A stretch of 64,000 bases of DNA from Ulva prolifera (Eukaryota > Chlorophyta > Ulvophyceae > Ulvales > Ulvaceae), in assembly GCA_023078555.1 (NCBI GenBank), contig CM041199.1:6701315-6765314 (forward strand), in the 5' to 3' direction. Below, piece by piece: positions 1-64,000 of the stretch. Under the pieces are notes generated by a model. It was not told the DNA's origin. It searched no databases and saw nothing but the letters and a program-made list of their open reading frames with translations. The first letter of the stretch is position 1. Every line of letters starts with the position of its first letter. A program made the translations under genes and the position numbers.

Positions 1-111
1 CTGCAACGAAACCAACATCGATATCCTGCGGGGCGAAGTGATGACGGGATGAATAGTGTTGCGGGCTAGCCATAGGCACTTTGCAGTGGCTCTCCTGTGC
101 GAATTTTAGAC

Positions 112-3100
112 ATGCTGGGGTTTCTTTGCTCAGTGCGTGCGTGGTACGTCGTGGTTGGCATCCTGTTGTCGCAAAGCTTAAGCTTCAGCAGCAGCGCGCC
201 GTTAGCATACGGACAGGTATGGCACATACAGCCGATCATTCTACATCAACGTTCTTGCTGCATGCCTTTTTAGTATGCTCACACCTACATCGCTGTCCTG
301 TTGACGCATGCGCACTCGGTGTCCTTGAGCCTCTCCCGCCTGCCACCTTGCTTGCGGCACACCCAACAAACGCTTCAGACATTTGTTTGATAAGCAGGAA
401 TATGATGCTGACGACATATTTCTTCCATCCCGCCGACTGTTGCAGAGCGCTGGGCCTCGGGCCGAAGCAGCAGCGTCGGTCACTGTCGTCACAACAGCCA
501 GGCAGCTGCAAGCCGCAGCCCAGGCTCGGGCGCAAGACATAGAGGTCAGAAGCCATCTAGAGCTGTCAGCACTTCCCCTGGCAACTGCAATCAATGGGTC
601 CTATAATCCCACGGCCATCGGTGCTATCATCGCCACCCGCAGCATTCGGGTGTGCCTTCCTGGTCATCATCACTATAACTGCGACCCAGAGCGGGCCTGC
701 AAAGGGCGTGTGCTTTCGCCAGACCTCTGAAGATGCGGTAGAAGCATCTTTGATTCCACCCCTAGATCTCCACCCCTGGATCTCCACCCCTGGATCTCTG
801 TGGCTCTGCACCCCTGGCTCTGTGTTACAAAGGAAAAAAGCCGGAGGGGCCGGTAGCACCGCCAGGACCCTGGCTCTGTGTGCATTCGCCCAACATGAGT
901 GGTGCATGGGTGGTGCTGCACATGCAGGGCAACTGCACGAGTCCGCCACCGGCCATCGCATCCTTCGGCCTCTCCGGGCCGGACTTCAAGTGGCAGTCCC
1001 CACAGTGCGTGCTCGTGTGCGACCATGATGTCCTGGTGATGTGGAGCAACACCTGGCTCGACGCCCTCTACATCCGGGCCAAGCCATCCCCGTTTTTCCT
1101 CTGGTTTGGCCTGGCAGTGGGGGAGAATGCCACGGTGTATGGAAGCCGCCTGACGCTGCAGGGCGACGGGAACTGGAACACCAGTGGTGTGATCTCCAGA
1201 GGACAGGTCTACGTACAAGGTAGAGTCCTCCGGACAGACCTGCATCGTGATATGATATCAGTACCTGATGTGTATACTATATATAGCTGCACTGGTGCCA
1301 GGCATGGCACGCCGAGTCGATTACCCCCAGCACTGTCAATTGGCTTCATAGGCTGCTGTTCAACAAGTTCGGCGTATGTGGTCCCGTTAACTCGGAGTCG
1401 TCAATGTCCAGTAGGATACGGCTCAGTAAATTTAGATTTACTTTACTTTTACAAGTTTTCAGAATCAACGTGAGGAATTGCCGATGTGGGGATCACAGTG
1501 TCATAAGGCTGGCCGGCAACCCCTCGGTGGGGCCTGCCTGCATGGCTACCCGAGCAGTTGCATGCAGCTGCAGCTGCAGCTGCAGCACTGCAGACGGCTG
1601 CAGCAAGTTATAATATAATTAATTGCAGCATCGCCTATGTTGGCAGGCCTGTATTGTGAACGGAGTCAACCTGACGCCTGGCCGCCAGAGCCATGAACAA
1701 CCAACAGACCTGTTTTGGAAACTGTTGCGTGGGTTTTAATTTCTTTGTTGCGTCTGGTGGGTTTGTGTTGGAAGTCTGTGACACTGGTGGTTGGTGACGC
1801 GCTACAGAGCCGCTGATGCAGACAGCCTGTTCCTCGACTGCGGAGGCGCGACTCAGCTCGTCGGCGCATTCAATGGCTCGATCGTGTTCAACCGGACGAC
1901 TTTCACAAACGTCGTGCAGCGGCGGTCGCCCCACGACTTCCAGCCGCAGGCGGCAGGAGGCCCAGACGCCGGCCAGTACCTGGCCAATGGCCTCTTCTCG
2001 GCAACAGGCGACAGCGCTAGTATCCTTGTACAGGTGCGCACCAGTGTTGGGTTGATTTGTAGCATTTTCAGGGCTGCCACCCAGAAATTATATCTGAATA
2101 ATCGGAATTGTTCTATGTGTGTGATCGTGCCCGACGACCCAACACTGCTAGTCAGCCACACTTGGGGCCGTGCCGATGCCATGCACTGCACGATTTCGTA
2201 TGGTGTATCTACAGCGGAAATTCCCTATTTCCAGGGGCCTGAAACTGAACTCAAGTCTGAACTCAGGATGCTGCGGCTGCATGTGCAACAGGCTCGGGCT
2301 GAGACCGTCAGTTTCAACCCCGTTGCGACGTCTATGTGGCTGAGCACGAGACATGAACCTGCCAATGCGCACGCAGGACTGTGAGTTCGACAATGTGACG
2401 GTTGATAACATGTTCTGGGTGGGCAAGGGCGGGTACATCGCTGGTGGAGGCAACACGGGAGCACCAGAGGTTGTGTACGACCTCGAGGAGCGGGCCGACG
2501 TGCCTCTCAACCGGCTTGGGCCCGTGCCGCAGGAGTTCCTGCAGCCGCTGCGGCCGGACGATGAATGGTGGCTCACCGTTCGCAAAGTGCGATCCTCTAC
2601 TTATCAACTGACTCCGCGGACGAGAACGATTGGCTTTCGAGTCGGACGAGACTCTTCTGTTTTGTTTGTCTGTTCCCGTTCACTCTTTTGTCATCACTTC
2701 ACAGACGACAGCATGTGATCATGACTTGGGCTCATTCAACTGGCACTGAGTGTGAAGGTTCAACTTGAACTTATGGTGCATGGCCCATAGACGCAGATGC
2801 GTCCGCACGGCTGGTGCTGTCAGCAGCGTGTGATTTCTTGCTCCTGGCTGCATTTGCTGTGCAAGCCAGGTGGATGCCAGGGACTGACGTGAACGACGGT
2901 GCATTTTGCACATACTGAGGGTGCACTGCAGAGGCTGAGTGAGGCGAACGCTAGCAGCTACACACCTGAGGCTGAGCCCCCGGCACTAGTGCAGCCGCCG
3001 CCGCCAGTGAACGGCACGGACCCGCCGCAGATCGCGGCTGTGTACACTGTGGAGGACTTCCAGCGGGCCTTCCACGCCGGCATCCGCGACATCGAGCTCC

Positions 3101-6100
3101 GCGACCACATGGACTTGAGGCGGGCGGTGATGGCGACCACAAGATTCCAGGGCTTCCAGATGTCGGCTCCCCTCGGCGGCGTGCGCAACGCGACCCGCTC
3201 CATCCGGGTGCGGACCCCAGGCAGTGCCCTGGCGTTGTATGTACCGTGATGCCCAGCCGATTTGTTGCGGCCGTCCGAGGTATTGTGGTCGTGTCTCACA
3301 GCGGGTCTCCAGATACTCTGACACAGAGCGCTTCAGACATCATGAGGCCGGGGAGGCTGCTGTGCTTGGGGCTCCTGATGCAGCAGTGGTGAGTGTATGC
3401 ACCCTGTGTGGCAGCACTGGCGGTTCCGCAATTGCAGATGAGGCATCCTGGGTGTGTGCAGACTCCCAGCCTCCAGCCTCAGGTCGTCTTCCACTGCCCG
3501 CCTCGGCGGCACCTCGCACGCAATAGGAACTTGCTGGTGCCGCTCATAGACACACAACCGCATCGACAGCAGATGTGCTGCACCCGCATGAATCATCCTG
3601 GAATGTGCGCGGCTCCATTGCCGCAGTAGATCCCATCACCAATACACATCTTCTTTGATATTACAAATAGCACATTTTATTTGGTTCATAATGAATACAG
3701 TCAATGATACAAAAGGGACAGTAGAAGTATTGTAAGAGCTCACATATGACAGACAGAAGAGCGTGTGTTGCGGATTGCACTCCACTCTCCGGCTCACGCC
3801 TTGTGCACTCCACTCTCCGGCTCACGCCTTGTGCACTCCACTCTCCGGCTCACGCCTTGTGCACTCCACTCTCCGGCTCACGCCTTGTGCACTCCACTCT
3901 CCGGCTCACGCCTTGTGTGTCCCACATGCAGGGCAACTGCACCACGGCGCCGCCGCCGGAGCTGGACCCGTGGGCGGTGGCCAAGGCGGACTCACCGGAG
4001 CCCTGGGCGGCCCCCCGCTGCGCCCTGCTCGTCAGACACCGCACGTTCCTCCTGGATGATGCGCACCTCTGGGTCGACTCCCTGCACATCCAGGTCGACA
4101 ACTCGACGGACGACTTCCAGTTCGTGTTCTGGACGTCGTGGTCCTCAGCTCTGTTTCTGACCAACTCTGTTGTGCAAGGCGATGGAAGAGAGGGCACTGT
4201 GGCACTGGAGGTGCAGGGGTCCCGCCTCGGCGCATACATCCGTGGTGCGCCAGCCGCCCTGCCTGCACTGTGCGCTGTCTACCAGTGTGGGTGGGGTCGC
4301 ATTGCGCTTTTTCAGGGCTGCCACCCAGCAATTAGAGCTGATATTACTAATATTCGAAACTGTTAAATGTGATCCTGCCCGACGTCCAGACAGAGCTGTC
4401 TACATCTTGCAGGTATGGTGCCGCATGCTGTGGGCGGTGCTCTGTGAGTTGGTTTAGGCTGCGATTTGTCAGGGGGTTAACCCCGAAATCCGGTCCAGAT
4501 ATACGCAATTGTGCTTGATGTGATTGGTCGATGTGATTCCGCACGAGGACGCAACGCTGGGGTGCAGGGACAGTATTTGACTCTGTGACGGGCATAGATC
4601 CGGACACGTTTCCATCTGCAATCAAGGCTTACTTCTCGCCGATCTTCTTCGAGTCGTGCACATTCCGGGCGCTGGCAGTGCCGAGCAGGGGGTCACCCCT
4701 GGAAGCGGGAGAATTTGTGTACGGAGCTATCCACGCCCACGGGCTGAATGCGTCCCTGGCGTTTCAGAACTGCAGCTTTGCCGACATCCGCTCTGAGCAT
4801 CTCATCAGCGCAAGAGGCGGCTCTGCGGTGTACAGTGACAACCCCGCTCACACGGTGCGCATCCAGCCCGCAAGTCTCTCTGAAGAGGTTTCCCGCAACC
4901 TTTGCGCCAGGCACATCATGAAGGCTGCCGAGGCATTCTCGAACACTCGTATGCGTGTACAAGCCTAAGATGGTGATTGTGACTATGACACCGGGATGGT
5001 CTGACTTACATAATGTATGTCATCGGACGCAGGTCGCCCCCTGTTGCCACTGGCGATGTAGATGTGATGTGCAGGGCGTATGGTCGTACTTGCGGGACCC
5101 GTTCGCGCCTCAGCCACTGACCACGGTCGTGAGCCGCACTCAGCGCCAGGGGCCGTTCCTCACCTACACAGACCCGTGGTTCACTGCGCTGCAGGAGGTG
5201 CGTGCTGGTAGTTCTCACTGCGACCAACCCATGGTTCACTGCGCTGCAGGAGGCGTGTGCCCGCACTCTTGATCCAACAGCGCAGCGATGATATCGATGT
5301 TGCTTCATTTCCGCATGTTGTTGCTTCCTGGCTCTTGGGCTGGCTCTCGGGCTCGCCTGCACTGCGCTGCACAGACTTTCACATGGCGCTATCCGTAGAG
5401 TTTACAAAAGAGTGAAGGGGGCGCTATGCGTTGTTTTTCCGTTGTTTGATACGCCACAGTGATAGACTCGAAGAATTGATGTTGTTCGGGGTGAGCTTGA
5501 GAAGGACGCTGCGCGAGCGTGTCGATGTCCGCCTCCTTGATGTCTGCCTACCTGACGTCTGGCTAGTCTGTGCGCATTCATGTCCCGAAGTGTTGCAAGT
5601 GGCCTCAGGCACCTCAGCGGCGGGTCAGGTGACAAGGCCATGTACAGTTGTGAACATATTTTTGGATCTGAGGCGAACAAGGGGTCTGAGGCAGTTGGTG
5701 CCTCGACGGGCCGTCACATATATATGACATATATGTGACGCCAGTACATGGAAGCGCCCGTTCTTGCATGCCATCCCAGCGCGAGCCGACCTCACCTGTC
5801 ATCCCGCAGTTGCCACGCTTGATGTCCTGAAGGCTGCACGCAGCAGCGCATGCATTTGAATGCTGACACTGAAGCATGAGAGACCTTGAACACCCATGCT
5901 GTGGCCCCACGCAGACGCTGGCAGCACCGCCGCCTTCCGCGTACCTCCGCACGTTCCCCATCCCGGGGGCCGCGCAGCCACCATCGGCACCACCTCCGGA
6001 GCCCTCCACCGGCGTCGCCTTGGGCCCCGGAGCCCCCCTCTCCGACGCCACATATTTATCCAGCAGCGATGGAGAGGGCACTGCGACCGGCACGGGCGAC

Positions 6101-9100
6101 GATTTCGTTGAGGTCGAAGCAGAAGGTGTCGGCAGCAGTGGCGGCATGGGCGCAGGCGCGATCATCGGCATCGTGGCTGCGGCGGTGGTCGCGGTGGTGG
6201 CGCTGCTGACGCTGCTGCTGATTGGCGTGCGTGTCAAGAAACGGCGACGCAGTGACGGGGGAGCGCCTCCAGCCGCCACGGTACTGCTTCGGCGTCTCTC
6301 ATCACACTGCACATGTTCCTGTGTTGAGCTCATCTCATCTGCTCCTTCCCACACACCCCCCCCACCCGCGCCTGCCACCACACTAGCTCTGATTTCACTG
6401 AAGCTCCATTCCCCGTCCTTGCTGCCTCGGCATGAACCCCCCCTCCCCTGATGTTCCACAGCTGGGAGTGTCCTGCTCGTACGCTGATGGTATCTGCTGA
6501 GCTGCGCTCATCCCTGTGGCAGGGACATGCGCATTCGATCCTTACGAGCAGTAAGGAAGCGCCCGATGCACATTGACTTGCTGTTCCGCGCTGTCGCTGT
6601 CATTGATTTCTTCCAAGGAAGTCCATGATCGCGGGGGTCGATGTATGCGACGATGGACTGCCCCCCGCGCAGCTGGACGCGCTGTGCGGAGGATACATGC
6701 TCTTGTAGGACCGGGCCGCATGTGCATTCATCACAACAGCCATCAATATAAAGGTTGCAGGAGCACTTGCATTGCAAACAGGGCACTGTGAAAATCTCTG
6801 GTCCGACGTGGTGCCAACAGCACCCCCTCCCCGGCTGATACTGCAGGCCGCATCCCCTACCATCGGCACAGCAGCTGCAGCCCATGGCGACGAGCTGTTC
6901 CTGCCAGTGCCGGCGCAGATGGGGTTTGCAAGCAATTGTCCACGCTTGCGCCCTCCCGACTACGCTAAGGGGCCCCATGGGTATCCGATGCATGGGCCAC
7001 ATGCGTGCGCCGCGGCAGCGCAGCCGCCCAGCTCCGGCGGCGGAAGCAGCACCGCCTCTGCTGCGGCGCCGCGGCCACAGCCGTCACTGACCGCCAGGAC
7101 CGCATCGACGACCGTCACAGCATTCACCCGGTCCACATGGGCGGATTATCGGAAGTGCGTTGCCTGCCTCCATCTTTGAGCACTCCCGGAAGTGCTCTGC
7201 ATGGTGGCGCTTTCCCCTTGCACAATGTTCCATGTTTTCTTTCGTGTGCCCCGTCATGGCGGGCACGCTCAATAGTCTCACTCTCCAACCCAGCGCTCAT
7301 ATGAAAAGTGTACTTGTGCGCCATGGATCACATCGGCGCATCTCTGTGTATCAGATCGTCATGGGGCTGGTGCGCTGCAGGGCTGCAGGGGGGGCGGCCA
7401 CGGCCTTGGACCAGCTGGAGGTGGCGCTGGACGCGATGTGCGGCATGCAGGCTCCGTTCTACGGCCGCTACCTCATCCTCTCTGCCATCGAACGCCGCCC
7501 AGGAGGCCAGGGCGTTGTGCAGTTTGCCAGCATCTCCGGCGCTGGTGCCAGCCAGGAACAGGTGTGTCCCCACGCCTCTGCCCAGCCGCCTCGCCCCTGA
7601 TCTGCACCTTGTGATTCCGCAGGAAACGGGTAAATCAGGTCCGGAAATTTGGGGGGTGTCGTCTTCGCTGATGATCACAGAGTGCACGTGGCGGATGCCT
7701 GCTTTTTCAATTGTAGATGCGCATTGTGGCCCTACGATTGGACAGAACACTAATGACCACTTCATCTAAGTGCGTGGCACTGCAGGAAAATCTAGGTGTG
7801 AGATGCTTCTTGAGATACTTCTTCTTGTGATACTATGAACTGCTCGACATCCCTCTCTTGCCCACCTGGGGGACCCGTGTGTGCGTGTTAAGTAATGTCA
7901 AGTAAAAGTAAACCTGAACTGTGTTTGAGGCCAACCACTCTTCCGTAGTGCGCTGCCTCTCGTCAAGTGTACATGCTTGCCCCACGTCCACGGACTCTTC
8001 TGTATCATCGACCGTGATAGGTGTGCCTTCAGGCTGCGATCAAGTTCTACTTGCACCGGGCGGCCTTCAGGCGGGAGCGGGAGCTGTACACCGAGTCGCA
8101 GCTCAAGGCGATGATGCCTGCCACCCTCGCAGTTGAGGAGAACGCCGCTGGCAAGCATCGCACGCCGTACGGCTACGTGTTCCCGCCATTTGTCATCATC
8201 GAGCGAGGCCAGAGCCTCGACGAGTGGGCTAAAGACAACAGGGATAGTGACTTTGTCACCATCTACCAGGTGTGCATGGCAAGTTCAGGGTTACATTTCG
8301 TCTCCAATCCTATTCTGCACGGATATTGAAGCCATCCATCGTTTGCAAGACATTCTATTCGAATATGATCAGTTCATGGCCGCTGCAGCAACCCTTGAAT
8401 CCATTGGGTAGGCCCCGGCCCTCCTGGGTACTCATGCTGCAACTGTGCGGCTTCCGATCACATCACAAACTGATGAACCTAGGCAGCTGTAGTGGGGTTC
8501 GATGTAGACAGCAGTGTCGGGTCATCGAGCCCGATCACGAAGAACAATTCCGAATATCTGGGTCTATTTTTTGGGTGGCAGCCCTGACAATGCTGCAAAT
8601 CGACCCGAAACTGGTAGACAGAATGGTGCAGGCGCTGAGCCACGCAGTACGGGCGCTCGCCAAGCTGCACAGCTTTGGGTACGCCCACCGGGACATCAAA
8701 CCCGACAACATCCTCCGCCGTCCCAAGAGGCACGACTGGACGCTCATCGACTTTGGCTGTGCCGCTAAGATTGGTGCGCGCCCCGCACACTCCCCCCGTG
8801 TCATGATCAGAGGCCCCTCACCATGCACTCCTCTTGTGTGTGCTGCGCCGCGTGATAACGCGGCCCGTGATGCGCAGTGCGGAGGTGTCATGGCGCCGGG
8901 GAGTGTGCATGGCCATATGACGTGCGTCACTTTTGCATTGAGCCGCGCTACATATGGCACGCACGCTCATGGCTCGAGGTCCATGCATGCTTTGAGTACA
9001 CTGTGGCCATGGGGCAGGGCAAACCCCACTTGGCCCGTTAACGGTTCTGGGAGAACATGATGGAATGAGGACTTCCCAGGGGCCTCGGCCTGTGCTGCGT

Positions 9101-9661
9101 TGCTTGCCATGCATGTACATGAGCTGAAGCCCGCATCGTGTCGGTGGAGAAGAGTCAGTGCGCGGGTGTGGCTACCGGTGCCACACGAATGAGAATTGTG
9201 CGGCACCTGGACGCAAGCAGTAAACCTGTGCAGGCTCAACCGCCAGCCTGAGCTTCTCCCTGAAATATGCCGCCCCGGAGGTGATTCGCGCTCTCGAGGC
9301 CGGCGCCCGCACAATCGTCTCTCACGCGGCCGTCGACATCTGGGCGGTCGGCGTCATCGCCTTTGAGCTCCTCACCGGCGAGCGCGCTTTCCCGGTGCAC
9401 GGCCTAAGTGCAGAGCAGTCCGATGCGGCGGCGCAGGAGGCGATTGCCGGGCGGACGTCGCTGCCGTGGGAGGGCAGCGGCGAGGCGACAAGCGAGCGGC
9501 TGGGGAAGCTGCGGGTGATGCGGCGGACGGTGTTGCGGTGCTTGGAGCGCGACCCCGCCGCCCGCCCGACGGCGGAGGCGCTGCTGCGGTCGTGGGACCA
9601 CACCTTTGACGACATGCACACCCGGGGCACCAACTGGAGCGCATCTGCAGCGTCCGGGTGA
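112..9661 (+). CDS. Receptor-like kinase with beta-helix-like ectodomain, copy 1
   Basis: Fifteen exons with consistent phases: 112-216, 398-649, 928-1219, 1822-2033, 2377-2586, 2932-3207, 3932-4244, 4568-4854, 5075-5197, 5915-6280, 6847-7154, 7381-7561, 8033-8269, 8632-8773, 9234-9661; about 1,243 residues. Exon 1 gives a signal peptide (hydrophobic around residues 12-25). Residues 36-690 are extracellular, with many N-glycosylation sites and rung-like motifs such as NCSF and CTF typical of pectin-lyase-like beta-helices. A Pro/Ser stalk leads to a membrane span at about 771-794, then KKRRR. The kinase (about 900-1243) shows a Gly-rich loop, AAIK (K979), HRDIKPDN (D1075), DFG (1094-1096), APE and DIWAVGV, so it looks active; Ser/Thr type is inferred from DIKPDN. 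The start was chosen because the paralogue has a matching signal exon. Ligand and pathway are unknown; a cell-wall or glycan ligand is only inferred from the fold. Confidence 0.85.
773..815 (+). repeat. Short tandem repeat, unit about 14 bp
   Basis: About three copies of CCACCCCTGGATCT in intron 2 of kinase copy 1, directly before a TTACAAAGG-type dispersed repeat. No coding role is evident. Confidence 0.7.
823..864 (+). repeat. Dispersed repeat, TTACAAAGG family, copy 1
   Basis: About 42 bp beginning TGTTACAAAGG and ending TAGCACCGCCA. It recurs almost unchanged at 10635-10675 and in degraded form near 43677. It lies in intron 2 of kinase copy 1. Its first bases resemble the ends of the 11.5-13.1 kb element, so the families may be related. 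Confidence 0.65.
1395..1465. repeat. Short repeat in intron 3, inverted relative to the paralogue
   Basis: A block of about 45 bp containing AAATTTAGATTTACTTTAC is the reverse complement of a block at 14712-14763, which lies in the same intron (intron 3) of kinase copy 2. A related fragment occurs near 7890. Confidence 0.6.
2042..2147 (+). mobile_element. MITE-like element, GTTGGGTCG family, copy A
   Basis: 106 bp with 13-bp imperfect terminal inverted repeats (CAGTGTTGGGTTG and CGACCCAACACTG). The shared core reads CAGGGCTGCCACCCAGAAAT, later AATTGTTCTATGTG. It has no coding capacity. It lies in intron 4 of kinase copy 1, immediately after the exon. It is interpreted as a non-autonomous DNA transposon. 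Confidence 0.7.
2641..2693 (-). repeat. Partial copy of the 11.5-kb element terminal repeat
   Basis: The reverse complement starts GACAAAAGAGTGAACGGGA, matching the outer end of the inverted repeat at 11528 and diverging after about 50 bp. It lies in intron 5 of kinase copy 1. Confidence 0.55.
3778..3917 (+). repeat. Tandem repeat, five perfect 28-bp units
   Basis: Five identical copies of a 28-bp unit beginning CACTCCACTCTCCGGCTCAC. The array ends 14 bp before exon 7 of kinase copy 1, so it fills the branch-point and polypyrimidine region of intron 6. Perfect identity suggests recent expansion. The matching intron of copy 2 lacks it. Confidence 0.95.
8512..8613 (-). mobile_element. MITE-like element, GTTGGGTCG family, copy B
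   Basis: 102 bp, inverted relative to copy A, with ends CAGTGTCGGGTC and GACCCGAAACTG and the reverse of the shared core. It lies in intron 13 of kinase copy 1 and ends about 18 bp before exon 14. Confidence 0.65.
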
Positions 9662-10634
9662 TCTCGATACTTGCAGGGCCAACATTCCTGGTGGTGAATC
9701 GCTCGCGTGCGCAAGCAAGGGTGTCATTTTCAACCAAACGTGCATGGCCACGTGCACTGACGGCACGTGGCGCTTCTGATTTGAAGCTTGACGATCCAGC
9801 GGATCAGCCTGGTGGTCAGTGAAGCTCCGCCTCCGCCTGAAGTGATCAACTGCGGGGGCACACGCATGACATGTGGGGAAGGAAGCATTCATGCTGCTGA
9901 GCAAGGCTTCGATCTTCTCTGCGACGTGGGAGCTCGCTACAGTTGCCTTTCCTCGCAGTGCCGTGTGGCTTCTCACATCGACTGTGAACATCAATTTGTT
10001 TTCCACATTTCCTCCTGATTGCGTGTTGCGACTAGCACGCGGTCAGGTGCCTTCTTCTTCTTCTTTTCTGTAGCATGGACCGTTTGCTGCATGCAGCGTT
10101 CATTCGATGCCAGTATGAATGTTACACGTGGCAACCAACAATCCCGACTCACAGTTGCATTACAGATGCAGTTACAATACATGTAATTACAGAGGCGCTG
10201 CATGCACCGTCGATCGATTGATCGTGGCAGCCCCACGCAGGGAAACCGGTGGATGCAGCACGGTATATGTTCCAAATCGAAGAGGCTTGTGCCCTTTCGC
10301 GATCGCTGTGCAGTAATGCATGCAGACATACCAGACTTCCTGGCACTGCGCATAGACGCATCCAGCCTTGTTCCGCAGCGATTCATGTATGCGCCGCTGT
10401 GTTTCAAGGTCAACACCTGAATGCATTGACCGGATCTGGAGCTAGGGGCCCCCTCCATGTGCCTGGCATTGGGGTCGCGGGCGTTGTGGCCGGATGCAGC
10501 CGGGCAATCGGGTTGGGCGGACGACTCGGGCCACCTCGGCTCCGCGTGTGGCGGTGGGCCTCTTCAGTGCGTGTGCTTCGGGCTCCGTGTGTCCGGGCTG
10601 TGTAGGTGGCCGTGAGTGGATGCCTGCGGGGGTG

Positions 10635-10675
10635 TGTTACAAAGGGAAAAGCCGGAGGGGCCGGTAGCACCGCCA
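10635..10675 (+). repeat. Dispersed repeat, TTACAAAGG family, copy 2
   Basis: Near-identical to 823-864 over about 41 bp. It lies in the spacer between the two kinase genes. Confidence 0.65.
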
Positions 10676-10869
10676 CGGCCAAGAGGGAGAGCATAAACAA
10701 CGCAACGCGCACGCAACAGGAGAGCCACAGTCAACATCAAGGCACAACAAGCACTCACACACTCCCACACGCACCGCCACACGCACCCACACACCTGCGG
10801 GTGTGTGTTTGTCTCCGATGTGTATGCGTGCGCTGGCATGGAGTTGAGGAAAGTTACAATGCAAGTAAT

Positions 10870-10921
10870 GTACAAAAGAGTGAACGGGAGAAAACAAACA
10901 CTGAAACCGAGTCTCATCCGA
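10870..10921 (+). repeat. Partial copy of the 11.5-kb element terminal repeat
   Basis: About 50 bp closely match the outer half of the 11528 inverted repeat (TACAAAAGAGTGAACGGGAG) and then stop. It lies about 600 bp upstream of the full element. Confidence 0.7.
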
Positions 10922-11527
10922 GGAGAGAGGAAAGTACATATGGATATACTTTGGCATCTGTTCCTTGACAAGCGATTAATTGTGTCCAGGAAAATTGACA
11001 TTTTGTTATGTCATCCATGCGACTTCGAATTCGGCTCGGCTTGAAACCAGATGATCTTGATGCAGAGTGGTTTCGAATTCATGTCTAGATCTTGGCTGCG
11101 ACGTTTCGCGAGTCGGCAGTCAGAGTGGATGACCCCCTCGTCAGCGCGATACGCACTCAAACCAGCACTGTTGTAACCTATACGAGTCGTATAATACGAC
11201 CCAATTGGTACGCGTGCTGTCAATTCGGAGCGGGCTCGGCATCTCTGTTGTCGGCCATTTCAAGCTCCGCGGGCTTGTCAATGTCTACAGTAGCCACATG
11301 TGCACCAGCCAATTGTCTGGCTACGCCGTTCAAGAGCTCTCGTGATTATAGCTAGCGACTCGGAAGCCCGGGCCAGGTAGCCTGCCTTTCTTGTGGCGTC
11401 TCGTGTGTTCTGCTGTCCGCAGGACCATGACAATAATATTAATGCTGATCACTCTGGAGGCTATGCATTGATCCTCAGCAGAGGCGAGCGAGTGAGGCAC
11501 GTATGTGTTTTTGTCCCGGGACAAAGG

Positions 11528-13134
11528 GTTACAAAAGAGTGAACGGGAGAAAACAAACACTGAAACCGAATCTCATCCGAATCAACTGCAACATACACTC
11601 ACACACACACGAACACCACAACCGCATTCACAACTCAGTCCGGGACAAAGGGCCCTCGCTCGCGATAAGTGGGTGGATGAACTTTCTTTTTGCTGTGTGC
11701 GCATGACGCACCTGATGCGGACGGTGCCGTATGCCGTGCTCGAGCCGCACATGCGCAGGGCGGAGGCCGCTGTGTGGCGCGGTGCCGCCGCAATCCTGTG
11801 CCTGCCGCCGGAGGTTGCGGAGGCTGCTGCCGCGTCTGACAACTCGGCCACTGACGCTGAGACGCGGCGGCTTGCTTACCGGCTGATGTCCCCTGTCAGG
11901 CATGGCGGGCTCGGACTGACGATGCTGGTGGACAGCGTCGCTGACGCGGCTTTCCTGTCGGGGGCCGGCACGGCCGAGCGCAACCTCGCCGGCTGCCCGG
12001 ACCTGCTCCGCCCCCTCCGCGGCCACAGCCGGGGCAGTCTGTTGCAGCGCTGGCAGGGCTTGTTCGACGAGCTGCATGAGCTGCTGGGGTGGGAGGCGGA
12101 TGCCCGCGACCTGCCGGACGAGTTCGTCTCGGGCAAGCTGCTAGCGTTCCAGCACGAGGTGGGGCGCGCGGTCGCGGACCATGCGGCCTCACTCGTGCTA
12201 CAGGGCATCGACCTCGACACGCCGGCCGGCAGGCGGGAAGCGGCGTGGCTTAGGAGCGCTTCGGGGGGGCCTGCAGGCGCCTTCCTCTCCGCTCTGCCGG
12301 GCGGCGTTCTCACCATGGGCGACGACATGTTTGTCCTGGCGGTGTGGCACCGCCTGCGATTCCGCGTCCCGACGGACGTCCCCCCCCCTCCGTGCAAATG
12401 CAGTGCAGGTTTTGCCGCCGAACCAGACCACGCCATGGTCTACAAGAAGGTGGCAAAGGAGACCCAGATGCGCCATGATAACCTGGCTCGTGCCTTGCGC
12501 CTGGTCGCCTCTTACGCCGGACTGCAGTCTGCCCTGGAGCCGCTCTACCGTGCCCTCGCGAGGGGCGCGGGTGTTGAGCTGAATCGCCGCGGGGACGTCG
12601 TCGTGGTCATGCCGCGCCTGGAGATGGCGGCCGTGGACGTCGTGGTCACGCATGCGCCGGCGGCCTCATACGTGGCCGCTGCGGCGCGGGAGACGGGTGC
12701 GACGGCGGAGCGGGCGGAGGACAGGAAGCGGGACCGCTTCCGGCGGGACATGCCTGACCATGCCGCGTTCCGGTTTGTTCCGTTTGCGGTCGAATCGTGT
12801 GGCTTCATGGGCAAGGCTGCCGTGAGGTTCGTCGGTCAGTTGGGGGATGTGGCCGCTGCCAGTGGGCGCATCTCCAAAGGCGCGTTTGTCCAGTGGGCGC
12901 TGCGGGTGTTGTCGGTGTCATTGCAGCGCGGCAATGCGGATATGTATCGGAAGTCTGGGCTTGTCATCTCTCGGGAGCAAGGGTTGCGGTATGATGCGGG
13001 TCTGGAGGACGCGATCCTGCCGGACTGAGTTGTGAGTGCGGTTGTAGTGTTCGTGTGTGTGTGAGTGTATGTTGCAGTTGATTCGGATGAGATTCGGTTT
13101 CAGTGTTTGCTTTCTCCCGTTCACTCTTTTGTAA
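11528..13134. mobile_element. Composite element with 115-bp inverted repeats around a retrotransposon-derived ORF
   Basis: Left repeat 11528-11643 and right repeat 13020-13134 are reverse complements with about four mismatches. Between them lies one long ORF (11703-13028) whose stop codon falls inside the right repeat. The outer ends read TTACAAAAGAGTGAACGGGAG. The left repeat is bracketed by a direct repeat GTCC(C)GGGACAAAGGG (11513-11528 and 11638-11652). I see no clear target duplication around the whole unit. The inverted ends suggest DNA-transposon-like or recombination-generated structure, although the ORF is LINE-related. Confidence 0.75.
11703..13028 (+). CDS. Non-LTR retrotransposon protein, C-terminal part (RT thumb region plus Zn-knuckle/nuclease-like region)
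   Basis: 441 residues if the ATG at 11703 is used; the frame is open upstream. The N-terminal part (HLMRTVP, then PVRHGGLGL) resembles the region after the palm in reverse transcriptases of algal, plant and oomycete LINEs. The later CKC, DHAM, RHDNLARAL, RRGDVVVV, DVVVTHAP and FVPFAVESCG segments resemble the restriction-like endonuclease tail of such proteins. No RT palm (YxDD) is present, so this is a 5'-truncated or domesticated piece. Yet it is intact for over 1.3 kb, which argues for youth or selection. The assignment comes from memory of family patterns, not a search. It starts well within the element and ends in its right inverted repeat. Confidence 0.6.
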   Translation: MTHLMRTVPYAVLEPHMRRAEAAVWRGAAAILCLPPEVAEAAAASDNSATDAETRRLAYRLMSPVRHGGLGLTMLVDSVADAAFLSGAGTAERNLAGCPDLLRPLRGHSRGSLLQRWQGLFDELHELLGWEADARDLPDEFVSGKLLAFQHEVGRAVADHAASLVLQGIDLDTPAGRREAAWLRSASGGPAGAFLSALPGGVLTMGDDMFVLAVWHRLRFRVPTDVPPPPCKCSAGFAAEPDHAMVYKKVAKETQMRHDNLARALRLVASYAGLQSALEPLYRALARGAGVELNRRGDVVVVMPRLEMAAVDVVVTHAPAASYVAAAARETGATAERAEDRKRDRFRRDMPDHAAFRFVPFAVESCGFMGKAAVRFVGQLGDVAAASGRISKGAFVQWALRVLSVSLQRGNADMYRKSGLVISREQGLRYDAGLEDAILPD

Positions 13135-13414
13135 GAGTCTTTTTGCTTAGGAAATTGCTTCGCAAGCGGTATGGAGTGTTGATCATAGCCAGTCCAAACG
13201 ATGAATCTCCCACATGTGTGTAACATCGCTACTCAGCTACAAATTGCATGTAGAATGATCACTGGCCATGGGCCTCTGGATTCACAGTGCGCACTCCGGA
13301 TCCTGCGAATTGCATGCGTCGAGTGTCGGTGTGAAAAGATGGCTGCAGCTGGTTTCGGCGTAGCCTGGTAAGTGCCAATGTCGAGCGTCTGTTTATCTTG
13401 ACAGTGTGTCAGGA
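13135..13414. promoter_or_regulatory. Upstream region of kinase copy 2
   Basis: About 280 bp separate the inverted-repeat element from the signal-peptide ATG of copy 2. The element therefore sits in or beside the promoter. I see no convincing TATA box. Confidence 0.4.
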
Positions 13415-16400
13415 ATGCTGCGCCTTCTCCGGCCAGTGCGTGCATGGGACGTGGCTGCACTCGTGTTGTCGCACAGCTTCTGCGTCAGCGTGCTGTTAGC
13501 ACACGGAGAGGTATGCAGCCGCTCACAACTGCTAATAAAGTTATCACTGCTATGTTCGGCATGCTTTTAGCCTGCGCCGCAGCCGCGTTCACGCACACAC
13601 TCCACATCTGCCCACACTAGACCTGCCTGAGACTCCTTGGCCGGATTCCTCCCTGGAGACACGCTGAGTATTGCTAAAAATACTGCATTGCAACAGGCCC
13701 TTACTGATCATGGGTATGAAGATCCTTCCCGCCGACTGCTAGATGCCGGACCTCTGGCCCCAGCTGAAGCATCCATCACTGTCGTCAACACAGCCAGGCA
13801 GCTGCAAGCCGCACTCCAGTCCCAAGCGCAGGACGTAGAGATCCGCGGCCATTTAGATCTATCAGCGCTGCCCCTTGCCTCTGGGTACAACATCAGCTTT
13901 CTTCCCACTGCCCTTGGCACCATCATCAGTACCCGCAGCATCCGAGTGCGTTTCTGGCTGCGCAGCACGCACTCCGAGTCGATTTTATATCTGGCGCGAG
14001 CAGAAGCAGTGACTTTTGATCAGTGACTGAGGAGCTTGAACCATTGCATGTGAATTCATTTCCCCAGGTTGGGAGGTCCATCTGCTAGTGGCCAGACCTG
14101 CCTCCCATCCAGCAGCATCCCAGCTGATCTGCATGCCACTCCTCTTCCATGTCCAGCAAGGGAGTCAGAGCAAAGTCAGAGCAGTGTGCCCTGTGTACAG
14201 ATTTACAATAATAGCCACGTGTAGACCTTGACGTCCGTGTCCTATGGCAGGCTCCACAGCAATGCGCCATGTTCTGATGCCTCCATACCTTCTAGCATGC
14301 TCTCAAGAACTTCACAGACATGTTTGCACGGCCCACTCTGAGCGGAAGTGCAGGGCAACTGCACGAGCCCGCCACCGGCCATCACGTCCTTCGGCCGAAG
14401 GAGAGGCCGGCCTCTCCGGGCCAGACTTCCAATGGCGGTCCCCGCAGTGCGTGCTCGTGTGCGACCATAACGTCCTCACTATATGGAGCAGCATATGGAG
14501 CAACACCACCACCTGGCTTGATGCGCTCTACATACGGGCCAAGCCGTCACGGCACTTTCTCTGGCTCGGTGTGGGGGTCGGGGAAAACGCGTCGGTGTAC
14601 GGAACGCGCCTGACGATCCAAGGCGACGCCAGCTGGGACACCAGCGGCGTGGCCGCATCGCGGAATGGCTGCGCCTATCTCCAAGGTTCGGGGCTGCACA
14701 TGCCGGTGCTCTGTGTGTAAAGTAAAGTAAATCTAAATTTACTGAGCCGTATCCTATTTGACATGGACATTGCGTGTAAACGAAGTATTGATGTAGCACC
14801 CTCGGCGCCACCTGACGCGCATTTGCCCCTCTGGGTATTGGACATGTTTACGAGCTGCTCGATTGGTTTGCGGTGCTGCCTCGCTGCCTTAGTCGCTGCC
14901 TTTGTCTTTATAACACGACCAGCTGGCGAGCTTGGAGATAGTGCTGCAGACAGTTTGTTTCTGGACTGTGGAGGGGAGACGCAGCTCGTCGGCGCGTTTG
15001 ACGGCTCGGTGGTGCTGAATCGGACCTCCTTCAAGAATGTTGTGCAGCGGCAGTCGCCGATCGACCTCCAGCCGCTACTAGCCGGACGGCCCGACCCCGG
15101 GAAGTACCTGGCCAACGGCCTGATTGTGGCCACCAGCGACACCTCCAGCATTCTCATACAGGTGTGCTCATAATCAGCCCGTGCCAGGCTGATGCGTACA
15201 CAGATGCCAGACTTGTGAACGGGGGCGAGCCATGGAAAAGTCCACAGCAAAGGCAAACCTGGACTGCATTGCCCAAATTTCAAAGCGCCGGCGGGACAAG
15301 GAGCACGTTGCGTGGCCCGGGCCATGGCCATGACATCGTGGCCACGACAGTGTAGCTGCGATGCGACGTGCGGTGGCTATTCGTTAATGTTGTGCTTTGT
15401 GCGGTGTTTTGCGTGTGGGATGCTCCATCGGACTGCATCTTCCATGAACCTATAGCTATACATTCATTGGTACCGTCACTCACGGTGATCCATAACGATT
15501 GCCAAGCCAAGGCAACGAGCACCCCCCAAGCCACCAGGACCGAATGGCACTTCTCAGAAGCTGCCGTGGAACTCTGTGATACTCAAGCTCAGCCCCTGCA
15601 TGGTAATGTTGGGTCGCTTTGCAGCATTTCCAGGACTGCCAGCCCAAATTTTGATCTGAATATTCGGAATTGTTCTATGTGATCAGGCCCGATGACCCAA
15701 CGGTGCTGCATAGTAGAGCACCGAGGCAGGTTCAGTCTGGAGTTGCGAGTCATTGCTGTCAGTCGTACCCAATCCAAAACAGATCTCATCGCAGGGCATG
15801 CTGTCAGGGCTGCATCATGCAATGGCATGCATGCCCTGCGATCGGCTCTATCCGCATGATGCAGCCCTGACATATGCATGCGGTGCACTACATGCCAACA
15901 AGTAGGCCTCACTCCATGCAGGACTGCGAGTTCGATAATGTGACGGTGGCAAACATGTTCTGGGCGGGCGGGGGCGGGTACATCGCCAGTGGAGGCAACA
16001 CGGGGGCGCCAGAGAGCGTGTTCATGTTGCAACCTCGAGCTCGAGGAGCGGGCCGACGTGCCTCTCAACCGGCTTGGGCCCGTGCCGCAGGGGTACCCAC
16101 AGCCACTGCGGCCAGACGATGAATGGTGGCTTGGCGTTCGCAATGTGCGCACCCTTGCTTTGGAAATGGGCTTGTAAGGCCGTCTGAAGGCTGGCACTGG
16201 TATCATGTCCTGAGCTCGATCTACTGGCACGCGCGGCTCTGAGATCACAATGCATGGTCCATTGACTCCTAGAGGCCCATGCCTGCGTGGCCAACGCTTC
16301 ATCTATCACTGCCTTAGAATGAAGCCTTATGCGTTCAGGTTTGGGTGGGCGCACCTGTAGCCATGAGCAATCCGTATGCGCTCGCGGTGTGCGTTACACG

Positions 16401-19400
16401 GTATTCAAGTATTATCAGTGGTGCCCAATTCGAGCGCATGTGTTGTGTGATCGACTATTGCTCCAAAGCCTTTGCTCGTCAATGGGGGGGGGGGGGGGGG
16501 GGGGGGGGGCTTTTGTATTGCAAATTTGGGGGCTTTTGTGTATACACCGTGAGGCAAGGCTGTTTGCCTCACGATGTGGTTCTGCTGGCGCAGGCACTGA
16601 GCAAGGCAAACGCCAGCAGTTACCTGCCCAGGATCCTCCCCCCGCCGTTAGTGCAGCCGCCACCGCCGGTGAACGGCACCGACCCGCCGCAGATCGCGGC
16701 CGTCTACACTGCCAGAGACTTCCAGTGGGTCTTCCACGAAGGCATCCGCGACATCGAGCTGCATGCCCACGTGGACTTGAGGCAGGCTGCGACAATCAAC
16801 TCACGGTTCCAAGGCGTCATTCTGGAGGCCCCCCTGGGCGGTGTTCGGGAGACGACTCGTTCGGTCCGGGTGCGGCGTGGGAAGCCATGCCCGCCTGGTC
16901 AGACTCATTCGGTCAGATTCATTCCACATCCATGCGCACGCTGTGGGGCTGTGTGATATTGCACACGATGACAGAATTTCACATCTCTGTAGCATCCACA
17001 TCATGACAAATGCATGCAACAGGTGCGCCGGCGCCGCTGCAGTGGCTTTAGAGTCACATTGTAGACCAGCTCATGTCAGTGTACCCTATAGCAGACATGA
17101 TAGCGTTGGCGAAGGCGGCTAGGCCTGTTGAGAGAATGCTGGCACTTTGCAACCAGCTGATATCCGCAATGTCCGAGCCGCCCGACTGCCGGGGGCCGCC
17201 CCAGCCCCAAACCCCACCCCATCCCACCCCCAGACCCACCCCCAGGCACCAGATATGTACCACATATGATGGCAAGGGCGACTCCTTGCCTTCGGACCAC
17301 GATCATATCGCAATAGATTCATCACACTACCCGTGCACGCATGCTGTTGAGCAAGAGGGGCGTGGCCGCGATCCCGATAGTGGTTGTATATACGTATATG
17401 CCACGTCGCCAGTGTGCTGTGAGATACATAGCCCATGGCCACCAGGTGACAGAAGCTGCTGCATCTTGGTGCTAAGATCTCGATGCCGGGTTGCACGCTG
17501 TGTGTGCCGCCTGCAGGGGAAATGCAGTACCGCGCATCCGCAGGAGCTGGCCGCGGTGGCTGTGACCGCCGCGGCGTCGGCCGAGCCGTGGGCGGCCCCC
17601 CGCTGCGTCCTCCTCGTCAGGCACAGCACCTTCCTCCTGGATGATGCACACCTCTGGGTCGACTCCCTGCACATCCAGGTCGACAACTCGACGGGCGGCG
17701 TGCAGACCGTGTTCCGGACGTCATGGTCATCCGCTCTGTTCCTGACGAATTCGGTCATACAAGGTGATGCAAAGGAGGGCACTGTGGCACTTGACGCGCA
17801 GGGGTCCCGTCTTGGCGCATACATCCGTGGTGTGCCAGCTGCCACCATGCATGCATGCTCTGCATATGCATGCAGGCATCGCTCCGCCCGCAGCTGAGCA
17901 GTGTGGAGGCGTTGCCGTCCCGTGCACAGCAGTTCTGGGTCGTCCAGCTCCCTCACGGAGAACACTTTTACTTCCTTTCTAGATCTAATTTCTGGACGGC
18001 AGCCCCGGGATGAACGCGCATCAACACTGGTGCACAGGCTGCCGAGCTTGATGAATGAACGAATGTCTACTAGTAGAACTTCTAGAGCCAGATCTGGCTC
18101 ATGCTATCCGATTTGGGAATCAGGGTTTCTCACAGCCCTTGATGCCAAACAAGCCTCGCTGAGGTTGCGAAGTAGATCGTTGTTGAATTTGACCGCTGAA
18201 TGAGTATGAAGTTGCTCACGAATGGGGCCCAGGCTGGCCCATGCGGAGCCTGGTCGACTACATGTATGCATCCGCGCTGTAATGTCAATTGCATCATGCA
18301 TATGGCACACACAGCACTAGTACAACTTGTGAATTCGCTTCGCAGCGGCGCCTGTACGCATGGCTGCTGCTCCATGCACCCCAATTTGTTTCAACGCATG
18401 CGAACAAATCCCATGTTGGCGGACTTTTGGGGGCGGCGCACTGGCGCGGCAGCAGCAATGATCCTGTCATGCAGAAACTGCAGTCTAGCCTGTGGCTTCA
18501 GGCGCAGCTGAGTGTCCGAATGGGAACGTGTTGTGCTCCATCGCCAGCTGCGCGTGGGCGATGGAGTTGTACTGTATTGTAGATCATACAGTGATCTTGT
18601 AGCCCATCATCGGTATTTGCGATACGAGGCAGACTCTGAGCAGTAGTGAGCATTAATGAATTCAGGGACCGTGTTGAACTCCATTGCGGGCAAGGCAGGC
18701 GTGGGGGCGGCAGTCGTTGCATCCGGCTGCCCTGTTTACTTCGAGGAGTGCATGTTCCGGGCACTGTCAGTGGCACCGGAGCCCGCGCCGGCGGAAGCAG
18801 GAGGACTCGTGTACGGGGCTTTTGCCGCCGAGGGGCTGAATGCATCCCTGGCATTTCAGATTTGCAACTTTGCCGACATCCGCTCTGAGCATCTGATCAC
18901 CGCAAGAGGCGGCGCTGCGGTGTACGGTGACGACTTCGTGCACACGGTGCGCCGATAAGCTCCACCTGGATATCCGGAAGATCTTCTAGAAAAGAGTTTG
19001 TATCTCAGATTTTTGTTTTTCCCAGCATGTAGTCAACAACAACTTAGGGATTTATTCCTATCTGGCCCAAATTCGAACAACGTTAACGTCACGAGATGTT
19101 ACGATTCCAATCTCACACACATATCACAACGCTCCTCCTCATCAGCAGCTCCGGCAGGCACTGCATCTACCCATGCAGCCGCCTGTGCCGGGCCGGTGTT
19201 GGGCAGGCACATGGCACACCGACATGTAAATGTGTCTTAAATGGTCAAGACCGCCAACCCAAAAGCTCCTACTAGTATGAATTTCGTGCTGGTTGAGCTA
19301 CGGCAGATGTGTCCACAGCTCGAGGGCGCTGATGCCCAGTTCCGATCATTAAACCTCACATGCACGCAGCTGCGGCTGCGGGCGGCGGGCAGGGGTGTGC

Positions 19401-22400
19401 GGCCGGGAGGCCTGTTGAATCTATATTTCCATGCATGTAGCGCATATGCGCTCAGTCCAAGTACCACACGCAACATTCCCATGGGGCGCTTGCCCCTATC
19501 CCGACATGCACAGGCTGTGCATGTCGGGATAGGGGCAAGCGCCTGAGGTCCTGGGCTGACGTATGCATGTCGCGACATGCATTCATGATCGGTCAAGGAC
19601 AAGTCGCCTGCGCCTGCGTGGCGCCAACGACGGGGAACCCATCTCAGCGGAACCTGCTGAGTGCCCACTCGTATGTCTGATCTGTGCTGCGCAGGTCAGC
19701 ATGGCGTACAAGCGGGAGACTTTTGCACCTCAGCCACTGCCTGCTATTGAAAGCCGCACTCTGCGCCAGGGGCCGTTCCTCACCTCCACAGACCCATGGT
19801 TCACTGCGCTGCAGGAGGTGCGTGCTGGTAGTTCTGCTCTAGCGGTACAGCTACTTTGTTTGCCCTCAATTTTGGTCTGTGCCGCGTCTAGCGCAAGTCT
19901 GAGTATTAGCGGCAGAGTGTCCTTTACTTTGTGCCAGCTGCAGTAGCCCTGTGGCCACTGCCTCGTTCGCCCTCGGCTGAAGCTGTACAATGTTTCAGGG
20001 CGTTTGTGCCTGACATGACAACGTGCCATGTCTGACTGGCCGTTTCTGTGTATGCTTTCGCAATCTCACCTGCACCGGCAACGCGTCATGAGACCACATT
20101 ACCGTGAATATGTGATATATGCATGAAGGAGGTGCGTCGGACGCGGCAAAACATTCCAGTAGCCCCCCTCGACGTGGTGGTGGAACTAGCTCGGGTGCAA
20201 GCACCGTTCATCGCATTGCATTTAGGCGCTTGCCAGTCTCGCCTGCCATCCTTCAATTGCCGCTCCCTCTGTCCTGGAGCCTGCTCGCAGCAGTGATTGC
20301 AAGTGAGAGCTTCATCATGACGAGGCTGCAACAGATTCCGGAATCCGGGGATGTCAATGTCCAAATGGATGAGGCCCCTGGGCCTTGGCAAGGCCGAAAC
20401 ATGCTATGCCTGTCCGTTATGGTCATGTAACACAGCATCAACTGGACTTTCTACCTCAGTACAAACGGATGTGGCTACTAGTATGTGATCATGCATACAT
20501 ACATCAGCGTGAGTGGATTTGCGTGTGCGTTCCTGGCAATGGCTCGCTGCCCGGCCTCTGTCCTTTGTAACTACATACATCAGTCTGAGATCTGAAAACA
20601 ACTCCCGCAGCGGGCCCATATGCATGCAGACACTGGCAGCACCGCCACCTTCTGCGTACCTCTGCGCATTTCCGCTACAGTACCAAACGCAACCAAACCA
20701 GCCCCCTTGCACCCCTCTCCCACTGAATTCCTTTGGTCCCGTCCTGACCCCCGGACCCGCCATGTCCCCCGCCTCGGCACTAGGCATCAGCGCTGGAGAG
20801 GGCGCTGCCACCGACACGGAGCGAGACTTCGACGTGCTTGGATCGATTCCAGGCGACGGCAGCGAAGGCACGGCCTCGGGCGCAGTCATTGGCATCTCGG
20901 TGGCAGCGGTACTGGATGTGGCGGCTCTGCTTGTGCTCCTGCTGCTGATTGCCATGGGGGTCAAGAAGCAGTGGCAGGGGCAGGCCGGTATGCCTGTAGA
21001 CACAGCGGTGCGCCAACTCCTTGGAATGGAATTCCGACTTCGAAGTTGAGCGGCTGTGTGCACATATGCATGCCGCGGGAGCCCCCGATGCCCCCCTCCC
21101 CCCACCTGTGCAAGATCATCCCAGCCGCCGCCTGTGGTCTCGTGAATCCGATTGCATCTGAGGCCTATACATGTCTTGAAAGGTCCACCGCGTCCGCAGC
21201 GCTGCATCCTTGCAGATGCTCAGCAGCTTGCAATACAACCTTGTGCTTATAATTACACTTGATGCTTATCATTACACCTGGCCCACAAACTGCCCGTGTT
21301 GTGCGCCAGCTGGCCCAGGCCTGGAATGCTGTTGACCAGTTCCGGCTCCTGCGCTATGGCGTGTGCCGTCTGGTCGCGTCCGTCGCGTCCGCAGGCTGAT
21401 CACAACCCTCATTCCGGACTCACAAATGTCGCAGACTGAGACTTCCAGACAGTCCCACTGTGTACGCAGCAGCCGCGATCGCGCATCACAGCGACAAGTA
21501 AATCAATATACGCCCAGCATTCCGAAGCCATCAGCCAACGACTGGGGTTCCAGGTCCATGGGTGGTTCCAGTGCAGCGCGGTGCAGGCTGCGCAACGCAC
21601 AGAAGACTCTGCAGCCGGGAATCACAACGACCCGCTGTCTCTGCCGCAACCGCCACGAATGGGATTCCCTGACGTGGACCCGCGCTTCGGGCCCTCATAT
21701 GGCCGCCCAGGATATGGCGCGGCCCCCCCCTTCGGGCCACAGTGGGGGGGGGCGCACGGGGCGGATGTTGCTGCTCTACGTTCAGGCGGCGCCGTCGCCC
21801 ACGCCACATCACCCAGTGACAGCGCTTTCACCCGAACGACATGGGGGGACTTCCTCAAGTGTGCTTCCTGCTGAGCGCTGTGTGTGCAGTGTGCATCGTT
21901 CTGATCATCATCACAGATCAGTCTCAGAGGTTAGACCAAGTGATATGGAGTTCTATGGCGCCACAGAACTCCCCCGCATGGCCGGCCAGGCGCAGTCCAA
22001 TCTTGCAGTGTGCTGCGTCATACAGACTCCAAGATGGCGCCAGGCTGGGGTCTCCTGGGTCTTTGAATGAATCGTGAAGACTTTTATGCATTTGCATGAA
22101 GAACACTTTGTCTACTAGTGCACAATGCAAGCTCAGCGCAGAGCATCGCCAGCCTGCGAACACCTCAGCCATATTATGCCACATCCCTGCTTCATGTATG
22201 CAGCGCTGCGGGGGCACAGACCGGATTACAAACGCACCTCGTTTGCCATCTCTCAAATCAAACGAGCCGACCCTTAAGCTTCAATTGAACTTCAGAAATA
22301 ATCATTCCCATTCCAAACGGGCGTGCACGCGTATTGCAGGGCTGCAGCCAGCGCCAACACCCCCTTAGCTGAGCTGGAGGTGGCGCTGGATGCGATGTTT

Positions 22401-24777
22401 GGCATGCAAGCGCCGTTCTACCACCGCTACAACATCCTGTCTGCCACGCACCGCCGGGCCGGAGGCCAAGGCGTTGTGCAGTTTGCCAGCATCAAGCCAT
22501 CTGAGGACCAGGTTCGCTGTTGTGCCTCTGCTACGGTGTCCGCCTGGACAGCTTCTAATTACATATGTGATCTGCAGTGGCAGGTGCAGTTGGGGCCAAA
22601 TTCAGCCACGTTACTACGATTTTGTACTCGATTTAATTCTCCCGGGGGCCCTGTCTGTGGCCCCCCTGTGCACTGCAGCCACTCGGTTGACAGATCAGTC
22701 AGGCCTAGGAACTGGGATGAAAGCGGCCACATACCCATGGATTGCGGCTGACCATTGCAATCTCATTCTGATTGCTGGGTCCTTCGGTATTGGCCACCGT
22801 ATCCACCGCTTGATCATGTCCCGCTAGCTTTGACAGCTGTGACTTCTGATGCTGTGGCTGTAGGCTGCGATCAAGTTCTACCTGCACCGGGAAGCCTTCA
22901 GGCGGGAGCGGGAGCTGTACGCCGAGTCGCAGCTCACGGCGATGATGCCGGCGACACTTGCGATTGAGGAAAACTCTGACGGGGCGCTCCGCACGCCGTA
23001 TGGCTACGTGTTCCCACCGTTTGTCATCATCGAGCGTGGCCAGAGCCTCGACGAGTGGGCCCGGGACAACAGCCAAAGTGACTTCATCACCATCTACCAG
23101 GTCCGCATGCCAGCTGTTGTCCGTGAGTATACTAGTACTACAACCCACACATGGTCCACTGTCATGCGGCTGCGACATGCTTTGCGTGACGCTCTGCTAC
23201 CCGCCGGTCCGGCTTTGCCCTTGTTGCGACATATGAAAAAAACATCCTCGGTTCCCAAGCTTGCCCTCAGTAGTTATGGTGACATCAGCTACACAACTCA
23301 AGACGAGGCGGATCTGCGAAGTTGTGCAGATGGTGTGATCTTATGCAGCAATGCGTGTGCAGGCGCTGAGCCACGCAGTGCGGGCCCTCGCCAGTCTGCA
23401 TGCATTCGGGTATGCCCACCGGGACATCAAGCCCGGCAACATCCTCCGCCGCCCCAAGCAGCACGACTGGACGCTCATCGACTTTGGTTGTGCCGCAAAG
23501 CTTGGTGCGCTCCGACCACAGCGCTTCTGACTTCGTCGGGCAAATTGGCGTGCATGGCCCATGGCTGCAGGGGTGTTCCATGTGGGTGCGCTGTGCACAT
23601 CCGAAGCAGGGTTGGGTCGCCATGCAGCATTTTCAGCGCTGCCATCCAGAAAGTATACCCAAATGTTCGGGTTTGTTCTATGTGATCGGGCTTAACGACC
23701 CACCACTGGTCCTACGGTCGCATCCAGGACTCATGCATGGTGCAAAGCGCACGAGGACTGTACATGTGCAGCATAAACAACACTTGCATGGAGCTCATGA
23801 TCATGCCAGCAGCACCATGGATTGACTCTCTCGCACACGGCCATATGGGCTTCTGCGCTGATATCATCGATGCCACCAGCATGCTAGTCTACCAGTACCT
23901 GGGCTCAAATGCGTGTGTGCACAGTCCCTGGGCTGCAGCTACAGACATCCACTGCCATCGCTCGGTGAGATTCTGCTTGGTTCTGCGCACCTTTTGCCCG
24001 GCATCATTATTGCGATCGGCGCTGCAATATTGAGCCTCGTCAAGGAACAGGAGGGATGCATACTAGATTGCAGTACTGATTCGGCTACCATCAACACGCG
24101 TTGCTCAGAGCACTCGCAACTCGTCCATAGGCTCACCAACTCATATATACGCGGCTAGCAGAGGTGTTTGTCTATGTGTTTACAAAGGGCAGAGGCCGGG
24201 CATGAAGCCGATTCTCGGAATCCACTCGCAAACCCACTCGCTAGCGCTAACGAGCGCTCGTTCATAACACTAGGCCGGGCACGAGCTCGTGCCACAGCCC
24301 TGCCGTTAATACCTGCCAAAGATGTGTATTTGCACGTATGAATGTACAGGCACCTCTGCAACTCTGAGCTTCTCTCTCAAGTACGCCGCCCCCGAGGTTG
24401 TGTGTGCCTTCGAGGCCGGCGCGGCCACCATCACCGCCGACGGAGCTGTCGACATCTGGGCGATCGGCGTCATCGCCTTTGAGCTGCTCACCGGCGAGCG
24501 CGCCTTCCCGGTGCATGGCATGGATGCATATGGCTCTGTCGCGGCGGCGCGCGACGCGATTGCCGGGCGCGTGCTGCTGCCATGGGAGGGCGGCAGTGCG
24601 GCGGCGATGGAGCGGCTGGGGAAGCTGCGGGTGATGCGGCGGACGGTGCTGCGGTGCCTGAAGCGTAATTCCGCAAAGCGGCCGACGGCGGAGGCGCTGC
24701 TGCGGTCGTGGGACCACACCTTCGACAACATGCGGACGCAGGGCGCGGCCACGAGCGTATCTGCGGCACCGGAGTGA
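13415..24777 (+). CDS. Receptor-like kinase with beta-helix-like ectodomain, copy 2 (ectodomain frame disturbed)
   Basis: Tandem paralogue of the gene at 112-9661 with all 15 exons and the same phases: 13415-13510, 13697-13945, 14354-14685, 14950-15161, 15922-16144, 16594-16869, 17517-17829, 18666-18946, 19695-19817, 20630-21007, 21587-21858, 22340-22511, 22864-23100, 23363-23504, 24350-24777. The signal peptide, membrane span (exon 10) and kinase motifs HRD, DFG and APE are intact. Two ectodomain exons break frame relative to copy 1: exon 3 has 16 extra bases (14395-14410) and exon 5 has 13 extra (about 16013-16038). A downstream acceptor at 14405/14406 would restore the frame of exon 3 at the cost of about 14 codons; I see no credible splice remedy for exon 5. 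It may be a young pseudogene, express only a kinase part, or reflect assembly error. Introns are repeat-rich. Confidence 0.75.
14395..14410 (+). other. 16-bp frame-changing insertion in exon 3 of kinase copy 2
   Basis: Relative to copy 1, the bases CCGAAGGAGAGGCCGG are added after CTTCGG. Together with its flanks the insert forms a palindrome (AGGCCGGCCT), as expected for template-switch or hairpin-mediated insertion. Confidence 0.75.
15605..15705 (+). mobile_element. MITE-like element, GTTGGGTCG family, copy C
   Basis: About 101 bp with ends ATGTTGGGTCG and TGACCCAACGGT and the core AATTGTTCTATGTGATC. It lies in intron 4 of kinase copy 2, the same intron as copy A in the paralogue but at a different distance from the exon. 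Confidence 0.65.
15788..15872. repeat. Interlocked inverted repeats in intron 4 of kinase copy 2
   Basis: Two perfect inverted pairs cross each other: 15788-15800 with 15830-15842 (13 bp), and 15802-15820 with 15854-15872 (19 bp). In RNA this order gives a pseudoknot topology rather than nested hairpins. Confidence 0.8.
16484..16509 (+). repeat. Poly-G tract of 26
   Basis: Uninterrupted run of 26 G in intron 5 of kinase copy 2. The length may be unreliable in sequencing. Confidence 0.9.
17190..17250 (-). repeat. G-rich tract (minus strand) with quadruplex potential
   Basis: The plus strand is C-rich, with at least eight runs of three to five C at close spacing in intron 6 of kinase copy 2. 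The minus strand thus fits the G3+ run pattern for a G-quadruplex several times over. Confidence 0.65.
19486..19542. repeat. Perfect 27-bp inverted repeat with 3-nt loop
   Basis: Left arm 19486-19512, loop GGC, right arm 19516-19542, no mismatch. It is in intron 8 of kinase copy 2. Such near-contiguous palindromes are usually short-lived, so it is probably recent. Confidence 0.95.
23606..23708 (+). mobile_element. MITE-like element, GTTGGGTCG family, copy D
   Basis: About 103 bp with ends AGGGTTGGGTCG and CGACCCACCACT and the family core. It lies in intron 14 of kinase copy 2. A more degraded relative can be traced at 4275-4395 in copy 1, intron 7. Confidence 0.6.
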
Positions 24778-26853
24778 ATGGCCAAGAGGGCTTTGCACGC
24801 TGGCAAGAGCGCGCATTGATGTTCAATCAGAAATAAGCTTGGTGCTTCCGATTTGGTATCCCTGGCTTTTCAGTGCGGCTTCCCGGTGGGATAGCCAGAA
24901 CTTCATGATTCATTGTGATCACATCGTGTACCTCAGGCACTCGACACGAATGCATGAGACGCAACAGCTGCGCGGCGGCCAGCTGGTCACATCGTGTACC
25001 TCAGATGCTGCATGAGAGTGTTTGAGGTTGAAGTCCCTGTGCATGGCCTTGACAACTGATGGCAGGGCAGTCATCTCTCTGCACAAAGGGGGGGGGGGGC
25101 CGACGGAGGCACATGCCTGTGGAGGCACATGCACATGGCCACGGTTGCGGCCTTCCGGCATTGGGTTGCCCTCAGGCTGCAGCGCAGGCGCGTTCCCGAT
25201 TGCTGCAGACCAGCTTGACCACTGACAGGGTTGTGATCGGCAACGCTTCCAGAAAAACCCGAAATCACGCGGCCGCTGCGCCCATCGAGTCCGCCTGACA
25301 CCAGCGCAACGTTAACGCTGAGGGCGATGACGTTCCGCAGAATTGCATGTGGGGAGTTAACAAATCACAATTAACAAATCATCGAGGTGTTCAATTCTTC
25401 ACAATCGAGGTGAACGAGGTCGACAAAATCTGAATTCGAGCAGTCTGCATGTGGAATCGTTTAGCGTTGTGCCTATCTTTCTGGCGGCGTTGCGTTTGCT
25501 TTGCTATGGTTTATGCCGGCATTGCTATTCGATGGATGGAGCCAGAACAGAGATAGCAGTGTCAATGGGAACGAAAGAATTGAATATACCATAATCAGAA
25601 TATGATACAGATTTCAAAGAGAGACATCTGTCACGCGTTCATTCAAGGGCAGGTGATTCTGGGGCTTGTTGGTGCTACTGCTAGTACATGAAAAACAGTC
25701 CAAGCTGTATGGCATCATGGCGGAAGCTACTGCTGCCCATCCTGGAGCCTCACGAGCACCAGCGTTCCTTGCAGCTCGTCCTGCTTCAAGCACATGTCGC
25801 AATGAGTGGGTATGGACTGACTGGATCGTGGTTCCTTCGCAGTGAACCTGTTGTGCTCGCCACGCAAGACAGATTTGGAGCAGATGCCAGGACATAAAGG
25901 ACAAGCAGTGGACCCTCTTGCAGGAACCTTGCCTTGCTATTGAGGACTGCCAGGACACAGGACTGTGCCATGGCAGTCCACATCCGTATCATTTCCTTCT
26001 ATCATTTCCTTCCCACGCGCTCGCGACATTGGCTAGAGCAAATCAGTCAAGTCATTGTAAGAGAATCGGATCTCAGCTGTAATCATTGTGATTGAAAATT
26101 GCACATGCCAGCGAGGTAGCAGCTGGGAATGTACATTCAGAAGTTTCTCTGCAAAAAGCAATCAACAGTGAGCACCAGACGTTCGGTTTGGTGATGTGCT
26201 AGATACATGGCCACAGCCGAGTGCAAGACGAAAATAGCTGTCAAATTCTTGCATCGGCAATCAAGTATAGATATACGCGCTTCAAACCCGTCTGGCAGCC
26301 TGTGAAGGGACGGTTGACGGGACGCTGTACCCACAGCTTGAACTATGCACAACAGCGCTGGAATTTGCGACACGTGCCTCCGACAAGGATCAATTCCATA
26401 CGAATATATTCCATACGGATATTGAAACTCAACGACCACTTCCAGTTCGAACTTAAAGCGAGACGTGGACAACACAGGAGCGCCAGAGGCACGCATTGAA
26501 CTAGCCACAGCCTGGCGACGATTGGATATGTGCGAAAGCACAGATCAAAATGGCATCTGTGACAAAGTGCGGCAGTGTGACGACCCGTCGCAATCCCTCC
26601 CTGGTTGTCTGTCGCCTGACCAATGCATGGTGTGCGCCGAAAAGCGGCCGAAAACGTCGATCGTGTCCCTTTCGCTCCAGGTCAAAATCACATCTCTATG
26701 GACGACCTTTGGGCACAGACATCACATAGTACCGTGTCTTCCAGATATAGCCCATAACGTTCGGTCAGCGTCTTGTTCCTCGGTGTAGCTTGCCGTCAAA
26801 CTTCTCACTGCCCGTGTTCAGGTTCATCGTCTGCCGACACCTCTCTAGCAACC
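24778..26853. other. Spacer without a supported gene
   Basis: About 2.1 kb between kinase copy 2 and the V-ATPase gene. An ATG at 25717 in good context opens a 42-codon frame (MAEATAAHPGASRAP...) ending near 25845, which could be a first exon but has no supported continuation. A short poly-G run lies at 25088-25098. I see no tRNA or rRNA. Confidence 0.4.
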
Positions 26854-27847
26854 ATGGACACAGTCACTCGTACTCTTCTCCAAGATGCTCCAGCTGCAGC
26901 AGCATCATCTGACACCGCTGCGTTCTTCGGATTCATTGGCGCTGCTTCCGCGCTAGTTTTCGCATGTCCGTCTCTTCTTGCAACAGACCGCCACAGATAT
27001 CATCGATAATGTGATTGCAACACCTCTGTTGGATTTGGCTCACTTGATCGGTTTGTACAGGCTTCGGGGCTGCTTATGGTACAGCCAAGTCTGGCGTGGG
27101 CATCGCGTCCATGGGTGTCCTGCGGCCCGAACTTGTTATGAAGTCCATTGTTCCAGTGATTATGGCTGGTGTGCTGGGTATTTACGGGCTTATTATTGCC
27201 GTGGTGGTGTCGACTGGCAGTGCGTCCCCTCCCGCTGCGCACAAAGCGACAGACCGCCAGCACCTATCCGCGAAGTCGTTTGAATGATACTGTTTCTGGC
27301 TGAGCGTATCCTTCTGCTGAACTCTGAGCTTAACAGAACGTCACCTCTGCTGCGGCCCTGCAGTCAACTCCGACGATTACACTCTTTTCAAGGGATATGC
27401 ACATCTTTCTGCTGGGCTTTCATGTGGTCTTGGAAGTTTGGCCGCTGGAATGGCCATCGGTATCGTCGGTGACGCTGGCGTGAGGTGCGCCGCTCTGACT
27501 TACTTGATATTCTATGCACTTCTCAGACATTTATTCAGCACATTAACGTTTTTTCACTTCAGGGCAAATGCTCAGCAGCCTAAGCTTTTCGTCGGAATGC
27601 TTCTGATCCTGATTTTCGCTGAGGTGCTGGCGCTTTACGGACTTGTCGGTACGTCCCTGCTATTCCGATCTTGTCAAGCCTGTATAACACTCTCACCTAC
27701 GTGGTAGTTGGATGCCAGATGCCCGGTCTGTGGCCGTTGCATCACTGCCGAATTTTTTCGTTTTGTGTTAGCGGGGGGTGGGTCACTTCAGTGACGAATC
27801 TGTTTTGTGCAGTTGGCATTATTCTTGCCTCCAAGGCTTCAGGTTAG
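26854..27847 (+). CDS. VHA-c: V-type H+-ATPase 16-kDa proteolipid, subunit c
   Basis: Five exons: 26854-26965, 27061-27219, 27364-27484, 27563-27648, 27813-27847, giving 170 residues, close to the usual 165. The protein forms the rotating c-ring of the vacuolar proton pump in endomembranes. Visible signatures are [45 protein letters not shown] and the fourth membrane helix FAEVLALYG with the proton-carrying Glu151. Four membrane helices are present. The ATG is preceded by AACC and leads a short variable N-terminus before the first helix. Phases agree at every junction (1, 1, 2, 1). It is transcribed away from the kinase genes and shows no functional link to them. Confidence 0.96.
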
Positions 27848-28627
27848 GCTGAAGAATCGAAAGGCAGGTACATCGCACACGCGGGGTGAACTGGTTCCAT
27901 CACGTTTGGCTAGTGTTGCGTGGTTTGCGCCTGCTTCAGTGCAACAGACAAACAGGCGACTGTTGGGCTATCATGCCTGTGTAGATCAGCTTTTCATAGC
28001 AATATCATATGGCCACGGCCTATAGAAAGCATTGTCCAGATTCAAGGCACTGACTGTGTTTCTTGCGGACAGGTTTTGCTGTCCAAGCCGCGACTCATCT
28101 CAGATCATGGTAAAGCTTTGAGTCTTCATAACCGAGTGTAATCGCGCAGCAGTGTCGAGTTCAAGATGACAACATAATGAATTTAGGCTTTGCACTTGCC
28201 TGCTGCAGTTGTATGTAGTGCAGCACCAACTGGAGGTTTACATCAGTACAATGTCACATCTATCTCTGGGTATTGTACCCGTTTCGTTGCTGTGGTGAAG
28301 TAACATGGTGGTTCAAGTCTGCTGCCCATTGTCTGACGCAGACCGCTGCGGTAGCTTATGGCTTTCTTTTGTTGTGGCAGCAAATGTGCTGCATGTACCT
28401 GCACAGCATTGCAACACATGGCCTGAGGCCAGACCTGTAGAAGACTTGTAGAAGTAACTGCGATGTCGCGCACATCTCGAGATAGCTGTTTCATCTACCC
28501 AATCTCTTATCAATCGACTGGATGAGTCAACATCGCCAATCTATGCCGATGTTGCATCGAACTGCGGATGGCTTCCCAATTGGTGTCCAGTCTCTGCGTT
28601 ATGACTTTCAGGCAGCCTGGCTCGTGG
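27848..28627. other. Spacer between V-ATPase and vWA genes
   Basis: The two genes converge, so this stretch should hold both 3' untranslated regions. I see no coding exon, hairpin terminator or RNA gene. Confidence 0.4.
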
Positions 28628-31600
28628 CTAGACATGCACATATGCTCGCCTATAAGCCACATCAGACAGACACACCTTTGCCTGTGATACCAGTATCTCT
28701 TGCTTCTTCGATCGTGGTCGACACATGTGAAACATTTCCTGGCCAGGCTGCTGTGTTCCATGTTGCTGCTGCTCTCGAGCGGTCCAGCTACGAAGGGCAG
28801 GGGCCTCCCCGGCAAGCTCCTCCAGCATCGCACTGGGCAGCTGCACCGGCCCGGCCTCCAGCGTGGGGGCGCCATGTGGCATGGCTGCCTGCGTAGGCCG
28901 CGCTCGGGTGGGAGCAGTGGTCGGCCGGCGTCGCCTCGCTGGCTCCGCAGCGGCTCGCCGGCGGGCTGCAGCACAGTCTGTATGATTGTATGTATGCATG
29001 CACACAGACATAGCCACATCCATCTGGGTGTGAAGCACAGAGACTGCATGGCATTCTGACAGCAAGTGCAGCACGTAGCAGGGCGAGCCTGCTTCACATC
29101 GAGCATGCTGATATTGTGGATCCAGACATGTGCTGGCTTTCAGACACTGTCAGACTGGTCATGCACCAATCGAGAACCATGCAGCCTGGATCCTGCACGT
29201 CATGCTACTCAGAACGCGATCACTGTCCTTTCTGCTCAGGGTATGGTTCCAAGGGCATCTCTCTCCACATACACTGATCCTTCTGTGCAGGACCGGACCA
29301 ATGTGATGCCTTCTGTCTCCGTAGCATCTGAGGTTTCATATTGCTGCACGGTGCCATGACGCATATATCTGAAAATATTCCACTGCGTGAGCTCTGACAC
29401 CAACTTTGCCAGATGGCTGGTGGTGGTCAGCATGACGTGTTGCAGCGCTGTGCAAATGTCATTTCCACAACAACATTGTCACCATTGACCAATCATCGCC
29501 CAGGCGGGAATGCCACAGGGCGTTCCAAAACAACAACTTACTCACAATTCAGCCCACCATGCAGTCCTCATGTTCCATTGTTTCCGCCTTCCAAGATGTA
29601 ATCTGCCTCGAGGCCTGTGTTCCGACCACACAGACGCCTGCCAGTCTGCCACCCACAGCATGCCAAGTCTCCTGACCAAGTATAGACCACATCGTGAAGC
29701 CCAAACAGGAACGCCCGGTGTTCAGTCCAGCCATGCAGGCCCACGATCAAGTCCAGAAAACCACCAAGAGCCGTCATCGTACCAGGTTCTCGGGCCACAA
29801 CGATCTCCGCCGCCATGACCTCCCGCGCCGCCAGGCCCGAGCGATGCCGCATCGTGCTCGGCCGCTTCTGGCGGGCCTGCCTCTCGCCGACCTCTGCAGA
29901 GGCACACCCATTCTCCCTCTCGCCGGCCTCAGCCACACCGCAGCCGCCTCGATGGCCGCGTGGCACTTCAGCCACACCGCAGCCGCCTCGATGGCCGCGA
30001 GGCACTTCAGCCACACCGCAACCGTCTGCACCGTCCACCCATCCCGGCACAGACACATCACCTGCACCACGTGCAGAACCCGCTCACGCACTGTTCATCA
30101 CAGGCCCCGATCCCACCACTCACCGCGCAGCACGTTGAGGCTGCATGCAAAGCCTCTGCCCCCCTGCCTCGGCCAGAAAACCAGGACGCATGTGCGCGGT
30201 GAGCAGCATGCATGCACCCTGGGTGTATGCCTCCACTCCGCACCGAATGCGCACTCCCACCGTGTTGTGCTCGGTACCCACCAGTGGAGTTCACACGGGC
30301 ACCTCAGCGCCAGCAATGCAAGCAGGCGACCGCAGCGGCGCCGCGGCGCGGTGCCGTGCAGCGCCAGCCACCACGCACCCGCCACCGCCGCTCCGCTCTC
30401 CTGCCGCGTGGGCCCCGGGTTTCCGGCCTGAATGTCCCGGATGCGCTTCAGCGTGTGCTGCATGCCGTGCGGCGCGGCCCCCGCCGCGCGAGGCGCCTGC
30501 GTCTGCCAGCCGGACTGCGGCCACGGCAGAAAGGCGGCCCGCGCGCGTGGCAGGGCGAGCTCCGGGGTGTCCCGCAGCTCCGGGAAGGCGGCCGTGAGGG
30601 CGGCCGTGAGGGCGCTCATCTCCACGACGCGGTGGAGGTTCGGGGTGCCGGGGATGAAGTTCACGCCGAGAGCTGTGCGCGCCGCGCAGCCTCGGAGGAT
30701 CTCGAGGAAGGCCGACACACGCTGCAGCTCCTCCGCGGCCACCTTGGCAGCCTCCACCTGCATGCATGCGAAACAAACGCTTGTGCGCACACCGCCTGCG
30801 TGCACCCCTGGGGCCCAGGCATCTACTTGCAGCCATCATCCCACCTTACATGGATGGCGACATCTGGCCTTGCTGTCAGTAGCCTGCATCCGGATGAAAA
30901 GAAGGATGGCCTCGTGCAAACAAAATGCCGCAGTAGCATTGCTGTCATGGCAAGTTGGTGTGCAAGCACACACGCGCGGTCGTCGCCGCCGGGCATGATG
31001 CATGGGCTATCGCTGATGCCAGGTACACGCTGAAGGCCCAGCCACAGTCTCACAGGAAGCTGTGCACACACACCTGGGGCTGTATGCGCAGATTGTGCTC
31101 CTGCGCCTCGGATAGCGCAGCTTCGTACGCCGCCCGCGCCTCCTCGCACGCCTCCAGCCACTCCCTCCGCGCCGCCTCCCCCGCCCTCGCCCACTCCTCC
31201 CGCCGCTGCACTGTGAGCTCCTCGTTCAGCCGCCGCTTCTTCTCGTTCTCGGAGTCAAACTCGGCCTGGATCACGACGGCCAGGCGCTCGTGCGCGTCTC
31301 GCGCGGCATCGCACTCGCGCTCCCACTCCACCTGCGCGGCCTCTGCGGCCGCGGCGTTACGCTTGCGCACCGCCTCTGCGGTTGCAGTGTGCTTCGCCTC
31401 AGCCTCGGCAACAGTGCGCGCATTCTCCTTCTCGATCCGCGCTGCCTCCTGCATGCACAAACTGACTCGGCCCTTCCCTGATCCAACACGCCCATCTGAC
31501 ACGGGAGCGACAGCCGGTATGGTTGCGCGGACACACATGCCACGCGCCCGACTTGTAGAGCCCTGCCGCAGCATGCAATCATCCGTCGTGAGACTTGCCT

Positions 31601-34600
31601 TACGCTCATGGAAAGCAAGGTGTGGCAGGTGCACCGGCTCCATTGCAGAGAGCCCTCCATAACGTCTGCGGCCTGTTGTCGAGCATGCGCATAGATGTCA
31701 GTTACACGCAGCACGCAGGATCGATCGGAAAATGCTGTGGCAGCGTCGTCAAGGCTGCACTGCAGCATGGCCACGCACCGCCACCGCGCGCGCATGGTGC
31801 GCGCGCTTCTCCGCGTTCGCCCGCAGCACCTCTGCGGCCTTCTCCTCATGCCGCCGCACCGCCGCCGCCGCCGCCGCCTCGTTCTCCTTCTCCAGCCACC
31901 CCCGCTGCGCCTCCCACACCTCCATCACATGCGCGCAGTCGGCCTCATGCCGCGACGCCGCGGCGGCGCATGCGGCCTCGTGCGAGGCCTGCGCCACGTC
32001 CGCCGCGACCTGCCACTCCTGCAGCGCGGCCGCAGCCGCGTCGCGGGCGGCAATGTGTGCCGCGACTTCGGCGGCGTGCTGGGATGCGGTGTCGGCGTTG
32101 CGCGCCAGCGTAGCTTCACGTGCCTCTGCATGGAACGTGGTAGTCTGTGCAGCTGCCACTTTGACACAACAGTTATGTAGAAGCTGTACTTGTATTGACA
32201 ATGATACTGATCAAAATCGTGCTAGTGTGTGGGTTGCCGATGGCGTTCGATCCATCGAAGTCATAGTTGATGCATGTAGACGACTATGCGGCGTCCACCT
32301 GGACGGTATACGGCACACAAAGGTGTCAGCCGGTACAGAAGCTCTCAACCACACACACATCAAGGAGCAGTGCACCTTGGAAGAGCGCGAGAGCCCGGGT
32401 GGCGCGGTCGCGGTTGCGCAAGGCAGTGGCGGGCATCGTGGTGAGGCAGTGCTCGGTGAGGGAGGCCGCGAGGCCGCCGATGACGTGGCCCCGCCATGCC
32501 GCCCACGCAGCGGCGCAGTCAGCCTCGCACTGGTACCACCTGCAGCCACAATTGGTGCATTGTCTATGTCTGTTTCATTACACCTGACATAAGCGAAGTC
32601 CACAGCACACACTCTCACAGCCGCCATACTGCTCAGACACAGACTGACAAACTTGAAAGCAGAAGTGTGTTGGGAACGCTTCGCGCATGCGCTGCGGATC
32701 TCTAGGGCATGGTGCAGCATCTCACACAAAGGCCAAGGCAACATGCGGCAGCGCTCGTGCCCGTTCCACACCGTGTGTTGTGCTCTCTGCACGCCTTCAA
32801 CTCCACTTCGTACTTACGTTGCAGGATGGTCCGCTCGGATGGGGGCTTGGGTGGACGGGCCGCCTCTTCACGGAGGAGCTTCTCGGCACGCTCGGCAGCC
32901 TCCGCAATTGAGACGAACGGTGCAGCACATCGCGCCTCGGCGCGGGCCGCTGCTTCTTGCGCACGCCGTGCGGCACGCTCCGCCTTGCGCGCCGCTTTGC
33001 TTGCCGCCCGCGCCGCGCTGCGCGACGCGGTCAACGACACCGTGCGGGTACGGCTCCCGCTCCGGCGCCGCCGCGCCGATTGGCTTGGAATCGCCCCGAT
33101 CCGCCCCGTTGCGGACGCAGCACATGCTGCAGCCGCGTCCGCAGCTGCGGCCGCGGCCGCGGCGTCAGCCGCGGCGGCGGCCGCCGCTGCTGCGGCAGCT
33201 GCGCGCCGCTCATTAGCATCGGCAAGCCACACTCGCCGCCGCGCCTCATGCGCGGCAGCCGCCGCCGTAGCCGTCCGTGCGCCCGCTGCTGCGGCAGCCT
33301 CCCACACCGACCGCGCCTCCGCCACCTGCTCCGCTCGCGCCGCCTCCGTTTTTACCGCGTTCCTCTCCGACACTGCCGCCCGCTCCGCCTCATACTCCCC
33401 GCGCCCCTCGTCCCCCCGGTCACGCGCCGGCAGTAGCCGCTCCATGTGCCAGGCCGTCCGCACGCGCCCCATCGTCGTCTCCAGGTCCTCCTTCCGGCCC
33501 TCCCGCGCCGCCGCCCACCGTTCCGCCGCAAGCCGCCCCTCCACCCACTCCCGCTCCACCCGCTCCTCCGGCGCCTCCGCCGCCACGTCAAACGGCCGCA
33601 GCTCCCCGTCCACGTACACCTGCTGCCGCTCCGGCTCGTACTCCTGGAAGCTGCCTCCCGTTGCCTGCGCCAGCGCCTGCAGGAACGCCGGCCCCCGCGC
33701 GCTGCGGTCCTGCGCGAAGAAGCCGACCGTGTGGACCGGCGGCATCTTCGCCGGCGCCGCGGCCGCTCCCCCACCCATGCGTGTGGCCGCGGCCTCGCGC
33801 AGCAGCGCCATGACCCCCGCCGAATCGTCCACGATGCCATCGGAGAACAGGTAGATCGCGTCGACCTCCGCCCACGCGGCGCGGCATAGGAGGAGTGCGG
33901 GCAGGAGGTGCGTCAGGCCGCGCGCCTCCGGCCACTGCTTCACCCACGCCGCCGCGTCAGTGAGCGTGTCGTCCGAAACAGCCTGCAGCGCGTACGGAGG
34001 CTCCATTGCCGCGATGGGTGCGGACCCGGGCTTTGGCAGGTCCCCCACCTGCACAGCGGCTCCCCATACGCTCGAGCGTGGCCAGGATTGATGTGTACCA
34101 TCGCGTTACAATACATGCATGCATAGAGGTTGGTGCCTCACGGCGATCTTGTCTGTGGAGATCATGGTAGTGCTAGGATTGACGGGTCAGTGGTGGTTCG
34201 TCCCGGTGCTAGATTGGCAGCAACCCGAGGGGACTGAGACATTGTACAGGCAGGATGCACTGAAAAACCATTGCAGTACTGACCCTTGGAGGTAGGCATG
34301 TGGGGCTTTCTACAGTTTGTGATCCAGTCTTCTCAGGCAGCAGCTCTCTTCGATAGCTACACCAGGAGATGGGCATGACATTCGCAGTGCGAAATGACGC
34401 AGGCCCCTTGTGCCGCTTGTTCTGCTACGTGGGTCAAGAGGGTGCAAGCACGCCCAAGCAGGTCGATGTCACGCATGCATGTAGGTGCATGCAGCCGCAC
34501 CTGCCGGCCAGCTAGCATCGTGTTGCCCTCCCGCACGATCCGCGCCCTCCGCATGAAGTCCATCGACCAGCTGTGCGCGCCCGTCGCAAACGCGATAACA

Positions 34601-37600
34601 TCAAACGCCGCCTGCGTCGCAAACTCGCCGCCCCGCGGCGCAAGTAGCGCCGCCGCGGCCTCGACCTCGCGCATGAAGAGGCCGCGCAGCCGGGGCGACA
34701 GGGTGCCAGAGACGTCGATGATGAGTAACGGCGCGCGGCCGCGCACGAAGCCGACGGGCCGCGGCTCACGCGGCGGCTGGAACACCGGCACCGGCGCCGT
34801 GCGCTGCCACGGCGGCATCTCCGCCTCGAGGCCCTCCGGAGGCATAAACTCCGGCTGCAGCAGTGCGGCAGCGTCAGTTCTGGGCCGTCAGTGCTGGGCC
34901 GCCATGTATGTGTATGCATAATTACATATCCATTTGAACATTGAAAACTCCGGAATCCGGGATCGAAACGACGGATGGTTGGTTCATATTGTGAGATACA
35001 TTTCATCCATGACTCATGCACCATGAGCCTGAATCAGTGAATAGCTGTCCGTGACGCTGTAGAGCACTCCACAGATCCCCCTTAAGCATGCAGCCCGTTA
35101 GCATGCAGTCAGAGAAGATGCAGCTCCAGGTCCTCGGGAGCACACGAGTCGCACATACGAGAGCCCCTGATGGACCGCATCGGAGCAACAGATGTGCACA
35201 GCCGCACCTGAACACGTGACCACAGCACCACTCGGAGTACAGCGTACAGAGACGCGATGTCACACGGCATATCCAGTGCAGCTGCATATGCATGCAGCAC
35301 GTCTGGTCACATGGGCACCTGTGAAGTCATGTAGCTTGAAAACCTCGTTCGGCCCGGATCTTCGGGTTGAAAAACGTGCCGCATCAGTGGATACGGCAAA
35401 GGTGAACATTCATGTGGTCATGCATGCATACAATCCTGAATGCTGCAGGCAGCCGCACCAGTTGGAACTCGGGGGTAGGCTCCTGCCCGGGCACATCGTC
35501 CCACCAGTCCGGCAGGTCCTCCTCCTCCGGCGTGCCGGGCGGTGCCTGCGCGTCATCGTCGCGCACAGCCGCCCCCGAGCCCGCAGGCTCCAGCGCGTCC
35601 TCCCCGGCGCACGCAGGGCCGTCCTCTGCCGTGGTGCGGGCGCTGCCGGAGCCTTCAGCGGAGGACGGGGTGGAGGTGGTGGTGAGGTGGCTTGAGGTGC
35701 CAGTCGCGCGGCGGGAGGGGGCGGAGGGCACGCTGAGCGCTGGCGTCGGGGGTGTCGGTGCGGGCAGGTCTGGCGTATCCGGCTCCGGCAGCGGCGCTGG
35801 CTGCAGGCCCCGCTCGCGCAGCATCGCCTCCTGCAGTGTGATTTGCCACATGGCCTCTGAAATCAGAACACGGCGGACGGCACACTCAAGAGCTGATGTT
35901 GTGCCGGCTGGAACTCTCCAGCTTGCTCAGGTTAAATATGTAGCGCTGCCGGACGTCAGCCAGCTGGCAGCATGGATCTCTGTCACACAACATTCACAAT
36001 GGCGAGGCATGCAGTCGAGAATGCACAGTCGGCAGCGATTATCATGACACCAAAGCTGACCATGGGATTGGCCGACCGAGTCTACGGGATGTGCAGACGG
36101 GATGTGCAGACTGTGACGCACACGGTGCGTCGCCGCAAACATGCACATGAGCACGCAAGTTCTCATTAAACTCTGGTCATTGATTTAAGTTTTAAGTCGC
36201 GCTTAAAAGCGTCGTGTCAGTTTCAAATTAACCAACGCATGAGTGACCCACAGACAGGATTTATTGGAAATAAATAAGGTGTCAATACAGTGAAATTATC
36301 AGAATTTAAATAATTTTGTAAAGTGCCACGGCGTCCACGTGCACGGGAGTAATGTCACTCCATGCGCAGCTTCAATCCGCCCTTCGGTGTCCAACAGAGG
36401 TGGCGCACACCAGTGTTACTCGTGCCAGGTCGCGGCTGCGTTGCCGGGTCCGGGATCGCACCAGCGCTGCAGGAGCCGGGTCGCAGTCGGGCACCACCAT
36501 GTCGGGCATCGGCTCCTCCTCCGCGCCGTGGTACTGGGGCAGCTCCTCCTGGAGTGGCCGCTCGCCACCCCAGTCCTCCCCCCACTGCGGCTCTCCCGCT
36601 GTGTACTCTGGGGGCTTGCTGGGCAGGATCGGCGGCTCTGGCAGGGCCAGCTGGGGCAGGTCGGGGGGTGGCATTTCGGCACGCATGGGGAGCGCGAGCT
36701 CAGGGAGCGGGTCCTCATTCGCTGAGGACGGGACGAAGGGCACGCGCATGAGGTGGGGGGGCATGAAGACGGGCTCGGCCTGCAGCGACAAGGAGGTCAG
36801 TGCTCATGCGTGTATGGTGGGTCTTGTATGGTGGGAATTTATGGGCAGTGCGACGCGTGGAACATTGACGACGGCTGTGTGGGGACGCTGCGCTGCATTT
36901 GATTTAGTGATATGGCCGCTTGCAAAGCAGAGAGATGAGGCGCAGCGAGATCATGATCTGGCTGGGATGAAGCCCTGCGTGAACATTTGCATATGAATGA
37001 GTACGAGGACCACTGCTGTGCATGCAGCTGTCCTTGCATGGCTACCTTGACGGGCGGGACACAAGTCTAGGCTCTTGCTGTTGGGACTGATCAAGTACTC
37101 CGCTTGATGACGCATTGCAGGCTTCTGAGTCTATTCTCTTGCAAGTTAGCTGGGCTGGCACTGGGCTGGCAGCAAGAAAGCCAGGGACAATGGATTCTAT
37201 TTGCCACATGACAGGTGGCAGAGTCGAGTGCATGCACACAGCCAGCTTGAATGTAACTGTCCGATGATCTTGGCTGCAGCAGTGACCAGCCAGTCCAACA
37301 CCACAGGAAATGTATGTCAACAGAGATGCGGCGCAGAGGTGCAGTGCGTAGGGAGTGTCTGTTGTGCAGATCTGTTTTCCAAACAAGCATCCAATGCTTG
37401 GATGCTGCTCAGGTAGGTGAGGACCACTCAAGTGCACACCTCTTGTGCAGGTTGTGGGAACGCTGGCAGCACCAGGGCAGGAACTGGAGCAATACTGTCA
37501 ACATGCTGAAGCGCAGGTGCAAAGTCCTCCCACATCAGCTCATCGGGCTGCTGCGGCAGTGCAAGCTCTGGCAAAGGGATTTCAGGAGGTGCAGCAGCAA

Positions 37601-37748
37601 GCCGAGCCAGCCTGGTCCGCAGCTCTGTTGCATCAGTCAGCAACCGCCAATAGCTTCCTTCGTACACTCCATGCACGTTGCGACAGATCCGTGCCTGCTG
37701 CGTCCCATCAAGAAAGCCTCCGGCACAGTGCAGTGCCTGAGTCGCCTT
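28628..37748 (-). CDS. vWA-domain protein with long coiled coil (VWA3-like), 5' end unresolved
   Basis: Eleven minus-strand exons in transcript order: 37440-37748, 36462-36779, 35459-35830, 34501-34854, 32772-34048, 32376-32539, 31779-32125, 31074-31448, 30379-30757, 29783-29893, 28628-28965. They total 1,447 codons with phases that agree throughout. Pro/Glu-rich linkers come first. The vWA domain is split by an intron: the first half carries LLIIDVSGT (MIDAS, DxSxT) and FDVIAFATG, the second AIYLFSDG and HTVGFFAQD. After it come about 800 residues of Ala/Glu/Arg-rich coiled coil. The order recalls VWA3A/B-type proteins, of which some are axonemal, so a cytoskeletal role is possible but unproven. 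The first exon may extend upstream to about 37931, and further exons may lie to about 38.3 kb. The last two exons are the least certain. Confidence 0.75.
29930..30021. repeat. Tandem repeat, 39-bp unit, about 2.4 copies
   Basis: Starts at 29930, 29969 and 30008 with a common CAGCCACACCGCA. It lies in the intron between the exons at 30379-30757 and 29783-29893 of the vWA gene. Confidence 0.85.
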
Positions 37749-38369
37749 CTGTGAGGTTGGATGACACCACACTATGCAGGGCTCAAGGATTGTCAGAAGC
37801 CGTGGTATTGTTAGGTCTGGTGTGTCATGTAGAGGCGGAACTCCATTTTCACGTACTGGCGGTGATGGGCTGATACGCCGCTTGGCTGGTACATGATTGG
37901 CTGTGACCCAAGCCCGTTGTGGCGCCTGCAAACTAATTTTTATCTGCTGCAAGTGTAGCCGGACACGGCAAGAGCATCAATCCAACTCAACCTGGCGAAG
38001 GCCAACGTGCCGTACGTGTCGCCGCTCATCTTGGTGCCAGCTACTTGTGGCACACCGATGAAGCTGATAGGCAGGAGGACGTGCCTGATGCGGCACCACC
38101 GACTCAAGTTGTGCGTTGCGATTAGCCTCGTCAATCCGAGCATCATATTGCAGGATGTAATGACGTTGAGCGGCTTGTTTCGGCGTGAAAGTGCGATCGT
38201 CGACGTGCGTCCGTCTCTCGGATGCTGACACTGATTCCCGGCGCATTGTCACCTGTCCCAGATGCAGGATGTCTCAGGCCAAGGGTGTTCAAGACAAGGC
38301 TGATCGCCATGGGTTGCCCGTACACCGATGCCGTCCGGAAGTGTCGCTCTCGAATCGCGCAGGTCTCCT
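37749..38369 (-). other. Possible 5' exons of the vWA gene
   Basis: Minus-strand frames at 37749-37931, 37950-38070 and 38080-38260 look coding in places (for example GTKMSGDTYGTLAFARLSW and HVDDRTFTPKQAAQRHYILQ). I could not connect them by agreed phases. They may be N-terminal exons of the vWA gene or chance open frames. Confidence 0.35.
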
Positions 38370-38474
38370 ATGGCGAGCGTGAAGAAGAAGGGAGCGGGTG
38401 CACAACCGCCCACGCAGAGGGAAAAACTGTTTACCATGCCCAAGCGTCGGATTTGTGTGCCAGCGCCCGGGTAG
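38370..38474 (+). CDS. Small candidate ORF or first exon
   Basis: 34 codons from an ATG at 38370, starting MASVKKKGAGAQPPTQRE and ending at TAG. The Lys-rich start looks like a genuine N-terminus, and a GTAGCG donor overlaps the stop, so it could instead be a first exon. No continuation with a matching phase was found. It is unrecognised, and the opposite strand is also open here. Confidence 0.25.
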   Translation: MASVKKKGAGAQPPTQREKLFTMPKRRICVPAPG

Positions 38475-38738
38475 CGATACAAATGCATGGCTGTTGTGGC
38501 AGCGGTGCGCGCAATGGGGAGTCGCGTGAGCATGGTGCAGCTGTGCACGGCCGTGAGCCATCTTCACATTTGCATATAAATTCAGGATATGTTTAAATGC
38601 AAGTTTTCTTCCAGTACGACCGTATTTCCTGCCATTTTTGAGCGCTGTGTTCGTAGGTATTTGGTCCGGGCGGCGTGTACGTATCGCGACGGGCGCCAAG
38701 AGCACTGCCTGTACAGCTAAGGTATACCGCACTCAATC

Positions 38739-39525
38739 ATGGGGGCACAACAAAGTGCTGAAGAAGCACCTTTCATGGCCTCTGCAGTGGAGCCTAAGAG
38801 GAACAGCACGCATGGCGAGGTGTGTGGTCACGCTGCGTGTCGCAGCAGCGGCACCGCAAATCTGGTGCAGCACACATTCCCACATCACAATCACTGATCA
38901 GTCCTGCAGTTACATGCTGTTTTTCCAGTTATCTGTGTCAACTTTCTTTATGTAACCGTCAAGTATTGCAACATTGACAGCTGGGCTGCAGGCCAAAGGC
39001 AGTGAAGCTGCCAAAGAGGCCTCACAAACCGCGAGGGATGTAAGCAAAGAGCCAAAAGCGAAGGATAATAATCAATCCGCTGTGGCCGAGCTTGATTCAG
39101 CTGGTGGCGGAAGCACAGCCACTGAGGCACACCCGCCACAGGCTGAAGCAGAAAGCATAGCTGATCCCGAGGGTGATGAAGAAGATGAAGACGAAGAGGG
39201 ATGCGCATTCTGTAAATTCATGAAGGGTGGTGGCTGCAAGTCGGAGTTCGTGGCATGGGAGAAGTGTGTGGCCGATTCAAGGGAGAGTGGTGATTTTGTT
39301 GGCCAATGTGCAGACATCACGGAAGCGCTGCAAGCATGTATGAACCGGCCCGACAACAAAGATTACTATCAACTATTTTTAGATGATCAAGAGGAGTATG
39401 TACGGGAACAGAGAGAGAGAGATCAGCAGGAAACAGAGGCAAGTGAAGCTGGTGATGGATCTGGACAAGGCAGTGATACAGGTCAGGATCAAAGTAGTGC
39501 AAGCGCTGTCGCCCCTAAAGATTGA
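38739..39525 (+). CDS. GCK-domain, Cys-rich small protein
   Basis: Two exons, 38739-38819 and 38992-39525, phase 0, give 204 residues. After a charged N-terminus rich in Lys, Ala and Glu and an acidic run ending at residue 96, the GCK domain carries CAFCKFMKGGGC and QCADITEALQAC, with cysteines at 98, 101, 109, 119, 133 and 143. The spacing is that of plant GCK domains, which resemble twin-CX9C folds held by disulphides. The C-terminal third is an Arg/Glu then Ser/Gln-rich tail. The exact function of the family is not established; a mitochondrial or intermembrane-space location is only an inference from the cysteine pattern. The start was chosen because this ATG exon joins the domain exon in phase through a GTGTGT donor and a CTGCAG acceptor. 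Confidence 0.85.
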
Positions 39526-40634
39526 AGCAGCACTGCTGATACGTAAAGCAGGTTTTTCAACATGTTGATTCAGATCTGGCATGGGCTGCTTAAACGGCAT
39601 CATCACAACGTATCAAGCCAAGGTTACTTCTCATCTGGGCAACCGCAGGAACCTGCTTAACAATTCCTGACCATGGAAAAGATTGCCGCAGCCAAGGTTG
39701 TGCGAATCGTATTGTTGACTGGCATGAAGGTGTTCGGTCAGTGATTGTATGTAGCAGTTAAGCCCGGTGCAGAAACCCCACAAGTTCATCCAAAGACACT
39801 CAACTGCATTAAAACAGGACTGCGTCTGACAGAGCGATCCCATTTACCATGTGACACTTATGCTTCATGCATATGCATATAGAACCATGCAGCGTGTCGC
39901 AAGACCGTACTCCATTGACAAAAAGAACTGCATCATATTGTCTCAGGTCTGACTGCTTCCGTTTCAGTCACATGATGTTTCGGTTAGCCGACTGAAACAT
40001 GTACAGTAAAAAAACCGTCCCGAAACTGTCTGCAGTAATCTTGCTCCACCAGCTCCAGTTTGCCATAGACGACAGTGATATATCCTACATGAATTTGACA
40101 GCCCAAACATGAACTTCTTGCCATGGTGAAGGGCAAACAAGAATGTCGGTGTCGTCAATGTTCCGTGACTTCATACAGTATTGTCCGCTGACAGCCACGA
40201 GGTATGCATGCCCATGCTCAAATGAGTCCCTGAACAACAGCCCCAACCCATCCTAAAAGCAGCAATCAGATTTCCATCAATACCAAGTCACGCAATAATC
40301 ATGCAGAAAACACATGCATAGCAGCCGTCATCACACCAGCCACCATTCACAAGCAGCAACTTCAGACACTTTCAGCCAAGGGTGCACTTTCATAGTGGAT
40401 GGCACTACTCCAGTCGGGCCAGGCATTGAAAGCTGCATTAGCACAACATGGCAATGCCACTGCTCGCTTCAGATCATGCGCTGACACCGAACAGATCTCT
40501 CTATGAAACCGGGACAAGGAGGTTTAAGTAGTTGCTGCGACTGCTGTGAGCTGAGGAGAGCACACCAATGTTGGTGCACTCCTTCCTGTAGTTCCGTGCC
40601 ACAACTGCTAAGGAAGGTGGCCAGGCGGACTGAC
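39526..40634. other. Convergent 3' region without a gene
   Basis: 1.1 kb between the stop of the GCK gene (+) and the stop of the RAD6-like gene (-). AT-rich compared with the flanks, with only short chance frames. It should contain both 3' untranslated regions. Confidence 0.45.
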
Positions 40635-41491
40635 CTAAGCATCTGGAGCCAAGCTTGACAGCACTACTTCCTTCACTCGGCGATTGTAAGTGGCTCGATC
40701 TTCTTGATATAGTTTTGAAGCCTCCGTGTTGGCAGGTGAATTTGGATTTGGATCTGACAACAGCGACTGGATGGATGTCAGAATCGCAGATACATTGTAG
40801 ATTGGACTCCATGCTTTCTGTAGAATATCCAAACAGATGCTTCCATCATTGTAAACTGCACATCTCAAGACTTTTGTGGGTATCAGACACATCCAGCACA
40901 GACACTTTCGACACTGTGTAGCCAGCCATTGCGAGCCAAGATGCCTCTGTGCAGAAGTAAATTCAAGCGAACAAAAAATTTATAGGCAAAACTAAAGCAT
41001 AATTTTTCAATGATACATTTCAAGAGTGAAGATCAATTGTGCAGCCCAATGGAAGTAACAGTGATGCTGCTCGAATACATGATTCCGAGCCAAGTGCTGC
41101 ATCAATGATGACCTCACTTCCTAACCATCCTGAAGTCATGGCTTGGTAAGTGCAGAGATGTACCATTCGGATGGAAGAGATTCGACACAAACTTGACATT
41201 GGGTGCCTTCTGCGGATAATCTTCTGAGAATTCCAAGGTTAGTCTAAATATCCCGTCCTCCCACACCGTTCCTTCCGGACCGAAAATTATCGCATTCCAC
41301 TGCATAATGTTGTCTGGATGCGGAGATGCGTTCACACCCAAGGGTGGGTCATTCTGAAGTGCCTTGAAGTCTTTGATCAATCGCTGCAATGCCAAGAGCA
41401 GTGTGACGGAAACCACACACTGGAGGAGAGTTGCATTAAATAAAATGCAGAATGTGCCAAGATGTAATACCTTTCGAGCAACGGTTGACAT
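40635..41491 (-). CDS. UBC2: Ubiquitin-conjugating enzyme E2, RAD6/UBC2 type
   Basis: Three exons: 41471-41491, 41164-41383, 40635-40855, giving 153 residues, as in RAD6/UBE2A. It starts [17 protein letters not shown] as in plant UBC1-3. The UBC core shows [21 protein letters not shown] and HPN, the active-site Cys88 in GSICLDILQ, and [19 protein letters not shown]6 with RAD18 monoubiquitinates PCNA in DNA-damage tolerance, and with Bre1/HUB1 ligases it modifies histone H2B; the enzyme acts in nucleus and cytosol. The acidic tail of yeast Rad6 is absent, as in plants and animals. The first exon codes only seven residues, a known feature of small plant UBC first exons. Confidence 0.95.
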
Positions 41492-42356
41492 TATCGGGTC
41501 CCCGTGCCCCTATTGCGCTCAACAACGATCAACGATCCAGCAAGACGACACAATTGGGCTAAGCTGCCATTATACAAGTCCCTCGGGTGACGCTGCCGTT
41601 GGGTCTCGGCACAGATTCTCTGGAAAAAGAGGAAAATAGGCCTTCGCGAGTTCACATGCACGAGCCTGTAGCGTGTTATCAAATGTGCTGAAGACAGTGT
41701 GATGATAGGGTGCATCAGCACAACAAATTTGATGCAGACTCGGATCCGAGTTGTGTTTTCGCACCTTCGTTCAGCGTTGTCACGTGTAGACACGGATGGC
41801 GGACTGCAAGTTGTTCACTGCCCCTGACTCCAGCTGAAAGTGTGCATGCATGAATCCTTACGAATTCGTGCTTTTGTCGAGACCAGCAGCAACGATCAAG
41901 GAGAATGTTTGCATGCTGTACATCAGGTTGCCAGTGCCCTTGCCTTGGCATAACAGTGTGTGCGTTTTTGTACTCGGGAAACCATATATTTATGCCGAAA
42001 CGACGGGTAAATGTTGCACTGTTGCCATGAGCAAGATCTACCCTGCTGGCATACACGCGTCAATACAAATGTAATTCACTTTACATGAAGCATTTGCATC
42101 AGCATAACACCATGGACTGCCCACGCGATGGAATGCACAATTTCTGAGACTTACCCATCAGGAAAAAGAAAAAGACGATCACGATCATCCATGACATCTA
42201 GAAATCGCCTGACCCCCTCAAACTAAGCTACAACGATGTCAACTGTGCTACATGATGTACACGATCAACTGGTGTATTCTACACCATACACCATCCAAAA
42301 CTGGACAGCTGGCAGGGGCAAATAAAGAGCTGGCAGGGTTATGGAAATGTGCAGGC
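41492..42356. other. Spacer upstream of the RAD6-like gene
   Basis: 865 bp holding the promoter of the RAD6-like gene and the 3' end of the SNARE gene. No further gene is supported. Confidence 0.4.
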
Positions 42357-43300
42357 TTAGAACAGCTTTTTCAACAGAAGGACAAATATGAAGGCTAGCA
42401 TGCATGGCACCGCAAAGCACACAAAGTAGTAGAGCTTGCGATCCATTTTCTGCAAGACCTGGTCCACCCGCCCGATCACATTTGTTACTCTTCCTTGTGC
42501 GGTGTCCACATCGTAGTCGAGAGTCTCGACGAGATGAACCTGCCCTTCTACTTCATCTCGTACAGCTACTGCTTGGCTTTGCACTCTGGTTACACTGTTT
42601 TCAACCCGATCAAGAGTCCGGTCTTGTTGTGCGATACCATCGCGTTGAGCTTGAAGCAGCTCCTGTGTACCAGAAACACCGCCTTTTCAGTGTGGATATA
42701 GAGGTCCAGAACAAAGCACTGCTCCAGACTTACATAACAGCCGCATACAGAGTACAGTCTCCAGTGCACGCACCTGTGCACTGCGTTGCTGTGTTTCAGC
42801 TGTTTCCTCTCCGCGAGGAGGGCGCAATGCGCCTGAGGGACTTGCTGCTGCAGATGTGACCTCGTTCAGAGCATCACGCTGCCGCAGCTGCAAGGCTGCA
42901 AGGTCGTCTTGCACGCGCTTTTGCAGAGTTACATCCCCAGAACGTCTGCAAGATATACAGTGTCACCGCAAAGATGCACAATAGCATGAAAGCTCCGAGG
43001 CCCCATCAATACCTGTCAGAGGTCTGTGATTACTTCCGGACATGGTGCTTACGTCAAGGCAAAGGGAAAGCCAGGGATTGCTCACAGCTCATCGTGGGAA
43101 AGTTTTTCGATACTACCAATGACCTTATTCATCTCCAAGAGCTTTCTCCTTGCAGACAGAGCGTGCGCACTTCGCCTGGAATCGATCGTTCCAGCGACAG
43201 CCGGTTTCACAGCTCGCATCTCTCGTCGTGCAGCTGTCGCCAGATCTTCCGCTTGTATCACAAGCGCGCGATGCTTCTCTAGAAACGCGTCCGCGTCCAT
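42357..43300 (-). CDS. Tail-anchored SNARE, Qc-like
   Basis: Three exons: 43086-43300, 42774-42945, 42357-42662, giving 230 residues with consistent phases. The N-terminal 70 residues are helical (starts MDADAFLEKHRALV). A variable linker follows. The SNARE motif at about 141-201 has heptad hydrophobics, a zero-layer Gln170 in VEGQVHLVETLDYDVD, and ends QKMDRK just before one membrane span (207-226) and a KKLF tail. It should act in vesicle fusion with Qa, Qb and R partners. Layout recalls syntaxin-6/8 or plant SYP5/6/7 groups, but I cannot place it in one. The very short luminal tail is typical of tail-anchored SNAREs. Confidence 0.85.
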
Positions 43301-43676
43301 TGTTCAGCTTCCTGTGATCGTGTCTGCCTGGAACAAAGACAATAGTTTGTAATCAAGCAACAAGCATCTATCACGGTCCCTGAAGCTGCCAGCACACGCA
43401 ACGTCCTGTTATGTCCTGAGCTCTAGGCTGTATGTGCAATCGGACGACAGACTCGTGGAGACGGCTATCATGCTGCGAGCAGGACTATTCCCCCCGTGGC
43501 GCAGGGGCCCCGTGTGTGTGGCTAAAGTGCACCGAGCTCAGCTTACCCTCGAGACAGTCAGTCTCGGGGTAAGATTAGACTTCCGGGGGCTACGGAGGAC
43601 AGTGCACTGTGGTGTGGTTTGCCATAGCCACAGATCGCTTGCTACACATGACGTTGCACTGGCGCCGCGCGCTGTG

Positions 43677-43715
43677 TGTTACAAGGACAAAGCGAGCAAG
43701 GCAAGTAGCACCGCG
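43677..43715 (+). repeat. Dispersed repeat, TTACAAAGG family, degraded copy
   Basis: Starts TGTTACAAGGACAAAG and keeps TAGCACCGC, with more changes than the copies at 823 and 10635. It ends in CTCTGTGTGCG, as the first copy does (CTCTGTGTGC). Confidence 0.4.
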
Positions 43716-44292
43716 GGCAACAACCGTGCTCTGTGTGCGAAGCCAGGCTGTGTGTATGTACACATGAGTACATGATCACGTTCTAAGGCAATATGGCCAA
43801 TTCGATCAGCTAAGCATTCCACTGTATACTCTGCCCTACCCTGTGTTTGTGTACACTGAAGCCCAGATGGAATTGTGCTATTTAGGTGCGCACTCCCTTA
43901 TCTGGGCAGCACAAGTACTACACACCACCTAAGGATGCTATTGTGCACGGTGAATTACCGTGCGCAACATTCGTCGGTGATTCTTTGCTGTCCAGTGTAA
44001 ATTTTGAGCCTACGCTGACAGGATTAATCTGATATCTTATCTGCCTGTGCATGACAGCATGTTTCCTCCAACAGCAATGCGGAAGCAAAGCTATGATGGC
44101 GCATGCAACCGATTAAACACACCATATGCAAAGGGTACAGCCTCACAACTTACGCCTCCAGCCGCCATGTGTTGTGACTCTGCGGCATCTTTGCTGGGTT
44201 GGCAATTGTGCTGGGCCCTGCCGAAATACACAATTGGAGGGTCTAGCGGAGTGCTTTGCCAAAAGAATTGAACAGCCAGCATGCAACCCGAA

Positions 44293-44339
44293 CTCATACC
44301 TGAACCCACTGGGTTCACACCAGTGGGTTCAGGTATGAG
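44293..44339. repeat. Perfect 20-bp inverted repeat with 7-nt loop
   Basis: Arms 44293-44312 and 44320-44339 match fully. It lies about 200 bp downstream of the NKAP stop codon in transcript terms. It could fold in the 3' end of that RNA or be a mobile-element scar. Confidence 0.9.
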
Positions 44340-44534
44340 CATTCCTGCGCATGCCATGTGACACGATGTTACAAAAGCTCAATCTACACCAACGGAAAAG
44401 GTAATCAAGTGACATTTATCGATTGTAAGGGTATCAGATCGAGAATAGATGCATCTAATAGGTGCCACAGCCGTGGTGTGACCAACACGAGCATCGTGAA
44501 GCACTGCCTTCGCCCACAGCCGTATCAGCCAGGT

Positions 44535-46952
<2,418 letters not shown>

Positions 46953-47457
46953 ATCACATGTTAGACGACTGTGCTACTTCCTGCATCAAATACTGGACTT
47001 CTCCTAACGACATAGATGCAATATCCTGGAAGAAACGAGCTGTGCACGAATGGAAGAGGACCGCAAGTGGCGTGCGATGTTCACAATTCCGAACACGATG
47101 TTTCAGCGAACGATTGCGCAGAAGTGTGACGTCGTTCATGTGCATGTTCGGTCCACTTTCATTTTTGCGACACCATTGGCGTCCCACACGCTACGCACAA
47201 CATGGAGGAGCACACTCAGTGCAGTGGCGTGAAGGGTGCAGACAAGTATAGATCGCTCTCAACTGGTGTGACGGGCGTGAATACTGTGTGTTGCCATATT
47301 GCGATATGATAACCCCCCACATCAATCCATGTGCTCGTGCGGCACATAATTCTCTACGTTCATTGACTCTTTACCAACCCAGCGCTGGCAGCTTCGCAAG
47401 AAGCACCGCATGGATGCTCTGTACTTCAGAAATAATCTGAACTGTATGCCTGAGGCG
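46953..47457. other. Spacer upstream of NKAP
   Basis: 505 bp between the NKAP start and the 3' end of the next minus-strand gene. It must hold the NKAP promoter. No gene is seen. Confidence 0.4.
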
Positions 47458-48114
47458 TCATTTTGCATAAATACTCATGAGAAGGCGTTCCATGGTCTTC
47501 AACCTGGTATCCTCGGACTGAAGGTTTTTGAATGCTTCGAGCAAGTAACCGACCCTTTGTTGCAATCAGGACGACGCAGGCATTTATGAAAATACTATCT
47601 GCTCGTAAAGGTACTGAATCTGCTTCATTGCTTGGCTGGCGTCAAAGCCGCGCTCGTTTCGGTTTTCTCCTTTCGAGGCCTCCAAAGGAGCCTGCTCGTT
47701 CATGAGCTGTTGCAACATGTTGCCAGGGCTTCTCGATCTACTGCATCATGTGGACCTTTCACATATAATGGCATATTGGCATCTGCAATCATAATTCTCG
47801 TGCACATTTGGTCAAGTTCGCTGGTCAACTGCAAAAGGCTTGCTGGAGTTCGCACGTTCGCGAGGTCTTCTCCGCGCATCGTACCCAGTCACAAACTTGC
47901 CCTGCTCTACATATCTGTTCGTTTGCTGCCAGCCCAGATGTAACCAGTGCATGACTTTGGTAAATCTAGCTGCTGTCTGGGCCGAGAGCGTCATTTGCAT
48001 ACGAGATGGGCTAGCCATGGAGAGGGATTTCGATGCGTTTGCTACGCCCATCAAAGACAGCATGCCACGTTCCAGTTCAACAAACGGTCCGTTATGTGTA
48101 TGAAAATAATTCAT
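47458..48114 (-). CDS. Unrecognised small protein, mostly helical
   Basis: Four proposed exons: 48003-48114, 47763-47869 (or 47866), 47596-47706, 47458-47517, about 129 residues. The protein starts MNYFHTHNGPFVELERG, continues TPASLLQLTSELDQMC and ends KTMERLLMSIYAK. Most of it should form amphipathic helices, as in small subunits of large complexes, but I do not recognise a family. The two downstream junctions have good phases and acceptors. The first intron is weaker: its acceptor is GAGAAG rather than GCAG, and the frame through it is open in another phase, so the 5' half could differ. The start lies 186 bp from the divergent gene at 48301. Confidence 0.5.
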
Positions 48115-48300
48115 CGAGCTGCTGATACTCTCAAACCTCGGGTTGAACTGCTGGCGTGTACACAGCCAGTGCGTGCTGACCAGGAGCCAGTGCATACAGG
48201 CCCCAGCGACAAGAAGGCAGATCTTATGACACGCCTGTCGCTGCCAACTATTGTTGGCGCAAGTTCATGATAGTATTTTCAGGATAGCCAAGCCGCCTGG
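48115..48300. promoter_or_regulatory. Divergent promoter region
   Basis: 186 bp between the start codons of the small minus-strand gene and the large disordered-protein gene. If both starts are right, the two genes share one bidirectional promoter. Confidence 0.4.
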
Positions 48301-51300
48301 ATGTCCGAGCTGACTCCCGGCAACCACAGTGTCCTGACGCTGAGATCGAAGGCCGATGCTCGACTACGCTACGCACTTCCGAAGAGTGCGCTCCATGGTG
48401 CTCCACGAATTCAGTGAATCTATGTCAAGCTACTTTCATGCTTGAGAGCAGCACATGTTGTCGGTTGGTGACCGCAAACAAAACGAACTCGACACTAGAT
48501 TGGCCCGTCACGAGTCAGCCCTGTGCCGCATACGGCGGCCTCGGCTACAACCCGGCGCTTCAGAGGAGTGTAAATTGTCACATCGCTGATGTGGTTGTTG
48601 ACCCAATTGGCATGGATGTGATTTCTTGCACGTGGGCCGTTTTCTGCCAGCTGCATAATCCACTGCATGCACATGGCATGCACGAGCTGTCCATGTTACA
48701 CATGGCATTCGAATCTTCATGAATCCCATGTCATACAGCACTTGTTCCACGGTCAGAGTTACGTCAGCGACAGGTATGCCTGAAATGCCATCTCTGCAGA
48801 GCTCTGGGCTACAGGTGGCTGACATGGGCTACTTGTACAGGTCCTTGTAGCGCCCTTAATGTGGACCCTCCCCATGTCCTGGCATCTCATGAGGATCCAC
48901 CCAAGTCTGACCGCTCACATTACCCAAAGTACAAGCCGTTAGTGTTCCCAACAGCACAGCATGACAGCTCAAACCCCGAGTATAATGGCCCACTTATTGA
49001 GACCCCTCGCATCAAGCCATGTGATCCGCCCTCACCGGTGCCAGGTACAGCACAGTGTATGGCGGATCCCTCAGAAGCATGCCATGTCTCAGCACCCACC
49101 GACAGCTTGCCACTTCTTGGCATAGCTGACTTGCCTGAAGACGCTATCAGCTGCACAGGCCAGTCATGTGAGAGCAGAGAAGATCAGCCACTTCCCAGGA
49201 CCGATGGATGCAGCTTGGAATACAATGACCGGTGCATGACCAAGCAGCACATGCAAAGCAAGTCGTGCGGAGACAGTTCTGAAATGCTGTCTGCGCCTGA
49301 TCCTGGGGAAGGTGTGGACAATGTCGCATCGTGCTATGTCAAAGCTGCCGCGTGACAGTGTTGGCAGTGTGTGCTGTGGCAGTGTGTGCTGGGGCGGCGG
49401 GCTGCTGAATTGGGTTTGCCTTGCCGTTGCATCCTTGAACAAAGGCCACACGCACTGGTCTGATAGTATATATTGACATCAGTGCGCGCGGTGATCTTGC
49501 TGGCATCTTCTGATCATGCTGTCGAATCTGTCGCATCTCAGATGATGTGCTGCAGGATCTGACTGCGAGATCACGGTTGCCCTCAGGGCTGCCAGTGGCC
49601 ACGATGAGCTAGTGGTTGAAGAGACTCACAGCCCTTCCCGAGCAGATGATCGGCGCCGGCACGTATTTGTCCCGTCACATGCAGATATAGAGGTTAGCCG
49701 GCAGTCATCTGACGTGACCATGGAAGAGAGGCTCCTGACGGAACGACGATTCGAGGATCTCAGAAGTGGCTGTCACAGTGAAGGAGCAGTTGAAGTGGTG
49801 CCCAACAACGTGCTTCCAGCCGTCCACAATGAGCAGCCTGCCGTTGAACCAGCGCCTCAGGACGGTATGCAGAGCCTACGTGCGAGCGAGGTGCGATTGA
49901 GATCACCTGGAGGGCAGCAGTGCTGCTGGGGATGCCAACGCTGTTCACATTCAAAGGCACATGTAGATGCTTGCAGTCCTGGGCTTTTGCTTGGTGCAGT
50001 GTCAATAGGTTAGCTTTGTGTTGTCCCTGCTCGTTGTGTATGTCGACTTGTCAAAGCAAAGGACTGTTTTCTCGGCCAATTCCCTTGCGGGTTGCTCGTC
50101 TTCCTAAGCCCAACAGGGAATCATGACATGGCGGCCGCCGCAGATGGGACCTCTGGACTTCAACTTTGTGATACTGCATGCCACGTCAACTGTGATGTCG
50201 ATGTGCATGCATGTACACCACGGTGTATATTGTGCTGCATCACCCAGCCTTGCATGAGGCGACCAGCACCTGTGGCGAGAATTTTATGGCACAGAGATGT
50301 TGCAGACGCTCACTGGAGTATGTACAGTGGTTCTTTGTCCATCAATCGTATGCATGGTGCACACGATCGTTTTGCCGAATTCTATGTCTTCGCAACTTTG
50401 AGGCCTGAAAGAAATGTTTGCAGGCAGGACATTGCAGCCAGGTCAGCTCAAGGCTGAGCAGTGCGGCCGGTGCACCTAATATGCCGAGAGGCACCAGTGC
50501 GACACAGGCGGGCCGCCTCAAGCTTGCACATAGCTGTGCTGACAGCAGCAGGCAGGTCAGTCGGCCACATTCTCTTCAGATCCTAAAAAATAGCGAAGCA
50601 GCGGCAACGAGCGCACAAGCCCAGTGCTCGCAGCAGCATCTCTCCTCTGACGTGACTGATGACACTCAACATGAGCACTCGCAGCTCCACAATTCCTTCC
50701 CTGGTGTGTGCTGCACATGCACACATTCTGCCATGGTACATTTGCACCTGCATGCCGGCTGTCAAGCGCCTGAGAGGGTTTGCAGCACATACACCTTGCT
50801 TCAACCCTGAATGCAGTGTGAGCATCAGATTGCATATGATCCTGTACTCACGAGCAAGTTTCCCTTTTGAGATTGATGCACTGGACAGGCTGCCTTGCCT
50901 GGCGATTAGTGATGTGATCTACCCACGTGTCACTTTTGAAAAAATAAATGATTTACCCTCACCTTTGAAATAGCTCTTGCCTGTGGGTTGAGCCTTCTGG
51001 AAACCAGTGCTGTTGGACAGAAAAGCTGGCTACCGCTGCGTTTTTGCCCATACTCAATGTGTGCAGCCTGTAAGAGGTGCGCTGAGTCCACTGTGTGCTA
51101 CGTACCCAACGCCTCTCACAGTCTTTTGCGATATGCAGATGTCGGGGCGTGTCCCTCACCAGGCCCACCTCCGCATGCAGCGCAGCAGGCAGTCTTCATG
51201 CATGACAACCCTCTCTGCTGGCCGGAATCGCCGGGCTTCTCTGCAGCCACGTCGCCACACCGAGCGTCGTCACAACCTCAGCACTGCTCGTCCCCAGGGA

Positions 51301-54300
51301 TTGCAGCTGCGCGCTCGACCACAGCCGCCGCTGCATGGGGTGTCCAGCATGCCCCTGCTGAACACACCGCCACCAAGGAGACGCAGACATCAACAAGGTT
51401 CACAGCTGCAGCCCTGCGAGCCGCGCTGTGCAGCCAGGATGCAGCTTCCGGCAGCAGCGGCGTCAGCTTCACCTTCACAGACAGCCATGATGCCACTGTG
51501 AATCTGAATGAGAGTGGTGAGCTGATGCGGGAAGCCTCAGCAGCGCTCTCTCCCGTCCTTGAGAGCAGTGGAGCCAACTGTACCCGCCCACCCGCACCAG
51601 GCATGCATGGCGACTGTCGCGGAGCGGCGCCGCCCCGCCACTTCCTGTCCGCAGCACCGACTCAGCTGCCTCCCTTGGCAGCGCACAGCACAAGCTGCAG
51701 GGTCAGCCTCGTCGGCCTGACCGGAAACGCTGGTGTTGCGGTTGACCCTTCGGTGTGCCCGTCAGAGTCTGACACCGTGTTTGAAAGCTGCTGCGAGCCT
51801 TCCAGCCTTCACAGCAGCCTTGACATCACATCAGGCGACTGTGAGCCATTCCGCGACAGGTGCTGGACCACTACAATGTCAATAGATTGCCCCGGCAGTG
51901 ATGGCGTCAAGGCGGACAGCAGCAGCGCGCCCGGGCAGTCTGAGTCGTTTGAGACGTGTTCCGGGAGCGGTGCTGTAGGGTACCTCGCATGCCCCCCTCA
52001 TGATAACACAAAATTCAAAGCAGTACCTGAGCGGGACTCTCTTGAGCTCGAGGCAGAAGACACGTCAGTGGTGTTTGAGCGCATGAGGGCTGTTGTGGCA
52101 TCCCGGCTGAGCATGATTTCTCCGCGCACAGCCACGACAGTCCACCCAAACGAGGTGACACCGGACGCAAGCTCTCCTGCTGTAGTCGCCCCGGTACAGA
52201 TGCGTGTGCTGGACAAAGACTTGCACTCTGCGGCTTGCCACGTTGCCGAGGGCACGTGTGACTCTGTTTCAGTGTACAGCTCTCCAATGGGTCAGGACAC
52301 CAACACTTCAACAGTCTCAATGGCAAGCCAAGACAGCAGCGTTGAGACAGGGGGGCGCCAAGGCGGACACATATTACCTTATGAGGGGCAGACGTTCGTT
52401 CGCGGTCATACCCACGAATCGGAGATGAGTTCAAACAAGGTGGACATGTCCCACAGCACTGATGCTCAGCATCAAGAATCTGCTGGCTTGCTCCCGCCAG
52501 AAGGGCCTGTGACAGTGCAGCGGGCAAGCGCTGCGCAGTACTCAGCACCGCCCAGGCCTCCAGGCGCTGAGGACTCCTCGATGATCATGATGCCCTCTTG
52601 CAGCAGGACAGCAATGGACTCACATGGGGACGGTGGTGTGAATGAAGAGACTGAGCGCGATCCTGCGGCAAATGATGATGCGGAACCAGTTCGACCGGGC
52701 ACATCCCTCAAGCCACAGCAGCACATGCACGTCACACCACATGCATGTGTTGATGGCACAGCCCCAGGTCATGAAGGATCAAGCCCCCACCCCGTCAGTG
52801 CTGTAGAGGGAGCTTCGCAGGTGCACCAATCGCATGCCCAGTTTCCCTGGGACACAGAGGTAAGCACTGCCTCTCGAGTTGTCCACATTGCTGCCACCCG
52901 AGTTGCCACATATACTGCCATGTGCTCAATTCTGCGGCCATGGTGCAACTTAGTTGCAATGACAGCGTATTCTTGGCTCCAGGAATGACATCATCCGTAC
53001 ACCGGCATACCACAATCTGTGGATGCAGGAATCTATTCAAGGGCTCTCCATTGAAGCCTCTCAGTCACTCACTGCAAGTCTCATCCATGACTCCGCAACC
53101 TCTACCTGCAGCGCACCATCCTTCAAGTTTGCCGTGCACGACCGTTCAGCCCTCGCCAGCTCCCCAGACGTCAGCGAGTCGCCCGGCTGCTTGATGCCAC
53201 ACGCGTTCACGCTCGACGCCTGCGGCTCCTCCGCACCAGCGTTCAGCTTCCCACAGGCTGCACATTCTGATGACGAAAGTCGCCAGGCGAGTCTCCCGGG
53301 GAAGGCCGCCACCGTGGCCCCCTGCTCAGTCTTTCCGAGACCGCTGCAGCTCTCAGGAGTCAGCGGCCATGGCACAGCACCTACCGGCATTATCCTGTCA
53401 CCGGACGCATGCCCGCCCGGAAGTGATGGCAGTGCTTCCATGCAGGCATGCGTGCCGCACAGCGCAGGCCGTCCCTTCATACCAGCGTCGTACTCCGCCC
53501 TGACTCCATGTGCTGCTGGCCCAGTGCACCCACGCTTGGAGACGGTCGATGAGCACACCCCCTCGCCCATGCATCCGCTGCAGGAGGCTGCGCTGCACAT
53601 TCCTCCCGGATATGTAGGCAAGGCACGCCCGGGTCTCGCTGCAATGATGCACGTGTCATCTGGCATGCACGGAGAACCGTCGCCAGACATCACTTGGTCG
53701 CCACTGCGGCAGCGGGGGATGCGGCTTCCAAGCCCGAACTATTCCTCCCCCGCTGCGCTGGGAGCTGCGCACGCGCATGCCCTGTCAGGCCACTTCATCT
53801 ATGCATACGGCCACACGCAGCTCCCGATACTGGAGAGCAGCTCCGGACCTGAAGGCCGGGTCTCCAAATCGCCGGTGTCACCTTCGGATGCCGCCGATGA
53901 GTCAGACAACCCAGCCCCGGGAAACGCAAGTGCCGGGGGGCTCGGTGAGCCTGACGAGGCAGGAGAGCGCGACCGTGGGGGTGCAGGGCGGCGGCTGTGG
54001 CTGTGCATGACGTCGCCGCGCATGAAATCGGCAGACGGCGAGGGCCATGCTACCACCGCGGCAAGTGAGGCCGTGGCAGAGGCAGGAACGAGTCGGCGGG
54101 AGAGGGACCGGGGTGTGGGAGGTAGCATGTGGCGGCGGCAGCAGCAGGGCAGGGGGGGGGCAAGGTCGGATGTGGCTGTGCATGCGCCGCGGCTGGTTTC
54201 GCAGGAGGGTGCGCGGGAGCTCAGCCTGTTGTCCTTCGGTGGCAGCGCTTCCAATGCCGTGCTGCCCTGCCCCGGCGACGTCAGCGCCTCTGTCGGAGGT

Positions 54301-55492
54301 GCGAGCTATGATCATGCACCCACATAGGCCTGTTACTTGCATTTGTTGGCGAGGCGCGGTGCAGACACTGCGGTGTGTGTGGCACAAATGGGGATCCGGC
54401 GGAATATGGTCATTGAGGGGAATTCCCGGTGCCAACCCATTTGGTGTCAGGAGATGGCACACATATTGACGCATGCACATCAGACCGTTTGTGCGGAGGA
54501 CGCGTAATGAACTGCGTGGTAGGTGTTGAGCCCGCTTGTTGAGCTAGTACATGCGAGCAGGATACAGCATCCCCATGTGATGTGGCTGTCGCGACTGTCC
54601 ATATTGACCTGCCTAGATTCTGCCCGTCCTTGTCCATGCAGTCCATAAACTTTCACGAGTGGCCGGTTGTACCATTGCTGCAAGCCCAGTGTGTTCTTCC
54701 GATGTGGCTTCCGATGTGGCTGCTACCAATAGTGCTTACGCTGATAGAGCCTCCTCACGCTGACGAAAGCTTGCAGGGACCACAGTGACACTTTCGGACG
54801 CCCTTCTGCCGATGCCTCCCGGTGACACGGCCACAGAGTCGTCGGAGCTTCTGATCAGCATGCCCCACGCAGCAGGCACGACTCCTCACCCCCATGGTGC
54901 TATGGGACCAACCTTGTTCCGCAGCGGCGATGTTCACGACACAACCGGACCCTCTGATTCTGGCGGCGTTGCTCAGCTCCTTCCTCCACATTCCGGCACC
55001 ATTCAGTCGGACGCGCTGAGCACTGCCGAGCCCTTTGCAGCACACGTGGCAGCTCCGGCTCCAGCAGCATCCGAGACGGCAGCCGCCGTATCCGGATTGA
55101 ACTCCAGCTGCATGAGCGATCGCTCTCCGCCTTGGTCTGGCGGCACTCATGCGGAAGTGGCCGCGGGTGTGCAGCAGCCCGAGCGGAGCCAGCGGGGGCC
55201 ACCAATTGTGGCTCAGGACCACCAGCAGAGGGCTGAAGCTGTGGAGGAAGCTGCAGTTGTTCAAGGCTCCACCCCAGGTGCAGCCGATGGGGCTGCAGGT
55301 GGCTTGAGGCAGGGCAATGTTGTTGATGGCGCAGTCAGCGCCACGGCTGTGACAGCGCATGGCGTGCTTCCAGGTGGCCATGCCGGCCAGAATGATGCAA
55401 AACCTGGCAGAGAGGCCGCCTCTGACCAGAAGCAACGATCGTGGATGGGTACGTGGTTCTGCTGCGGCAACAACAGTATGGCGGACTCTTGA
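48301..55492 (+). CDS. Large Ser/Pro/Thr-rich disordered protein with C-terminal Cys pair
   Basis: Eight exons: 48301-48385, 48841-49351, 49587-49864, 50117-50196, 50424-50703, 51139-52859, 53029-54298, 54777-55492, giving 1,646 residues with consistent phases. It begins MSELTPGNHSVLTLRSKADA. The rest is low-complexity, rich in Ser, Pro, Ala, Thr and His, with no domain I recognise, no membrane span and little predicted structure. It ends WMGTWFCCGNNSMADS; the paired Cys1637-1638 beside aromatic residues could be S-acylated, anchoring the tail to a membrane, which is inference. Exon 6 has a consensus GTAAGC donor. The small exon 50117-50196 and its 3' limit are the least certain (50202 is an alternative end). 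The long uninterrupted frames of exons 6 and 7 are strong evidence of coding. Confidence 0.75.
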
Positions 55493-57824
55493 GCGGAGCT
55501 GGCGAACTTGCAGAGTTCTGCAAACACAAGCCGTATGCCCCAGACGTCTACAGCTTTCTTTTGTGGTTGATTTTGCCGTTCCATTTGGTCGGCAGCGCGT
55601 GTGTATGGACGGCTGTGCAGGCCTGCTGTGAGATGTGGGATAGAAAGCATATGCTGTGCATCGCAAGTTAGCTGCGACATGCATTATGATAAAGCCAGTG
55701 ATGGTGGAGCTTGCACTGGCATGCAATGCGTTGACATGTGTGCTGCATGCCACCAGGTTGGGGCAAGGCACTGCCGCAAATAATAATCAGATGGAGAGTG
55801 ACAGCTGCTGGCTTGATGGGGCGTCCTTACAATGACAAGTAGCCGTTAGTCAATGCTGTCGCAGATGTTGTCTTGTACTCGAGGCCGTGGACTTTTTGAT
55901 GTTACAGTAGGACTTGCAGTAAGGCAGAGATGCGCATGCACGCATCATGCCTGCTCCACCAATGATGGCTAGATATTTAGAATGGGGTCGGCAGCGTACA
56001 GTTTGTATGGGCATGTACATAATGGCCCGTTTTATGGTATGGTAGTCTAGGTGTAGGCTGAAGCGTTGGTGCTTCATCGCAGCGATAGCAAAGTGGAGAT
56101 GTCACTTTCAGCTATGTGCAGGCATGAAACATCGATCATGATTTGCCTGCGATTCGTGTGTAGAGCTCCTGGAGTTTTGTACTGTAACTCTGCTGGAGTC
56201 AAGCCATATTGCCATGGCAACGGGAAAGTGTGCTGTTACCTGACGACTGTGCACTGCACCCTCACACGGCATCTGGGCTGATGGAAGACAATTTCATATC
56301 CTTTTGTCTGACAGGAATCCTCAGATCTTCGCATGCCTAGTCGTTGCAGGCAGGATCGTCAAGAACAAAGGCCTGCTCTGCATCGCTTGTGCACCCAATC
56401 TGGGAGCCCAACTTGCAATGTCTCAAGAGTCTCATGCAGCGCTTGCTCTACATGAGCAGCGCGACCTCGCTCATGCACAACTGTGCACAGTACCCACACT
56501 ACCACAACTGTTGCTGCTCCCCATCGGCTGCTGCAATGGCACCGTGACACCTGGCTGGGTCCTGCAAGGCGCCAGTGGGCCACAGTTCGGTACATGGTAT
56601 GTCCGTGCCACTGTTTCCCACAGCAGCTCGTCACCTGGTGTCTGTTCCGCATCTCCTCATTGGTGGCGCTGTAGGGACGGCGGATGCGCTGGAAGGCGGC
56701 CTGGCGTCCGGCGTGTTGCACGGTTTTCTTTCCCTGGATCTGGCACCAAATGCGGGACAAATTGCGCTCGTGGTCTGGCTCACGGCCGGAGCAGCTCTGC
56801 AGCAGAGGTTGCTTGTGTTGAGTGTCCATATTCCTGTACGTCTGCGGTTGCAGCTAGGTGGCATGTTGTACATGTGTATGTGAGCATGCTGACGAAGGAA
56901 TTGCCAGCAAGACGGGAGCATGCGGTGTGTGTGCCCAGGAGCCAATGGATCTGCATGGCTTTGCTGCCACAGCAGCTATGCTTGTGTCATGGATACAAGA
57001 TGCAACACTGACGAAAACGCTGCATGTATGCGGGTCAGAGTTGCCTGCATACTTTAGTGCATGATCTGGTCCAACCGACTTTCTCCGAACAAGTGGAACG
57101 GGTCATGTCTGCTTGGTACACAGCATGGGAGGGGGGCATAAGAGGGGGGAGGAACATATGAAACGCGTCAGAAGCTGTCATCCACTCGCCTTCGTATTAT
57201 GATGATATGAGCAAGACGAGTTTGTGCTAGCGCCAGGCGTGGCGCATCTATGTATCTCGAGTGCTGTGCGGAGTTCGTCCATGTTAATCACAACACCGTC
57301 ACTCGTCAGCAGCCGACCGCATTGCTCGTGTGATTAGCCCGCAATACTTGTTATTTGTTTGTCGCAAATATGTGATGCGCAACCAAGGTTTGGGCAGTCT
57401 TTTGTCCCGTCGCCCATCCTCTCGATGCAAATCTTGGAAGCGGATGCTGAGCCTGGAAGTGGCTTCTGTGTTTGCTCCACAGAGTTGGAGTTGGAGTTGG
57501 AGTTCAGCATTGCTTGTGCACTTGCTCGATAGGCTTTCTGCATCACCTCTTGGTGGCGGTTTACGCTGTGTGCCTCGGGGACGTGTGTCTCTGTCTCTCA
57601 GAGGCTTTGGTGGCTGCAGTGCCACTGCCACGTTTCATGCGCGCACAAGTGACAGCGCTGCATGTTTGCTATGCCAACAGCTACAGCAACAGCGCAGTAA
57701 AAAACGATTGAATCCGCACCACTGTCACATGGGCTGATGCTCTAGGTGAAGCCCCGCGTTCTTGAATGTTGAAGCGGAGCTAGTGTTGCCGTCGCACGGG
57801 TCCGGAAATGATACTTTGAGTTGA
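55493..57824. other. Spacer with possible minus-strand exon
   Basis: 2.3 kb without a confirmed gene. A (GAGTTG)n microsatellite lies near 57484-57507. A possible exon is listed separately at 56635-56796. Long frames on the plus strand near 56304-57011 have no family resemblance. Confidence 0.4.
56635..56796 (-). CDS. Possible isolated exon
   Basis: 54 codons between a CTGCAG acceptor and a GTGACG donor, phase 0, reading SCSGREPDHERNLSRIW and later RRPYSATNEEMRNRHQ. The composition looks coding on this strand. A second frame downstream in the transcript (about 56360-56480, HERGRAAHVEQALHETLE) could belong to the same gene. I cannot find a start or connect the pieces, so this remains speculative. 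Confidence 0.25.
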
Positions 57825-59940
57825 ATGACCACAGAAATTAGCGCCGAAGTGGCCAAAATGGAGAGTCTAGATCCACTTATCCATAGTATTGCGCTGAATG
57901 TCGATGATCTAGCGTTCACCGGCTCAACAAAGATGCTGCAGGTTTACCATGAGTTTGTCCAGCCCGGCACAGATGTGCTCGAGACAAGGCTGTCGCTGCC
58001 GTCAGAGATTGCACCGATGCTGTCACTATGTGCTGGAGTATTTGTACCACTATACTTTCTCGGCTCGCTGCTGTTTTCATGGCTGCGATTTTCTGGCAGC
58101 ATCAAGTGCGTCTGTTACCTACGCTCACAGTAGTCTGTGGCTCGCCTTTGCCTGATGATAACGAAACTTCGACATGCTGGTAATTATTGCTCTGGTAGTA
58201 CCACGTACCCACCATGGATTCTGGGCTCCGTGTGTTATGCCAGATTCTTTTTTTCAGGTGGGAGATGTCAAGCACAGTTCCATCGATGCTGCATGGAGTT
58301 GTATCGACAGTTGTGGGATTTTGGCTACTGCATGATCACTGGAATGCAAACGGAGCCCTAGTTGCTGACATGACCAACACCGTCAAGGACACAGCATTGA
58401 TCCAATTCTCCTGTGTAAGTCAGCGCCTCCTGTCTCCTGCAGATCATGCATAGTGTCCGCATCAACACATATATGGCATGACGTCATACACCATGATCAC
58501 GTTGTAATTCCGGTGCACTGGAGCGGCATGCAGAGATCGCAGATAGCATGTAGGTTGTCCTGACAGCGCACCATCCCACAATGTTGAGTGAGCTTGTGCC
58601 CCTACACTCCCTGCCCGACAAGTTGTGTCAAAACCTGGCAGCTTGACATCTAGACTTGCGTGCAGGCATACTTTATCCACGATTTATTCATCTATGTCGG
58701 AATTTTCGCACCTCAAGAGCGCCTCTTTGCCATGCATCATGTGGCGGTCCTCATGTGCGCCTCGATGAGCTCTCGACCATCACACAGACAACGAATTCAC
58801 AGCCTTGATCGGCTTACGTTTCTGCACATTGGATGGGTCAGCCCGCGGCGCACGCTTTGTTGCTGCACACCCGGGCAGTCAATCTTCCGTCTGCTGTTCC
58901 ATGTAGCATGGTGACGTTTTGCAGTGAAAGCAGCATGGCCATGGGTGTGGGACTTCAGTGGGGAAAACTGGACAGAGCAGCTTGTAGATATGACTGTGTG
59001 TGTATGGCAATGTGAGGCGCTGCGTGCGCTTCTGGCAGTGTCCATGCCACACAGAGAGCAAACAGCTCTGCTCTCCCATCGTCAGACATGCCTCCTAGCC
59101 ATCCATCCACACAAACATGTACTGCATCTGCGACGAAGATTGTGCACGTTCTGTCGGCATGCTGCTGTGCAGTGTGAGTGCTGCAGTTGTCTTTGTGTTG
59201 CACGTGAAGAGATCAGCCTTCTTGCACCTCGGAAATCGTGCTGACAGATCAGACATCGTGTTGCCAGGAGCCTGCAACAAGAAGCCGCACTGCAGGTATA
59301 TGCTGACCACACAGTACTTGGGATATGGCAACATCACAGCGGTGCTCGCCATCACGATGGGTGAGGTCACGTCCCCCATTCAAAACGTGTGGTTCCTGCT
59401 GAAGCACCTGCGATATCGACACAAAGTCGCAGACCAGGTGTTTGCGTACGTCAGCTGGATATATTCCGCCTTCTACATCTTCATTCGCAGCGGATTCGGG
59501 CTGTTCATGGTGCGTTGTTGAACTCTCTTGTACTTCCATCTATCTCAGCTCTGGTGCCCCTGTATGTAGGTGTCTGTAGGTGTCTGCTCCTATCCTGACG
59601 CAGCGCGGCGGTGCAGGTGTTGTACAACGCCCGGAGGGTGATCGCCGCGCGGAGGTTCACCGGAGCCGTGCAGGCCTTCCTCGTGTTCATCCTCTGCGGA
59701 GGCTGCCTGGCGTCACAGCTCTGGTGCTACAAGATCTCCTTCCGCCTGTGGTCCAGGTACCGGCCCGCCTACGGCACGGTCCGCGGCAGCAAGGCTCGCG
59801 CCTCCGCCGCTGACCCCGGCCTCGCCAGCAACGGCACAGCAGCCAGCAGCAGCCGGGGTGCCAGTGTGAATGGTGCGGCAGCAAGCGCCACGGGGAACGA
59901 GGGGCTGCCGACAAACGGCGGCACCAGGAAAGCCGAGTGA
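57825..59940 (+). CDS. T
   Basis: TLC-domain (TRAM/LAG1/CLN8) membrane protein. Five exons: 57825-58105, 58258-58414, 58666-58754, 59296-59509, 59617-59940, giving 354 residues with agreed phases (2, 0, 2, 0). Several hydrophobic spans are visible, the first at about 66-88. Core features of the fold are HDLFIYVG, the HH pair at 170-171, and YLGYGNITAVLAITMGEVTSP with Glu199, matching the TLCD-type motif in which an acidic residue precedes S/T-P. A basic YRP segment follows the last span, then a Ser/Ala/Asn-rich tail. Relatives include ceramide synthases and TLCD proteins that affect membrane lipid composition; this one is nearer the TLCD4/TMEM56 type and lacks a clear ceramide-synthase Lag1 motif, so substrate is unknown. 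It probably sits in the ER or plasma membrane. Exon 2 has a consensus GTAAGT donor. Confidence 0.8.
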
Positions 59941-60008
59941 AAGGGCGCACGGCCATGTTTGATGCATTGGGGTTGCCCGCGAATGGCGGCACCAAGAAAG
60001 CTGAGTAA
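59901..60008 (+). repeat. Tandem duplication of the C-terminal coding end, 68-bp period
   Basis: The last codons of the TLC gene (GLPTNGGTRKAE then stop, 59901-59940) recur 68 bp downstream at 59969-60008 as GLPANGGTKKAE then stop. The second copy lies in the 3' untranslated region. Confidence 0.8.
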
Positions 60009-61609
60009 CACGGGCATGCGGCGGTCACACATGCATTGTTTAAAGCATGCCGAATGGATGTCGACAGGCTGCAGCTCAGGTCAGCTGCGCTCGAGTGTAC
60101 TGCACACAGGCAGGCGTGGACGTGTTGGGCTCTAAGGACGCTAGCCTGCGGGCATATATGTGGCAGGCAGGGATGGCGTGCGAGAGCTTTCCTTTTTCAC
60201 GGTACAACAACTTATGTGTGCTGTCCCTGACTACTTGCTCTGGGGTTGATGCAGACATTGCTTTAGCAAGCGTCACCAGAATTAATGACGGAGACATGCA
60301 GAGGGTTTTGTTTGCACGGCCGGCAGCTACAGACTCTGTAGTACAGCGGGTGCGGTCTGGATGGAGATTCATGAGTAGGGGGCAGGGAGTGTCTGACAGT
60401 GTCTGCAGTATGGCACAGTGTTTGCGGAGCGGTTTGGCAGGTGCAGCGCAGATACAATGGGCATGTGCACACGTGTCATTCGAGCCCGGGTTGCACAACA
60501 TGTGACAAAGCACAGGCCATTAGTTCCACTGATGTGCCCTGCAGGTTCATCACATATGGCGGCTTGCTGCTTCTGTGAACAGATCTGATGCTTCAATTGC
60601 AAATATGATCTGTATTGCCAATCCGAACGTTGGCTCTGGAAGCGAAGAACATGAGCTCTTTGCATGTTTGTGCACAGTGCCTTGTCCTCGACTGCCGTTG
60701 GCACCGTCAATCATGACGACCATTTGATTTATATGTTTCTGAGGCCATGCCCTGCACTGTCCTGTGGGCGCTGTCAGGGCCAAACATTGAACAGCCACTG
60801 AGGAGTGCTGTGCAGATATACTACTGGACATCGAATGTTTCTCACAGTGCCAGTCAACAGCATTGATCGCAGTGTCACGATAACACATGCCAGAATTTCT
60901 GATAACTGTAAAGTTCTCTAGGCTGTCTGTATGTCTGCCAGCAGGCGCTACGATGGGTGTATCACATTCCCTCCTCCATTACCAACCACAGACCAAACAA
61001 CTAGTCTGTCTAGGCTTGGCCAGGTCAATGATGGTCAAATATCCCAGGCAATGAAACACGCCAGAAAACAAAAAATGGATAGATCATCGGGGCGAGATTG
61101 AAACGATTCCTACAACCCAAGCAAGCGCTATGCGCCGTGCACAGCTCACAGCTCAATGACCGATGCGAAGTCGATCCAGCAGAACAACACACTCCCAGGG
61201 GCGTTTTCGCGAATTCGCCACCCAGGTAGAGCGAGGAGTAGTACAATCAATATCCCAAACCAACATGGCCTTCTTATGCTCTCCGCTATCTGCGAGTGTC
61301 ATGTTTCATGCGCTTGCGCAGAGCGCGACAGCGTTGAGCTGTCGACAGGCAATCGTACGGCGGTGACGCGTTGGCGAGACATGCATGCAGCATTAACGTT
61401 CGACTGCATGAGCTCACGGCTGCAGACAACGCAACGACATCACGCCAGGATACTCAGATGACTATATACATGACTGAGCTGGACGTGATCTGCAGTTCAA
61501 ATAAGTCTTGCACATCCATCACTGGTAGCTGCTTGACCAAGCTCCAACGGGAGCCCAGATAATCATCTCTCCTCCAATAATTCAAATAAAGTAGGGCTTT
61601 TGCGTAGAT
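59941..61609. other. Spacer before the glycosyltransferase-like gene
   Basis: 1.67 kb. Apart from the duplicated gene end at 59969-60008 I see only short chance frames and no RNA gene. Confidence 0.45.
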
Positions 61610-64000
61610 ATGCTGCCGCTTCTGAGCTCGAAGAGCGGGGCCCCGCTGCTATCGGAGCATCTCCGGCCGTCCAGGAGCACATCATCGCCACGGGCGAAGT
61701 ACTCAGGATGGAACCTTTTCGCAGGCAGCTGCCTCGCACTATCCTTACTGAGTCTTGCTTACGTCCTACACGAGGTCATGACTGGATCCTGGGGAAGCCA
61801 ACTGGAGCAGCTTCAACAGCATATTCGAACTTCAGGCAATTCGAAGCAGAGCGATGTGTTGGTCATGTACATCTTCAGCAATACAGACCCTCAATATTTG
61901 AATAATTTGAAGTATTTTGTTCGAGAAGGCGTTCACGCTGGAGATGGATGCGAGTACCTTTTTGTAGTTAATAAATCTCCAGAGGAAGAGGTGCGCACGT
62001 ACTACGCCGTCTACACGAAGCCTCACGGGCCATGCAATATTACTGCATTTGTTGTACCTGCCGGATTTTCGGAGCTATGCCGTGTGCACTTGCAATCGTG
62101 GCTGTGTAGGAGCTGTCCTTTCTGCGCGAACGCAAAGTCTGCAAGAGCTGAATCGTCGCGTTGTCGACGTTGTGCAGTAGACATGATTCTCCGTTCGATC
62201 GATTTATGCTTGCATGCATCCGCTTGCGAACTCCGTTCAGTGCAGGCAATTTGAATGTTAACGCAACTGCCTCGGACTGGAGCCAGTATGCGACGTTGTG
62301 CACAGTCTGCGGCAGCGCTCGAATAGTGGGACGTCTACTGCGATCAGCGTCTACTGTGCGCGTGGTTCACGACAAACGTTGCGATGTGATTCTGCCCACG
62401 CTGTCTGTCACCGCAAGTTCAATCCCGTCCTCCCTTTTGCAAGTGCACGTCGAACTTCGCTCCAGCCAGTAGCTCTCAAACGCATAGCTTCTTCATCTTC
62501 TCACGAGACTGCGCTCTGCCAACGCGATGCAGAAGATTGCGGAGCCTTCACCGGTGAGCTCGCTTGTGCAGGTCGTAGAGCTACCTGCGCTACCCTCGAA
62601 CGCACGATATGTGCTTCACAATAACGAATGCTATGACTGGGGAACGTTTGGGTGGGTATTGATGACACAGGATATCGACGTCAACGACTACACTTACTTC
62701 ATCTTCATGAACTCGTCGGTGAGGGGGCCCTTCATTCCAAGCTACTTGAAGGTATGACCGCCGGAGCCAATTGCATATTTTCGATTATATCATTCATCCT
62801 GTGACCGCAGCTTGATGTGATGCTTGCCAAACAAGCAGTCAGCATGGACATGTTGAGTACCACTGCACCTGAATATCGTACAGGGACGAGTGCACTGGGC
62901 TGACGTGCTATTGTCCAAGCTCAACGATCAAGTCAAACTTGTTGGTCCGACAATCAACTGCGAAGGCTCCCCACTGCATGGCGATGCTGCCAATACCTGG
63001 AGGCGCAATCCACATGTGCAGAGCTACGTCGTGGCGACGGACCGCATTGGCATGAATCTGCTCTTGACTGATCCAGGAGTGTTTCAGTGCTATGACAACA
63101 TGTGGGACACCATCTTCTACTCTGAACTTGGGTCCAGTGCTGCGATTCTCCAGGCTGGCTACAACATCGACTCCCTCATGGTGTGCACTCACCGCCCAAG
63201 CTCACTCTGTCCACAATCCTGCTACTCTGCTCCGAACTGCCAGTGTGCTGTCAGTGCTGGTGCAGGTGTCCATGCTGGTACACAATTCCGCTCCAGTGAT
63301 TAGAACCTGTCCCCTCTTGCCATGCTGCTGCACACTCTTTGTCATGTACACGTGCACGTTGTATTTTACCGGAAACAGCCCTGTGATCAAAGCTGACAAC
63401 TCCAGATCACCAGGACCCCAAATTCAGTAGCAGGCCAGTAGTCCATTGGGGAACACAAATTGCAAGAGCCACTGGTGCTTGTCTGACACTGCGGTGTTTG
63501 AAACATGCATCTGCGTGATAAGAGGTGCTCTGTCAGCCAGCCATGCGGTGTGCAACACTCATGGAGCTGCTGGCGGCAGGTCCGGTACCAAGGTGTGGAC
63601 TGGCGGCGGCAGGAGAACTGGGGTTGCAACCTTGAGCGAAACCCGTACGGCCAACATTACCTCGACGGCAGCTCCCTCGAGGCGATGGAGGTCATGTTTG
63701 TCAAGGTTAAGCAGCGCCTGCTCGACCAGGCGTGGTCGTACCCCATCGCCGCAGAGCACTACGACCGCTGGCTGCGGGCCCACGAGCTGGTGCGCCACAG
63801 GCACAGCTTCGTGTCCCCCCCCCCCCCCCCCCCCCCCCCCTCTGCGCTCCGTCCTGGCAACAGCTCAGTCACAATGCACGTGATACTGTCATTCGCACGT
63901 GCTAGGTATAGAGGCATAGCTTATAAAAGCGGGGCCTTGTCATCTCATCTTGCCATGCAGCATAGTTCTATTGGTAAACACCGTGTGTTGTTCATCTTTG
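61610..64000 (+). CDS. Glycosyltransferase-like type II membrane protein, 3' end beyond window
   Basis: Four exons: 61610-61990, 62572-62751, 62884-63180, and one from 63580, all phase 0. A short cytoplasmic N-terminus precedes one membrane span (about 34-53) and a stem, as in Golgi glycosyltransferases. The luminal part has DVLVMYIFSNTDPQYLNNL, ARYVLHNNECYDWGTFGW, YFIFMNSSVRGPF, KLVGPTINCEGSPLHGD and WRRQENWGCNLERNPYGQ. Algal and plant proteins with this pattern are usually left uncharacterised; the layout suggests a sugar-transferring enzyme, donor unknown. In the last exon a run of 26 C (63815-63840) stays in frame as poly-Pro and the frame is open to the window end. A GTGTCC donor at 63811 just before the run could instead end the exon there. 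Confidence 0.7.
63815..63840 (+). repeat. Poly-C tract of 26
   Basis: Uninterrupted run of C at the end of the last visible exon of the glycosyltransferase-like gene. It has the same length as the poly-G run at 16484. It is either a poly-Pro stretch, an intron start after GTGT, or a length-uncertain artefact. Confidence 0.9.

Follow-up and report, generated by a model that had tools for sequence, protein, structure and literature searches.

Here we report that a gene of the green alga Ulva prolifera encodes, as judged from its sequence, a type I single-pass receptor kinase, and that it belongs to a large family of single-span receptor kinases at the cell surface that seems not to have been named. 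The family is best read as a repertoire of surface recognition receptors, the class of ligand being a proposal. Taken as a whole, the explanation we favour, to which we give a probability of about one half, is that tandemly arranged receptor kinases with beta-helix modules provide a repertoire of ligand specificities that feeds a common output.

Within the window, the whole stretch of 64,000 nucleotides that was analysed, 15 exons on the forward strand between positions 112 and 9661 join into a single frame of 1247 codons followed by TGA, with no internal stop. The features, with exon limits taken from the spliced frame, are as follows.

112-216 (+): exon 1, with the start codon and a sequence resembling a signal peptide, residues 1-35 (hydropathy)
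398-2586 (+): exons 2-5 (398-649, 928-1219, 1810-2033, 2377-2586), first module of the ectodomain (M1), residues 36-361, perhaps a beta-helix
2932-5197 (+): exons 6-9 (2932-3207, 3932-4244, 4568-4854, 5075-5197), second module of the ectodomain (M2), residues 362-694, a duplicated copy of M1 (hhalign)
5915-6280 (+): exon 10, stalk rich in Pro, Ser, Gly and acidic residues, transmembrane span (about 777-797) and RVKKRRR stop-transfer sequence, residues 695-816
6847-7154 (+): exon 11, juxtamembrane segment of low complexity that evolves fast (pooled dN/dS 0.60)
7381-9661 (+): exons 12-15 (7381-7561, 8033-8269, 8632-8773, 9234-9661), protein kinase domain with Lys, HRD, DFG and APE motifs
13697-24777 (+): P9, a second member of the array within the window (tblastn), exons 3 and 5 each matching in two frames

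The splice sites of the focal gene were picked by eye as GT-AG, and the conformity of 14 of 14 introns is thus partly by construction; an exon-4 acceptor 2 bases upstream broke the frame and was rejected. That the 1247-residue frame stays open bears out the original prediction of a single continuous 15-exon gene with signal peptide, ectodomain, one span and kinase. Given its frame breaks, P9 is probably a pseudogene or affected by assembly errors. This second copy, the intragenic duplication of the module and the size of the kinase family had no place in the original prediction.

The predicted protein has the order expected of a receptor kinase: a signal peptide, an ectodomain of 741 residues, one span and a cytoplasmic part of 450 residues with the kinase. 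Mean hydropathy over 19 residues exceeds 1.4 only in windows that begin at residues 1-5, 765-786 and 1132-1136, with maxima of 1.96 for the signal peptide, 3.03 for the span and 1.67 for the last group, which lies inside the kinase, and the basic run RVKKRRR follows the span at residue 800. The ectodomain holds 14 sequons where 3.2 are expected, a number reached in 0 of 500 shuffles, and the cytoplasmic part holds one against 0.6 expected. Sequon and motif counts covered eight of the ten array loci.

The kinase was recognised by the Pfam model Pkinase (E 7.5e-25) in its C-lobe only, residues 1038-1224, with no Pfam match to the N-lobe of the focal protein. Its AAIK (Lys 983), HRD (1077-1079), DFG (1098-1100) and APE (1119-1121), which we take to be the catalytic motifs, are all present, in keeping with the earlier description of an apparently active kinase, and the Lys, HRD and DFG patterns recur in all eight paralogues scanned (P0-P4 and P6-P8, with P5 and P9 left out). 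Best PDB matches were GSK3 and MELK (among the best 60 of 1286), NCBIfam returned only generic bacterial kinases, and kinase relatives were absent from the viral collection (viral_contigs). Pfam scores and best PDB matches point, tentatively, away from membership of the RLK/Pelle group, with Pkinase at 88.2 bits above PK_Tyr_Ser-Thr (PF07714) at 35.5, the latter still passing its cut-off. None of the 146 typed family kinase positions came closer than 3 kb to any PF07714 match among the 119 listed (from the best 137 of 481 candidates).

The focal gene is one of ten loci arranged in tandem over about 158 kb, within 264 kb read, and the nine others show the same exon order and strand by tblastn. 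Spliced models were free of internal stops in all eight array loci that were joined, the model builder having forced GT-AG sites and the intron phases of the focal gene on the paralogues; the model of exon 11 in P5 is poor, and the array includes partial and frame-broken copies. Similarity to exon 1 was picked up by tblastn in P8 alone; hydrophobic exon-1 candidates stand upstream of exon 2 in nine of nine paralogues, a count that has no chance control. Between P0 and P4 the identity is 43% in M1, 36% in M2 and 74% in the kinase. Over 15 pairs, those with P9 being computed despite its frame breaks, dN/dS was 0.25-0.64 for M1 and M2 and 0.16-0.31 for the kinase. The ectodomain is not the faster part by every measure: M1 had a lower dN/dS than the kinase in 2 of the 15 pairs, and kinase exon 12, at the top of the pooled range of 0.11-0.35 for exons 12-15, exceeds exons 2, 6 and 8. 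Pooled dN/dS was below 1 in every exon, with no signal of positive selection, and ectodomain and kinase are both under purifying selection.

The shared exon order in ten loci, the agreement of ectodomain and kinase trees (built from nine and ten of the ten array loci, respectively) and the purifying selection on both parts indicate that, very probably, a single gene encodes ectodomain and kinase. Exon 10 links stalk to span in all ten models. Across the genome, ectodomain-exon matches lie at most 12 kb upstream of a family kinase on the same strand in 13 of 17, 15 of 30 and 15 of 21 cases, against a chance expectation of about 1% under uniform placement; the first set was drawn from 57 matches, with most further exons of the same genes left aside, the other two sets overlap, and one of the 13 linked matches comes from a copy that lacks a kinase, the nearest one being that of the adjacent copy. 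Two adjacent genes joined in error would account for the matches without a listed kinase downstream (4 of 17, 15 of 30 and 6 of 21), and kinase-less forms may indeed exist, but the conserved order and strand in the array, the passage of exon 10 from stalk to span, the congruent trees and the linkage in other clusters make such an error extremely improbable. The claim that the two parts are not separate genes is upheld by this linkage and congruence.

The ectodomain itself has an internal history. M2 aligns to M1 by hhalign with an E of 1.2e-39, and the focal ectodomain arose, on the evidence of this alignment, when a cassette of four exons was duplicated within the gene long ago. In a tree of 18 array modules and three relatives, M1 and M2 form one clade each, with matching shape. 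The modules share a conserved N-terminal cap, TRSIRG.C...P[QR]C, and in the module alignments (A1 and A2, seven of ten paralogues, without P1, P5 and P9; the first ten residues of P4 exon 4 were trimmed by hand from A2) most invariant residues fall within the N-terminal part. A Pfam search of the whole focal protein and 14 module sequences returned no LRR, lectin, WAK, DUF26, LysM or malectin match, nor any other of the common RLK ectodomains listed in the available text of PMC10834447, which agrees with the original statement that the ectodomain fits no recognised family. Module relatives were absent from the prokaryotic (genome_contigs) and viral (viral_contigs) collections, a result that says nothing on other algae.

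That each module folds as a right-handed parallel beta-helix is plausible rather than proven, and we lean towards it. The beta-helix-like rungs described earlier are suggestive in that the module profile aligns by hhalign to a Pfam-recognised beta-helix frame of the same genome, L044 (score 38.1, P 1.1e-4, probability 56%); Pfam, PDB and fold searches were all non-significant. The score of L044 exceeds those of 200 of 200 shuffles (maximum 22.9), and L044 ranks first among the non-receptor frames when 457 real frames of at least 150 residues are scored, ranks 1-44 being read as receptor-module frames and L043, at rank 47, being another. A kinase frame of L040 scores 36.5 and a further kinase frame 28.0, and the margin over shuffles therefore overstates the case for a beta-helix; the alignments of the kinase frames fall in the N-terminal cap, that of L044 in the rung region. 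PF13229 (Beta_helix) was found below Pfam significance in three of seven M1 sequences (best E 0.063) and in none of seven M2 sequences, and Pfam gave no beta-helix match for the focal protein, L037 or L040. Neither a beta-helix family model nor a solved structure matched the ectodomain significantly in Pfam, PDB or Foldseek, the best PDB hits having an E of 0.69-1.2 and including no convincing relative. A genome-wide scan for PF13229 placed no receptor locus at E 0.01 among the 127 matches listed (from the best 145 of 188 candidates). The self-repeat signal of the ectodomain is weak (14.8 against 9.0, 11.4 and 9.8 in three shuffles). Single-exon AF2 models, of exons 8 and 7, had pLDDT of 55 and 48; that of exon 8, the only one interpreted, suggests, at low confidence, an all-beta structure with groups of three strands.

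One PF13229 match, C1:7171709-7172038, lies 4.3 kb upstream of a family kinase. It was rejected as proof of the fold, its frame having no TRSIRG cap, and the proximity may be chance, this being one such case among 81 typed PF13229 positions against 12 typed kinase positions. The frame served only as a yardstick in the hhalign test.

The beta-helix fold occurs in pectin lyases and in several glycoside hydrolases, and the best Foldseek match of the exon 8 model, itself non-significant (probability 0.60, E 0.18), is the catalytic domain of Agl-KA, an enzyme that we take to have this fold. The ectodomain could accordingly be a polysaccharide lyase or hydrolase with enzymatic activity, anchored to a kinase. 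We consider this highly improbable, as Pfam found no catalytic family of lyases or hydrolases, pectate lyases and polygalacturonases included, in the focal protein or the 14 module sequences, and the invariant residues lie towards the cap end of the modules.

The family extends well beyond the array. Two lists (the best 150 of 454 and of 513 candidates) supplied 147 kinase positions in the 89 Mb genome, with one position typed for each locus. They are counted as at least about 143 loci, since three positions on C23 look like a duplicate of C7 loci and two on C7 (5962254 and 5965936) may belong to a single gene; the weakest, at 30-37% identity, could be other kinases. At least 33 distinct kinase positions, counted by hand from linked matches, have a recognisable module upstream, clusters L037, L040 and L043 also carry the module, and one relative bears a PAN-like domain in its place. 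The gene had been put forward as the main candidate for an undescribed system: its lack of a recognised ectodomain family stands, but it is no lone gene. RuBisCO small-subunit exons occur on large contigs of the genome, as fits an organism of the green lineage. By eye, no telomere repeat was seen at two contig ends, and pherophorin PF12499 had no match in the genome and none in the control genomes either, which makes its absence uninformative.

How such receptors would work can be proposed. Each module would form a right-handed parallel beta-helix closed by the conserved cap, and two modules would present a long, rigid, glycosylated surface to a ligand outside the cell. This ligand would most likely be a polysaccharide or glycoprotein, whether from the wall, a neighbour or a microbe. 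Clustering by ligand would let the cytoplasmic kinases phosphorylate one another and downstream targets, and amplification in tandem, in which the kinase is conserved and the ectodomain changes faster, would bring varied specificities into a common output.

Beta-helix proteins often bind polysaccharide, and in plants the WAK and CrRLK1L kinases are thought to report wall strain or damage. The ectodomain might likewise bind the alga's own wall polysaccharide and report its strain or damage, a reading that would suit a real beta-helix, the Pro-rich stalk and the wall-integrity signalling reported for Chlamydomonas, with sensors still unidentified, in the accessible text of PMC6704257. At least about 143 kinase loci and divergent array ectodomains exceed the apparent need of one own-wall ligand, and these numbers, with the ten tandem loci, are easier to reconcile with a recognition repertoire than with a single wall sensor, which we regard as unlikely. 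Recognition of kin, mates or gametes by an array of polymorphic self or partner receptors would agree with divergent tandem paralogues that include partial and frame-broken copies, but dN/dS below 1 in every exon pool speaks against it, and it seems to us more doubtful still.

The recognition repertoire we favour resembles the plant RLK/Pelle receptors in its signal peptide, ectodomain, single span and cytoplasmic kinase, in tandem expansion and in varied ectodomains on a shared kinase, and differs in its kinase scores and in an ectodomain with no Pfam match to the plant types. The likeness to WAK and CrRLK1L, a proposed sensing of wall or glycan by a surface kinase, is by analogy only, and Pfam finds no WAK, EGF or malectin-like domain in the focal protein. 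With pectin-lyase-like beta-helices (PF13229) the modules share the alignment of the rung region and, in the low-confidence model, the three-strand groups; they differ in sub-significant Pfam scores, a near-equal kinase frame, the want of an enzyme family match and the fusion to a span and kinase. LRR receptor kinases of Chlorella variabilis, oomycetes, Monosiga and Ectocarpus are, in the available part of PMC3268121, likewise lineage-specific and outside land plants; those belong to the receptor kinase group, of which the focal kinase is at most a possible member, and the focal ectodomain is not of the LRR type. A search of the open-access literature found no paper on this receptor architecture.

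Chlorophytes are credited with few or no receptor-like kinases in the accessible portion of PMC10868138, which contrasts with the at least about 143 related kinase loci, at least 33 of them with a secreted module upstream, found here. It is possible, if tentative, that a green alga built a large receptor-kinase repertoire from non-RLK/Pelle stock with modular beta-helix (and PAN-like) ectodomains, convergent with land-plant RLKs for external glycans, microbes or partners. If the family is separate from RLK/Pelle, surveys by clade or by seven common ectodomains would miss most surface receptors of such algae, and the green lineage would have produced repertoires of receptor kinases on more than one occasion. 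Such green algae may have evolved a receptor repertoire apart from that of land plants, and the family offers concrete candidates for the sensing of walls, microbes and symbiotic partners by green algae.

The exons of the focal receptor kinase gene were rebuilt one by one, with GT-AG splice sites picked by eye, and the 15 exons join into an uninterrupted frame of 1247 codons closed by TGA. In the predicted protein a signal-peptide-like start and an ectodomain, which extends to about residue 775, precede the span; behind it come a juxtamembrane segment of low complexity and the kinase domain. The architecture put forward in the original prediction (signal peptide, ectodomain, one span and kinase, from 15 exons in one frame) is upheld. 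The one strong span covers about residues 777-797 and is followed by RVKKRRR; apart from the signal peptide, just one further stretch, weaker and within the kinase, passes the hydropathy threshold. Pfam Pkinase matches residues 1038-1224 (E 7.5e-25), which is the C-lobe only, the N-lobe motifs having been read by eye. The outside part carries 14 N-glycosylation sequons against a shuffle mean of 3.2, a count reached in 0 of 500 shuffles, while the inside part has 1 against 0.6 and is not enriched. Outside counts exceeded the shuffle mean in all 7 other paralogues scanned, the excess being clear in P4, P6, P7 and P8 (a count reached in no more than 6 of 500 shuffles), less clear in P2 and P3 (21 and 25) and not convincing in P1 (70).

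The introns of this gene contain repeats of their own. A 15-base core, AGGGCTGCCACCCAR, absent from 100 shuffles, occurs in three of them (window 2070-2084 (+), 4314-4328 (+) and 8571-8585 (-)) within longer stretches that resemble one another by eye, and a small repeated element has probably been copied to these sites. Intron 6 holds a perfect 28-base tandem repeat of 5.1 copies (window 3776-3917).

The genome that holds the window (88.9 Mb, 44 contigs; G000 in coordinates) contains a tandem array of ten loci, P0-P9, within a stretch of 264 kb that includes the window. All ten keep exons 2-15 in identical order and on one strand, and a single locus measures about 9.5-12.5 kb. Most array exons were found directly by tblastn; in P5 and P6 the exon 9 models and exon 11 needed a targeted search, as did exon 5 in P3 and P5.

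Loci and other sequences of the array region
Window 112-9661 (+): the focal gene
Window 11496-13028 (+): 510-codon open frame between two array members, no Pfam match at E 0.01; by eye, like mobile-element debris
Window 13697-24777 (+): P9, second array member, exons 3 and 5 each matching in two overlapping frames; suggested to be a pseudogene or to carry assembly errors
G000:C4:6666222-6670739 (-): copy matching exons 2, 3, 4, 6, 7 and 8, with exons 9 and 12-15 unmatched and weak exon 10/11 matches that overlap other exons; either a copy cut short or a receptor-like protein that lacks the kinase
G000:C4:6652836-6654336 (-): lone kinase exons (14/15 or 15) between array members
G000:C4:6700394-6700809 (+): the same, directly upstream of the window

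Against separate genes for ectodomain and kinase stand the exon order and strand shared by all ten loci and the congruence of the trees built from the kinase (10 loci) and from the ectodomain (9 loci). Stalk and span are moreover joined on exon 10 in 10/10 array models. Across the genome, a family kinase follows on the same strand at most 12 kb downstream of the ectodomain exon in 13/17, 15/30 and 15/21 matches for three query types, against a chance level of about 1% under uniform placement. The remaining matches have no listed kinase within that distance downstream, which means that kinase-less forms or missed kinases exist. Conservation of intron phase is not independent evidence here, because the gene models were built with the phases of the focal gene and GT-AG sites prescribed. 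Two separate genes are unlikely, and the single continuous gene proposed earlier is favoured by linkage, congruent trees and exon 10.

At least 147 kinase positions of the family were listed by two kinase queries, or about 143 loci once a stretch of contig that is likely a copy and one locus likely counted twice are left out; the weakest of them may belong to other kinases. A recognisable module exon, assigned by hand, lies upstream of 33 listed positions. The organism is photosynthetic, with 38 matches to the chlorophyll-binding family, and its RuBisCO small-subunit exons, found on contigs C1 and C9, point to the green lineage. The focal kinase scores 88.2 bits with Pkinase versus 35.5 with PK_Tyr_Ser-Thr, the latter above its cut-off. 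None of 146 family positions fell within 3 kb of the 119 PF07714 matches listed (137 of 481 candidates scored), a comparison weakened by exon splitting, which lowers such scores. Among the PDB matches listed (60 of 1286), the best solved relatives by sequence, aligned over part of the kinase, are GSK3 and MELK. By these scores and matches the family kinase leans towards a place outside RLK/Pelle.

Chlorophytes in some table rows of a 2024 review have 1-4 RLKs each, with none in Ostreococcus tauri, and nine of 18 chlorophytes in one study had RLKs (PMC10868138). Three reports speak against near-absence from this group: Chlorella variabilis has five receptor kinases of the LRR type (PMC3268121), a survey of 350 genomes describes LRR-RLKs as expanded in green algae (PMC10834447), and gene families in Trebouxia bear the names of LRR and other receptor kinases (PMC11523091). 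As that survey defines an RLK by span and kinase, and almost 70% carry one of seven known ectodomains (PMC10834447), genes of the focal type could sit in its unnamed remainder. In the lichen alga Asterochloris, kinase families with 52 members in total are expanded (PMC6652019). A search of an open-access library returned no relevant paper joining a beta-helix or pectin lyase fold, a kinase and an alga.

The ectodomain consists of two homologous cassettes, M1 (exons 2-5) and M2 (exons 6-9), which share a junction (TRSIR|G.C) and match in profile comparison over 293 columns (7 sequences each, E 1.2e-39). They form two clades of matching shape in the module tree, and the duplication is older than the array. 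Elsewhere a single module is found at L037 (contig C2) and L040 (C1), with 10 kb read, and at least one at L043 (C5), with 2.5 kb read. At L038 (C5) a PAN/Apple-like domain replaces the module at 4223-5143 of the locus (PAN_1 E 0.0039, below the Pfam cut-off), and no ectodomain was recognised in L039.

The beta-helix predicted for this ectodomain is plausible, at roughly two chances in three for the module. PF13229 aligned to 3 of 7 M1 sequences below Pfam significance (best E 0.063). A Pfam-recognised beta-helix frame scored 38.1 against a profile of 20 module sequences (P 1.1e-4), where a kinase control reached 24.8 and none of 200 shuffles exceeded 22.9; it topped the non-receptor frames among 457 scored. 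The margin is thin, since the L040 kinase frame scores 36.5, aligned in the conserved N-terminal cap rather than the putative rungs. No beta-helix Pfam match was obtained for the focal protein, M2, L037 or L040, none was found in the PDB for the ectodomain, and its self-repeat signal is weak. The exon 8 model is of low confidence (pLDDT 55, pTM 0.48), with short strands grouped in threes, and that of exon 7 was unusable. Foldseek gave 14 matches to the former, none significant, and ranked the catalytic domain of Agl-KA first (probability 0.60, E 0.18); this and other enzymes of beta-helix fold are mixed with unrelated folds.

Cap columns 34-104 of the module profile (..AELQAA..GAQDIEIRAHLDL..) also align to a kinase frame of L007 (28.0), and the alignments to the L040 and L007 frames are probably chance, if recurrent. 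Against the beta-helix, the 127 PF13229 matches listed in the genome scan (145 of 188 candidates scored) all lie elsewhere than at receptor loci. Dozens of them, often inside open frames 850-1050 residues long, lie at about 0.13-0.98 Mb of G000:C2 and mark a separate large cluster of beta-helix proteins.

Over 15 pairs dN/dS was 0.25-0.64 for M1 and M2 and 0.16-0.31 for the kinase, and in 2 of these pairs M1 had the lower value. When five close pairs were pooled, the values for single exons had a minimum of 0.11 (exon 14), reached 0.59 in exon 4 and 0.60 in exon 11, and exceeded 1 in no exon; kinase exon 12, at 0.35, lies above ectodomain exons 2, 6 and 8. Every part is constrained, the ectodomain mostly less strongly than the kinase.

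The focal gene and its family are real, well-supported receptor kinases with a plausible beta-helix ectodomain. A secreted, glycosylated and duplicated module on a conserved kinase, tandem-amplified and mostly faster-changing in its outer part, would suit a recognition receptor, for which a polysaccharide or glycoprotein ligand would be the natural guess with a beta-helix. A single sensor of the alga's own wall fits the numbers less well than a repertoire, which may serve in the recognition of microbes, partners or kin.
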